64,000 nt of DNA from Ptychodera flava (lineage: Eukaryota > Hemichordata > Enteropneusta > Ptychoderidae): positions 26,226,080 to 26,290,079 of the forward strand of contig NC_091929.1 of assembly GCF_041260155.1 (NCBI RefSeq), in the 5' to 3' direction. Below are positions 1 to 64,000 of the stretch, piece by piece. Both the position numbers and the translations under genes were made by a program. Within the stretch, counting starts at the first letter, position 1. Every line of letters begins with the position of its first letter. The notes below the pieces were generated by a model. That model did not search any database. It was not told the origin of the DNA and saw only the letters and a list, made by a program, of their open reading frames with translations.

Positions 1-3000
1 CCGCCTCACGATTAACAGTAAAAAAAGTGAAAAATGACTTCTTGTCCGGACCAGAAGTCAGCTTTGTTGACACACGAAATGAAACGTAATCACACCACCG
101 CGCATGCTCAACCACATCTACGCAAGTTTTACTGTGGCGTCCGTAGAAACTATACGCTCTTCGAAAAGGTCTGGTCCATCGAAACTGGAGACTCAGCTAA
201 AACGCGCAAAAGTTCGGTGAAATACCGGAAAGATATAAATATGTAAGTGTTTACAGATTGTTCCGACTATAATGAGCCGTGCAAACAAACGTCTTGAACA
301 GCTAAACTAACGACGGAGGCAGTCGATTATAGGCTTCATGCACTGCATTGCACGTTTTGACCGACGGTACGGAGATCAAGTTGGGTGCTGAATGAATTGA
401 GAGAGAAAAACATATATGAATAAAAATTCAACACTTCACCATTGTAATCATTGAACTAGTCGTTTCTTCCATTATGGAGTATAATGAAAATTTCGTTGAA
501 AATAAATGACGGGACTGATTCTGCTCCGTCTACTCAAACGAAGTTTTGTGTACGGCCAGGCTACGCTGCATGCAACACAGCCTATCAACTTCGCATATTG
601 TTGCCGTAATTGATAATGCTGAGAAAGGAAAAATTATATCTTGAATGCAGTAAAAAAGTCTTACTTATTAAATTTAAAAGTATTTCCAAATAATATCGAA
701 CGTAACGGGTATCTAATCCTCACAAGGACTACGGTAGTACAATTATCGTATATGCTGCGATGCGGTGGAGCTCCAGGCATGGTAGAAGTTCGAACACAAG
801 AGAGATCCCGGCCTCACTGCAAAGTCGTCCCCTGCGCACCCGCGCCCGGCCGGACAGCAAACTAACCTCTTGGTTTGATTTTGTTGTTTACATATGTTTG
901 TATAAAATTCATGATACATATATCTGACTTTCACAACTGTACAATTTGCTTAGGACTGTGATTTTGGCTGTAGTCTACAGACGATCGGAGGGAGCTAAGG
1001 CAGGCCCCAAATTTGCATGGACAATGCCCGGGACAATTATACACGCAGATGAGAAAGTCATTCACATAAACCTAAATGAAGTGATCAATACAAAACTTTT
1101 AAACATCACTGGTTCTGAAAATTTATGATCAATGGTTCTGATCTATGGATTTTACACTGCGGCGCTGTTTTTTTGTGTGTTTGGCCGGCTGCTAGTCCTG
1201 TAAGGCTGTACTACATGTAATGGAGGTAGTAGACTGTAGAAGTGCAGCGGGCCCGGGCTGAGATTGGTGTGGGGCCTGCAGCAAGGTAAAGTTGACAGCG
1301 TCCATTGCAGAATGCCCGCGTATTATCCTTTCGCGTTTGGGAGGAAATTTACCGCTGTATTCAGAATGCCTTTTTACCAGTATAAAAGCTCAAAAACTGA
1401 TGCATCAAGAGCCAAGAGTCTGTAAATTTCTTAGCAGTAGGTCCATTGTTTTTTCTAAATTTTCGCTGAGATACAGCCGTCCGTATACTGGTCCCGATCG
1501 TTCTGACTCGGGCGTTCACAGCTGTTTAGGGAGCCGTCATTATTCACGACCTGGGGGTCGGAGGAATACATTAGAAACTCCGAAATTTTGAGTCACACCC
1601 CAGCCAACCATGATGACTTTGAGTAACCCCCACTCTAACAGAAATTTGGCTTACCTGAGCCCATGTAACAATATGTAGATATAAAAGCTCACCTAATAAC
1701 CAGTCTATGACCATATAGGCCTAGTATTGTTAAATTTGGATGGGTAGCATGTCATTATGGTATGGTTAAATGTTCAAATGGTTGTTGAACACAAGTCAAT
1801 TAAAATATACATTTCTATGATAATATAAAGGATGAATTCACAACAGTTCAGTTTTGTCCTAGATCCTGTGCACTTATAGTAATATCTGTCGAGAACATTT
1901 TTCCATGACCCAGCCTCTCCTTTCACCTCTGGTAACGACTGTAGAAAACTACTGTGTGACATCATCATCACCACTGTCGATCCTCATCTTTACTGTCACT
2001 GGTGCCATTGAGTACATGAACAACGATATCATTCTCATCGTCACTATCTTCTCTTTCATAATAAGTATTGCTAGTAGTAGCAGCTACTTGTAGTTTTTTG
2101 CCTTGCTTCATCTAGTTGATATTTGTTCTGTTAAAATATTTATTTTCTTTTTATTTAATATGTATCAGAGTAAAATATACATTATCAACTAATCATTATG
2201 TCATTGAGCACAGAGTAAGACAAAGAAAAAACATTTTGAGCACCCCTTCATTAGCTTTCAATTTTTGAATGACCCCAGGTCGTAAATACTGACGGTTCCC
2301 TTACTTGCTGCCAAAGGCCATCGTGTTCACAGCATTCGACAGCCTACCATACATTGCCACACTATGTTGCTTCGATTTCGCAGTCATCTTGCCGCTAAAG
2401 CAACAATCAGCTGAAATTTATTACTTCAAGTTACTCAATTTGATAGTATTTGCCTACAGAAGTGAGCCAAGTGTATAAGTGTCGTCTTGATTTTACATCG
2501 GTACCCGGAGTTCTGAGTAACCAACTGCAGGGTGCGCATCGGTGCACTGCCGACTGCAGTTTGAATAATCCGTATATAACGCACACTGTACCAGAATAGA
2601 ATGTCAGCCTCCTCTGCCAAAGTTCTGTATCCTCTGAAATACAGTAGCAGTACGTATTTGAACAGAGAAGAACAAAATAAAACCATTCGCAGGTCATTCA
2701 GCTGGCGACCATGGGCGATTAATACCCAGGCAGTGTGGCGTGGCATGGCAAGGCCCCAGGAATGTTGCAGGCTCGATGATGTCATCAGTATCGGCGTTCT
2801 CGGTCACGTGCTCAGCCTACACGTTGTCAACAAACCCGCGCGGCAATCCAACTCGATCGGGCAATATTTAGCGTTTGTATGTCACTACAGGAGCACAATG
2901 TGGCTTATTTCTTCACTGAATAACATTTCACGATGGATGTAAGAGAATAACATGCAATTTCGAACATAAAAAAAGGTTAAAAGTTACAAATACTGGGGCT

Positions 3001-3841
3001 TTAAAATTTACATCTCATGATGAACGGTAACCGGCAAAGCTAGTCGCGCCAGTGGCTATCTGACAACTAATGCGCAGGTCCAATACATACTATGCGAGTA
3101 GCAGGAAGTGTACCCGTCTGAACTCATGTGCGCCGCCTTTTTTTGAGTGCTTGTAAAGAAACAGATACGAAATAGCAAAGTATGACTTTTCCACTCGCCA
3201 TCAATAAAACATATCGCTGCCATTGCACAGTAAATAATATTCTCTTCCTCGTCATTGATTCAAGATATCGTCACCATCATGCTTCAAAAAGAGAAATCTG
3301 CCCTGCGTATGAGTGAGGACTCACGCCAAGTATGCTAGGTAGACTTCACATTTAGAAGAGCCCCCTCTGTGTCAGGATTTAAATGCAAATTGCTAGTTTT
3401 CAGATAGAAAGGTTTTCAGCTTGCAATACTGGACCTTGTGCACCGGAGTTTTGCAGTACAGTTACTATGGCAAATTCAATGACTGCATAATACGCGCCTT
3501 ATTGAACACAGTCGGTAATTATCATTGTAAATTAAAATTGTTATCGCAAAAAATTGCCGTTTATGTCTAACTTTTTGGACAAATTAAACGGAAAATTTAT
3601 ACCTACTCATGTCTTACCAAGCGAACTGTGCGCATCAAGGAGTCACCAAGTAAATTGGATGTTTGAATTTATTTTTACGCAATACGTGGTGGTAATACTA
3701 ATGTACGAAGCAAGTAAAAATTAATTTTATTTTATTCCTTCTTCTACAAATCATGAATCAATAGTATTGACCCTGTATTCGCATCAACTGTGCATCTTCT
3801 GATAACTTCAACTTGTTGAATATATAAACAATAAAACTCAC
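1..3841. other. Left edge, no supported gene
   Basis: 3.8 kb with only short unconvincing frames, apart from the weak acidic frame at 1,968-2,111. TM5-TM7 of the receptor would be expected here on the minus strand, but I found no segment with the usual LG.TW or QG.F..F motifs. No clear repeats either. Confidence 0.5.
1968..2111 (-). CDS. Possible acidic terminal exon, unrecognised
   Basis: An open 47-codon stretch ending in a stop reads QVAATTSNTYYEREDSDDEN then DIVVHVLNGTSDSKDEDRQW. It is strongly acidic and lies where the cytoplasmic tail of the receptor gene could end. There is a TAG and an AACAG upstream that could serve as acceptor. I know of no family match, and a chance open frame in repetitive TCATCA sequence on the plus strand explains it equally well. 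Confidence 0.15.
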   Translation of the reverse strand: MKQGKKLQVAATTSNTYYEREDSDDENDIVVHVLNGTSDSKDEDRQW

Positions 3842-6800
3842 CCCTGTGCCAAGTCATAGCTACTTGGCCACTTCAGTGCGAAGGATAAGACAAGGATCAG
3901 TGGGATTATCCATCCAAAGACAAAATAGCAAACCCTGGTGGAAACATGGAAAGCTTACACTTGTGTAACCATCGATATTATTTCTTATTCGCAATGACTG
4001 TAGAAATCATTTACCGATAATATTTTTGCCAACCTACTGTGACTGAGTACCAGTGTCTGGAATCTGTATAGCGCCATCACCTGCTTAGACTCTCGCGGTT
4101 TATGGTGAGATTCAACAGAAAGGTTGTGTGTGACACAATTAGAATGCTGTAAATGAATTTTGTGTCTGCCTACTCTGAATCTTATTCAGGCAATTGTAGT
4201 ATTGATCAACAAAGTCGCGAACACTGCAGATGCATACTCTCCTTTACTCAACCAGGTAAACTGATTCGATTGAGGGGTTCAAAATAAATGTCCAAAACGA
4301 CTCGCGGAGAAATGTGCGGTTTCACTTGCTATATCTTGCGATTCTGCAAGTGAACTTCCGAATTATTTATAGCTTCATCTTACAGACTTACAAAGCTATC
4401 ATCATTCTTTTAAACCATGCCAATGCCATTGCTTGCGGTAGATGTGCGCAACTATTGTAAGCTATTGTTGATGAATTAAAAGAAAAATACACTTTTTGGT
4501 CAATATTATGCCCTAACACGAAAACCTAATAATGATATTTTCAAATAATGTCAAGACATATCACACCATATCATTTCCATTTGTTACAAAGTTAACCAGA
4601 GGACCCATGTCGACAGAATGCCATTCCTAAGCAAATCTGTCAGGAATAATTTTGCACTTTAGTCGACGTTTCGGCGTAGTCCGTTATGGCACAGAGTAAC
4701 ATCATAGACAGAGTGGCAACAGCTATTGTTTAAGGCGTGAAGCGGTTACGTAAGCAATCCATGTTTGCCTCGACTCACGAAACTCTTGGCTCTCTTTTCC
4801 GAAGAGTGCCGACCATGCACCTTCGGTAATTTTCGGATTTTCACCAATTATTAGGCGAAAGTATGTTCGACAAAGTTTGTGTTGTTGTTGTTGTCGTGTG
4901 GTGCTGATCGGAATTGATGTGCTGGCAAAAACGGGAGTGTTTTGAGCTTCAGGAAAGTGGGTTTTACCGTTTTAAAAATTCCTCTCATATTTTTATGAAT
5001 ATATAATGAGTGTGTTTGAACCAAATTTGAAAGTCATTTATCGATACTGTCTGGTTTTATTCAATGGTTTACGCTCAGTCATACCGTCTTTTACACGTGC
5101 GTCAAGAAAGGACATGCTTATGAAACTGCTGGCGTGCTATGTTTTGATTGGCGTGAAGCAGTGTTTCTGGCCTGAGAGCTCACAAAGTAACTATGGTTGC
5201 TACGCGACTGGCATTACGATGCCATCTCGTCGTATGTTTCGCATAATCTCGTGTAATTATCAACCACAAACAAAGCCTCCAAAAAGTTTAACACCTTTGA
5301 AGCTCATTTTAATATGAAAAGCCAATAGTCTACCGAGACGACCATGGAACAAAAGGCATGCAAGTGTTGCCACTCTGTCTATGGTACTCTGTGGTTATGG
5401 CCTGTAACATGGCAGTTTTCGTATGTCTTTGTGTGCATATCCGTGACTGACTAAGTTGGCCGATATTATAGATATTTTCGTAATTGTGCGTGTGTGTTAC
5501 TAAAGTTTTGTTCTACTCATACCTCAAACACTGCACCGTCGCAGCTAATGAAACCTACAGACCTGAAAAGTTTCTGTAGATGTTTGCAGTGACGGGTCCG
5601 GGGAGCATTATTTGGTCCTTCCAAACAATTCAGTTTCTGTGAACAACAGTTAATGAGCAGATAACCGCATTCCATTTTCTGAACACTTGTATATTTTTAA
5701 ATGTTTTACTTTGTATTTGAAATTATTGTTTGCATATGGATCGTGACAGTTTACTTTGTTAACCTCTCATAATCAGTTTTACCTTCCCTGTACAGACGTT
5801 GCAGTGTTTCAGGTTAAAATTAGTAGTATCAACGATCGGTAAACTAATGATCTAGAAAAAATGTCTCAGATTTCTCAGATTTATTGACAACTTGTCGTAA
5901 TTCATTAATCTCTCCTAGTTCTGTTGTTAAAGACGCTTAAATGTGTTTGACTTCAGATCATTCGCCAGCCAGAAAATTGTTGAGCCTTATAAAGATCTAC
6001 ATCTTCAATAAATCAGAATCAAACAACCATTAATCAATCAATCAATCGATCAATCGACGAAAAAGTCAATTAATCGATCAACAATCAATCGACGAATCTT
6101 TCTTTATCCTATTTGGGAAATCAGCTTTTTCGGCAGTGACAACCATAATGTAGATCACTCATGAAAATAATGCGTATATTAATATCCAGGCAGCACACAT
6201 TCAAACTCAATAAAACACACAAGGGTGAAATGAACAATATACAAATTTTAAAAACTAGTGAATTGCTTGCAATCGTGTGATAGTCCTGTTGACAATGAAG
6301 CATTTATGTCTGTTTGTTTTTAATATCGGTGTTCTAAAACGACGAAAAGAGGGGCTAGAAAAATCAAATTCATGATGTAATGGATGCTGTACAGTCAGTA
6401 CTCACTTTGCATAGATATTCTTGTGCAGGCAAAAACGTAGCTTGAGAAAATGCTGCAGACAAAAATTGAAAACCCAGGAACAGGAACTTATGAGTGCGTA
6501 GTGATGGAGCATGGCTGTCACACGACAACTTACCTGTAATCAATGGAATTCAAGATAATAAAGCACATAGTTTTCAGTAAAATAATAGCATTGTTTTAGG
6601 AGAAAATTCAAGGATTCAAACTTTGTTCTTACCGTAAACAGTCGAGCTTGTTGAAAGTCAAGTTTTAGACTACTATATTCGTTGTCTGCTGATAAGTTTT
6701 GCTCTTGTGATTAAGAAAAGCAAACCGCCAAGTAATAGATCACAAAATATTGTATAATATTTGATTAATGTTTCTCAATTCACATAATAATAATGAAAAT

Positions 6801-8998
6801 GTATTACTGTAAATTAGGTGTTTCGTACCGTTCCCCTCTCCATGTTCAAAGCTAAGACCACAACGAAAAAATACAGCGTCAATGACAATGTGAGACTTGC
6901 ACACACAAAGTAGTGGTCCGTTGTAATCCTGCAGATAATCAGGAAATAGAAATAAAATTGCGGGGTTCTAGAAATTATTCGTTTCATGGACACTCGTGTA
7001 CAAAGAAGCACCTTTTCGTTCACAATTTAGAAGTGCATTTTGTGTGATTTGGAGTAACATAAATCCTCAAATTTAACTCTGCATTTTTTATCACTTTTAC
7101 CATATTTGAATCTAGTATTTACCTGTGATTGTTACTGTGTGAGTCAATGGGATACCAACATGTTTCATAAATATTCAACTACGACAAAAATCGGCGTTAG
7201 CTTATCAATAGAATCCATAGGTAACATTTCTTTGGTACAGTTGTTATAGTTGTAAATAGTAAGGCTAGTAAATGACCAAACTGAATCGTGTCAGTTCCCA
7301 TAAAATACGTAAATTAACAAGGGACGACATGCATGTCGACTTTTTCTTTATAGTCAAGATCAAAGAGCTTAACTTACTTAAAGGGCTTAAGGGAAAATAT
7401 GTTTTTATAGTCTGCCGTAGCGTCACCAACAATTTCAGGATCTTGTACTGTTGCCGAGAATGTACGCATGTATATGTGAGTTTCTGGTTTATGCTAATCT
7501 GGATCACTTTGAAATTTGCTTTGGCGAGCTAAGGCCCCCTTGTTATTAAAGAAATATGCAAAGATTGTAATTTGTGTTGCACAAATGCGATGTATGTATG
7601 TATGTATGTATGTATGTATGTATGTATGTATGTATGTATGTATGTATGTATGTATGTATGTATGTATGTATGTATGTATGTGTTTGTCCGTCAAAATCAA
7701 AACCTCGAAAACCGCAGCACCTACCATATTTGTATTTGCACATGTTATAAAGCGATAACAAATCAATAAAGAATACTTCCACAACAAACAAAAAACCAAA
7801 ACTTCCAGTATGGCTGCCTTTCAGCTCTTACACGATGCACGAGACATATCAAACTTTTAGGAAAGCCAGAGTCCATTAATGTAGTGTTGGAAATATGCTA
7901 TTTACCATTTCAAGGCAATAGAAATATATATTCTTGCGTAACAGACAGCAAAAATTGTACGATTGTCTTTTTAAAAATCTCGACCGACAACCGGAAATGT
8001 GTCAGCATACGGGAAGCAGGCTGCCTAACCGGCACATTGTATCACCTCTCCCGATGTTCCGGGCTACACGCACCCGTCGCCAGTGAGATGGAAACATAAT
8101 TCATAGACATTACTGCGATCCTTTAAAATTAATGTCCCCATACTCAGGCCACTCTCAGAAAATTTTCCTTATGATGATAGCTCGATTTTTAGAACGAAAT
8201 AGTTATCAGTTATATAGAGGTCTAACCAGATCGAGTGAACGGACTCACAGTCACTGTTCCTGTTGGGCACATACAATGAGCGGTCTGTATGATCGATGTA
8301 AGCTAGCTGGTGGCCGCAATCGCAAATTGTTCAAAAACATAATTCACAACTACAAATCGAAAAAGCGTGCTATAAGGATATAGTAAACATTTGAGTTTGA
8401 CATTTTGATCTCTAATATTGTTTTTCATGATCGTAGAACGGCGTAGAATTCGCAATACTGTAGCCGCAAATTTCTTAGAAATACAACTTGACATTACAAT
8501 CTTAAGCTGTATTCAATTGTACCAATGTAATTTTGAAGAACATTTGACATCTTAAACATAAGTTAGCTTTTGAACGATAAGATGTCCAACGCAACAGATT
8601 GCGAATTCTACGCCGTACTACGATCATGAAAAATAATGGTCGCTATAAATTGAGGGGTGTTTGTCAACATTGAGACGACCCAAATCAAACCAAACGGAGC
8701 TGAACCGAGCAAAAGCGACCAAAGAAGACCGAAGAATTGTGAAAACGACCTGAAACAGGCCAAATTAGGGTAAGAAAGTTGCAACCCGCCGTAAGATCAA
8801 CTGAAACTTAGCAAAGGAACTTAAATCTGTACTCTTTGTATCAAGCAAATAAGTGCCACTCGTTTCTTAAGAGGAAAATGAATGTAAGCAATTAAGTTAC
8901 CTTCTGAGGCACAGCATCACAAATGTGAAACTTGTCAGGAACGCTGCTAGGCCGTTTGCTACAAGAATAATTCTGCTCAAAGCATATTCCGCAAATGG
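3842..8998 (-). CDS. Exons 19-22: transmembrane helices 1-4 of the 7TM core
   Basis: TM1 exon 8,998-8,901 (RIILVANGLAAFLTSFTFVM), TM2 exon 6,928-6,829 (ITTDHYFVCASLTLSLTLYF), TM3 exon 6,533-6,406 (VSCRVTAMLHHYALISSCSW) and TM4 exon 3,934-3,842 (FVFGWIIPLILVLSF). TM3 shows the class-B2 pattern C.V.A.LHY..L.S..W, and TM4 shows the GW..P pattern. Phases run 0-2, 2-0, 0-2, 2-2 and join without a break. The TM4 exon ends LKWPSSYDLAQ with no YG....CW loop visible, and no TM5-TM7 exon was recognised to its left, so either those exons have diverged or lie outside, or this locus makes a shortened receptor. Confidence 0.8.
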
Positions 8999-11900
8999 CT
9001 GTTTTGAGGAAACAAGGTTAGAGAGACATTAGAAATTTGAGGCAAGAAGAGGTGAAAACGTCCGTATTAGCGAAACCTATTTATTTCATTCTTAGCAATA
9101 TATTAGTATTACATAAATAACAAACAAAATTGACTTTTGAAGAGTGGGTAAATCTTACCATTGGCATTGTGCCCATTGTTGTTATTATCGCTACACTTCC
9201 TACATGATCACACTGACACTCTGTGAAATCAGTTGTTGCATTATGGTTCACTTTGCGACAGTTGTTATAGTTCCATACACTGCGTTCAAAGAAAGGAAAG
9301 ACTTACTTTGTTGTTTTCATTACTCAATATTTTTTTTCTAAGTACACCCTTAAAATCGTATAAGACAAATGTACAATTCCTTGCTAACTTGTATTTAAAA
9401 ACATTTGAAATATTTTATGTGATCACAGACAAATACTGAAGATTATGACATTCTAATTTTCCGAACGTTAAAATTTTGTCCTAAAGTCGACAAGATTTTG
9501 CGTTTTATCTTAATGTCTGCATATAAAGCTGCATATAGAGCATAGGAGGAAATAAAACTCACGCAGTTGGATTTCCGTGGATCATAGAAATGCATTTAGC
9601 ATTGTAGCCAGCCTGAAATTAAAGACCAAATTTTACTAGACGAACTTGATTAATGTTTCAAGACATATTTATTGACTATACGCTAGACAACAGAAGTTTG
9701 CTAATGACAATATATTTTCCATTCAATCTTACAAAACATCCATACACTGAGATATCTTTAAAAACAGATGACGCTTTACCTTTAAACATGGTACGAAGAT
9801 GTATAATTACTTATTTTTTGCTACAATTGTTTCGCGCATTAGCCAAAATCATACAAACAAGAAAACATATTTGACTTCCTCAACACATCTTCAAAAACGT
9901 TTGTTAGACTGTGTAGATGGTTGATGTACTGTCGCTACAAGTAGGTTTGGCAAGGTCCGGTTTTGTTCAAACTAGTACAAAAGTTACTGATGCAAATTGT
10001 TGAGAATATTTACTTCATTCCGTGATGTTTGTTCAAATAAGTATAGACGCTCTGTATATAATCAAATCAGAATCTGCTCAAGTAATGATAAAAATTTGCA
10101 TAATGGTATACATTTTTGGCCAATACGTCTATCTATTTTAAAACACAAAGCAATAAAACAGTCAAATAAAAAACCAAAAGAGTTTTCTCGCTAATTACTC
10201 ATCACATAACTTTCAAATTTACCATGAGGGTACCATAAGGTAACTGATTTTATTTTTACTAAGGGAGGGAGATAATGAAATTCGCGTATGTCAATATCAG
10301 GGTTATTATTTAAATATTTGTTAAAACGTTTTTTACAAGCATTTCTCACACCGCTTTTAAATTTACAATGTAGGTCCCTTTAGGTGACACTATTTTGATA
10401 TAATATAAATGGCGTTGTTTGTATATGTCAAGGGTAGGTATTATTGTATAATTAGGTTGAAACACCTTGTTCCTGGAAACCACTCGCCTGATGACTTTCA
10501 TGACTTTCAAATGCTGTTTGGTGGTACCCAGAGACGACTTACGTAATTTGTTATGTAAAATAGTATTTGTACACGTTAAGTTAAGATGCAGTGTTCCCAT
10601 CTTTGGTTAAACAACTTTTTCTTTCAAAAGTATATGTCAGAGTTCCTTCAAATTGCATTAATTTGGATGCGCCATGTGCTAATGGCATTCGAATTTGATA
10701 AAATGTATATGGATTTGTAAAATGTAGACTTCATGAACCCTATATTCATTTTCTACCGCAATCTTCAACTCTGCAACTTCTTCTCTGAGAGTTTTCACAT
10801 TTAATTACCACATTTCCTGATCTACTGGGAGCATGCGTCATTAATTCTATTTTAATTCAGACTTCGCATTTAAAGTATATCCCCAGAAAGGAATATCTAT
10901 GAAGTCTGTATCAATGTGCACGGCTATGTTGGTAGCAATGCCATGACAGGGGGAACTTGACAACACAACACTGAGAAAAAGTTTATCAACGTTAAAAGCA
11001 ATACCAATTACATTTACCTGTTTGTGGTATAACGTGAAGGTCAGAGGTTCTTGAAGCTTTCTTGTATGCTTGCCTTCTTCACTGTTGTAGACACTGACCG
11101 AAATCACGGGACTGTTAACTCTCTTAACCTTTTTCGTCGCAGTTATTGTACGCACCCACTGTCTATTCGTTCTAGAAATGAAATATCGGTAATCGTTAAC
11201 GAGTATGATTTTTCATTCCCTAGTATGAATATCATTACGGCGAAATATATTTCCGTAGTTATCATCTCACATTTCTGTTCGTGCAAGATAACAAGCAGTT
11301 AAGTACATTTACTGTACAACTACATTTATTGGACCATATAGTATGTGGAAAGCACACAAAACAGTCTCAATAAATTTTCGATTAAACGTGAGACAAATCA
11401 ACTTACCCCTTTTGAGCGCCAGGCGGCAGTATGTTAGCCGGGTTCTTGTAAGTAAAAACAATCACCGTTATACGATCTGTTGGAAATTTAAAAGGGAATT
11501 ATTTGTTTCTGACATTAGGAACTTTACCGATAGCTAATTTGGCACCATTGCATTGATAATTTGAATAAACCTGAATGTGGCCAATCCTAGCGACCTCTAC
11601 ATCAATTATTCATGCTGTCTAAAAGGCGCTTTTAAACATGAGCAATTTGAAATAGTTTTTCTTGTTTGTATGATTTCCGCACTCATATGAAAAATTATTG
11701 ACAGAAAAATGCTTTCTTCATACCATATTTCGAGGTAAAACGTTCACAGGTTTTACAAGATATCTCAGTAGATGGATATTTTGTGCGATTGGATTGAAGA
11801 ACATAATCATTAGTACCTCTATCGTCAAGCATTATGATCAATATATATGTCCTGAAACACAGACCAGGTTCATCATTAAGGGTAACTAAATGTGTGATAT

Positions 11901-14900
11901 TAAAACACTCTTAACTGAATTACCTGAATTTTGAAGTATGACGTTCTCTCCGGGTATGACAACTTTACTTCCTCCTTCGTCAACTTTAAACCAAACACTT
12001 TCCTGTGATCTCTTGTGTCTTGCAACTTTCACTTTGCTCGGAAACTCCAGATCGTCGGCATAGGACCTCACTTGTTTTGCTTCAAATCCTAGTATTATCA
12101 AAAGATAGAATGTCGTTCTTGTTCATGAGAAATATTGAATTTTCATGCTTTCCTATAATATATTTAAGCAATAACCCCCCCCCCCCCGCCGCAGGAGGGT
12201 AAACACGAGATTTTGGTACAATGCGCGACATATAGCACGAGCCGATAGGCGAGTGCTATATGGAGCGGATTGTACAAAAATCGAGTGTATACCCGACTGC
12301 GAAGGGGGTTATTGCTATTATGTTATATCAACTTGCGTGTATTTGTTGTCTTACTTGGGTATTTTCATCACTCTAAGCGCCAAATGCAGAAAATGGACGT
12401 CTGAGAGATCGAACATCGGAAATTCTGCACCCGAGACCGAGCATTTTTATAAGTTGGGATTCCGTACAGGCACACAGTATCCTACGATAAATAAGCATTA
12501 CGTCCATATCGACACTGCATTTTATTCGCATGCAACACTAACGATACTTGTCAAAAATATCTGCTGCACTCACACAGAAAATGGGTCAAGAGTTCTAATC
12601 AAAAGAAAAAAGTTACAATTTTTTTCGTAAATTTACATAAGAACAATAGAGTCCAGGCTTTTTTGGCATACTAAAAATAGATTTGTCTCATTCTGTACCG
12701 AATACCGTCGCGACATTCAGTGGTGGCACAGTGAAGTTACAGGATCTATTTTTGATGGATAATTTGGACGTTAATTGTATCAGAAAACAAGCATTTTTAA
12801 AATAATCCAGACTTGCGATGACTGCAACTGTGATGAACAGTTGTGCAGATTCTGAGTGTGTTGCCCGATGCAGGGAGAGCTGGACGCTGAAACTGCTCGT
12901 TACATTTGATGTCAAATATCGCCGCAGTCGCCAGAAGTCATCCCATTGTTATTTTGAACTTCTTGGTCTACATCGTTAGGACATCCCGATCTGTTATAGC
13001 CCAAACTTTGGAAAATAATATCTGACATACCGTTACTGTGAGGAAGTGTCAATTTATTTGTGTATGAACGAATACTATCTTCATTTTAAAGAGCGGTATT
13101 AGGATATATCGCGTCTCGACTCCCGCAAAGTGCACGAAAAAACACGGTGCGCTGTCGCCCCATATTTGTATGCATTATACCCCAAACGTGCTGCTTCAGA
13201 GATGTCTTTCATCATCGATCCCAACTTATTTACACCAAGAGGTGAGTTACACACCCACACTTTATCTGTGTATCAAAATTCGGTCTTTGGTCTTTGAAAC
13301 AAAGTGGACTGTTTCGGTCTTTCTCGAGGGTGTATTGTTTAGATAGGTACGTTCAGATGCACCGACCGGGCAATTTTCAAAAATGCTGGTTTAGGGGCCC
13401 GTTTTAGCACTGCTATCAGTGCTAAAACAGTATTTTAGCATCGGTGGAATGAGCTCTCGTCCAATCAGAATGGCGCATGGTAGCATGATATAATATAAAT
13501 TTAGTTAACTTTATTCCTTAATCCTTAACAGGGCATTAGGTACATGCTAACGACACTGTGTCATTACAGGATATCCTTCATCATTGCAAGAAATTTTTCG
13601 ATTTTGGACGCTGTAATAAATGGAAACGCATCCCTTATAAGGCAATAAACCATACCCAGCGACGGTATACCACGAGATTTTGACCAGTGTACGACATAAT
13701 AGCTCGTGTATATATGACGTGAACTGGTCAAAACCGAGTGGTGCACTGTCGGTGGGTGTGGTTTTATGGCTATTGTATCATAACAGTATGTTGAAGTTCT
13801 GCCAGGGAACGTCAAAAAGGGGTTTCTCTCGTTGATAGTTCGTGCATGTACCAACCGTGCTATATCGCGAATGTTGCACCGTCATTTTCACGTCTCGACC
13901 AAGCAGATCGCTGTATTTGCGTTATCAATATATTGGACATATAAGATATAATTTGACATATTATACAGTCAACAACGGTATTACCACTGAACTGAAAGAT
14001 TTTCATACCTATATTTTTGCTGTAAAGCCTGACTTCAGTGTCGACCTGTCGGACGTAACGATATACAGTCTCTCCGAATCTGTTCAGCGTGTCAAACAAA
14101 GTTATGGCACCTAACTGAACGCCCCGGGTCTGAAAGTGAAATGAAATCAAGTTAGATTATGTGCTTTGCTCGGTGAGAGTGAGAAACCTTTCCACATTTA
14201 GAGAAGCAGCAAAACGTTTAAATCGCAAAATGATACTTGTTTATGCTAACCTTGGGACTTGTATCTCTCTCTGTTTACAATACGTAGTTTTTAGTACATT
14301 GTCTGTCCACAAAACTTAATAAACATAAAAAAGTTTTTGATAAAAAAGTTTTGTATATATGGTGGCGGTATTGATAGAATGTGATCACAAACGTCAGTAA
14401 ATATGTTGCATATTTTTCAGACACACACTCGTACACTTTAATCCAACCTACGGATCGAGGATTCAGTTTTATTTTATAATAAAACTTGTAGAACCCAAAT
14501 TGCTATATTATCGAAAATAAATATAATCTTACATTTAGAACTTCAATACGCCATGTTCAAAAGACAAAATATATTTGGTTGCGAAGAGTAGCATGACCTT
14601 TGGACCACAACAAGGGGCATACACTGTCAGACAAAGAGTGGAATTTGGACACATTATAGTTTTTCGTTAACTTAAGTGTTCGCGCATTCTGGCACTTTAA
14701 AAGCAAAGATAACAGTGCATTTAGTCCTGAAAATTAATTTGATGTAAGAAGTGCGATAAAATATTTGCTGAGTTATTGATTCAGTAAAACTTGTGTATGG
14801 GTTCTTACTTCATGAATCTGGATCCAGCTTGGTTCCGTGTCTGCATCTAATAGAGCACTCACGAATCTTACAATCGACTGAAATATAACACATAACATTA

Positions 14901-17900
14901 CAGGTTAAATGGTAGGAACAAATAACCTATTTTCAATAGCAAACACCCACTAACAGCATATGACGCGCTACGCCAAAACATCAACAGAAATTGCACAAAA
15001 CACTATGAACTATATCCATAAAAGATAGAAATCCAAATCCCACACAGTTCATATATTTCTATTATTTATCTATCTATCTAGAAAATTTGTATAGCGCCAA
15101 ATATCCAAAGTTAAAATATGCTCAGTGGCGCTTAGAGTAACAATGAAAATGCTCTCTGGAAGATGTAAGTTTTTAAGAGTCTTTTGAAAATGTTGAGATT
15201 AGGAGAGGTTTTTATATCCAGATCTAAAGAGTTTCAAAGGACAGGGGCTGCTGCGCAGAGAAGGAGCAGAGGCCATAGATAGTCAGAATCCACCTAGATG
15301 TGTGCAGAAGACATTTATCAGATGAGCGAAGAACACGTGATGTGGCAAAAGGTGTTATCAAATTCCTGAGTTATTGTGGAGCTTGTCCATTCAGGGCTTT
15401 GAAGGTAATCAACAAAAGTTTGTACACAATTTGATGTGTAATTGACCCTGAACTAATAGTAACTCGCACACTAGAAGCTGCTACAAGCAAATTGCTGATA
15501 CGCTTGCCTAAATTCTACATTATTGTTGACCTCTTTACAAAGACACCCCTTGCTTTACGGCAATCACAGTTCCCACCTTCAACATTTGATGTATTTAATC
15601 AAACTATGCGAGCGAAAACTTCCTTCCATACCGTAACCATTTGAAAAAATTTAGTTGCAGGTGATATCCCCTTGGTCAAACTAATCAAATGCTTTTGGTA
15701 AAAATTCTTACTCTCTTATCATAGGCAAATGTCTCATACTTAATTACGCTACATGGACAGTTAGCGTGGCAGTAGTGGGTGGTACATTTTTGCTTCAAAA
15801 TGGTGCCCTCTATAGAATGATTTAGAAGTAAGTCAGTTTCTCATTTCTGCCACTAATCATAGGTTACCAATTCATTTTTGTAAGGGAAAACCTATGATCG
15901 ACCGTAAAAACATGTACGAGCACTTTAAACTAAAGTTAAATGTCGACTACTTAAATATGGCCTCTGTTAACTTCCTGGCTTAGCCGGATTCTCATATAAA
16001 ATTGTGGTTGTTACATGAACCAAGTTTGTATGTATATGCGATGACTAAAAAGTGAATATAATATACAAATTAACACATTCATACATTTCTATTTTGTTTC
16101 TTGCGAATATGTAAAAGCAAAGCAAATGCTAGTCCAGAGCGAGGCAGCGTATATTTCATCTTCAATTGTTAGGACAAATTAACTGCTAAGAAGAATATAT
16201 AATACTTTTCCAGATTACACTTTTGATCGAATTGAGAAAAAGGATCTTCGTAGGGCTGATGTATTACCTGCAGATACATCGTTTTGTCGTCTTCACTACC
16301 AGGTGAGGAAAGTGGATCATTATCAAGAATCTCAGATATCACGTATTTAGCCAGCAACAGGTTACCTGCATAGGCCTTATCCATAGACATTGTGATGTTG
16401 GTGAGCAATGCTGCTGTTCTGGATGCTACGCTGAGGTCAGGGACCTGAAATATTCAAATGATCTCCTTGTTAATTTTCTACTCTGGGTCGATAGCTCTGC
16501 TGGTGGACAGAATTGCCGCCGAGGCTGTCTTAATCAATGTATCATTGCTCTGATAAAGTTTGTGTGCGATGTATGATAGCGAATATGTGAGTGCGAGTAT
16601 TTCACGAACTCTATAGCGTGTGTTGGGGTCGCAGTCAGAATAATTGTAAAAACTCAGGTCGTTTATTGAACCAATCTTTTTTAGGATGGGGTTTTTGTCG
16701 AGCGGTTTGACAATACTTTTTGGTTAGGTGACTGGTTGTCATACGTTGTGAGTTCGAATCCTATTGAAAATCTACAGTAAGCGCGATTGGAACAAAGTTG
16801 TAATATTTGGCTCTTTAGGTTGTTCAAATTTTTCAAAACTGATAGGTGCCATATAATTGAAAGTAAAAACATTACAAATTACTACTCATAAAAACAAGTG
16901 CATTGCAAAAAGGAAAATTAGATGAGCTTACATATGCTGATGAAACCAAGTAATATAATATCCAATTATCCAAAATTAGTTCCAATCGTGTTATAACTTA
17001 ATCGTCACTGACAATTTTTCAGGGCTTACAACGACTATCAATTATTTATACACATTCGCCGACTTTACATGAGGGACATTATATTTTTAGCTAAGAGGAT
17101 ATTTATTACATTATTATTCAAATGCACGATGACACATCTCATATTTCATTGCAGCAATAAATGTCCGAGTTAGCTTCATAAAGCTAGACGCTGCATCTTT
17201 ACCATAGTCATACAAGTAGCCGGTTTCTGTACTTTTGTCACCAATTTTATTTTGTACATGAAGACCATGAATATCATGACTTCAGAGTAATGTCACATGC
17301 TAACGAAGTGGACTTGCATTTGAAGCTCAACGCAGCTATCTCTTTTAGCCTCTTATCCAACGAGTAAAAAATAAATAGGAATTTCATATACTCGCCATTA
17401 AAAAAATCATTTTTATCGAATATTCAATGTCTTGCTTGAGGGAATATCGTTGCAACAAATTGAAACCTGACCTGTTCGATCATATGTAGAATTTCTTCAG
17501 ATTTACATTCAGTTGCGTAGGGTTCCCACCATTCACCTCTTTCATCGCAGAATCTCATCATTTTCCCTACGACGATGGTGTAATGAAATAAATGGAATAA
17601 CTTATTGTCATTCCTTAGACAGACAGATACCCAGTATATAAAGACAGATATATAACAAGTATAAAGACGATAGGATGATAGATAAGTTGGTAACATGGGC
17701 GGATGGATCTATGTAAAAGTATTAGTCGAAGGATTACGGATACAAAGATAGACAGAGAAACATATATTAGCAAGCTGAAACGGCAATAGGACAAAGATGC
17801 AGGCATATATGTATATGAAACAAATATGAACATGGTTACAAAACATTTCATATTCGGAGCAGTTCGTGGTTAGCCAACGGATATGTTTTATTTGTTTACC

Positions 17901-20900
17901 GAGTGTCCCGAGTTTTACCAAATGAAGCTTACGAACACTCGGTGGCATGGATAAACGTATTACCTGTGTAGCCATCCGGACAATTCACCCAGTCTGAAGT
18001 ACAATTCGCAGGTACGGATTCCCAGTGAGTGTTTGTTAGCGTGTCTGGTCCAGCCGGGCACGTTTTAGATGTCTTGAAGGCTACGAAATGAAAACTTTTG
18101 ACGTATAATTGCATGATTACTATTGAATGATACATATTGGGATGAGTTGACCGGTTAAAAGTTCATATATATTGAACTATAAGCCGAAAGGTAATCGTCA
18201 TTTGTCATAAGTATTAAATTGTATACGTGATCAGTTGCACTGGTACAAGCTAAACGGCGATGATACCGAAAGTATTTCTTCGTCATATGAAAAGATGAAA
18301 CAGATACAAGTGCAAATATCCGTCTGTCAATTACGTTTTCAGTCATTAAGCTTAAAATGAATATATCATGGATTCTTATATGATAACATCAGCCAGAATT
18401 TGCCTTATGCTAATAAGGGATTTTAATCTGTACATCACACTAACCTCATCCATAAATAAATATGTAATCAACCAATCAATCAACCAATCAATCAAGAGAT
18501 CTATTGCGACCAATCAATCTATTCCATTTAAACTGCTTTCTGGTCAATCAGTTGTTATAAGTTATCACCCAAAACATTACGTCTTTATTTCCGCTCAAAT
18601 TTTATTCAATGTTGTCAAACCTACCACCAATATTGCATTGTTTCTCCATCGGGAACAAGGGCACACATAATTTGCTTCCAAGTGAAACGAATCCTCGTTG
18701 GCAGACACATCTATAGCTACCAATGTTGTCAATGCATTCTTGATTCGTCGATAGGGGAGAACAAATGCTTTTGTCCTCTTTACATTCATTTATATCTGTA
18801 AGACAGGGTCAAGAGTCCAACAGTAACAGGGCAGACACGTAGTATAAAAACAAATAGATTAGGCTTTTGTGGAGAAAACTTCATGCAATCTGAAATCCCC
18901 CAAAGAAAATGAATTAGTCCTCGTATTATTGATTACATATTACAATCGTCGCTTCATGGAAATATTGCTTACAATATGTGCTCTGAGCTGTTACGTGAAA
19001 TTAAATCTTGTTCGGTCGAGCAGATATTAATATTCATGAGACATGCGTATAAGGGACGGAACTCTAAAAAGCCGGATGTTCCATCACAAGCTAGATTGAG
19101 AGCTGCGATCTTTAAACCCCCACCTTGTTACTCACCTACCCCTGCAAGTACTAAGTTTGGTGCCCTTTTTCCATGTACAGAGAGACCAATCTTTAGGGGC
19201 CCTCGACCACTTAACGCCCATATTAGACAAATACCAATGCGCAAGTCGGTCATATATTTGCCTGGCAAATGATATTTGTACATTAACCATCGAGTTCCCA
19301 TTACATGTATAAAACCTGGCTTTGGTAAGCGCAGATCTTATTGGAAGTTAATTTGATTGGAAGAATTAAGGAATTTTATGTTTTAGTACAACCGGCAAAG
19401 TAGACCGAGAAAGCCTGATACAATACTCTTTGAATATGTCATATTATTAGTTCATAGTGGTTATTACGTGTTAGTTATTTTAAAAACAGAGAAATCCCTG
19501 TATGATCTAATGAAATCTACCAATAACAAGGGTGTTTTCGGGAAAGATTGCGAGTGATCTGATTATGCGATACCCACCGCCTTACCCGTGTACAGACATT
19601 TTAGAGAAAGCTTTCTATACATGAAAAAAGAGTCAACAATTTTTGACGATCTCCGGCTCTTCGAGTTTGTCGTATGATTAGTGTATTGTACTTAGCATTT
19701 GTTAGTATTTGTGATAGGATTTCGTAAATTCATCATCAAATATGATTTTTCTGAAACTGGATGTCAACTGCTCACTAGTAATTATGAAGACCACTTCAAT
19801 AACGTACAGGTGATTACTCACTTGTGTATCGTGGGAAATCGCTAGACCATATTCCATCACTGCATGTCAATAGAGGGTTACTCGAATTTGACCTGAAACC
19901 CGCACGGCCTACTGCTATCAGCGAGCTCTCGGAGTTTATACTGATAATGTGTTTGCCAATACGTTTCGTACACACTGTTGATAAAATGGTATAAAGCAAA
20001 CTTAACTACTTTGTACACGATATATTACAGTGAATTTCAAAAAAGCTTGTAGTTACAACGTGCTTGGGTGATAAGAAACGTTTCTGGCAATAGAAAATGA
20101 CGCCACCTGCATTCACTACAAACGTTCTCCTCAGAACAACAAAGCATCATATCTAATGAATGCTAAGCAAGTATTGAAATAGCAAAAATCTCACGTAGAC
20201 GTTTGGGTATATAGTCAGATATGCATGTTTTAACAATTCTATTAAAAATGGAATAAATTCTTCAATATAAAATATGCGCAAACCTCTACATAATATTGTT
20301 TCAACGTGATTCTCTGTTTCACACTGTGATGTAAGTTAAGTGACATAAAAGAAAAACCGGTAAAATGAAATGGTATCGTTGAACTTACTCTTATCTCTGG
20401 TTGGTGACCGTCCCAGGGTCGGTGACGGAGTTTCTTCCGTAGTTGCTTTGCTGCTATGAAATTTCGTTGTAATAATTTCCACTGTCGTAGACGGAAATTC
20501 CTGTGTAGTTGCCTTGTTAGTAGTAGATTTGACTGTTGTGGACGTTGCAGTAAAAACAAAATAAATCATTTATAGTAAATATGTGGATAAAAATGACATA
20601 AAAAATATAAATCCATTGTAATATCGCGGCGTTTAGGGTTACTTATAAAGGTAATTAATCTCCAATGCAAATTTACTACGTTAGAACTATTGAGCAAGAA
20701 AGATTTTTTCCGTCACAACAAATCTATTCAAATTTGTTAAGTTCTCATTATCTTTATAATTGTGAACATCGTTGATATGAAAATGATATTTTGTCACGAT
20801 TTCATACTTACATAAAAATTCAACTGTACTGGAAGCCTGAATGATATTTAGAATCCACGCCGAATTCGCGCGGTTGCCGTTATAACACTCGGAAATACGG

Positions 20901-23900
20901 TTTTAACAGTCCCTCCATACAGGAGGGACTGTGCACTTAAGATTGATTATTGGTGAATTTTTCTCGCCGATCTTTCTTATTTAATTTAATCATTTCCAGT
21001 GAATTTAATCTATTGACGTTTGATGATCTTTCTTAGTTGAGCTTATTTGTTTACTTCCTGAACATAGCAATGTGGTGGCGACGATCTTTATGCAAAATGC
21101 CACCGACCGAGCAAAAAGGGGACAGAGCTCCAGATATTCTAGCTGTTTTACTTTGTTTCTTTAAAGACGTTAGAAAAAATGTTGTCGTCATCATAAATAC
21201 ATCGACGACGATTAAAGTTAGTTTTAGAATGTTATCTCTTTACAAAAGTAACCACAAAGCGTCATATCGTATGAATGCTAAGTAAGTCTTGAAATGAGAG
21301 AAATCACACTAGACGTTAGGGTATTTAGTCAGATTTGCATGTCTTAACAATTCTATTAAAAATGGCATGAATTCTTCAATATGAAATAAGCGCCAACCTC
21401 TACATAATATTGTTTCAATGTGATTCTGTGTGTGTATCAGACTGTAATGTAAGTTAAGTGACGTAAAAAAACCCGATGAAATAAAATGGCATCGTTGAAC
21501 GTACTCTCATCTCTGGTTGGTGATCGTCCCAATGTCGGTGACAGAGTTGCTTCTGTAGTTGCTTCGGTGCTAGGAAATTTCGTTGTAATAATTTCCACTG
21601 TCGTAGACGAAAATTCTAGCGTAGTTGCCTTGTTAGTAGTTGATTCGACTGTTGTGGAAGCTACAGTAAAAACAAAATAAAACATTAAGAGCAACAACGT
21701 GGACATCAATGACTAGTTAAAAAGGTAGCAATATGGCAGCGACGGTCTTTTGCAAAATGCCACTAACAGAGCAACAAGGAGACAGAGTTCCAGAAATTCT
21801 AGCTTTTTACCTTTGTTTCTATAAACACGTAACAAAAATTCATCATAATACATCAACGCTCGATTACAGCGTAAGTTTTGGAATATAATAGCCTTACAAA
21901 CGCAACAAGTATCATATCTTATGAATGCTAAGCAATTCTTGAAATGACAAAAAATCAGGTAGACGATAGGGTATATAGTCAGATTTGCATGTTTTAGCAA
22001 TATCATTAAAATGACATGAAATATTAAATATAAAATAAGCTCCAAACTCCACATGATATTATTAATGAAATTCTCTGTGTAAGACTGTCATGTAGGTCAA
22101 GACACATAAAAGAGAAACTGGTAAAATGAAATGCCATCGTTGAACTTACTCTCTTCTCTGGTTGGTGATGGTCCTAATGTCGGTGACGGAGTTTCTTCTT
22201 TAGTAGCTTCGTTGCTAGGAAATTTTGTTGTACTGATTTCCTTTGTCGTAGACGAAATTTCTTGTGTAGGTTCCTTGTTAGTAGTAGATTCCACTGTTGT
22301 GGAAGCTGCAATTAAAATAAAATAAAACATTAAGAGTACCAACGTGGGTAAAACTGACGTGAACAATTGTTACGACGTAAAAATTTAAAATCCATAGATA
22401 TTTATTGTCGCGTTTATGGTTATTTTTACGTCCTATGTCAAATTTACTACGTTAGAACCATAGAGCCAGAAAGCTTTATTCGTCATAACAGATGTGTTAA
22501 AATTTGTTATGTTCTCATTACATTTATAATTGTGAATATCGTTGGTATAAATATGATATTACTTTCACAATTTCATATTTATATAATAATTCAATTCAAC
22601 TGGATGATATTCAGAATTCATGCCAAAATCACGCGGTTGCCGTTATAACACTCAGAAATAGGTTGTAACAGTCACTCCATACAGAATTGATGTGCACTTC
22701 ACAATGATTACCGGTGAATTTTCCTCGTCGATCTTTCTTCTTAAATATAATCATTTCTGGTGAATTTAAATCCATCGACGTTTGATGATCTTTCTTAGTT
22801 GAGCTTATTTATTTATTTCCTGAACAAGTATACAGTGCTTAGATAGGACTTAAAAAGGAGGAATGGTGGGGCTTGCTTCGAAACGAGCAAGATGGCGGCG
22901 ACGCTCATTGTACAAACAGTCACCGACCGAGCAACAAGGGGGAGAAAGCCCCAGAACTTTTTGACTTTCTTTCTATAAACAGGTCACAAGGTTACAGCGT
23001 TAGTTTTGGAATCTAACCGCTTTACGCCTACTTTTCGTCGATTATGTTGCAAAAGTTTGACAAGAAACGATCGCTTGTGCATTTAAAATTGCTGTGTTAG
23101 AGTATGAAATGGTTGTGTAAACCACAGCGTGAATCTTCAGGTGTTTATTTCGAACCCGATCTGTGCTCTGTGCCTATCTGTGCAGGTCTGAGCTCGATTC
23201 CAGATTCTCGATACTGAGTGCTCAGTGTGCAGTGTAAGATTTCTTTCACGTACACTAACGCTGCTAAATGGTCGGAATAAATTTGTGTAGAAAGCGATAA
23301 AGCGAATGTAACACTTCAACTGCCCGTGTTTGATTAGTTGGAGTTGATCCTAATCCGAAAACCAGTGACCGTGGATGGCCACTTTAATGCTTAACACTCA
23401 CCTGTTTTGCAGGCGTCAGGACAAGTTGACCTATCCACGAGGCATGTATAGGAGACATTCAGGTACTTCATTTTCCCTCTGCAAGAGTCCCAAAAGATGC
23501 TATTCGATGCGTAAACACTACAGTATGTTCTTCCATCGCACAGTCTTGATACTTTACAGTGACTACTGGCTTCTTCACAGTCAGTTTCGGCGTTATTCCC
23601 ACAGACATCACTCCGTGTCCGTCCAAAGTTTGCCGATAAAACATGAATGGTCCCAGTAGCACATTTTAGGTTTGCCTCTTCATTCTCACATTTATATAGC
23701 GATATCACTGAGAAAGACACAGGAATAAATCAAAAATATAGGTGTCTTTTCCAACATATGTCATGCCGAAGAGTCCAAGGAGTAAAAATGTATAAGTCAT
23801 ATCATTCCTGAAAATTAGAAACTTTGGCAGGTATACACTTGACTTGCACGGATTTGAAAGTTTATGTTTATTTATTTGTGAATCTATATTTTTTTATACC

Positions 23901-26900
23901 ACCGTGTCACGTGCCTCAACAATTTCAGATAATTTCCTTGGTTCAGTCGGGCCCCGTGACCGACCATAATGTAATCAACAAACCACATCAAGTGACGAGT
24001 TTACCACGTAATCTTCACCAGTTAATGACATGTATGTACGTGCTATAGCACAGATATTGAATAAAATGGTCAAAACATACTTGTATAAGTATAAGTGATA
24101 GGGTTCATTGGTATTACACTATAACAGTATACTGAAATTCTGTCATGAAACATAATACACAGGGGATTTGGAAGTCAAGTCTGTTCTATGGCAATTGAAA
24201 TAATAGTGAAATGTTTCAGATGTCTTGACCGATCAGATGGCTGTATTTTCATCATCAATACATAGGTACAAACATAATACTCAAGATAATTGGACGCATG
24301 AACGCGTGTAATGATAAAACATATCTGCTACTAAATGCATAATACCAACTAATGAATCGACCGGGATTCATTTAAACTTCTACAACTTAAATCTGGCTTT
24401 AAGTAAATCAGTACTGGAGTTTTACATTTCACCACCAAATGAGCAGTAGACGACGAATACGCGCACGTCAGCGCTTTAATGTACACAGTGTACCTATACT
24501 GACAGCACTTTCAGGGTTTTAGGAAGAAAATGACATCATGTGATTTATTAGTGAGAGATCGACCTTGCCATTGGTAAATAAAGACAAAGAATAGGACGGC
24601 GAGTGTGAGAACAAGCATTTACGTGCAATATTTTGGGAAATATATATCTTGCATACAATATTTTCGCTAAAATGGCGACTTTGTCTTGGTTGTTGGTTAA
24701 CCGTCATTGCTCCTTATTTTCGCTTCAATAACAAGATGAAAAAATATTTACTTTGAGTATCAAAATAAAGTTATCAACATAACAGACGCATTCAATAGAT
24801 AAAGTTGACTTTTCAATTAAAGGGTTAGTAACTGTAACTTTCGATAATTTTTTCACATTTTTGTTTTGTATGCCTATTACAAGTTCTTGTTCTAATCTCC
24901 ATGGCATATTGAAATTCCTATAAGCTGGCTCGCCAACAAGGCGTCCTGGTCGCGTAAAATGAACTGTTATTGATTACATTTGATTCAAATTACAATGCAG
25001 TTCACACATTTATCAGCTGAGTTGAAAATCCAATCACTGCGTACCTTAACATGCTTTGGCGACTTAAAGAAGAAAGTATAATTGACATTAAAAATAATAC
25101 AATTGACAAATCATGAATTACAACAACTGACAGTTTCGATGCTCGTTACTTTCAGTCCCTGCAAATCATTATTGAATAATATCAGTGCTGCTATGGAAGA
25201 ATGGCTCTCACAAGCCGGTGCTGACTAAACAGTGCCATCAAGTGGATGAGGGTAGAATGAGCCCGAGGACAGATATTGGGACTATCAAATTCTTACAACG
25301 CTTCTCTCATCTACCTCTTGTGGCGCTCATTTTGAAGCTCGTGAAGTACAAAAGATTTCGAACGTCTTAGTTTTTCAAAAATCAAAACTATTTTTCCCAT
25401 ACTGTTCACACAGAAATGGCTGCCATTTCGAATTTCAAACATCGGTTAGATTATTTTATTAGCTCACGTGTGTAAACACGTGGGCTAATTTCATAGCGAC
25501 GTCTGTCTGTCTGTCAATGGGTGTGTATCTTAGTGTGTGTGTGTGTGTCTGTCTGTCTGTCTGTTTACACGATAACTCAAAACCGCCCGAACGGATTCAA
25601 GTCAGATTTCGTACACAGGTACCATATGCTACTTGCAAGAACTGATTAGATTTCGGTTAGTGTGGCTTGCATATTAATGAAGTTATGCAATATTGTTTTT
25701 TTTTTCCGTACAATGGTTTCCCTATGGAGACGGTAATCACAGTGTAGACATATATCAAGAAATACTTAACCAAATTTCATGAAACTTTTCACAGATGACA
25801 GTCTCAGAACATTATGATGATACTGTGAGTGTCATGTCAATTATCTTCTTATTAGCATATTTAATGATCTTTTGTTATTAATGAGATAACTCTGAAATTC
25901 CTGCACGAAACTTGATGATATTTGCAACAAATATTGATCTGATATATATCTAAGTATACTTAGAAGATTTGGCAGTGTCAAGTTAAAAAATAGCTCATTT
26001 GCATATTTTATGAAGTTTTGTAATTAGTCATATAACTCCGATATAACTTCACCAAATGTGATGAAATTTGCTGCAGATACTGATTTGACTGATATCATAT
26101 GGATGTTTTATTTGCATTTCAAGGCCTCCGGCCCCATTGCAAAGAGTTACATTACACAAGAGAAAAGTTACAATTTGGTATGAAATAAATATAGTATGAA
26201 ACAAAGTATTTACAATCGTTAGGAAAATTAATTACTAAGACATTGTTTTCGGAAATTAAATGCCTTATAAATAAATATACACAGCTTACGTATCGTTCCT
26301 TCATTTGATGATTGTAGCAAACGGTTAAATTTACAATAATTTGGATGGATATAAGTTTCACTTGAAATATAAAGTACACGAAAGTCTTTATAGGCAGGAC
26401 ATTCTAATAAGAAGTGAAATTCATCCTCGACTTTGTTAAGATTGCATAAGGTACAAAATATTTCGCTAGATATCATGTTTGTGTTTTGGAAACGTTTTGT
26501 ACAAAAGAAAATACTTGTCATTTTCTTTCCGATTATAAATTGTTTTTCTTCGCAGCCACAAGAAAGTCTCGAAGGGGTAGACCAAGTGGTGGTGTTATGG
26601 TATATGTTAAAATGGATCGGTAAAGTTAAGCAAATTCAGAGTGATCTTGAAAATTGTGTTTTTCTCGAATTTGACAAATCAGTATTTTCATGTGATAAAA
26701 ATGTAATTTTGGGCTGTTGCTATATTCACCCAGAAAATAGCACGAGTGAAATCGAAAAATTAGAGGATTACTTAGTAAATGTCCGTTCTTTCAACGCCGA
26801 AAGTTCTATCATTCTGTTTGGGGATTTTAACGCCAGAGTTGGTTCACTTGAGGATTGTATGATAGACGACTCAATTGATCATGTACCTCTATTGGGTGAT

Positions 26901-29900
26901 ATTGGTTATACATTCTGTAAACCACGTCAGTCCAGAGATTCGGCTGTAAACCCAGCTGGTAAGGTTTTGATTGATTTGTGTAAGAAAGTAGGTATGCATA
27001 TTGTAAATGGTCGAACAGGTGAAGATCAAGTTGGTCATTTCACATGTTTATCGTATGCTGGGGCAAGTGTTGTAGATTATGTCATCATTTCTTCTGAGTT
27101 ATTTGACAGCGTGGTGAATTTTCATGTACATCAACGTACTGAGTCAGACCATATGGCGTTAACATGTAAATTTAAATGTAATGTATTTAGAAATGTCAGT
27201 TGTGTGACTAGTGAAAACAACCACGAGTGTACAAATGTTGAGTGTTTTAAATGGTGCGAAAATTTCAGAAATACCTTCCTGGAAAATGTATCTTCAACTC
27301 AGGTAACAAGTCTCTTCAAAGATTCAATAGACAGCTTGCCGAATATTGACAGCGCTATTGATAAGTTTACCTGCGCTCTGAAAACTGCTGGGAAAGACAT
27401 GCAGTGTCAAACAACTAAGCGTTAACAAGTAGATTGGTTTGATAACATGTGTTTTCTCAAAAAACGCTAGTATGTGTAACAAACTGAAAGATTCCAGGAA
27501 GTCAAATACCAGCTTTGCCTTAAAAGAGTACTTTGCAGCAAGAAAAGGTTTCAAAAAAACGTGTAGAAGTAAAAAGTTAAATTTTCAAAATGTCATTGGA
27601 GAGAAACTTTCAAACGCTTTCAAGGAGGGTTCATCAAACATCTTAGGTATTTTGAAATCATGTATGAATCGTACAAGCTGCAGCTCAAACAATATTAGTC
27701 TAGATGATTGTACGATTATTTTAAAACATTGTATGAACAGTGTGCGGATACTGGTTCTAGTGATCACTGCTTCTCTAAATCAGTGAGTGAAGTCTTACAA
27801 AATTTTGACGTTTCTGTAACTGAAACTCAGGATGCTGAAACTCTAAATAGGCCTATTTCTGAACAGGAGATTTTATCAAGTCTCAAAAAGCTGAAATGTT
27901 CGAAATCCCAAGGCTTTGATGGAATCCCAAGTGAGTTTTTCAAATATTCATCTGCTGTTGTAACACCTTTCCTTCATATTTTGTTTAATTTTATTTTTGA
28001 ATCTGGGTATTTCCCCGAAGACTGGGCGACCGGTGTAATTGTACCCTTGCTTAAGAATGGTGATAAGAATAATGTTAACAACTATAGGGGGATTTCACTT
28101 TTAAATATTTTTGGAAAGATTTTTACTTCTACTCTTAATGAAAGGCTGACCATCTGGGCTGAAAACAATGATGTAAGATCCGAATGCCAAGCAGGATTTA
28201 GAAAAGGCCATAGTACTGTTGATAATATTTTTGTTTTACACGCTGTAATCCAAAAGTATCTCAGTGTTAAAGGAGGAAAATTTTATTGTCTCTTTGTGGA
28301 CTTCTCGAAGGCATTCGATAGAGTTGATCACTCCTTGCTTCTTTATAAGCTGTCTTGACTGATATCTAAGTGTAGTGTAAAGCATTTAGTAGTGTGAAAT
28401 TAATTAAGGGTTCATTTGCATATTTAATGAACTTTGTAATTAGTGATTTTACTCCAAAATTACAGCGTTAAATTTGATGAAACTTGCTACAGATGTTGAT
28501 CTGATAAATATCCAATTGTACGGAGAAGCATTGAGCAGTGTCAAGTTAATAATTATCTGATTTGCGTATTTCATGAAGTTTTATAATAATAGTCATATGA
28601 CTCCGAAATAACTGCATCAAACGTCATGAAAACTGCTGCATATACTGATCTGACAGATATCTAACTGTGTTGTAAAGCATTTAGTAGTGTAAAGTTAATT
28701 AAGGATTCATATTTAATAAACTTTGTAATTAGGTATATATCTCTGAAATTACGGCACCACATTTTGTGAAACGTGCTACAGAAATTGATTTGATAAATAT
28801 TTAATTGTGCTATGAATCATTGAACAGTGTCAAGCTAATTTAGGGTTTATTTGCATATTTAATGAACTTTGTGATTAGTGACATTACTCTAAAATTACAG
28901 CACAAAATTAAATAAAACGTGCTACAAATGTTGATCTGATGGATATCTAGTTGTCTCATGAAGCATTGAGCAGTGTCAAGTTAATTAACAGCTCATTTTC
29001 ATATTAAATAAAGTTTTGTTACTAGTGATTAAACTCTGAGAGTACTGTGCGAAGTTGAAAAAACCTGCTACATATATTGATAACATATATCTTATTGTTC
29101 TGTAAAGGGTACTGCTATTAATGAACCTGTTGTAAAACACGTGAGCATATTCAGTTCATATCTGGTTTTTCTAGTACCAACTTTGCATATTTGGGATTCA
29201 ATATCAAATACTAATTTACAGATTTTCGAGCGTCTAAAAAGACGTGCAATTCGTATTATTCTTGATACTGATTCCAGTGTGCCAACCAAGGATCTTTATC
29301 GTACATTACGATGGTTACCACTCGCTTTTAAAATTCAATTAAACAGGCTGGTCCTAGTTTTTAAAGCTACGAAAAAGCTCGCACTATGCAATATTAATGA
29401 ACTTTTTAACGAATACCGTCCTTCGAGAAACTTACGATCTGCAAATAAGCATCTTTTAGACATTCCAAGAGCCAGAACAGAGTTTTTCAGAAAGTCATTT
29501 CAAGTAACAGGTGCAATTGAATTTAATAATTTACCTTTTAATCTTAGGGAGCTGGAAGATGTTAATGATTTTAAAAAGGCTTGTCATAATTATTTATTAA
29601 CCAAGTACATCGAAACTTGTTAATGCTGTTTTCTCATGCACTGTATCATTTCTTGCGTGATTTGTACTGTCTCTCTTTTAATTTTTGATTGTATTTGTGT
29701 TTTATGTCTTTTTGTGTCTCGACCTCCATGAAAAGAGGTTTTCGTAACCTATGGAGTTATCGAGATTAATAAATAAAGTTTAAATCAAATAAAATAAAAG
29801 AGAATGGTTCGAAATTGATTTTAGTAAAATTTATGAAAAGGTTGAAGTCTCGCGTTCGAGGCGCATACAACCTTAAAGCCGCATATGGTACATTTATGTC

Positions 29901-32900
29901 ACCTAATGTACAAAGTAATGTTTGTTTGTTTATAACACTGTAATTCAATTCGTACCGATTTAACAATATACGACAAAATTTCCACTACCTAAGGAACCTC
30001 AAGTATCTTCGAGAAAAACATTAGAATCTTGATCAAATCCAAAATGTTTTCACTAGTCTTCTAATTATGGTTTGAAAAGATTAATTGCTTAATTCAAATA
30101 ACAACTGACATTATTTACTTTATAGCGTGCATAGATGATCATAAAATATTTTCACTTTACCTTCGCCTAACACTTCCACTTCACAGAGGGTGAGACTGTC
30201 AACTTTGTTTTCTAGTTGCACGGAGACAAAACGACCTTCCAGACAGCATTCAACTTCTATCATCTCATTGGTGCTGATCTCATCAGCTGTTATGGTTTCT
30301 CCGCACTGTTGGTTGTCAGCAATGACGTCACTGTTACCAACTCTGATCACCGCACCACTTAAACGTTGAGCTACGGAAACAGAGTAGTAGATAATAAGTC
30401 CCTGTTCACAAACAACTCTTCAATAATGCAGGTATTAAAAAAAATTATCGGCTTCAGTAGTTAAGGGGCAGGATAGCGAACCGCGCGAGATGTGAGTGGT
30501 GGCGCTTGTATAGCACAAACGGCCAACTGAATTTGAGACGGGCAAGTATAGACCAAAAGTTTTCTGAGATTTGGGAATATCATGTAGTTCCAGATTTGAG
30601 TGATGCCTTGCATATTGAGGTCCCCGAGGTCATGATCTTTCAAAAGACCCAGAGATCGTTAATTCTCCAACCCTGGGAAATGCTGGCATTAATGTAGTCC
30701 CTCGTTTGTTCGTCCACGGAATAGCAGTCGGACACACAAATCCCGCAGGATTTCTGGAGTTTAAGATTTCGTGCTGCATGACATGTTTCTGCTTAATTTA
30801 CATTGTGAGATTTGGAGCATGATAGAGGGTACATATCATTATGGACTGTTGATGTAGGTGAAAGGTCCAATTGGATAAAAAACGTTTAGCTGGTAGGAGG
30901 TGCACGGCTAAGAACGAGCTAGGTGGACCCCTAGTTATTGTAAATAAACCCTTTTCATTAAAAAATACAGATCAGATGTACACTTTAGTCACATTGGATA
31001 GTCTTCCTGATTAGAGTAAAATAATATTCTTTGCAAACGGCATGGAAGATAGGAGTCAAGGAATTATATGTTAAGTTTCCCTGTTAAATCTTTTATGATT
31101 TTATTTTATTTTCTTAGAGTGACCGAGAAATGTATTTTCTTTACCGGTTTTACTGGTAACAATACGTCATCAATATAAATTGTGTGACATTGTACATTGG
31201 CCCGACCTGGCCTTTATCAGACAAAGGGGGAGAGATTCACATTTTCATTTCATCTTTTGCAATAAAATATATATGGTATTATTGTACATTATCAGATGCG
31301 CAAGCCAAGTTTGTCGTCTCTGAACAGAAAATACCGGGATTTATACTCTGATCATTCTACGTCACGACAACCCGTGTCTATGTCATCAAATTTGGTGCAT
31401 CGGAACTTTTTTGCAAAGGTCTTCGATGTACTCGTCATGTAAACAAACAATATGGATGCCCGTATTTGTCCTGCGATCAAAATTCATCTGACGTGAAAAT
31501 TTGTAAAAATCAGTATGATTTTAAGGGTCTGACAAAATACATCCACTGAGCAAATTTTGAGTCCTTCTTTGTTAGTTTTGTACCAATATGGGGGATAACA
31601 TCAGTATAGACCCCGCCGCCGCATGAACTTTCGGAGCACAGTGAATTCTCATGCCTTAGACATGCCGTTTCAACAGCAAGGCCGGGCGCACGCCGAGACT
31701 TTAAACGTCATGTAATGAAATCATTATTTTTATAGATTGTGACAACAAAAATCCGAACTCACAAGAAAACAAGAGTGTAAGGAATTGAAGGAATTACGTG
31801 ATTAATTTTCGGAAACAACAAAGTCGAAGCTGGTCGCATTACAGTGGAATCCGTAAGCATTGCGTACTGTTGGGGGCTGTATCACCCCTATTTGTAACAA
31901 TCAACCCTATTTGTAAATTCGGATAGTTTTCAATCGGATTCGAACCCACAACTACGGCATCAGTCGCCTAGCTGGGAGGCCACAGACAGAACCAGTCGGC
32001 TAAATCTCCACTCCCAAAAAAGAGTGGTTCAATAGCCGGCTAAGTTGTTACATTTTTCTGACTGAGACCGCTCAACACGTTGTAGCACAGGGAACTGAGT
32101 AATCTTGTTGTTGTTGTTGTTGTTATTGTTGTTGTTGATGGTGATGATGATGACGATAATAAAAAATATTAAAAAACAACGTGTCATTCCTTGCTGTTGT
32201 TTGTCGATGTTGTAGATAATTGTAAAAGAAAACTGTAATCGTGACCAAAAAACGACGTAGGTCGCTCAACGTCACTCCCGTCCTTAAATACAACCAAGGG
32301 TGGAATCGAGATGCCCCTGATCAAGGCTCATCAGCCACCTTCAAGGCCCAGAAAAAACACCCCATTCACGAGCGATCGATTGAAATGTGCTATCATAGGC
32401 ACTGAAATTTATCTCACTGACCTAATTTGGGCTTCACTTGAACTACCGACCTGCAAACGAGTGGAAAAACGGCGATTTCCAAGTCGTACCCGGTCAAAAT
32501 CGATCACATTTGAACTTCCCGGTCGATGGTGACGGCGCTTTCGTCACTGGGCATTTAAATTGACCAATTGGGGGCCCTGTAAAGGCTGCTTCGGCCAGCT
32601 CTCATTACTAATACATGAGGAGGCTTGTCCCAACGCAAAATTTCACTACAGTTTAAACTTCGCCATCTCAACTTCATTCAATTTCCATTCTTGTAAAATA
32701 ATACTTATATGGATACCAATGACAAATCAACCCGTCTTTTCCTGTAAACTATCACCTGGAATACTCATTCACAACGACAATGTACACTCGCTCAAGTACG
32801 AGCCCGGATGTTGTTTACGCTTGTAACGGGGGAAATTTAAATACCCGGAAGTGTACGCTCTAACTATCGACAGTATATCCTGAGGTAAAATGGCAGATTT

Positions 32901-35900
32901 CCTGACAAAGAGTTGGTAAGTATCCGTTTATCTGCATGACTATGAAGGTTTTTCTACTTTTTCGCGTACTTTTGAACGTTACACGTACACGTACGAGCAG
33001 GGAGCATTGAAACATAAACAATCGGCTGCTAAACATTGTCGGCCTGAAGTGAAGACATACCGGAAAAGTTTCGTTTCGTTGAAACGTACATGTTCAATAT
33101 CATTTTATACGAAATTTTACCTCTGAGAAATGCAATATATTTTTCGGTCAGTATGACAGAAGAGCCGTTACCTTGTTCATGATTTAATTAAGAGTTCATT
33201 GTTATTGACTTGTACACTTGTATTTGTTCCAGGTTGCTATGCAATTATCATGTGTCACCTGGTGCCACAACGCGCCTTGTTGACATTCTCAGTCATTTGC
33301 GGCAATCCTTAGGAAATACCCACAACATCCAGTACAAGGACAAAACTGTGAGCTGTTTCATACGAGATCTGTGGGGTGAGCACATTACAGTAAACAGAAA
33401 AGTAATTTCAGGCACATTTCCCCTTTACCAACGAACCACACTCTACACTAATTTAAGTATAAAGGAGACTACTCAGCCATCTGAAAGTGATGGAATGTCA
33501 TGGGAAACCCTGAAATCCTTCTGTCCATCAGGCTGGAGTCCACCTCATTTGAACAGTGATGGCATTTTAGTATGGATAAAAATATCTACCACAACAAACA
33601 CAGTGAATGGTTGCCGTATTGTAACAGAAGTTCAGATCAAGAGAGAAGAAAGTGGTCTCACTGTTGCAGTCAAGTATGGGAGTCGCACTGTAAATCTTGA
33701 GGACATAGGCTTCAAAGTTTCAGAATTTTTCTGTCAGAATGGTTCAAGTATTCATCAGATAAATGCTTTAATGGATATGATATCAAATACATCATTTTGC
33801 TCTGGGTTTGAGTGGACCGGATCCACAGTTACCAGTCAAGGCCACAGTGAGAAATGGAAAATATCAGACAGAGAAATTACCAAAATGAGAAGCAACAGCT
33901 GTGAACTTTTCTGCCGCTTGTCAACATGCTGTTCAAAATGCCTACTGTTAAAGAGAAAAATGAATGCAAGGGTACGTGCAAGTGATGAAGATAATAACAG
34001 CAGACATAAGAAATTAAAAATGATGGACAAAGCTGAGGTTATAGAGCTGTTGAAAAAAGAACAAAAACTGCGAAGAAATGCAGAAGTAAAGAAAAGGGCT
34101 TAAGGAGAAAGCTGCAGGAAGAAATGTTGGAATTTGATAGCAATGATGGAGACTTCACAGAAATGTTTCAACTGATTGATGAGAAGCAACTGGGTGACGA
34201 TATGAAAATTTTGTTTCAACAACAGAAAGACATTTTAAGACAGAAAAACGCGAAGGAATATAGATGGCATCCACAGTAAGTTGTTGCATATACATGTACA
34301 TTGTCACAAACAGAAAAGACAATATGACATAATGTAAATTTGTAGTACCATACAATACATGTGGTGCACAATATACAATACTGTATACAATTTCCCTTGT
34401 CCACCTACAACACAAGATGTCAAAATGACTGGTTCAAATTACTGCTGAAGTGACCAAACTCTGTATTTTATTATTTCAGATTTATTTTGCCTCAATTATG
34501 TAATGCCCTTGTCTTTGTTTTCATGTAGTTGGTTGTGTGCATCCACAAACTTTAACCTGAAAATCACTTAATGTGAAGGGTTTCAGATAAAAAAAAAGTT
34601 GGGACACCCGCATGCATTTCAGTGTTAATGTTGATATAATGAAATATTATGTATTGGTAAATTCAAGTACATTACCAGAAACTCGGGCCTGAAAGGGTTT
34701 TAAAACCCTTTCTCAGATCACATGAGTACAACACATAAGTTGATAAGTGTAACATAAATATCCTGTTTAAAAATGATACATTTCATAAAAACTGCCGGTG
34801 CCCAACAATGTGGAGTTTGTGAAAAATGTTAGAAGCTGCATAATAGAGTCAAAAAAGCTCTGTGGAAATACATACAATTCAATTGTTTAAAATTTATTTT
34901 ATTATGTTTTCATGTCCTAATTGAATTAATCTCTTATCTTCTGAAAGGGACAAAGTCACTCATTTTTTGGCATTATTTCAGCTATTTTAAATACTTTTCA
35001 AATGTTCACTGAAATATGCTTAGTCTCTGGATGACACAGCTCAACTAACACCTGTATAAATAAATACGCATAAGATCCACCATTTTAATTTATGGTATGT
35101 ACCAAAATTTCCAATACAGTTACAGTTGTGTACAGGATAAAAGTCAAATAATTGTAACATACAATGTACATGTATGGTGATTGAGCATATTTCAGTGAGC
35201 ACATCAGCATAAATGATCAATGAAAAGAAACTAAAATAGCTGAAATATTGTCAATAATAAGTGACTTTGATCCTTTACCATTTCAGCATAATCCAGCTAT
35301 GCCTAAGTATTTATGCCAGATCCCCACAAGTGTACGATGAACTTGCAAAAGTTCTGATTTTGCCAAGCAAGAGAACTATCCGGTACAATAAAAACAAGAA
35401 CCCACAAGAACCAGGTGAGACATGCATGTATCTAAAACATTATCTCTGCTGAAGTTGAGAGCTCACCCATAAGGACACACAACTTATTGATTTGGGGCAT
35501 AACTTCATACCCTGATATAACTGCTTTGATATACTATTGAATATGACAGAATAATGTACTGCCTTTGAAAGCTAACTTGGACAATATATGCATTTTCAGA
35601 AAGTAGTTTCACTGTTGATATCCCAAATGAACTATCAGTACAGAAAACTTAAGGCCCAATCAGCACCATTGTAAGCATTATTTTTTCCATGATACATGTG
35701 CATGATTTTTGCATTTGGATCCATATGTCACCTCTTTGGCAATGCATACATGTACAACAATTGTTCTCTACACTTTCTATGAAGTAAGGGATATGGCACA
35801 TGTTTAGTCTTTGAATTCAAATTTAAGTGGAATTACAATCAGAGGTTTATAATGTGTGCCCATTAGTAAGCTTATAATGTAAGTTTGAAGGTAAAATCAT

Positions 35901-38900
35901 CAAAATAATGAAATGGTGGCTTATTGGGCTTTTAAGTGATTTCTGTACATTGTATAATCCATATTTTACCTGAAATTTTACACAGATTTAATAAACATGC
36001 CTGTGTGCCTTTGTTTCATAATGGCATTTGACACAAAAAATTTATACATGTAAGTGTTTGTTGCTGATACCATAACTCTCTGACGTCATTTCACTGAACA
36101 TATGCATTTCTACTGTCTAAGTTATAACATGTTAAGCTTGACACACAAACAATACAGAAAATCAAATTTTAAAAAGTACATTTACAAACTGGGAATTTGT
36201 TAATTCTTAACTGATGCATTAAAATACCTCTACAGCGTTACACACACTCAAACATGTATGTAGACCATAAAGAAAATATCCATCTACAAAGCATTTCTGT
36301 TTTGATATCAGGTTGGAACTATGAATCTGTCAAAGGTTTGCTGGATGCTGCCAACAAGAAAGGTCTGAAGGAAGTAGATCGTTGGGGAGGACTATGCTTT
36401 GATGAAATGGCAATTCAGGTATTCTTTTTTGATTTCAATCTTAAATTTCCATGTGCATTTAGCAGTACAATATACACTTGAAGGGGAAGGTTACCCAGCA
36501 ATTGTGTTCATGAATAAAAAATCTATGAAAAAATGGTGCGAAATCTGTCTTTGTTATCAACTTTCACTTACCGATCCCATTTGTAAACCGTATAGGTTAT
36601 GGGTAGTAGTGACGTAAGGGCCTAGGACTGGACTGACACTTGTATGGCTTCCTTGGCTGAAGACTACAGGGAAGCCCTACAAGTGTCAGTGCAGTCGTAG
36701 GCTCTTACCTCACTTCCACCTATAATTAAAGGTTTTCAAATGGGTGCCACCACACGATCAGTAAGCGAAAATTAAATAACAACAATAGATTTCACACCAT
36801 TTTTCGTAGATTTCTTATTGCTGAACACATAATTGCTGGGTAACCTTCCCCTTTAAAGACGCCCATTGGCTATAAAAAGAGGATTACAGATAATGTGAAT
36901 ATTACTGTCAATAGGACCTTGTACAAACTAAAATGGTTATGAGCCGTATGTTTACCAAACAACATAAATGATACTGTGTTGACTGGTTGATTCACTTTGA
37001 ATTCACACACTCTTTCAGGAGGATTTGCAGCTTTCAAAGTGTGGCGGGAAAATCTAAGCTGGTTGGCATTGTTTCATTGGGAAACTCATTCACAGATATG
37101 CAAAGATTGATGAAAGGTAAATGTCCTAATCAAAATTGTCCTGGACCAGTGTTTTTTTACATTTCTAACTTTTTTATACATTTGAAGCTAGCTCACTGAC
37201 AGCTTAGTAATGATAAAAATGTTACAGAGCTCAAAAAGTATTAATGGCTGAGTACAATAAGCTTGAATTCTGTATCATACAGTACATGTATATGTAGCCG
37301 AGCACATTAGATTAATTGCCAGTGTAAGCCCACATAATTACGCACTTCACAGAAAAGAGCTAATCAGTTGGATTATACCACTGTATGTCATACTACAGGA
37401 AAACCTGTTTAAAACTGGACACCTAAGGGACTGAGAAAACTGTTTGGTTTATAGAGGTTCCTTAAACATGGCAATCTATGTGAAAGAGACTTGGAAAAGT
37501 GTTCAGTCTACACACGTTTCAGTTTAGACAGGTTTCACTGAAATAAGAAAAGGCCTAAAATGGCATGCCTTAGTTATCAAAATGACCATGCGGTGGAATG
37601 TTTTTAAGGCACCTACCTAACCTAAAATCTGTGATTGCCGACATCTCTACTTTTCCTCAATAACCAGGCTCGTAAATCTGCATATTTGACAGTAAACCTA
37701 TCATGAAAACCTTAGCCAGTTTGCTTCTCTAACAATGCAAGCTTCATCATCAGTATAATTTTCACTCAGAGAAATGCAACTTAATTATCCCCTTTCTATG
37801 GCACACGTACATACTTCAGTGTAAAAAGTACACGTACATTGTACTAGTATATAGAACATACACTACTGTTATAGCCATAGCTAAAGAAACATGAAATAAA
37901 CACATGACTAACTAAAGTGGTCTACTTTCCCCTTTTACAGGAGACTGGAAAGCAGAAACCGCGACACACGTTCTGCAGTTTGTATTCATAGGAGATGGTG
38001 GGTTGCGATATCCCATAGCCCACTTCCCAACAAGGGAGTGCCCACCAGCTACTTTATATAGATATTTTGGGAAGGGGTTCAGCTACTTCTAAAGGCTGGA
38101 TTTCAGTAAGTATCACTAAGTAAGTTGATTTAAGGATGTACCAGCGCTACGCATGCATGGAATTTGTCTCTTCCAGGCGCTACTCATAAAAATAAAGGTA
38201 TTACGGCAAAATAAGACACCCCCCCCCCCCAATATTTGGATTCTAATTAAAGGGACGAAGTTGCTCATTTTTAACATAATCGTGGATTTGTTACTTCTGA
38301 AATATCATTTATGTTCATTTGCTAACTGAAATCTGCTTAATAGCCAGGTTTTATTATTCAAGACTTGTCCTGCACAGGGTCATGATATGCAATTTCTACT
38401 AAAATACAATATTTATCACATACATGTATAAACAGTTCAATGATTGAAGTAATCATGCGTTTTGTCCTATTACAGGATGATGTGAGTAGATAGTGTCAAC
38501 CAGAGACTGAGTCCATTTCAGTGAAATAACCGACATAAATAATATTTCAGAGAAACTAACATATCCAAAATAATATAAAAAATGAGTGACTTTGTCTCTT
38601 TAAGGATGAACATGTACACCCTGAGTAAAATGCTACTCAGTAAAGCTATTGAACTAATTTAGTCTGTGTAAATGAACAGCTGTATATGTTTTTAAATGTC
38701 TTTCAGAATTCCTGAATGAAGATAAGACATTGATATGTTGGCTGCTTCTAAGTTCACTTGGATTTCCACATTGACTTTGTATCAAAAAACTATGTGCCTA
38801 GTTCAAAAAATACAAATACATTTCTACAGAGGGAACCAGGGTCCAAATGCCAAATGAAGCACACTGTACATGTATTTGTTCAGTAGTCAGATTGTTTAAA

Positions 38901-41900
38901 TGAAACCTCTTTCTCCTCAGTGTGTACTGGTCCTGCTGTGATGGTGGAGAAAGTAACCGTGGATTTATAAACCTCCATTTCAAGGATAAATCTGCCAGAG
39001 AGAGCAATTTCACCACACGTAATCCAATGACTGGAGGTAAAATGGTCTTCATAATGGATCCAAAGGTATGTCCCCACTAATTACTTCCAAAATGTGTTTC
39101 TCCATGAAAGATAAAAAACTAAAAAGTAACATTTCCCTAAAAAACTTATAAAAATCTACTGAAGTCTGCCTAAAAATCTTATGAAAATCAATAATTTTGA
39201 TAATAATGAAAACAGCTACCCAACTTCAGCTGCTTCTTTGTCACAGAAAATTTACCATGGAGCAATTTCAACTGATTTGAATTTTTTAAAGAGGAAGTCA
39301 ACATTATTAGATGAATGTTCATAGAGTTCTTTTGTCTATCCAGTTGCATGTAACACGGAATCTCCTTATTCTTGACTTGACAGTGTATTACATATTTGTG
39401 TGATCTTCATTTCTCTAGCACAACATCAAGAAAATACGCAACAACCTGGAGAAGAGCACAGAGACAGGAAAAAAAACAACTTCAGTTGAATGGAAACAAA
39501 GTTCTGTGGAAGTACTGGTTAGATGCATATACTACAGATCAAACTTCCAACCCTCTAGTTATACATGAGAGGCTAACAGAGGATCATTTCCATTTGACTC
39601 CTCAGTTAAAGATGAGGAACCACCTTGCTGAGGATGTACTGGACAGGAAAATGCTTTTTACTGTACAGGTACATTTAAATTTGTCTTAATATTGCTTGCA
39701 GAGGAACTATCTGTCAAAGCAATGGCCAAGCGAACTGAAGAATTTCACATGTGAAAATTAACAAAGGCTGATGATACATGTACTATTGACAGCTTCATGA
39801 AAATTTGCACAAAGCTCAGTCAAAAGAAATACATTATAGTGATCAAATAAAACTATATAGTCACCGTGCTTACTTTTGAGATAAACGACATTGAATGATT
39901 TTGTCTATTGCATTGGTGAAACATGTTAACCATTATTGTTAAAATTCATGGTCTTATATCTCAGAAACAAGCACAGTGACCCCCCCCCTCACACATATTT
40001 TATTGCACATTTTTATAATGCTTACAAAGAAGTAAATTTAAATTAAATTTTACTGATCGTACATCCTTAATGATGCAAGTTTCAATCCCTTGTTCTCACA
40101 TTATTTCTTGTTGACACTATGTTTACAGGCTGTCAGACCTTTGTTTTCCATTGAAATTGTTATCAGTGTGATAAGTGTGTTTTCAGATAAAGCTGATAAA
40201 GAAGTTGCCCCTTTAAGAATTTGCTTGGGGGTGCTGGCGTATTCGTATCAACACTCAGTTCACTATCCCTGTCTTTTTTCTTACAGGCTTTCAAGAGACA
40301 CTTGTTTGCAAAATATGGCAAGGAAGTTTCTTACCTTGATGGAGCAATAAGGATCCTGACACACACCAGCAAATATGTAGCATTCTGCAACAATGTGAGG
40401 AACCCCATTCGTGACATGTCTGATGGCAGATTGGTTGACTGTCGAGAATTCCTGTCATTTCTAGATGCATGGAATGCTGCTGCACAACCACATCAGTTCA
40501 TCTCAAAGAAGTTGTACTTCGATATGCAATCGGCACTTGTTGGACTGGAACAGCTGTGTCAATATAAACTCGGCCTTTTCCCGGGTTCAGCAATCATGCC
40601 TGGCATCATAAACCAAGATGTGGTAGAAAACATCTTTTGTCAGGCACGTTCCTATAATGGACAAAACAATAACCCGACATACGATAAGTATCGCAAGTCA
40701 CAAAACAGCATCATTCTTCACCAAAGGTGCATTAGCAGAAAGGGTAATGCCAGTGTGACTTTCTCACGGCAACTGTCCCTACTTGACTGAACTGAATGAC
40801 TCTTCAGGGTAAACCTTACCATTCTATGTTGTCTATGTTGTCCCATAGACCCTGAAGCAAGAGGGATGGAGACTGTGGCATACATCAAAAGAAACCCATT
40901 GAATAACACAATTATCTTTTATAATTTTGTAACAATTGTCATTTTTCATGTGAGATACAAATTAATGTACATGTACATACAACTTACCAGTATTTCAATA
41001 AATTTCTAATTAATATCAATCCAGGGTATGTACTACTTTGTTAATGTCTCTGGTATCTTTTGAAAAACTTATAGTGAGAATGAAATCTATATTTTTAAGG
41101 AAATATTGCAGGCAAGTAAACTAAGGAACCCAACCTCAGATTTGCATTTGTTGTTTCAAAACAGTCTTCAACAACAGACAAAATATATACAATTTTTTTT
41201 TTCATGCTGAATGAGTTTGATTAACCCCTTGATTAGTCAGGGGTTAACTTTTTTAGTTCTAGCATATGGTGGAAGCTTACCAGTGTCCCTTACCGGTATT
41301 ATACCCCGGTAGTTTTGTTTGCATTTGCTTTCTTGAATGACATACCAATCACATCACTATCCCCATTAACCTCAGTATTCTCCCTAGGAACCGTTTGATA
41401 GCATTGCGGCTGGATTTTTATTGTTGAGACAATAAAATCCTGCTGTAATTGCTCTTGGAGAACACCGATTCTATTTGTAGCATAATATAGTAAAGAAAAA
41501 ATATTTACCCTGCTACTGCCTCTGGAACCGCATCATTAACCCACCAGTATCGACTGTCAATACCTGATATGTCTTGAAAACCCATGGATTTGGAAAGCAG
41601 CTGGATTTAATGATGACATCCTTCAAGACTTTTGCCAGTTCTTTCTTTGTTGACCGTTTGGGGAGAGCAAGACTGTATGCTTCTGCCAGCAAGAAAAGTT
41701 CCTCTTTTTTGTATTGAGTTGATTGGAATATGTCAGGGTGGTGACTGAGCATAGCACAAAGACGGTGGTGAGAGTTGATCAGTCCCCTAGAATCATCACA
41801 TCTGATCTGAACATCTGTTACCTTTGCAGCAGCTTGTTGTCGTTTTTGTGTCTTTGTTGCAATTTTCTTACGATGGGCTTGCGTTTTCTTCAACTGCACC

Positions 41901-44900
41901 TCTCTCCTGTAGTCTTTAAGGAACTGTCCTGCACCCATGTTGATGTACCTTGACACAATTTGTGAGTACATTTTCATTGCAATGTCATGGCTTATGTTGA
42001 TATGTTCACCCAGGAATAGGTTTTGGAATGTGATGAAGATGTCACTATTGTTGAGAAGACTGTCTTTTGCATTTGAACCAGTGATACATGCTGTTGATGA
42101 AGGTGAGCTATTGTTAGTAGCTTTATCCTTTCCTGTTCCAACTTTAGGAAAAACAAGTATGTTTCATCTGTGACATGGATAAGCCCATGTCTGGAATATT
42201 GGCGACTGTCTGTCACCCGCAGTGTTTCTGGATACTTTGAAACCCTGTGTATCAGTGTCTCTGGAACTGTCAGAAAGTCCAGAGATTGCTTTGTCTGGTA
42301 TTCCAATTTCAACCGTTCATGGACTTTCTTATCAGTTGAGTACAGATTGTTTTTTATGTATTTTCTACTGCTTTCAATTTCTTTACGAAGTGTCCAACCA
42401 GCCAGGTAGCGTATTTTTCCTCTGCCATCACTCCCGATTTCTTCTACATCTACAATATTTGGCGTCTCTTCAAGACTTCTGTTTTCTGCAAGGGAAATAA
42501 GACAGTGCACCTGCAGATCATTAATCTTCCATACGATGTTAGTTAGTAGGGTGAAGTGTTCGTCTTTCATACTGGTGACAGGGATACCAAAAAGGGATGC
42601 ACCTTCTTCCATTAAGCTGTGTTCGTTGCAGATTTCATGCAGTGCACCAGCCATGTTCTTGAAATCTGCTGGTTTAAGCTTTACTTCTTCATTTTCTTCA
42701 ATTCCTTTCTTTGTAGCACAAAAGATCTTCAGCCATTGTATCTTTATAAATAAAATAAACAGCTCTGGCATACTTTCTAATTTGTCAATCAGACAGTTCA
42801 AACGCCTGGGTAGTGAATCTTTCATTTCAGCAAATGGAGAAACATCTTTAAGTTCATGTAGGAATGTGTCTGCATTGAAGTCATGTGGGAGTTCTTCTAG
42901 CTCTCTGTGGCTTTTCTCCATACTGGCATAAATGTCCCTCAAATCTATGGTAGTCTCATCACTATTATCCCCATCATATATTGACTGTACATATGCCTCT
43001 TCATCATTATTTCTCCTCATTTGGATATCCTCACTGCATACTATGTCACACTCTACATCTTTGCTGCAACAGGCAATATCTTCTGGCACTTTTCGACTCT
43101 GAATGCATAGTGTTTCATAGAAAGAAGATACCTGGCTGTTGACTGGAAGCATCCTCTGTGGGGTAAAACCAATTAACTGAACTGTATCTTTTGATTTTGC
43201 CCTTGAAAGTGACACGTACAACTGCCCTGGAACGAATTCGTTGCCTGCGTGTACAACGACATTCTTGATTGTTTGTCCCTGACATTTATGTGATGTCATT
43301 GCCCAGCAGAGCTTCAGAGGGATTTGACAGCGCCTTCCTATCTCAACTCCTGGTCGTTTTTAAAAATCCAGACTTGACGTTGCACAGACACCTGTATCAT
43401 GCTGTCCTCAAAGGCTACAACAGGATTTCCATTTTCATCCACTCCTTTGAAAAAGCCAGTACTCCCATTGTGTAGGCTGTTACTGAGATTGTATACCAAC
43501 ATCACAGGAGCCCCAACCTTTAGTAAGAGCTTCTTTGGTGCAATGGCACGCCTTTCCACTTCATGCATGTCCCCTTTATCAACTGCCTGGAAAACATGGC
43601 ATTGTCCTGTTAACTTATCAAGTTGACATATGTTGTGGAAGTCCACATCTGCATTATGGAAGTAGATGTGGGTTTGGTTTTCTGGGTTTGGCAGAGACCG
43701 CTTCAAAGTGTTGAGGAAATCCAATGTGCGAGGACTGCATTGACCGAGGCGGACACTATTCAAAGCTTGGAGGAACTCTTGCTGATTGTGTTGCTGTCTA
43801 TAGATAGTTTTGAGGACCATGTTGTGTCTGAAGGTTTTCTCCCACAATGGGGACTGGAATGGGTATTCTCCATCATCTACATGGCTTGGTACTGGTGGTA
43901 ATTGATGGAAGTCTCCAATTGCAATTACTTGGATACCACCAAATGATTGCTTTCCTTCTCTGCATACTTTACTTAGCGTAGCGATGACATTGAACAGACG
44001 AGCACTGACCATGGAAACTTCATCAATTATGAGTACATCAACTTCTCTCAACTGTGTAGCAACATACTCCTTTGCATTTTTGATAATGTCTTGAATGGCT
44101 TGGTCAGCCAATCCGATTCCAAAAAAACTGTGAATTGTTTTAGACTTTTCTGGCAGGTCATCATATATGCTGCAGGCTGCACCAGTAGGACACACAATCT
44201 GTACATTTTTGGAAGTAGTTCTGGTAAAGTTCTCGTATATTTTCTTTACAAGGTAACTTTTACCACTTCCAGCTGGGCCAGTGATGAAGATATTGTGACC
44301 AAGCAGTGCTAACTCCACACACTTTTGTTGTTCCTCTGACAGGCTACAAGGCAAAGTTTTGAAGATCATTAGTTTTCTCAATAAGAAAAGATAAATCTTA
44401 TCTGTACAAAACTTCCAGAAATCTCTCAAGTGAACTCTCCATATTATTTTCGGATATTTTAAATTGTTAAAATTACTTCAAGAATTTAAGTAATACAATT
44501 CAGATTTATGGAGATATCCGGAAGCTATGTTCAGGAAATGATATGTTAGATATTTAAAATCTTGAACTCAATTTGAAGCTGATATCTAACAAAAAATATT
44601 ACAACAAATGACAGACATCTTATTTTCCTGGAAAGAGAAAGCAACAATTTAACAACTGTTTCTGCAAATTTGATAAAATAGCTAAAAACATAAATCTATC
44701 AATGGTTATACACTGCTTTTGAACACGCACAGTTAAATCCACTACACACTTTCAGTCTCCAGGGTAATATGACATCAATAACATTGAACAGTTTCATTAA
44801 ATGCTGAAAATGCTTAAATGCTTAAAACTTCTTCAATATGGCATGCATCATGCACAACCTCATGAGACTGATCAATGAAAGTTGATTTGTTGCATAATAT

Positions 44901-46271
44901 AATGAAAATGATCAAATCTGTAGTCAAAACCAAGGGAAACACAAATCAAAAAGTACATCACTCTCAATTTATATTATTGATCTGTCTCTAAGGAAAAGTC
45001 TTTAAAAACTTTCATGCAAATGTACTACTGAAAATGTAGACTGATAAAACCTTAAAGTAAACACTTAGTTGTTTAAGTGTTTAAAGGCCCATGAACTGTA
45101 AATTTCAAATGATTTTATTCATGTAGGTGAAATCACGCATCACTAATTTGTAAATGAAAAAAGACAAGTGGGTATCCAACTCAAATATGGCTGCATTTAT
45201 ACTTGTATGCAAAAAGGAGACGTGTAGTGTGACACCATACTAATATGCAAAAACACCCACACATTTGACATGGAAGTAACATTTGTTACAATCTTGATGG
45301 AAATACTATGGTGTCAACCAATGAATGGGACACATGTAATTTAATGGATGTTTTCTCTGTTACTTTGCAACATGACTTGCATACTTTTTGAAAGTGGCAG
45401 GAAATTCACAATGCAATAAACATGACTTTACTTTTGGGTGTTTCTGTCACAAATACATATTTTCTCACGTTTAAAGCCAACGACATTATTGTGAGTTGGA
45501 AATCAAAGATTAATTGGGAATTTAAGAGAATATATTTTTAAGTCAAAATATTTCACAGTTACAGCTGATGGACCTTTATTAACACATTGGGTAATTAATT
45601 ATTTGAAAATACAAATTAATGAAATTCAGGATTTTATAAAAAAAATGAAAAAGTAATTAATTGAACTATTTTAACAAAAAAGTATAACTCTGACTTGATG
45701 TATTTTATTTATACATGTGTGGTAACATATGTAAACTGGGCAGACTGAAGAAGCTATCTGCCCTTATTATCATACAGTCCTAAAATGTCAGCATAACATA
45801 CCTCATACCTGGTTTCTCAATAATATAAATGCTACCTTGATAAACAATACCCAACAATACAAATAAAATCAGTTACAAATTTAAAAAATACAAATGTATT
45901 GACACATAACACCCTACAGTACAAATCAATTTCAGTTAAAAAAATAAAATGATATAAATGACAACATCCTCTTCTTTAAAGCATAACACCCCATACACTT
46001 GTACTTGCAAACACATACAGAATTCCTTTCTAGTAGAGAAACCACATACATGTACAGTGCAAGGTATAGTTGTACTGAAAAATCTAATATCACAGTACTC
46101 TGACTGGTGGTTCAAGTAATATTGATCTTACTGGTGGTTGTTTACATTTGGAGGATGTTGCCATCTTCATGGCACGTCTGTCAGAGCAACATGTTTATTC
46201 TATTTTATATACACTCCATGAGATCTCTGAGTATATATATGTGTGTTGTGTGTGTGTGTGTGTGTGTGTGT

Positions 46272-46305
<34 letters not shown>

Positions 46306-49300
46306 ACAGACAGACAGAGAGACAGACAGACAGAGACAAACAGGAGAGAGACAGACAGACAAACAGACAGAGAAACAGACATAGAAACAGGCAGATAGAC
46401 AGAGATGCAGACACAGAGATCATATGGAGAGATATGCACATTTCAAAATACAAGCATGCAAAGCATATTTGTTTTGTACCTCTGTGACATGACTTTTCAT
46501 ATACAAAACATTGCATCATTGCAGGAGAAACTGTAAACACAAATACTAATTGTTTTACTTACCAGCGCCTGCTGTTGACAACTCACTGATTTGTAAGCTT
46601 ATCAATAGTATCCACGTTTCTGCTCACAAGATCGAGAATGAAAAATAATGTCAGAGGTTGGTAAATCGCCATCACTTATATTATGTCACGTGCCGATCAA
46701 TCAAGCATCGTTGAATATTTATATTAGATGCTAATGACTTATTATCAATGGTGAATATTCATACCCCTCAGATATTGCCCAAGCTGGAGAGGCAGCTGAG
46801 CTGGAGGCGGCGGTACCGAATCCCCCCCCCCCCCCCCCCGATCTCCCCACTATGCTCGCATACAATGATACATGCAATATTCTGCGTATATATTCGTGCA
46901 GACATTACATTGTAAAGGCCAACGATCCGGACTGAGTCTGTGATCTCCTTCACAAATGCACGGTCACTCGAGTAACCGTACCAAACGTCAGGCATCTTCA
47001 CTGCTTTGCTGTGAGGACACAAACACATCGATAGGGCAGCCGCAGGAACAACTTTAGTACCATGGTTTGCAGGGGAAGGACGCGACTGAATTCACAAACG
47101 CACTCACTCCAAATGCTTACCTTGCGTATAAATTATCCTGTCGTTTTACAATAGAGTGATACAGATCGATGGACTGTCTGGAGAAACGTGAGGAAACCGC
47201 TGAACAGCACGTTGTATTTTCCCGCGAGTACACCAGGCGTAAACAACATCCGGGCTCGTACTTGAGCGAGTGTACATTGTCGTTGTGAATGAGTATTCCA
47301 GGTGATAGTTTACAGGAAAAGACGGGTTGATTTGTCATTGGTATCCATATAAGTATTATTTTACAAGAATGGAAATTGAATGAAGTTGAGATGGCGAAGT
47401 TTAAACTGTAGTGAAATTTTGCGTTGGGACAAGCCTCCTCATGTATTAGTAATGAGAGCTGGCCGAAGCAGCCTTTACAGGGCCCCCAATTGGTCAATTT
47501 AAATGCCCAGTGACGAAAGCGCCGTCACCATCGACCGGGAAGTTTAAATGTGATCGATTTTGACCGGGTACGACTTGGAAATCGCCGTTTTTCCACTCGT
47601 TTGCAGGTCGGTAGTTCAAGTGAAGCCCAAATTAGGTCAGTGAGATAAATTTCAGTGCCTATGATAGCACATTTCAATCGATCGCTCGTGAATGGGGTGT
47701 TTTTTCTGGGCCTTGAAGGTGGCTGATGAGCCTTGATCAGGGGCATCTCGATTCCACCCTTGGTTGTATTTAAGGACGGGAGTGACGTTGAGCGACCTAC
47801 GTCGTTTTTTGGTCACGATTACAGTTTTCTTTTACAATTATCTACAACATCGACAAACAACAGCAAGGAATGACACGTTGTTTTTTAATATTTTTTATTA
47901 TCGTCATCATCATCACCATCAACAACAACAATAACAACAATAACAACAACAACAACAAGATTACTCAGTTCCCTGTGGTTGTAGAGTTCGTGAAGCACTC
48001 ACGCACGCATGCTCACTATCATACATCGCACATACACACTTTATCGAAGCGAAGAAACGAATTTCATCGCTTTAACTGGGCGAACGATAACCTCGGGGAC
48101 AATTCTGTCCACCAGCAGTGTTACCTACCCAGGGTAGAAAATTCGGATAGTTTTCAATCGGATTCGAACCCACAACATACGGCATCAGTCGCCTAGCTGG
48201 GAGGCCACAGACAGAACCAGTCGGCTAAATCTCCACTCCCAAAAAAGAGTGGTTCAATAGCCGGCTAAGTTGTTACATTTTTCTGACTGAGACCGCTCAA
48301 CACGTTGTAGAGTTCGTGAAGCACTCACGCACGCATGCTCACTATCATACATCGCACATACACACTTTATCGAAGCGAAGAAACGAATTTCATCGCTTTA
48401 ACTGGGCGAACGATAACCTCGGGGACAATTCTGTCCACCAGCAGTGTTACCTACCCAGGGTAGAAAATTCGGATAGTTTTCAATCGGATTCGAACCCACA
48501 ACATACGGCATCAGTCGCCTAGCTGGGAGGCCACAGACAGAACCAGTCGGCTAAATCTCCACTCCCAAAAAAGAGTGGTTCAATAGCCGGCTAAGTTGTT
48601 ACATTTTTCTGACTGAGACCGCTCAACACGTTGTAGAGTTCGTGAAGCACTCACGCACGCATGCTCACTATCATACATCGCACATACACACTTTATCGAA
48701 GCGAAGAAACGAATTTCATCGCTTTAACTGGGCGAACGATAACCTCGGGGACAATTCTGTCCACCAGCAGTGTTACCTACCCAGGGTAGAAAATTCGGAT
48801 AGTTTTCAATCGGATTCGAACCCACAACATACGGCATCAGTCGCCTAGCTGGGAGGCCACAGACAGAACCAGTCGGCTAAATCTCCACTCCCAAAAAAGA
48901 GTGGTTCAATAGCCGGCTAAGTTGTTACATTTTTCTGACTGAGACCGCTCAACACGTTGTAGAGTTCGTGAAGCACTCACGCACGCATGCTCACTATCAT
49001 ACATCGCACATACACACTTTATCGAAGCGAAGAAACGAATTTCATCGCTTTAACTGGGCGAACGATAACCTCGGGGACAATTCTGTCCACAGCAGTGTTA
49101 CCTACCCAGGGTAGAAAATTCGGATAGTTTTCAATCGGATTCGAACCCACAACATACGGCATCAGTCGCCTAGCATCAACCCAACTTGTAAAAAACCTTC
49201 ACCCTATTTGTAACACTAACCCAATTTGTAACAAACCTTCACCCCATTTGTAACACTAACCCATTTGTAACAAAACTTAACTCTATTTGTAACACTAACC

Positions 49301-52300
49301 CAACTTGTAAAAAAACAATCGGTTTTGTTGAAATTTGATGAAATTTGCATATTTTCATTTTAGGGGCAATTTTCCTGATTTTTCCTTGTGGAAACTCATT
49401 TCTTTCGGAAGCTGCTCGTGAGATTGTTCAGAATTTCGGTGTGCAGGTTCCCAGGAATAATACTCGTACGTTGTGCAGATATATGACAAATCTAATTTGA
49501 GGGCAATTTTCACAAATCAGACGATTTAGACAAGATTATTATTGTTATTTTCTGTACCTTTGGTGAATGATCTTGCATTCATTTATTCATACATTTTAAG
49601 TGGTCAAAGTCGATCTCAGCTGTTTTGGTAAGTTTTGTTTTATATTAAAAGTTGCTGTTGTTTGAATATTTAAAGCATGCTGAAATCAATACTGGTGAAG
49701 AGTACACAACACCCACTCTGTTTGCGGATAGACAAGATAAACCATAAACGAAACATTTTCTGGTACAGAAGAGAAAATGAAAGTCTGTTCTCCATTGTCT
49801 ATATATCACCATGCATGAATTTTAACATTTTTGCATACTATTTTGACATTTTGTGGTTTTTTAATGTAATCTTGATTAGGTTACATTAATGAAAATAAAT
49901 GTTAACTTCTTTAATATAAATTGATGTGGCAATGTTTGTTTGTCATAGGAAAGATTTGTAGTGATTCACCTTATGTAGAGGGCAAACATAAAGTCGTCTT
50001 TTTATACAGTAATAGAGTTATTTCTGACATTTTTCATAACTTTTAAGGTTCTGCATCGACATTATTTTATACACTTTAAAGGTATACAGTCACCTGTAAG
50101 CTGAATATGCCCATATATGGTCAAAGGGGCGTTCCTTGGTATTCATGCCAATGTGAAGGCACTGTTTTTGACAAGCGGCCACCCGCTTAAAATCTGTGAT
50201 TGGTTAGATTTCTCTTTCCATGGTAAACGTGGCAAAATAGGTACAGGTGACAGTATACCTTTAAGAAGTCATGTGTGCGTAATAAGGAAACACACTGCTC
50301 ACTCGCCCGGCAACTAGAACTGATTGACAACTCGCCCATGGCGTATTGATTTTTCTCTAAAAGCAGTTTAGAAGTTAAAACGCGGAATCGTTGTGAGAAA
50401 CTCCTTTTGTTTTGTAAAAAAAATAAAATAAATTCTTTGCTTGTGCATCTGATAAGCATAGTATTCCCTAATATTTTTCTCCGTTCGACTTGGAAAATAC
50501 TTGTGACGTAATGACTGTGTCACCATTCGTCTTCAACTCGTGGTTACATGGTCATTACGTCACGAGTATTTTCCTTCGCCGAACAACGAAAAATATATAG
50601 CAATAATATCGAAGTATTTAGTAAAGCAGCAGGCAGTATTAGGGACATGAATGTATGAATCCTGCTTTTAAAAAATGCGCACTGCAGTAAACGAGGCCAT
50701 GTACCATTACACTGCGTCATACTACTGCCTTGTTGAACCTGGCTGGACATACAGTGTCGTCCGTCTTAAAGTGGCACTCCCATTTGGTAACATTTTTAAA
50801 ACACATTTTTTTAGTGCCAACGGTCGATATTTGACGTGGCGACTGCGCGCGGATCGCGAGATATCGATAAAAACATGTCTTCAAAAAAGTAAAAGTTTGA
50901 ATTCCGGTGGCCCACCTAAATTCAGCTTCCGAACATCGAACGTTCGGCACTTGGGCCATTTTCAACTAAGCTATGGAGTACGAGTCTACACTGACGCTGC
51001 TGTACGCCACAGTACCACTTGCCTCGGTGATCGGTCATGCCCCATTGGAGAAAGCTGAGTCTTACTGACTTGGTGATAAAACGAAAAACAATTTTTGCTG
51101 ATTCCACCAGAATTCGCATAGATGACTTGCCCAGTTACGTGCGGTTGATACACAGTGGCCACCGCGTGGTATGCATAGACGCATACCACGCGCGCGGCGA
51201 ACCACACCTACTGTGTGGCAGACGACAAAATGTAGTCATCGGAGGCGGCTAATATTTAACACGTAAAAACGTATGTTTATATGGTATTGGTTAAAAATAT
51301 AATACAACTGATTTAGAATAATGACAACAACAAAGCTATGAAGAAGTTTTCAAAAACTGACCTGTGTTAAAGGCATAATGCTGTATATAAAGTCTTCGCA
51401 GTGGGAGGTAAAATTGCGTCGTTCGAACTTATTATGGAGTCCCTAGAACATCGTCAATCATCACAACAACAAACCTTCGGTTGGTTTCGCGTCATAATCA
51501 GAAACGATCGTAAAACTTCAGGATGTGAAAAATACGCTCGGGAAATGAAATGTTTTTATCGATATCTCGCGATCCGCGCGCAGTCGCCACGTCAAATATC
51601 GACTGTTGGCATTAAAAAACTGTGTTTTAAAAATGTTACCAAATGGGAGTGCCTCTTTAACGTTGGTCATTATTTCTTTGCTTCGAGTTTGAATGGAAAG
51701 TTTGAAAATACTGATGAATTCCGTGTTTTTCAAATATATTTGAATAAAATCATCGAACCTTAACAAGAAGTGATATTCTCATAAATGATGGAAGTTGTTT
51801 TGCAAGCGTCGGAAGCTGAGTGAGTTATACCATCCGTATCCTTCACTTAAGCGAGTATTGTTGGCCTGCCACACACACTGTTTTTGTTGCCCAGCAACAT
51901 CAGAGTGAGAAATGTGATGGTTTCATCAGTAAGGTGCTAATTAGTATCCTGTCTCAGCCTTCTCATATTATCAGTAAATTACTTTCATCGCGGATGACTG
52001 ATAGTCCAATTAGTGGCATGGAATAGTGTTTGGTTAAATGATCACCGAAGGGAAATTTGTCGATCTATACACATTCGTACGTGTGCTAGCTAACAAAACT
52101 TATTTGTGACAAGGCAACACTGCCTGCAGTAGGCTGCGTTCACAAATAGTGGTAGGGGCAGGCTAGAGAAATCGCGATTGAAATTTTATTTTTATTCATA
52201 TCCCGCCATCAATACCCTCAATAAAATTTCAAATCCCCCATCTATATGATGAAAACTTTTCCAGCCTACCCCTAATTATTTAGCCGCATATTGAAGGGAT

Positions 52301-54219
52301 GTACGCACAGAAAAATTAAAAATGTATTGCACAGTACAGCTCGCAGATGTCAGACACTACCGTTTTTGACGCACGCATAAATATTCTGTGATGGTTATAT
52401 AAATGTTGTAAGAGTTTGTAGAACCATATTCCTAAATGGTTCATTTTTAAATGCACCAGTGGACTTTAAGATCTGTCAAGTTAATCCAAATATGGACGGG
52501 TCAATTGAACTCGCTGAAGAGCACCAAATGACGACCATGAGAGAGTATGCAAATTGTGAATTCCTGGCTACACGCTGCTAAATAATGAACCAGATATGAA
52601 CTGAATATGCTCACGTGTTTTAAAACAGGTTCATTAATAGTAGTGCACCTCACAGGGCAATGAGATATATGTTATCACTATATGTAGCAGGTTTTTCTCA
52701 ACTTCGCACAGTACTCACAGAGTTTAATCACTAATTACAAAACTTTATTTAATATGCAAATGAGCTGTTCATTAACTTGACGCTGCTCAATGCTTTATGA
52801 GACAACTAGATATCCATCAGATCAACATTTGTAGCACGTTTTATTTAATTTAATGCTGTAATTTTAGAGTAATGTCACTAATTACAAAGTTCATTAAATA
52901 TGCAAAGAAACCCTAAATTAACTTGACACTGTTCAATGATTCATAGCAAAATTAAATATTTATCAAATCAATATATGTAGCACGTTTCACAAAATTTTGG
53001 TGGCGAAATTTCAGAGTTATATACCTAATTACAAAGTTTATTAAATATGCAAATGAACCCTTAATTAACTTTACACTACTAAATCCTTTACAATACAGTT
53101 AGATATCTGTCGTATCAGTATATGCAGCAGATTTCATCACATTTGATGCAGTTATTTCGGAGTTATATGACTAATTATAAGACTTCATGAAATATGCAAA
53201 TGAGCTAATTATTAACTTGACACTGCTCAATGCTTCTCAGTACAATTGGATATTTATCATATCAACATCTGTAGCAAGTTTCATCAAATTTAACGCTGTA
53301 ATTTTGTAGTAATATCACTAATTACAAAGTTCATTAAATATGCAAATGAATCCTTAATTAACTTCACACAACTAAATGCTCTACACCACAATTAGATATG
53401 TGTCGGATCAGTATCTGCAGCAGATTTCATCACATTTGGTGCAGCTATTTTGGAGTTACATACTAATTACAAAACTTCATAAAATACGCAAATGACCTAT
53501 TTGTTAATTTGACACTGTCAAATGCTTCTCAGTACAATTAGATATTTATCAAAACAATATCTGTACCCAATTTCACTGACTTGGGTGCCGTAATTTCAGA
53601 GTTATATACCTAATTACAAAGTTCATTAAATATGCAAATCAACCTTTAATTAATTTCACACTACTAAATGCTTTACACTACAGTAAGATATCAGTCGGAT
53701 CAGTATCTGCAGCAGATTTCATCACATTTGGTGAAGTTATATCGGAGTTATATGACTAATTACAAACCTTCATAAAATATGCAAATGAGCTATTTATTAA
53801 CCTGACACTGCCTATTGCTTCTAAGTATAATTAGATATATATCAGATCAATATTTGTTGCAAGTATCATCAAGTTTGGTGCAGGAATTTCAGACTTATCT
53901 CACTAGTAACAAAAGTTCATTAAATATGCAAATGAGAAGATAATTGACATGACACTCACAATATCATCATAATGTTCTTAGATTGTCATCTGTGAAAAGT
54001 TTCATGAAATTTGGTGCAGTATTTCTTGATATATGTCTACACTGTCATTACCGTCTCCATGGGGAAACCATTGTACGGAAAAAAACAATATTGCATAACT
54101 TCATTAATATGCAAGCCACACTAACCAAAATCTAATCAGTTCTTGCAAGTAGCATATGGTACCTGTGTACCAAATCTGACTTGAATCCGTTAAGGCATAT
54201 TTGAGTTATCGTGTAAACA

Positions 54220-54255
<36 letters not shown>

Positions 54256-57047
54256 CAGACAGACAGACATCGCTATGACATTGGCCCACGTGTTTACACA
54301 CGTGAGCTAAAAACTAAGCACGGTGACCTCCGAAGAAAATTGTATACAAAAAGTGCGAGACATATATGACCTAGATGCTACTTTTGAAAGTTTTACAAAA
54401 TTGACAATACTGGAAGGTTGAAATATCCTAAAAATACAACTTTGAATCTCTGAAATTTGGGGAATCATAATGGCAAATTTGGTGAAAAGTAACAAATTCC
54501 ATTTATTTACACAGTCTCCGGCGTGGTGTGCATCCTGCCCCTTTAATACTGGCTTCGATGTTATTGTGTTTTTATTTGACACCTGTTATGCCGTCATAAA
54601 ATGGTATATGTTTGTAAAGGAGAGGTAAATGGTACACTCTGTGTATCAAGTATTATATTCCGAATCTGGTTAAAAAGAGTTTGTATTCATCTTCCATTAA
54701 AATAAAAATTGCATGTCTAAGCTACAGCATTTTGACCACATCTCCTGAGATTTCGATGTCCATTGCCTTTCTTCTTGTTAATTGGAATGAAAATAAAGAC
54801 CAAAAGACTGCGAAACTGAAGAATACAAATAAAATTATGATATGTAGAAGTACGTGGCAAAAAGATTCTTGTTTGACAACAATGATTGCCAGCTAAATAA
54901 TAACCTAGAGGAAAACCTACGTTGTTTGACTCTGTTAGTGACGACAACCGTATGAATTGTATATTCTACAGCTAGGTCAACTTTCCACCAGGGTTCAGAC
55001 TCATTTCTAGTATGCGTACAACTTCCATGTTGGTAATGACTATCTCTGTTTCCGTCGACTGCTCTAGAGGCAATCCCACCATGATTGTCACTGCTCTGGG
55101 TTGAACTCTTTTGAAAAGCGAAGTTCCAACATGACGAGTCGCCTGTAAAACAGTCATGTTTCGCAAGTAAGTGACGTTTTATCCATGTTTGAGATAATTG
55201 TTATTTCGATAATTAGGTCTGGAGGGACTAACGGATCCCGCTGGTCGCTTAAAATCGACGGGTGACGTTACATCTGAGTCACAAGGCATCATACGCAAGG
55301 GGTGCAATATGCGACAATGAAATGGATTGTAGCAACAGTGTAGATTACAGTCTACATACATTTTTAATTTTTCATGTCTGTAAGATCTACGGAAACCAAT
55401 TTAAGTCATGGTTTCCAGCTTGCCTGCTTAAAGTAATATAAATTGATATCTGAAAAATGAAAGGGAGTTAAACTAATAACATGTGACATTGCTGCTAATT
55501 TTCATCACTTTCCCAAGGTTTTAAATGTTGACGGTAAATATTCATCAATGCCTAAGACACGGGGAGACGGCGAATTATCGAGAACTATATCACAGAAGAT
55601 GACTTATGTGTTCATATATAGGTTGCTTATCCCTCAAGTCATTATCTGTATATTGAATGCTTTCACACAATTCGATGATCGTCACCACAAACAACAGATA
55701 TTTGGACATAATATTGACAAAAATAAAATCACAGTTTTATATTTTGGTAAGGTCAGCGGAAGAGACCTATTCATATTTGCGTTGCAATTGCAACGTATTC
55801 ATAAATGTACGTGCACGTATTATACACCTATTGTAATCGTAGTCGAGGACGTTCGAATCGTAAAAACATATAGCATGGTGTATTTTTAATACGCATGGAT
55901 AGCAAGTGAGTGCGACAAGTCACATAAGCATGCTGATTACGAATTCGCTTACAAAATGACACGTCATTGTTCTATGTAAATATATATTATGCGCGTTCTT
56001 TATTAACAAAATTTATCTAACAAAACATTAAACACATTCTAAGTTTTTATGACACAGCCAACTCAAAAAAAATATTGTCATTTCGTTAATATTTGCAGGC
56101 TGATATCAGCAGACAAGAATTCATTCGAAAAAGTAGTGTGACCGTCTTATGTTTTAAATACATCACAGAGAAATGTACTATGCCATTTGACTTCATGCAG
56201 TTCATACATACAAGTAGGTATCGTGCTGAGTAGCGGTATTTTTTACCTGTATTAGCGCGAAAAACCTGAAAATTATATTTTCAGTAAACGGACAACACTG
56301 CATTAACAAAAAGAACAAAGTATTCCGTTTTACATGATCAGAGTTTGAATCCGAGCCGTCAGTTTGTATTACACTAAACTAGCGACTCAACTTGAACGTA
56401 ACTATGTTGAAGTGTTTGTGTTCGATGGAATGGCAGTTGAATAAATAAGTCAGATATAAATAGAAACTATGCATTTTTATAGGATAATACAATATCGCTA
56501 TCTTATTCAAGTGGTATTATGATTGGAAATGTAGACGAATTTCACACTTTCTACCTAAATTGCTTTCTTTTCTCGCAACAGCATGGAACAAATAATTTCC
56601 ATAAGTCTTGGGCCCTACGATCCAAATTACTTCAGTGCATTTCCTTCCGGACGACGAAACAAATATTGGTGAAAATTAAATGTTCAATACAAAAATGTCC
56701 TCAGATCAAAATAATACCAGTAAATACTTATATTCAATGCAAATTTAGACCGCATTTCTCTATCGTACAGTCTAATAAATAATTAAGCAGGTACTGTGTA
56801 TTGGTTATCATGCGAGAAATTAACTCTACATTTTTGTTGTTGCCACAACACAATTGAAGATGTGTCGTACACATTACTCTTATACCTAGAACTCTTGCAT
56901 TCCGAATCAAAGTCTTTTTCATACATGAGACTTCAGTGATATTTAGAAAATAGTGCACATTTAGCTGAACTGACCTGAGACGTCGCACAGTATAGTGCCA
57001 GGAATCAGACCAACACACAGAAAACGCATCAGCCAAAACACAACCAT
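3842..57047 (-). CDS. Lectin-type adhesion GPCR gene, 22 exon-like segments, 3' end not found
   Basis: This is the host gene of the window. Going downstream on the minus strand it encodes a signal peptide, an F-type lectin domain, a SUEL lectin domain, a Ser/Thr-rich stalk, a sushi-like module, a calcium-binding-type EGF, a hormone-receptor (HormR) domain, a GAIN domain, a GPS motif and TM1 to TM4. The product should be a plasma-membrane receptor that binds glycans outside the cell and signals through a seven-helix core. Evidence: each segment has a GT donor and an AG acceptor (one stalk copy excepted) and the reading phases fit from exon to exon; the modules from SUEL to the first HormR exon are all flanked by phase-1 introns, as expected of shuffled modules. 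About 2.9 kb of coding sequence shows no frame break. Domain order resembles latrophilin-like receptors (lectin, HormR, GAIN, 7TM), with an added F-type lectin. TM5-TM7 and the cytoplasmic tail were not identified, so the 3' end is open. Exon joins are predictions. Confidence 0.85.
4690..5393. mobile_element. 704-bp MITE, possible P-superfamily relative
   Basis: Inverted ends CACAGAGTA(AC)CAT...AGACAGAGTGGCAACA of about 30 bp, with a 3-bp indel between the arms, flanked by a 7-bp direct repeat GTTATGG (4,683-4,689 and 5,394-5,400). The CACAGRG terminus, the duplication length and the GTT-start of the target resemble the 15.9-kb transposon (CACAGGG, GTTGTAG). It also has a (GTT)n run near its left end. 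The 103-codon open frame inside is not recognisable. Confidence 0.8.
6020..6100. repeat. Degenerate (AATC)n tract
   Basis: Imperfect AATC/GATC repeats, CATTAATCAATCAATCAATC and continuing. A second, shorter tract of the same kind lies at 18,470-18,500 (CAATCAATCAACCAATCAAT). Confidence 0.8.
7591..7682. repeat. (TATG)n microsatellite
   Basis: About 23 uninterrupted TATG units. Open frames over it on both strands (MYVC or TYIH repeats) are artefacts of the repeat. Confidence 0.97.
8421..8633. mobile_element. 213-bp MITE in the TM1-TM2 intron
   Basis: Ends pair over 36 bp with a single mismatch: TTTTTCATGATCGTAGAACG... on the left and the reverse complement ending CGATCATGAAAAA on the right. 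Interior has no coding signal. Confidence 0.8.
9159..9612 (-). CDS. Exons 17-18: GPS motif, unusual cleavage site
   Basis: Exons 9,612-9,563 and 9,279-9,159. Together they read AKCISMIHGNPT, AVWNYNNCRK, then TECQCDHVGSVAIITTM. The GPS cysteines and Trp (C...W....C.....C.C) and the run into a hydrophobic tethered segment are clear. Autoproteolysis in this family normally cuts between Leu and Thr/Ser in H-L-T/S; here the site reads H-V-G-S, so self-cleavage may be weak or absent. Phases (0, 2, 0) fit the GAIN and TM1 exons on each side. Confidence 0.83.
9613..11017. other. Intron between GAIN and GPS exons
   Basis: 1.4 kb of AT-rich intron. The 84-codon minus-strand frame at 10,346-10,600 has no family features and no fitting splice sites. 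Nothing else seen. Confidence 0.6.
11018..16444 (-). CDS. Exons 12-16: GAIN domain (five exons)
   Basis: Exons at 16,444-16,268, 14,877-14,809, 14,129-14,009, 12,088-11,924 and about 11,118-11,018. They read in order as helical subdomain A (VPDLSVASRTAALLTNIT, then LLLAKYVISEILDN; FVSALLDADTEPSWIQIHE; LFDTLNRFGETVYRYV, VRLYSKNIG), then the beta-rich subdomain B (DDLEFPSKVKV, KVVIPGENVIL, VNSPVISVSVY, LQEPLTFTLYHKQ). The last strand, a hydrophobic alternation ending YHK, comes just before the GPS in this family. Phases are 0, 0, 0, 1, 1, 0. The acceptor of the last exon (AGAGAG) lacks a good pyrimidine tract, so its 5' edge is the least certain. Confidence 0.82.
12205..12560 (+). repeat. Dispersed repeat with palindromic core, copy 1
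   Basis: Contains an imperfect hairpin, ACGAGATTTTGGTACAATGC... paired with ...ATTGTACAAAAATCGAGT, around a GCACGAG/CGAGTGC centre. Related copies occur at about 13,620-13,960 (ACGAGATTTTGACCAGTGTA ... ACTGGTCAAAACCGAGT) and 23,990-24,280. All three lie in introns of the receptor gene in the same orientation. The family is not identified. Confidence 0.55.
13620..13960 (+). repeat. Dispersed repeat with palindromic core, copy 2
   Basis: Core hairpin CCACGAGATTTTGACCAGTG ... ACTGGTCAAAACCGAGTGG, followed by a downstream part (GTATCATAACAGTATGTTGA, TCTCGACCAAGCAGATCGCT) that is shared with the copy near 24,000. It lies 49 bp from GAIN exon 14. Confidence 0.55.
15050..15480. repeat. Probable dispersed repeat ('tagcgcc' type)
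   Basis: TATCTATCTA microsatellite, then GTATAGCGCCAAATATCC and CTCAGTGGCGCTTAGAG, which could pair through GCGCC/GGCGC, followed by a low-complexity-free stretch without open frame. This resembles widely repeated 'tatagcgc...' sequences of invertebrate genomes but I cannot name a family. Confidence 0.3.
17472..18080 (-). CDS. Exons 10-11: hormone-receptor (HormR) domain
   Basis: Two exons, 18,080-17,964 and 17,566-17,472. The first encodes KTCPAGPDTLTNTHWESVPA then C..DWVNCPDGYTG; the second GKMMRFCDERGEWWEPYATEC. Together they show the HormR signature of Trp, spaced cysteines, CP.G..G...R.C...G.W..P....C. This small domain sits just before GAIN in many adhesion GPCRs. Acceptors CATTTCGTAG and CGTCGTAG and donors GTAATA and GTCAGG are present; the phase is 1 between the two exons and 0 after the second, which fits the first GAIN exon. 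Confidence 0.88.
18625..18795 (-). CDS. Exon 9: EGF-like module
   Basis: 57 codons containing the six cysteines of one EGF module: INECKEDKSIC, then QECIDNIGSYRC, then VCQRGF and a final C in SLGSKLC. The pattern (D/N)INEC with C.DN.GSY.C.C..GF is that of calcium-binding EGF. The first residue is completed by the last base of the preceding exon: Asn if the sushi-like exon precedes, Asp if the SUEL exon or any exon ending in G precedes. Both ends are phase 1. Calcium-binding EGF modules usually stiffen receptor ectodomains. Confidence 0.85.
19822..19974 (-). CDS. Exon 8: sushi-like module, degenerate
   Basis: 51 codons, phase 1 at both ends (acceptor ATCAACAG, donor CAA|GTGAGT). The end reads LLTCSDGIWSSDFPRY, which resembles the second half of a sushi/CCP module (C..DG.WS...P.C), preceded by VGRAGF, where a CCP module would have a Y.C strand. 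Two of the cysteines expected for a complete CCP are missing (PRY instead of P.C), so the module is degenerate or only half present. The open frame, matching phases and position between stalk and EGF support it as a real exon; the family assignment is weaker. Confidence 0.5.
20389..20544 (-). pseudogene. Stalk exon copy 3, splice acceptor lost
   Basis: The third tandem copy keeps an open 52-codon frame and a good GTAAGT donor, but at the acceptor position the other copies read GCAG or GTAG where this one reads GCAA, so the obligatory AG is gone. The exon is probably skipped, which does no harm since it is phase 1 at both ends. A cryptic AG 12 bases into the exon (ACAACAG) would restore the same phase, so a form four residues shorter remains possible. 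Confidence 0.7.
21505..21660 (-). CDS. Exon 6: Ser/Thr-rich stalk, tandem copy 2
   Basis: 52 codons, closely similar to copy 1 (STTVESTTNKATT, STTVEIITTKFPSTEA, SPTLGRSPTRDE). Acceptor TTTACTGTAG and donor GTACGT are intact, phase 1 at both ends. The copies and their flanking intron sequence form a tandem triplication, so this is a duplicated exon rather than a new module. Copy 2 and copy 3 share more residues with each other than with copy 1. Confidence 0.8.
22150..22305 (-). CDS. Exon 5: Ser/Thr-rich stalk, tandem copy 1
   Basis: 52 codons, no cysteine, rich in Thr, Ser, Pro and Glu (STTVESTTNKEP, SSTTKEISTTKFP, TPSPTLGPSPTRE). Such a sequence is likely an O-glycosylated, extended spacer that lifts the lectin domains away from the membrane. 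Acceptor TTAATTGCAG and donor GTAAGT are intact and both ends are phase 1, so adding or skipping the exon keeps the frame. Two more copies follow downstream in the gene. Confidence 0.8.
23402..23707 (-). CDS. Exon 4: SUEL (rhamnose/galactose-binding) lectin domain
   Basis: A single exon encodes the whole domain: YKCENEEANLKC at the start, VCGNN, then cysteines in SSHCKVSRLCDGRTYCSVYA, and finally GKMKYLNVSYTC. This cysteine pattern and the KYL.VSYTC end are diagnostic of SUEL/Gal_Lectin domains, which bind rhamnose or galactose and occur N-terminally in latrophilins. A short Cys-containing linker follows (CPDACKT). The exon is phase 1 at both ends (acceptor TTTCTCAG, donor ACAG|GTGAGT), so it is a mobile module. 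Its last base is G, which would give the canonical DINEC start if spliced straight onto the EGF exon, suggesting that the stalk and sushi-like exons could be optional. Confidence 0.92.
23990..24280 (+). repeat. Dispersed repeat with palindromic core, copy 3
   Basis: More diverged: TTACCACGTAATCTTCACCA ... ATGGTCAAAAC, then CACTATAACAGTATACTGAA and TCTTGACCGATCAGATGGCT, in the same order as in the copy at 13,620. Confidence 0.45.
25461..29165 (+). mobile_element. Helentron/pearl-like element with core repeats, split by a LINE
   Basis: Two parts, 25,461-26,096 and 28,355-29,165, interrupted by a LINE. The start is a hairpin (TTAGCTCACGTGTGTAAACACGTGGGC), then a TCTG/TGTG microsatellite, a more unique part, and then about 145-bp core repeats, each carrying versions of TTTGCATATTTAATGAA and TTTGTAATTAG; the end reads AAACACGTGAGCATATTCAG. 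Read on the other strand the hairpin ends GAGCTAA, a CTRR-like end. Tandem cores plus a tetranucleotide tract plus a terminal hairpin is the layout of pearl/HINE elements, non-autonomous relatives of Helentrons, but no Rep protein is here to prove it. Confidence 0.6.
26097..28354. mobile_element. Non-LTR retrotransposon (LINE) with inverted 5' segment
   Basis: Bounded by a 12-bp direct repeat TTGACTGATATC (26,085-26,096 and 28,355-28,366). The left 0.46 kb, read on the minus strand, is a LINE 3' end: a Cys-His segment (CTLCNLNKVEDEFHFLLECP) and tail. From about 26,560 the sequence switches to the plus strand and encodes an apurinic endonuclease (GDFNARVG, then SDHMALTCKF) and the first part of the reverse transcriptase (SQGFDGIPSEFFK, NYRGISLLNIFGK, FVDFSKAFDRVDHS). 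The catalytic YADD region is absent. The frame is broken several times (for example near 26,610 and 27,430). Opposed segments inside one target duplication are the known result of twin priming. Confidence 0.8.
29166..29800 (+). mobile_element. 5'-truncated LINE, CR1/L2-like 3' end
   Basis: Encodes the C-terminal region after the reverse transcriptase (LKRRAIRIILDTDSS, TLRWLPLAFKIQLNRLVLVF, then LPFNLRELEDVNDFKKA) to a stop at 29,623, followed by a 3' untranslated region and a repeated TAAATAAAGTTTAAATCAAA-type tail. The 'L.WLP...R' motif is typical of CR1/L2-like LINEs. It begins exactly where the core-repeat element ends and is a different family from the LINE on its left. Confidence 0.8.
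30161..30370 (-). CDS. Exon 3: C-terminal half of F-type lectin domain
   Basis: Encodes about 70 residues: RLSGAVIRVGNSD, then C...I in the middle, VECCLEGRFVSVQL, and LTLCEVEVLGEG. IRVGNS, the C-x-GR.VS.QL strand and LCEVEV are strong signatures of the second half of FTP/F-type lectin domains. The upstream phase fits exon 2 (giving ...NRVKQPQRLSGAVIRVG), and the GTAAAG donor in phase 1 fits the SUEL exon next downstream. Because the domain half is useless alone, the 24.5-kb intron between exons 2 and 3 must be removed for a functional receptor. The first cysteine of the usual Cys-Cys pair after NR.D is not present at that position. Confidence 0.87.
30371..31913. other. Intron 2, segment between exon 3 and the array
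   Basis: 1.5 kb without recognisable gene or repeat. Other parts of this intron hold the array, the 15.9-kb transposon and the core-repeat element at 52,585. Confidence 0.6.
31914..32085. repeat. Left part of the interrupted 326-bp tandem array
   Basis: 172 bp matching the second half of the 326-bp unit found at 47,985-49,173 (from AAATTCGGATAG to CACGTTGTAG), with one small difference (CACAACTACGG against CACAACATACGG). It is the piece of the array left of the transposon. Confidence 0.92.
32086..32820 (+). repeat. Left terminal inverted repeat, 735 bp
   Basis: Matches the reverse complement of the right arm almost perfectly. It starts CACAGGG, has a (GTT)n/(GAT)n tract near its outer end, and ends at TTGTTTACGC, after which the two arms diverge. 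The 6-bp length difference from the right arm lies in the GTT/ATT tract, and I noticed only one clear substitution elsewhere (GAACTTCCC against AAACTTCCC). Two open frames of 73 and 88 codons occur in both arms but are not protein-like. Confidence 0.95.
32836..32843 (+). promoter_or_regulatory. TATA-like box for transposase
   Basis: TTTAAATA lies 16 bp inside the inner end of the left arm and 46 bp before the ATG at 32,890, a sensible spacing for a short leader. It is one of several AT-rich stretches here, so the call rests on position alone. Confidence 0.3.
32890..40790 (+). CDS. P-superfamily transposase, nine exons
   Basis: DNA-cutting and joining enzyme for the element. Exons: 32,890-32,915, 33,233-34,275, 35,287-35,414, 36,312-36,418, 37,019-37,116, 37,941-38,105, 38,921-39,065, 39,419-39,668 and 40,287-40,790, about 820 residues. 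P-family landmarks in order: RWHPHIIQLCL; LILPSKRTIRYN; GGLCFDEMAIQ (first catalytic Asp); LVGIVSLG; FPTRECPPATLY; CDGGESNRGF (second Asp); MDPK|HNIKKIRNNL; LKMRNHLAEDVLDRKML; NQDVVENIFCQAR (catalytic Glu). The N-terminal region has no THAP C2CH finger; instead a Cys cluster (SCELFC..STCCSKC) and a basic coiled segment precede the RNase-H core. All introns are GT-AG with fitting phases. Four frame breaks occur at homopolymers (near 34,095, 37,049, 38,068 and 39,472); no premature stop is seen elsewhere. The gene ends 0.7 kb before the convergent helicase. Confidence 0.93.
34944..35277. mobile_element. MITE nested in transposase intron 2
   Basis: About 334 bp with inverted ends: AAAGGGACAAAGTCACTCAT on the left, matched on the right by the reverse complement of ...GTGACTTTGATCCTTT, with the inner arms (TATTTCAGCTATTTTA) also pairing. 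Its right edge abuts the acceptor of transposase exon 3. A related copy lies at 38,247. Confidence 0.6.
36481..36853. mobile_element. Fold-back MITE in transposase intron 4
   Basis: 373 bp. The ends pair over a long distance: AAGGGGAAGGTTACCCAGCA on the left and its reverse complement at 36,834-36,853, with the arms continuing inward to a short centre near 36,665 (TGACACTTGTA...TACAAGTGTCA). The whole element can fold into one long hairpin. Confidence 0.8.
38247..38603. mobile_element. MITE nested in transposase intron 6
   Basis: About 357 bp with ends TTAAAGGGACGAAGT and, reversed on the right, TTAAAGAGACAAAGTCACTC. It shares its end sequence with the element at 34,944, so at least two copies of one small family have inserted into the introns of this transposon. 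Confidence 0.65.
40997..41002 (+). terminator. Poly(A) signal of transposase gene
   Basis: AATAAA 207 bp after the transposase stop codon, the first such hexamer on the plus strand in the short stretch between the two convergent genes. Confidence 0.5.
41417..41422 (-). terminator. Poly(A) signal of helicase gene
   Basis: AATAAA on the minus strand, about 90 bp after the helicase stop codon. The two convergent genes therefore have separate, non-overlapping 3' ends. Confidence 0.45.
41513..44429 (-). CDS. Pif1-family DNA helicase with long C-terminal extension
   Basis: Predicted 5'-to-3' superfamily-1B helicase. Seen in order: GHNIFITGPAGSGKSYLVKK (Walker A), PTGAACSIY, KTIHSFFGIG, VLIIDEVSMVSARLF (Walker B), IQVIAIGDFHQLPPV, LKTIYRQ, a middle region with GAPVMLVYNL, then MTSHKCQGQTIKNV and PGQLYVSLSRAK (motifs V-VI). 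About 300 residues of helicase are followed by some 550 residues without a family I recognise, including an acidic segment, GKIRYLAGWTLRKE, a His/Arg-rich stretch and a basic KKTQAHRKK region. Two frame breaks lie in homopolymers (near 43,361 and 42,151). The first Met at 44,429 may not be the start: an AG just before LSEEQQKC could join a short upstream exon beginning MESSLERFLEV. Closest known relatives would be Pif1/RRM3 and helicases of Helitrons and some large DNA viruses. Confidence 0.92.
44430..47236 (-). other. Helicase upstream region with possible leader exons
   Basis: 2.8 kb between the helicase and the right arm with no convincing protein. On the minus strand there are good donor sites at 47,121 (CGCAAG|GTAAGC) and 46,563 (CGCTG|GTAAGT), which could end 5' leader exons of the helicase transcript starting at the inner edge of the right arm. 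A (TG)n(AG)n(ACAG)n microsatellite covers about 46,232-46,395 and an 18-bp C run lies at 46,822-46,839. A weak inverted repeat (45,079-45,582, ends TTAAAGGCCCATGAACTG-like) may be a MITE. Confidence 0.4.
46232..46395. repeat. Compound (TG)n(AG)n(ACAG)n microsatellite
   Basis: Runs of TG, then AG, then ACAG/AGAC words within the upstream region of the transposon's helicase gene. Confidence 0.95.
47237..47977 (-). repeat. Right terminal inverted repeat, 741 bp
   Basis: Reverse-complement partner of the left arm, ending GTTCCCTGTG just before the GTTGTAG duplication. Long arms like these are far beyond the few tens of bases needed by canonical P elements and may contain subterminal transposase sites and the start regions of the inward-facing genes. 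Confidence 0.95.
47985..49173 (-). repeat. 326-bp tandem repeat with tRNA-like Pol III boxes
   Basis: Four head-to-tail copies with a 326-bp period (units starting about 47,985, 48,311, 48,637 and 48,963), nearly identical; the last is cut short at 49,173 and has one base missing near 49,090. On the minus strand each unit holds a perfect B box (GGTTCGAATCC) preceded by an A-box-like TAGCCGACTGG about 45 bases upstream, in a sequence that resembles a tRNA with its anticodon arm (GGCCTCCCAGCTAGGCGACTG without a clear anticodon). The unit is thus probably a tRNA-derived SINE that became a tandem array. The 68-codon open frames within are by-products of the repeat. Confidence 0.88.
49174..49315 (+). 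repeat. Short-period repeat next to the array
   Basis: Degenerate repeats of AACCCAATTTGTAAC / TTCACCCTATTTGTAAC type, roughly 19-20 bp each. The same CCTATTTGTAA words border the left fragment of the array at about 31,885-31,913, so this short repeat flanks the array on both sides. Confidence 0.7.
50471..50598. repeat. Fold-back repeat with CRE-like sites
   Basis: Arms GGAAAATACTTGTGACGTAA and, reversed, GGAAAATACTCGTGACGTAA, extending outward to AATATTTTTC on both sides, around a 35-bp centre. Each arm carries TGACGTAA. Possibly a very small MITE. Confidence 0.65.
50765..51660. repeat. Pair of 112-bp inverted repeats
   Basis: 50,765-50,876 and 51,549-51,660 are reverse complements of one another (CTTAAAGTGGCACTCCCATT ... 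CGCGGATCGCGAGATATCGA) with few mismatches. Between them lies an 0.67-kb stretch with no recognised gene. Either the ends of one element or two copies of a short repeat in opposite directions. Confidence 0.7.
51163..51192. repeat. Perfect 12-bp-stem hairpin
   Basis: CGCGTGGTATGC, a 6-base loop ATAGAC, then GCATACCACGCG. It is GC-rich within an AT-rich region and lies within the loop of the larger inverted pair. Confidence 0.7.
52585..54310 (-). mobile_element. Helentron/pearl-like element, most complete copy
   Basis: A 1.7-kb uninterrupted copy in the opposite orientation, from the terminal hairpin at 54,310 (preceded by (AC)n and (GACA)n tracts) to the AACACGTGAGC end near 52,600. It contains around nine core repeats of about 145 bp, most with the octamer ATGCAAAT as read on the plus strand. 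It lies in the big intron of the receptor gene just downstream of exon 2. Confidence 0.65.
54921..55142 (-). CDS. Exon 2: N-terminal half of F-type lectin (fucolectin) domain
   Basis: Encodes 73 residues. Visible family signatures are IASRAVDGN, then H..HGSCTHT, then PWWKVDLAVEYTI and VVVTNRV; these match the start of the eel-fucolectin/tachylectin-4/pentraxin-1 (FTP) domain, where the PWW.VDL strand and NR turn are conserved. Such domains bind L-fucose through a His and two Arg and usually need calcium. The exon starts at a TTTTACAG acceptor and ends at a GTAGGT donor in phase 1. The remainder of the domain is 24.5 kb away at 30,370. Two protein frames are open here; the one given is chosen because it matches the domain and both splice phases. 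Confidence 0.85.
55143..56974. other. Intron 1 of the receptor gene
   Basis: 1.8 kb of AT-rich sequence. Two plus-strand frames (55,548-55,889 and 56,519-56,782) have no family features. Nothing else seen. Confidence 0.6.
56975..57047 (-). CDS. Exon 1: start codon and signal peptide
   Basis: The exon reads 24 codons from an ATG at 57047-57045, beginning MVVFWLMRFLCVGLIPG, a short hydrophobic stretch typical of a secretory signal peptide, ending in ...CDVS. It stops at a GTCAGT donor in phase 1, which joins exactly to the acceptor at 55,142 to give ...DVSGDSSCWN. That phase match, the hydrophobic sequence and the position just upstream of an extracellular lectin domain are the reasons for calling it the first coding exon. 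A further 5' non-coding exon cannot be excluded. A TAAATA stretch lies about 70 bp upstream on this strand, but it is too weak to call a promoter. Confidence 0.7.
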
Positions 57048-58954
57048 TCTGTGGCAAGGCTCTCACTAGGAAACGATGGTGTATCTTTTGCTCAGACGGA
57101 AAAACCACCCACTTTGCAATATTTACGGTCTAATAACTTTTTGATCTTTCCGATATAATGGCATATGTGTTTTAGTAATTAAGTAAAGTGAGCCTTGCTT
57201 GGCTTAACAAGGGGCAACTGCATTCAAAGTCGCCTTAACAGCCGATTTTGTCGAATTTGAGAAGAAGATTTGTAAACTATTATTTTTCAGAATTTTCTAT
57301 GCCCTATATCTCTACAGCTAAGCATGGCTATGACTGTTCTAGTCTGTATCAGAGTCCAACGGGGCTGCTGTCTATTGAACAATGACCAGTGAGGGACCAC
57401 ATTACAAAGCTAATCTTCTACTTCATGTTCTAAGCTAGTATTCCTTTCACCTGTTATTGCGGCTCATATTTTATTGATTAGGGTCAAAGTTCAACATATC
57501 ATAGGTAAGGAAAGAATACTAATAGTCTAGTGCACAAACACAGCTACCTTCAAATTGACCCCGCAATGGTTCTTGCCTACTGAATCAGGTACTGCATGAT
57601 GCCACCCTGGCACCCTTTGGCATTCTGAAATATTCAAGATGGCCGTCAAAATGGTCATATATCAGCTCTATGAGATGCTGTGATAGTGATTTTTGTGCCC
57701 ATTGCAAGATAAATGGGGTAAAGCAATCCATTCCTGGAAGTGATTGGCTTGTGCGATCCTTACTTTGCATAAAACCTAAGGTGACCGACAAAATGGCTCC
57801 TTCGAGCCATATCTCAATCAACTGAGCAGCTACGATACTGGTTTGGGTGTCCTTTGAAGGGTCTTAGGGATCAAGGAATTTGTGACACACGAAGCTGAAA
57901 AGAACTTATCTTGAAGTCGATATTCTCTAGATCCACTTAAGAAAATGTTATATTACGAATTCAGGGAAACGCAGATTTGTAACAAAACACAGGACATATA
58001 CACTTAAAGCACTTTTTCTTTGGACTTTGGAAAGGCGATCTGTTCACCAATGTCACCGGCCGCATAGCCATTTTTAAATAATAAGACAACATACCATATT
58101 TTCGGGGTAAAAAATCAGCAGTGGAATAAAAATCAACAGAAATGGAGCGGAAACATGTGTAATTAAAAACATGGACATAGCTACCATAATTGTAGGATGC
58201 TGGGCGACGTCACAATTTAACCGGATGTTTATTGTGGTTAGAACATGTCAAACCGAACATATTATATCTATTGTACATTACATGTAGGTTCCTTCTCAAC
58301 GTTCCTTTACAAAACAACAAACAACTATCACATTTTACATGCCGGTAATGGCCCCGTGAACTTTGGTTCCAACAAGAACTTAACCTAGAAGTCACACAAA
58401 CGTAAATAGAACATGTTATTGTAAAAACATATGTTGACCCACTGGAAGATAATTGGAAGAGTGAACTCACTCGGTGTTGAACATGTTAAAATAATGACAA
58501 TATGCAAATTATAAAAAAAATATATTGACATGTAAGTTCTGATTGGACGGGAGCTTTCGCCGGCCATGGTAAAATACCTCCAATCCTCCCAAAGTACTGA
58601 AATGTTCGCCAGAGCTACACTGGGACCTCGCCTAGCTAAGAAGCGTTAGGTGGAGAAAAAGGACATATTTACTTTGATAGCAAGCTCAATTAGCAGCGGA
58701 ACTAGTCAAATGATCATATACATTAAGATAATTGCAATTAGAGTAATGTAAATGTTCAGAATGTCATTGTTTGAATGGGCTTATCAGAGCATTTAGCTTG
58801 CACTGCGCACAGTCAGCGTTATACCGTTTTAATCATCTGCGTTGTTTTTCCACTGGCGTATCCGTGTGGGTATTCTTCGTATCCTTGTCGTCAACAGTAA
58901 TCAGTCAGTAGGGTTGAATGTCTATCCGAAGACGATTGCTCAATAATTAATTTT
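57048..58954. other. Upstream region of the receptor gene
   Basis: 1.9 kb with no recognisable protein. The promoter should lie near 57,050-57,200 on the minus strand; the sequence there is AT-rich with no clear motif. The 78-codon frame at 57,585-57,821 is not protein-like. Confidence 0.5.
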
Positions 58955-60379
58955 GCTATCTCCCATTGTAGGCTCTAAAACTACGGAGAAAAAAAAAACA
59001 TTTAACAAAATAAACACAATTTAGGTGCTTCAAATAAAATTATTTGTTAGCCGTCCGCCTGCTGGTAGGTTTTCAGAGAAAATTAAGAAACCAAACACAA
59101 TGTTAAGACTATTACAAATAGAAATATTATTTTTTCGAAGGAAACCAAAGAAAATTTGAGCATATGTTAATACAGCGTGTGTTTTGTCTGTGTTTGATTT
59201 TTTCCCTGACTAGCTGGTAGGTTTTTCAAAAATGTAAGGACGGTAAACAAAGAATTTTCTTTAAATGGCCAAATATATATATTCTATAGTACACACCTAT
59301 TGCCTGGTATATATTCCCCGAGGCAGTAGGCCGAGGGGTATAGCAATGTGTTTCTAGTAACACACGGCCGCGAGGGGTAATGAACGGGCGCTATAGCCCG
59401 AATAAAGACCAGGTTATAGGTGTTTTATAACACACCACACGCTTATTTTGTATTATGTTATATAGTTTTTAATGTGTTTTGATATTTTGCACGGCAACAA
59501 TCCATTATGACAAGTTTACTGGGCGATGTTTCCACAGCGGTTTCAGTTGTACGTTGGTACCACTTTCTTTCAAAAAAATATTCTAAGCATACATAGCGGC
59601 ATCCTTAGTTTCACTTTAATCTGTTCCGTCGATGAGCTGTTCAAGTTTCTACGCTGTTGGAATGTTGGAAAATGTTGGAAAATCTGTTTTAGAGAGAGTG
59701 TCGTCGCTTATCCCGGACTCACATCACGTTCAAGTCACCCGCCATTGTTGTAAAGCTGCTATCTCCCATTGTAGGCTCTAAAACTACGGAGAGAAAAAAT
59801 ATTTAACGAAATAAACACAATTTGGTGCTTCAAATAAAATTATTTGTTTTCCGTCCGCGTGCTGGTAGGCTTTCAGAGAAAATTAAGAAACCAAACACAA
59901 TGTTAAGACTATTACAAATAGAAATATTATTTTTTCGAAGGAAACCAAAGAAAATTTGAGCATATGTTAATACAGCGTGTGTTTTGTCTGTGTTTGATTT
60001 TTCCCCTGACTAGCTGGTAGGTTTTTCAAAAATGTAAGGACGGTAAACAACGAATTTTCTTTAAATGGCCAAATGTAGATGTACTATTGTAAACACTTAT
60101 TGCCTGGTCTTTATTCGGGCCGTGTGTTAACAGAAACACATCGCTATTCCCTGAGGCAGTAGGCCGAGGGGTATAGTGGTACCACTTTCTTTCAAAAATA
60201 TTCTAAGCATACCTAGCGACATCCTTAGTTACACTTTAATCTTTATCGTCGATGAGCTGTTCAAGTTTCTACGCTGTTAGAATGTTGGAAAATGTTGGAA
60301 AATCTGTTTTAGAGAGAGTGTCGTCGCTTATCCCGGACTCACATCACGTTCAAGTCACCCGCCATTGTTGTAAAGCTGC
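58955..60379 (+). repeat. Tandem duplication of a 0.6-0.8-kb segment
   Basis: 58,955-59,759 and 59,760-60,379 start with GCTATCTCCCATTGTAGGCT, run in parallel with few changes, and end CCGCCATTGTTGTAAAGCTG. The first copy has an extra segment (59,300-59,520) with CCGAGGGGTATAGCAATGTG and a TTTTATAACACACCACAC palindrome; part of that occurs rearranged in the second copy. No protein recognised. Confidence 0.8.
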
Positions 60380-60938
60380 AGGAGAAACTACGGTCACGTG
60401 ACCGGGCACTTTTCCAAATTTGGTCAACACTATTTCCCTAAGGAAATAGCTTTTCAAACAATACCCTCTGACGTCACTTTTGTCGATCCGGTGGGGACTA
60501 GACGTATCTATTTTATCGTCATGTGACGTATTCTGGCGAATCGCGACACGGAATGAGCATGTGGTGTGTTATAACAATAAATATTAATTCGCAGATGGCT
60601 ATACGCTCAATGTGCGGTCATTGTGCTCACTATAACAGTCGCCTAGCTGCTCGTTCAACATGTCGCCCGTTGTACTGAAATCTCGAGTATACGCGGCTGC
60701 GCGGGGGATTTTCCCATGGTCTAATATGCACTGAATATGCACTCAGTTTTTGCGCTAGCCTTGTACATTTTCCAAGGTCCAGCAAAAAGTAAACTATTCA
60801 TCTCGAAACGTGATGTTCTTCATGAAAGAACCTATCAAAATCAATGCCGGGTACTGGGCTGTTTCGTAAGAAACCTCTTGTAAGGTGAAGCAATGTAAAT
60901 AAATAAAAGTCAATTTCAAAAATTAATGACAATCTTTA

Positions 60939-62545
60939 GCTAACGTGTTCACACACGTGAGCTAATGTCACAGCGATGCCTCTCTGTCTGTCCGTGTGTC
61001 TGTCTGTCTGTCTGTCTGTCTGTTTACACAATAACTCAAAAACGCCTGAACTGATTCGAGTCAGATTTGGTAGACAGGTACCATATGCTAATTGCAAGAA
61101 CTGATACGATTTTCGTTAGTATAGCTTACATATTAATGACGTTTTGCAATATCATTTTTTTCATATAATGGTTTCCCAATGGAGACAGTAATGACAGTGT
61201 CGACATATATCAAGGATTTCTGCAAGAGATTTCATGAAACTTTTCAAAGATGACAATCTCATAACATTATGCTGATACTGTGTCATGTCAATTATCTGTT
61301 CATTTGTATATTTAATGAACTTTTGTAATTGGTGACATAACTCTGAAATTCCTGCACAAAATTTTATGATAAATGCAACAAATATTGATCATATATATAT
61401 CTAATTGTACTTAGAAGCATTTGGCAGTGTCCAGTTAATAAGTAGCTCATTAGCATATTTTATGAAATTTTGCAATTAGTCATATAACTCCGAAATGACT
61501 GCACAAAATTTGATGAAATCTGCTGCAGATACTGATCCAACATATATCTGACTGTGTTGTAAAGCATTTAGTAGTGTGAAGTTAATTAAGGGTTCATTTA
61601 CATATTTAATGAAATTTGTAATTAGGTATATAACTCTAAAATTACTGCACCAAATTTTGTGAAACCTGCTACAGATATTGATCTAATAAATAATTAATTG
61701 TGCTTTGAAACATTGAGCAGTGTTCAACGGTTCATTTGCATATTTAATGAACTTTGTAATTAGTGATATTACTCCACTATTACAGAATTAAAGTTGATGA
61801 AACGTGCTACCTATGTTGATCTGATAGGTATCTAATTGTCCCACGAAGCATTGAGCAGTGTCAAGTTAATAAACAGCTCATTTGCATATTAAATTAAGTG
61901 TTGTAATTAGTGATTTAACTCTGAGAGTACTGTGCGAAAATTGATAAAACCTGCTACATATAATGATATAACAGATATCTGATTGTTCAGTGAAGCGTAC
62001 TGCTATTGATGAACCTGTTGTAAAACACGTGAGCACATTCAGTTCTCATCTGTTCATATAATGGTTTTCTATGGAGACAGTAATGAAAGTGTCGACATAT
62101 ATCAAGAAATACTGAACAAAATTTCATGAAACCGTTCACTAATGACAATCTCAGAACATTATGATGATACCGTGATCTGATAAATATCTAATTGTCGCGT
62201 AAAACACTGAGCAGTGTCAGGTTAATTAAGGGTTCATTTGCATATTTAATGGCCTTTGTAATTTGTGATATAACTCCGAAATCTCAGCATTACATTTGAT
62301 GAAACGTGCAACAGATGTTGATCTGATAGATTTCTAATTGTCTCATGAAGCATTGAGCAGTGTCAAGTTAATAAACAGCTCATTTACATATTAAATGAAT
62401 TTTTGTAATTGGTGATTTAACTCCGAGAGAACTGTACGAAAATTGATGAAACCTGCTACATATAATGATCTTACAGGTATCTGATTGTTCTGTGAAGCGT
62501 ACTACTATGTAATGAAGCTGTTGTAAACTACGTAAGCACATTCAG
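60939..62545 (+). mobile_element. Helentron/pearl-like element, copy and partial second copy
   Basis: Starts with the hairpin TTAGCTAACGTGTTCACACACGTGAGC and a TGTC microsatellite, runs through core repeats to AACACGTGAGCACATTCAG at about 62,040, then a second, internally deleted copy follows (62,045-62,545) with the same end. This locus lies upstream of the receptor gene. Confidence 0.6.
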
Positions 62546-64000
62546 TTCACATCTGTTTACTTTATTTGGAGTCCCTAAACCATTAAGCTTGTCTACTTGT
62601 GAAGATGTTCAAGAAGAATTCGCATACTGATAATACAACTCTAGCAAAAGCAGATAATATATATTAATAATTTGCCCCATTTTAACTGTATACACCATAA
62701 GATGGACCAGGTGGAATATTACTGTTTAAGTAGGGAAAGTTTATGATTTCAAAATTAAATTCTTTCCTTTTGTCATACAGCTTAGTGTGTAATTTAGTCT
62801 AATTTCCAAAAATAGATCACAGTGTGACGCTGAGCTCACACATTCTCTTGTTTTCTTTTATTTCTAATTTATCTTGATAGATGTGATGTAGGTACTTCGA
62901 AATCCCAGGATTGTTCACACTAATCAGATTATCGATATATGTATGGGTGTTGTTAAGGTGGAGAAGCATGTTCCCAATACAGTTTTTTTCAAAGCAATAT
63001 TTCTCATCAAAGATGACGAGGAAACCCCCTCATACTATATATTTTCAAAACGCAGAGACTCTAAAGTTTAGTATGGTAGCAGTAGTTTACTCGAAGGATG
63101 AAGTGGATGTATATTTGGGGTAAAAAACCTCAATTTTGGTATTAATGATAAAAATTAATTTAAGTCAAAAACATGATGCTATTTTCTGAAATGTAATATT
63201 TCACTTGAAAGAAGAGTATATGTAGAAAAAAACGACTATTTTATTTTGCATTATCTATCCTCATTCTAAAATGGCAAAGGTTGAAAGACTGACACTCAAA
63301 AAAGTGATTAAAATCATGATTAGCAAAATTACAGTGCCTCTTATTCAAAATGTAAAAACTTAATCACCTAACAAAATAGTTCATTTTGTAACATAGTATT
63401 CAAGGAACATAATGTGAAAATTTCAGAAAATTTGAGCTAGCAAGAGTGGAGTTAAATTCTTTGGAAACTTTGAAATTGGGAGGAAAAAGAAACATATTTT
63501 GCATATATTTGCATAAATAAACACTTCTTTATCACGCAACTTACGACTGCTTGACAAGCTACAAGGTGAACTCAACCAATATTTAAATTTTTGGTTAACA
63601 AATTAATTAAAATTGAATGAATATTTGCAAAAAAGTCATTTTTGAGCAAAATACACTGTGTAAGGTGCAGCGCCCCCTTAAAATACTTTGCAACTCTTTT
63701 AGTGCCGGAACTATGAAGAGACTGCATGAACTCAGCTTCATATGCCCCAGCTCCATATGAAGTCTGCAAGAAATGGTGCATAGTTCGTCCCCATACGAAT
63801 GCCTATAGTTTGCCTGGATGTCATTACAGTAAATGTGATGTATATGTTATCAATTAGCACCTTAATTACTTCCGTATCAGTGCATTTGCGTTTTGCATTA
63901 CTGTAATTACTAAAAGAGCTTGAGTTGTGCTTGATAACAATGTATTCATACTAGTGACTACCATTCTTGTGATAGAAGGAAGTTATGGCCAGGACTTTTA
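62546..64000. other. Right edge, no supported gene
   Basis: 1.5 kb AT-rich, only short frames, no repeat structure seen. Confidence 0.6.

Follow-up and report, generated by a model that had tools for sequence, protein, structure and literature searches.

Positions 32086-47977 of a 64,000-nucleotide stretch of the Ptychodera flava genome (contig NC_091929.1; the whole stretch is referred to below as the window) are confirmed as one mobile unit, a 15,892-bp insertion of the P superfamily. Inside the element lie two convergent genes, a transposase gene on the + strand and a Pif1-type helicase gene on the - strand. An earlier note on this DNA had placed both genes between a single pair of near-identical inverted repeats of about 0.74 kb with a clean target duplication. 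The repeats and the duplication are as described, and together with the empty site, which has now been identified in satellite DNA, they bear out the physical linkage of the two genes.

Ends, target site and inserts

The terminal sequence CACAGGGAACTGAG is present at 32086 (+) and at 47977 (-). It starts a left terminal inverted repeat of ~735 bp (32086..32820, +), and the right repeat (47237..47977, -) measures ~741 bp. In an end-to-end alignment the arms (735 vs 741 nt) differ by one substitution and by 6 bp in a GTT run; with three extra positions included, they are 738 and 744 nt long at 98.9%, and a 719-nt block common to both is 100% complementary (a rounded figure). The element is bordered by two copies of GTTGTAG (32079..32085 and 47978..47984). 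Its target was a 326-bp satellite array (47978..49174, +), in which the joined flanks (333 nt) are found exactly twice without interruption, starting at 48178 and 48504. The length of the duplication is therefore 7 bp, as it is fixed by this empty site.

A blastn search at 1e-3 detected no further P elements in the window, and outside the 15.9-kb element tblastn gave nothing better than E 0.46. When as many as 3 mismatches are allowed, the end pattern has 4 matches in the window vs 3.2 expected. Two of these are the element ends and a third is internal to the element; the fourth, outside it at 52651, is taken as chance. Scans for tRNA genes and Rfam families gave no match. Three introns of the transposase gene hold MITE-like DNA: an insert with AAAGGGAC-type ends in intron 2 (34944..35276), a foldback with TTGA / TTAA at its borders in intron 4 (36478..36856), and an insert in intron 6 (38247..38603) with TTAA at both borders, one end of which resembles that of the intron-2 insert.

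The two convergent genes

The nine-exon P transposase reported earlier holds up, on the grounds of its introns, its RNase H families and its match to a solved P transposase. The gene (32890..40790, +) has exon limits that were placed by visual inspection of reading frames and splice signals, with exons 1-3 at 32890-32915, 33233-34275 and 35287-35414, exons 4-6 at 36312-36418, 37019-37116 and 37941-38105, and exons 7-9 at 38921-39065, 39419-39668 and 40287-40790; all eight introns are GT-AG. Both families of the P-type RNase H catalytic core were found. TNP-like_RNaseH_C (PF21789) matches the exon-9 frame at 8.7e-06 with 26.1 bits, above its cut-off of 24, and the pieced transposase with 23.6 bits, just under it; TNP-like_RNaseH_N (PF21787) matches the pieced transposase at 1.8e-05, its 25.5 bits lying just above the cut-off of 24.6. 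The only solved chain matched up to E 1 is the Drosophila P transposase 6p5a (0.0064 for the whole transposase), over two stretches, the FDEM and NQDxxE regions, neither significant by itself. The Pfam and 6p5a matches to P families are modest in score.

The earlier note had recognised three catalytic positions in family context. For two of them there is an alignment to 6p5a, in which FDEM falls in the region of D230 and NQDVVE in that of E531; the presumed second Asp (CCDGG, position 533 of the pieced transposase) is placed by context only. In the pieced protein it lies 102 positions after FDEM, compared with 73 between the catalytic D230 and D303 of Drosophila P, and about 240 positions before the Glu. 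No Pfam match up to E 1 to a GTP-binding insertion domain was obtained with the pieced transposase, nor any THAP or HTH family, so that the N-terminal THAP domain of Drosophila P and THAP9 is not detected above cut-off. A weak THAP match (0.027, below cut-off) was set aside; it falls in an open frame at 39393-39446, is not N-terminal and overlaps exon 8 no further than its very start. THAP is absent from some P-like elements.

The Pif1 helicase is likewise real and has a complete core. Its coding part (41513..44369, -) runs from 44369, the first ATG of the frame, and no intron was recognised. The core (approximately 43108..44342, -) contains the stretches GPAGSGKS, IIDEVS, GDFHQLPPV, SHKCQGQT and YVSLSRA, which we take to be Pif1 helicase motifs. 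PIF1 (PF05970) matches the frame at 9.4e-30, E values as low as 5.9e-63 were obtained for the pieced 431-residue core against PIF1 chains, and residues 9-421 of the query fall within one alignment with the PIF1 chain 5fhh, that is, over the whole length of the core. Beyond it lies a C-terminal extension of about 530 residues (41513..43107, -), which the solved PIF1 chains do not cover and for which Pfam, NCBIfam, PDB and phage searches gave no credible match; weak matches to plant INTS7, DUF1451, leptin and an AP-complex subunit are taken as chance. A single-sequence structure model of 366 residues of this region has a mean pLDDT of 33.8 and was set aside. Between the helicase ATG and the right repeat lie ~2.9 kb that are mostly without explanation; this stretch may contain one or more 5' helicase exons (46771..47226, -), a tentative assignment, as other frames of this GC-rich stretch score high too.

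The 3' ends of the two genes face each other at 40997..41422, with AATAAA at 40997 on the + strand (another at 41431) and at 41417 on the - strand, which places the poly(A) signals of the convergent genes ~0.4 kb apart. As assembled, the transposase frame is broken four times (near 34091, 37048, 38077 and 39471, in exons 2, 5, 6 and 8) and the helicase frame twice (near 43355 and 42084). With 2 breaks in 2857 bases, against 4 in 2471 for the transposase, the helicase gene has fared no worse than its neighbour, and five of the six breaks lie beside homopolymers of four or more. Given breaks in both genes, either the copy is perhaps inactive or homopolymer errors may be present in the sequence.

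Origin and possible role of the helicase

The insertion is probably that of a recently inserted autonomous-type P element, whose lineage acquired a cellular-type Pif1 helicase as its second gene. This explanation is favoured because one unit with an identified empty site carries a P transposase and a Pif1 core that PIF1 chains match along its entire length, because the layout is convergent with poly(A) signals and neither a Rep match nor helicase-flanking repeats were found in the stretches searched, and because the helicase gene carries no more damage than its partner and helicase lineages occur in other superfamilies. Counted against it are the single copy, the broken frames of both genes as assembled, the modest P matches with no THAP, HTH or GTP-binding family, the spacing of 102 vs 73, and the mostly unexplained ~2.9 kb upstream of the helicase ATG.

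It is rather less likely that the helicase, derived from the host or from another element, was captured as a passenger in one or a few P copies and plays no part in transposition. Such capture would agree with the chains named PIF1 being its closest solved relatives, with the single copy known here, and with the 2.9-kb Drosophila element, whose only products are the transposase and a truncated version that acts as a repressor. However, a frame break is the one defect in an otherwise complete core, the helicase gene has decayed no further than the transposase gene, the two form a convergent pair, and the long extra C-terminal region, without credible Pfam match, reaches beyond the coverage of the PIF1 chains. 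An assembly error or chimera joining two unrelated loci between the repeat arms is very improbable: while the six frame breaks, mostly beside homopolymers, suggest an imperfect consensus, homopolymer errors do not make chimeras, the arms match over about 735 bp, and the flanks join exactly to satellite.

Insertion of the helicase into the P element from another transposon, such as a Helitron, or as a retrocopy is decidedly unlikely, because neither a Rep domain nor flanking ends were found in the stretches searched. Nesting does happen here, as the MITE-like inserts in three introns show; the 2.86-kb helicase coding part has no recognised intron, and a run of ten T, seen by eye at about 41190-41199 (+), ~0.2 kb past the helicase poly(A) signal, is a candidate retrocopy tail. 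Against this, a six-frame translation of 44478-47231, with X in place of stops, contains no Rep-type family, and no Rep domain is joined to the helicase in the helicase frames, which were the frames scanned within 40791-44477; the combination of an HUH Rep domain with a helicase, as in Helitrons, is thus absent from the frames searched. Helitrons have no inverted repeats and no target duplication, whereas this element has both. None of the six pairs of inverted repeats (14-20 nt) within 40791-47230 straddles the helicase coding part, and no direct repeat of the target-duplication type is evident around it, the shared 11-mers being five overlapping AT-rich words in two places. A separate nested element with its own ends, which the earlier note had named as grounds for refutation, was not found around the helicase in the stretches searched. 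The comparison with Helitrons drawn there stands as regards a related helicase, but descent from a Helitron is not indicated, as the core scores 60 bits against the Helitron protein Helraiser vs 200-216 bits against the best PIF1 chains.

P elements are the classic example of cut-and-paste transposons, and for their spread they rely on the host to repair the donor gap; Pif1 is the helicase that drives long D-loop synthesis. When a P element is excised, the donor site is left with a double-strand break, for which homologous recombination and end joining are both possible repair routes (PMC7776569). If the lineage did take up the helicase as a second gene, the transposase would cut and paste the element and the helicase would act after excision. 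For a 16-kb element, recombination from the sister copy would entail a very long tract of repair synthesis, and a Pif1 of its own could permit full re-copying of the long element at the donor site instead of internally deleted derivatives; such restoration would turn cut-and-paste into a net gain. Provided that the helicase has any function in the element, this gap-repair role is plausible, and we propose it tentatively. A stable two-gene P lineage, in which transposase and Pif1 would act as one machine, the C-terminal region would bind either the ends or the transpososome, and long-tract synthesis driven by Pif1 would restore the full element after each excision, is possible, if doubtful. In a bolder and more speculative form, the C-terminal region would be a displaced piece of P transposase: its GKIRYLAGW...RHGLIHVTDETY pattern looks to us like the tail of THAP9-like transposases, and Pfam detects no P family in the region.

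From the one copy examined, a stable two-gene system is unproven. In viral contigs, peptide patterns matched 6 stretches for the helicase, 8 for exon 9 and 32 for the second frame of the helicase, none confirmed; a two-row alignment (exon 9 and a Drosophila P fragment) matched 104 viral stretches and 153 in genome contigs, again none confirmed; and the exact 22-base end pattern is absent from the viral and the prokaryotic collection. This failure to find relatives says little, because the collections are viral and prokaryotic. The open-licence papers searched yielded no P element with a helicase, which may be known elsewhere, e.g., in Repbase Reports. The pairing is unusual; it hints that cut-and-paste elements of great length may themselves supply a protein that assists in copying their DNA. 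If true, a P lineage with Pif1 would be a further case of helicase recruitment beside Academ and Kolobok, would make it testable whether transposon helicases serve long-tract gap repair, and might be a source of some of the PIF1-like genes annotated in invertebrate genomes.

Comparison with known systems

The facts on other transposons compared here are drawn from published work (PMC9587614, PMC7776569, PMC10045372, PMC12730594). With P and THAP9-like elements the present element shares an RNase H-like core that includes the FDEM and NQDxxE regions known from Drosophila P, transposase introns, inverted repeats and a short target duplication. It differs in size (15.9 kb vs 2.9 kb in Drosophila P), in its terminal inverted repeats, which as a mark of the superfamily are present but measure about 740 bp (735/741) vs 31 bp in Drosophila P and 13 bp in the zebrafish element, and in its target duplication, which is 7 bp and not the 8 bp of P elements (PMC7776569). 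It also differs in having no detected THAP domain and a second gene, for a helicase.

The helicase itself resembles that of Helitron RepHel proteins (Helraiser) in being transposon-borne and related to Pif1. Unlike Helraiser, it is nearer to PIF1 chains, and it resides in an element with inverted repeats, a target duplication and an RNase H-type transposase, in which no Rep was found. A helicase-bearing cut-and-paste element has precedent in other superfamilies, namely AcademH and KolobokH. AcademH is a lineage of Academ cut-and-paste transposons with a helicase, but with an Academ transposase and 9-10-bp duplications (PMC10045372). Similarly, Kolobok includes cut-and-paste lineages that carry a helicase, located in Kolobok-1_CCri on the complementary strand as in the present element, whereas their transposase is of the Kolobok type, their helicase is a RecQ, and they occur in fungi and a red alga (PMC9587614).

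A single insertion in satellite DNA

The element, a P-superfamily transposon of 15,892 bp (32086-47977), is limited by terminal inverted repeats starting CACAGGGAACTGAG. These arms, 735 and 741 nt long, differ when aligned over their full length at a single substituted base and by 6 bp within a run of GTT; a 719-nt block of them is given as 100% complementary, a rounded figure. The target site is a 326-bp satellite, and the 7 bases directly on either side of the element are GTTGTAG, a target duplication of 7 bp compared with 8 bp for Drosophila P in a passage of PMC7776569. The flanks fused over one GTTGTAG form a 333-nt reconstructed empty site, which has exact matches at 48178 and 48504, in uninterrupted satellite array. 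Because the flanks share GTTGTAG and, when joined, match intact satellite, the whole 15,892 bp came in as a single unit. The insertion is recent, as arms and flanks have scarcely diverged. The near-identical 0.74-kb repeats and clean target duplication described in an earlier note are thereby confirmed, as is the physical linkage of transposase and helicase: in this one copy, both genes are joined in one mobile unit with a single pair of ends.

A 40-bp TTTGTAAC-type tandem repeat adjoins the satellite on the right (49178-49314), and resembling words were seen by eye left of the element (about 31880-31915). Tandem repeats with units of ~146 bp (or 138-147) and a look-alike consensus occur at 28362-29029, 52718-53935 and 61300-62488. 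The first of these arrays (146-bp unit) sits between the reverse-transcriptase-like frame and another frame of a broken non-LTR retrotransposon (26418-29623, + strand), recognized by eye from endonuclease- and reverse-transcriptase-like frames. In a Pfam scan of ten frames in or around the element, three matched, all on the - strand outside it: a hormone-receptor domain (17427-17708; 0.0016, below the cut-off), a SUEL lectin domain (23394-23729; 6.2e-18) and an F5/8 type C-like domain (54838-55200; 4.6e-12). These host-like exons perhaps belong to an adhesion-GPCR-like receptor gene. Such domains point to an animal as host, maybe an invertebrate of the sea.

Two convergent genes and their frame breaks

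The transposase gene (32890-40790, + strand) has nine exons, their limits set by eye, with a GT donor and AG acceptor at all introns. The exon-9 frame matches TNP-like_RNaseH_C above the cut-off (8.7e-06). The pieced protein (827 positions of open stretches, with X at breaks and junctions) matches TNP-like_RNaseH_N just over the cut-off (1.8e-05) and TNP-like_RNaseH_C just under it. Its sole solved chain up to E 1 is the Drosophila P transposase, a weak match (0.0064) in which neither stretch is significant alone; its first and last catalytic positions fall opposite the FDEM and NQDVVE regions. The presumed second Asp, placed by context, lies 102 positions past the first, compared with 73 in Drosophila P by the residues quoted for it (D230, D303). 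No THAP domain was detected in the transposase. MITE-like inserts with inverted ends occupy introns 2 (34944-35276), 4 (36478-36856) and 6 (38247-38603, with TTAA at each border), and two of the three have related AAAGGGAC-type ends.

The helicase gene (44369 to 41513, - strand) is continuous but for two frame changes and matches PIF1 PF05970 (9.4e-30). The 431-residue core pieced from it reaches 216 bits for the highest-scoring PIF1 chains, 200 bits for PIF1 chain 5fhh, 99-162 bits for other co-aligning chains named Pif1, AAA ATPase or TPR domain protein, and 60 bits for the Helitron protein Helraiser. The nine-exon P transposase and the Pif1 helicase of the earlier note both stand. Because the top-scoring chains are fungal and human PIF1, the helicase is, judged by these scores, probably of the cellular kind. 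Family searches gave no credible match for the roughly 530 residues C-terminal to the core, and a single-sequence structure model of 366 of them is worthless (pLDDT 33.8).

The genes are convergent, with AATAAA at 40997 (also 41431) on the transposase strand and at 41417 on the helicase strand. The transposase ATG lies ~70 bp inward of the left repeat and the helicase ATG ~2.9 kb from the right repeat. Adjoining the latter, 46771-47226 reaches 29.7 in a single - strand frame, above a Markov null in which 95% of the 50 runs give at most 12.0. Since other frames there score 18-19 on both strands and a + strand simple repeat 22, a 5' helicase exon is only possible.

Six frame breaks fall in about 5.3 kb of coding sequence, four in the transposase (inside exons 2, 5, 6 and 8) and two in the helicase. 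A homopolymer of four or more lies beside five of the six, a rough count, as positions are known to within some bases. About 23% of each coding sequence is within 5 nt of such a run; the binomial chance of the association is 0.017 at an assumed fraction of 0.33 and 0.041 at 0.40. In-frame stops are absent from the pieces, which were picked as open stretches. Consensus errors or slippage fit better than general decay; the few differences among arms and among satellite copies count against pure sequence error. As assembled, this copy would yield neither protein whole.

The helicase as a probable second gene, and known systems

The element is probably an autonomous-type P-superfamily element with the helicase as its second gene. 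Passenger capture of the helicase is considerably less likely, and a nested element improbable: no inverted repeats are placed as ends around the helicase, the frames scanned around it hold no Rep-type domain, and the flanking direct repeats are limited to AT-rich 11-mers. A retrocopy would have a single feature in its favour, noted by eye near 41190: ten T in a row.

Pif1 drives long repair synthesis. Since P-element donor breaks, in turn, are repaired by recombination or end joining (a passage of PMC7776569), the role we favour for the helicase would be long-tract gap repair after excision: excision would leave a donor gap, where the element's own Pif1 could support such repair. Alternatively, it might unwind the long repeats or dismantle the strand-transfer complex.

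Searches of the open-licence literature brought up no report of a P element with a helicase. Duplication length varies between helicase- and nuclease-bearing Academ lineages, according to a passage of the IS481EU paper (PMC10045372); the 7-bp duplication of the present single copy might be linked to a difference of that type. The same text describes AcademH as an Academ lineage with a helicase, and part of PMC9587614 describes Kolobok lineages with a RecQ helicase; cut-and-paste elements thus do recruit helicases.
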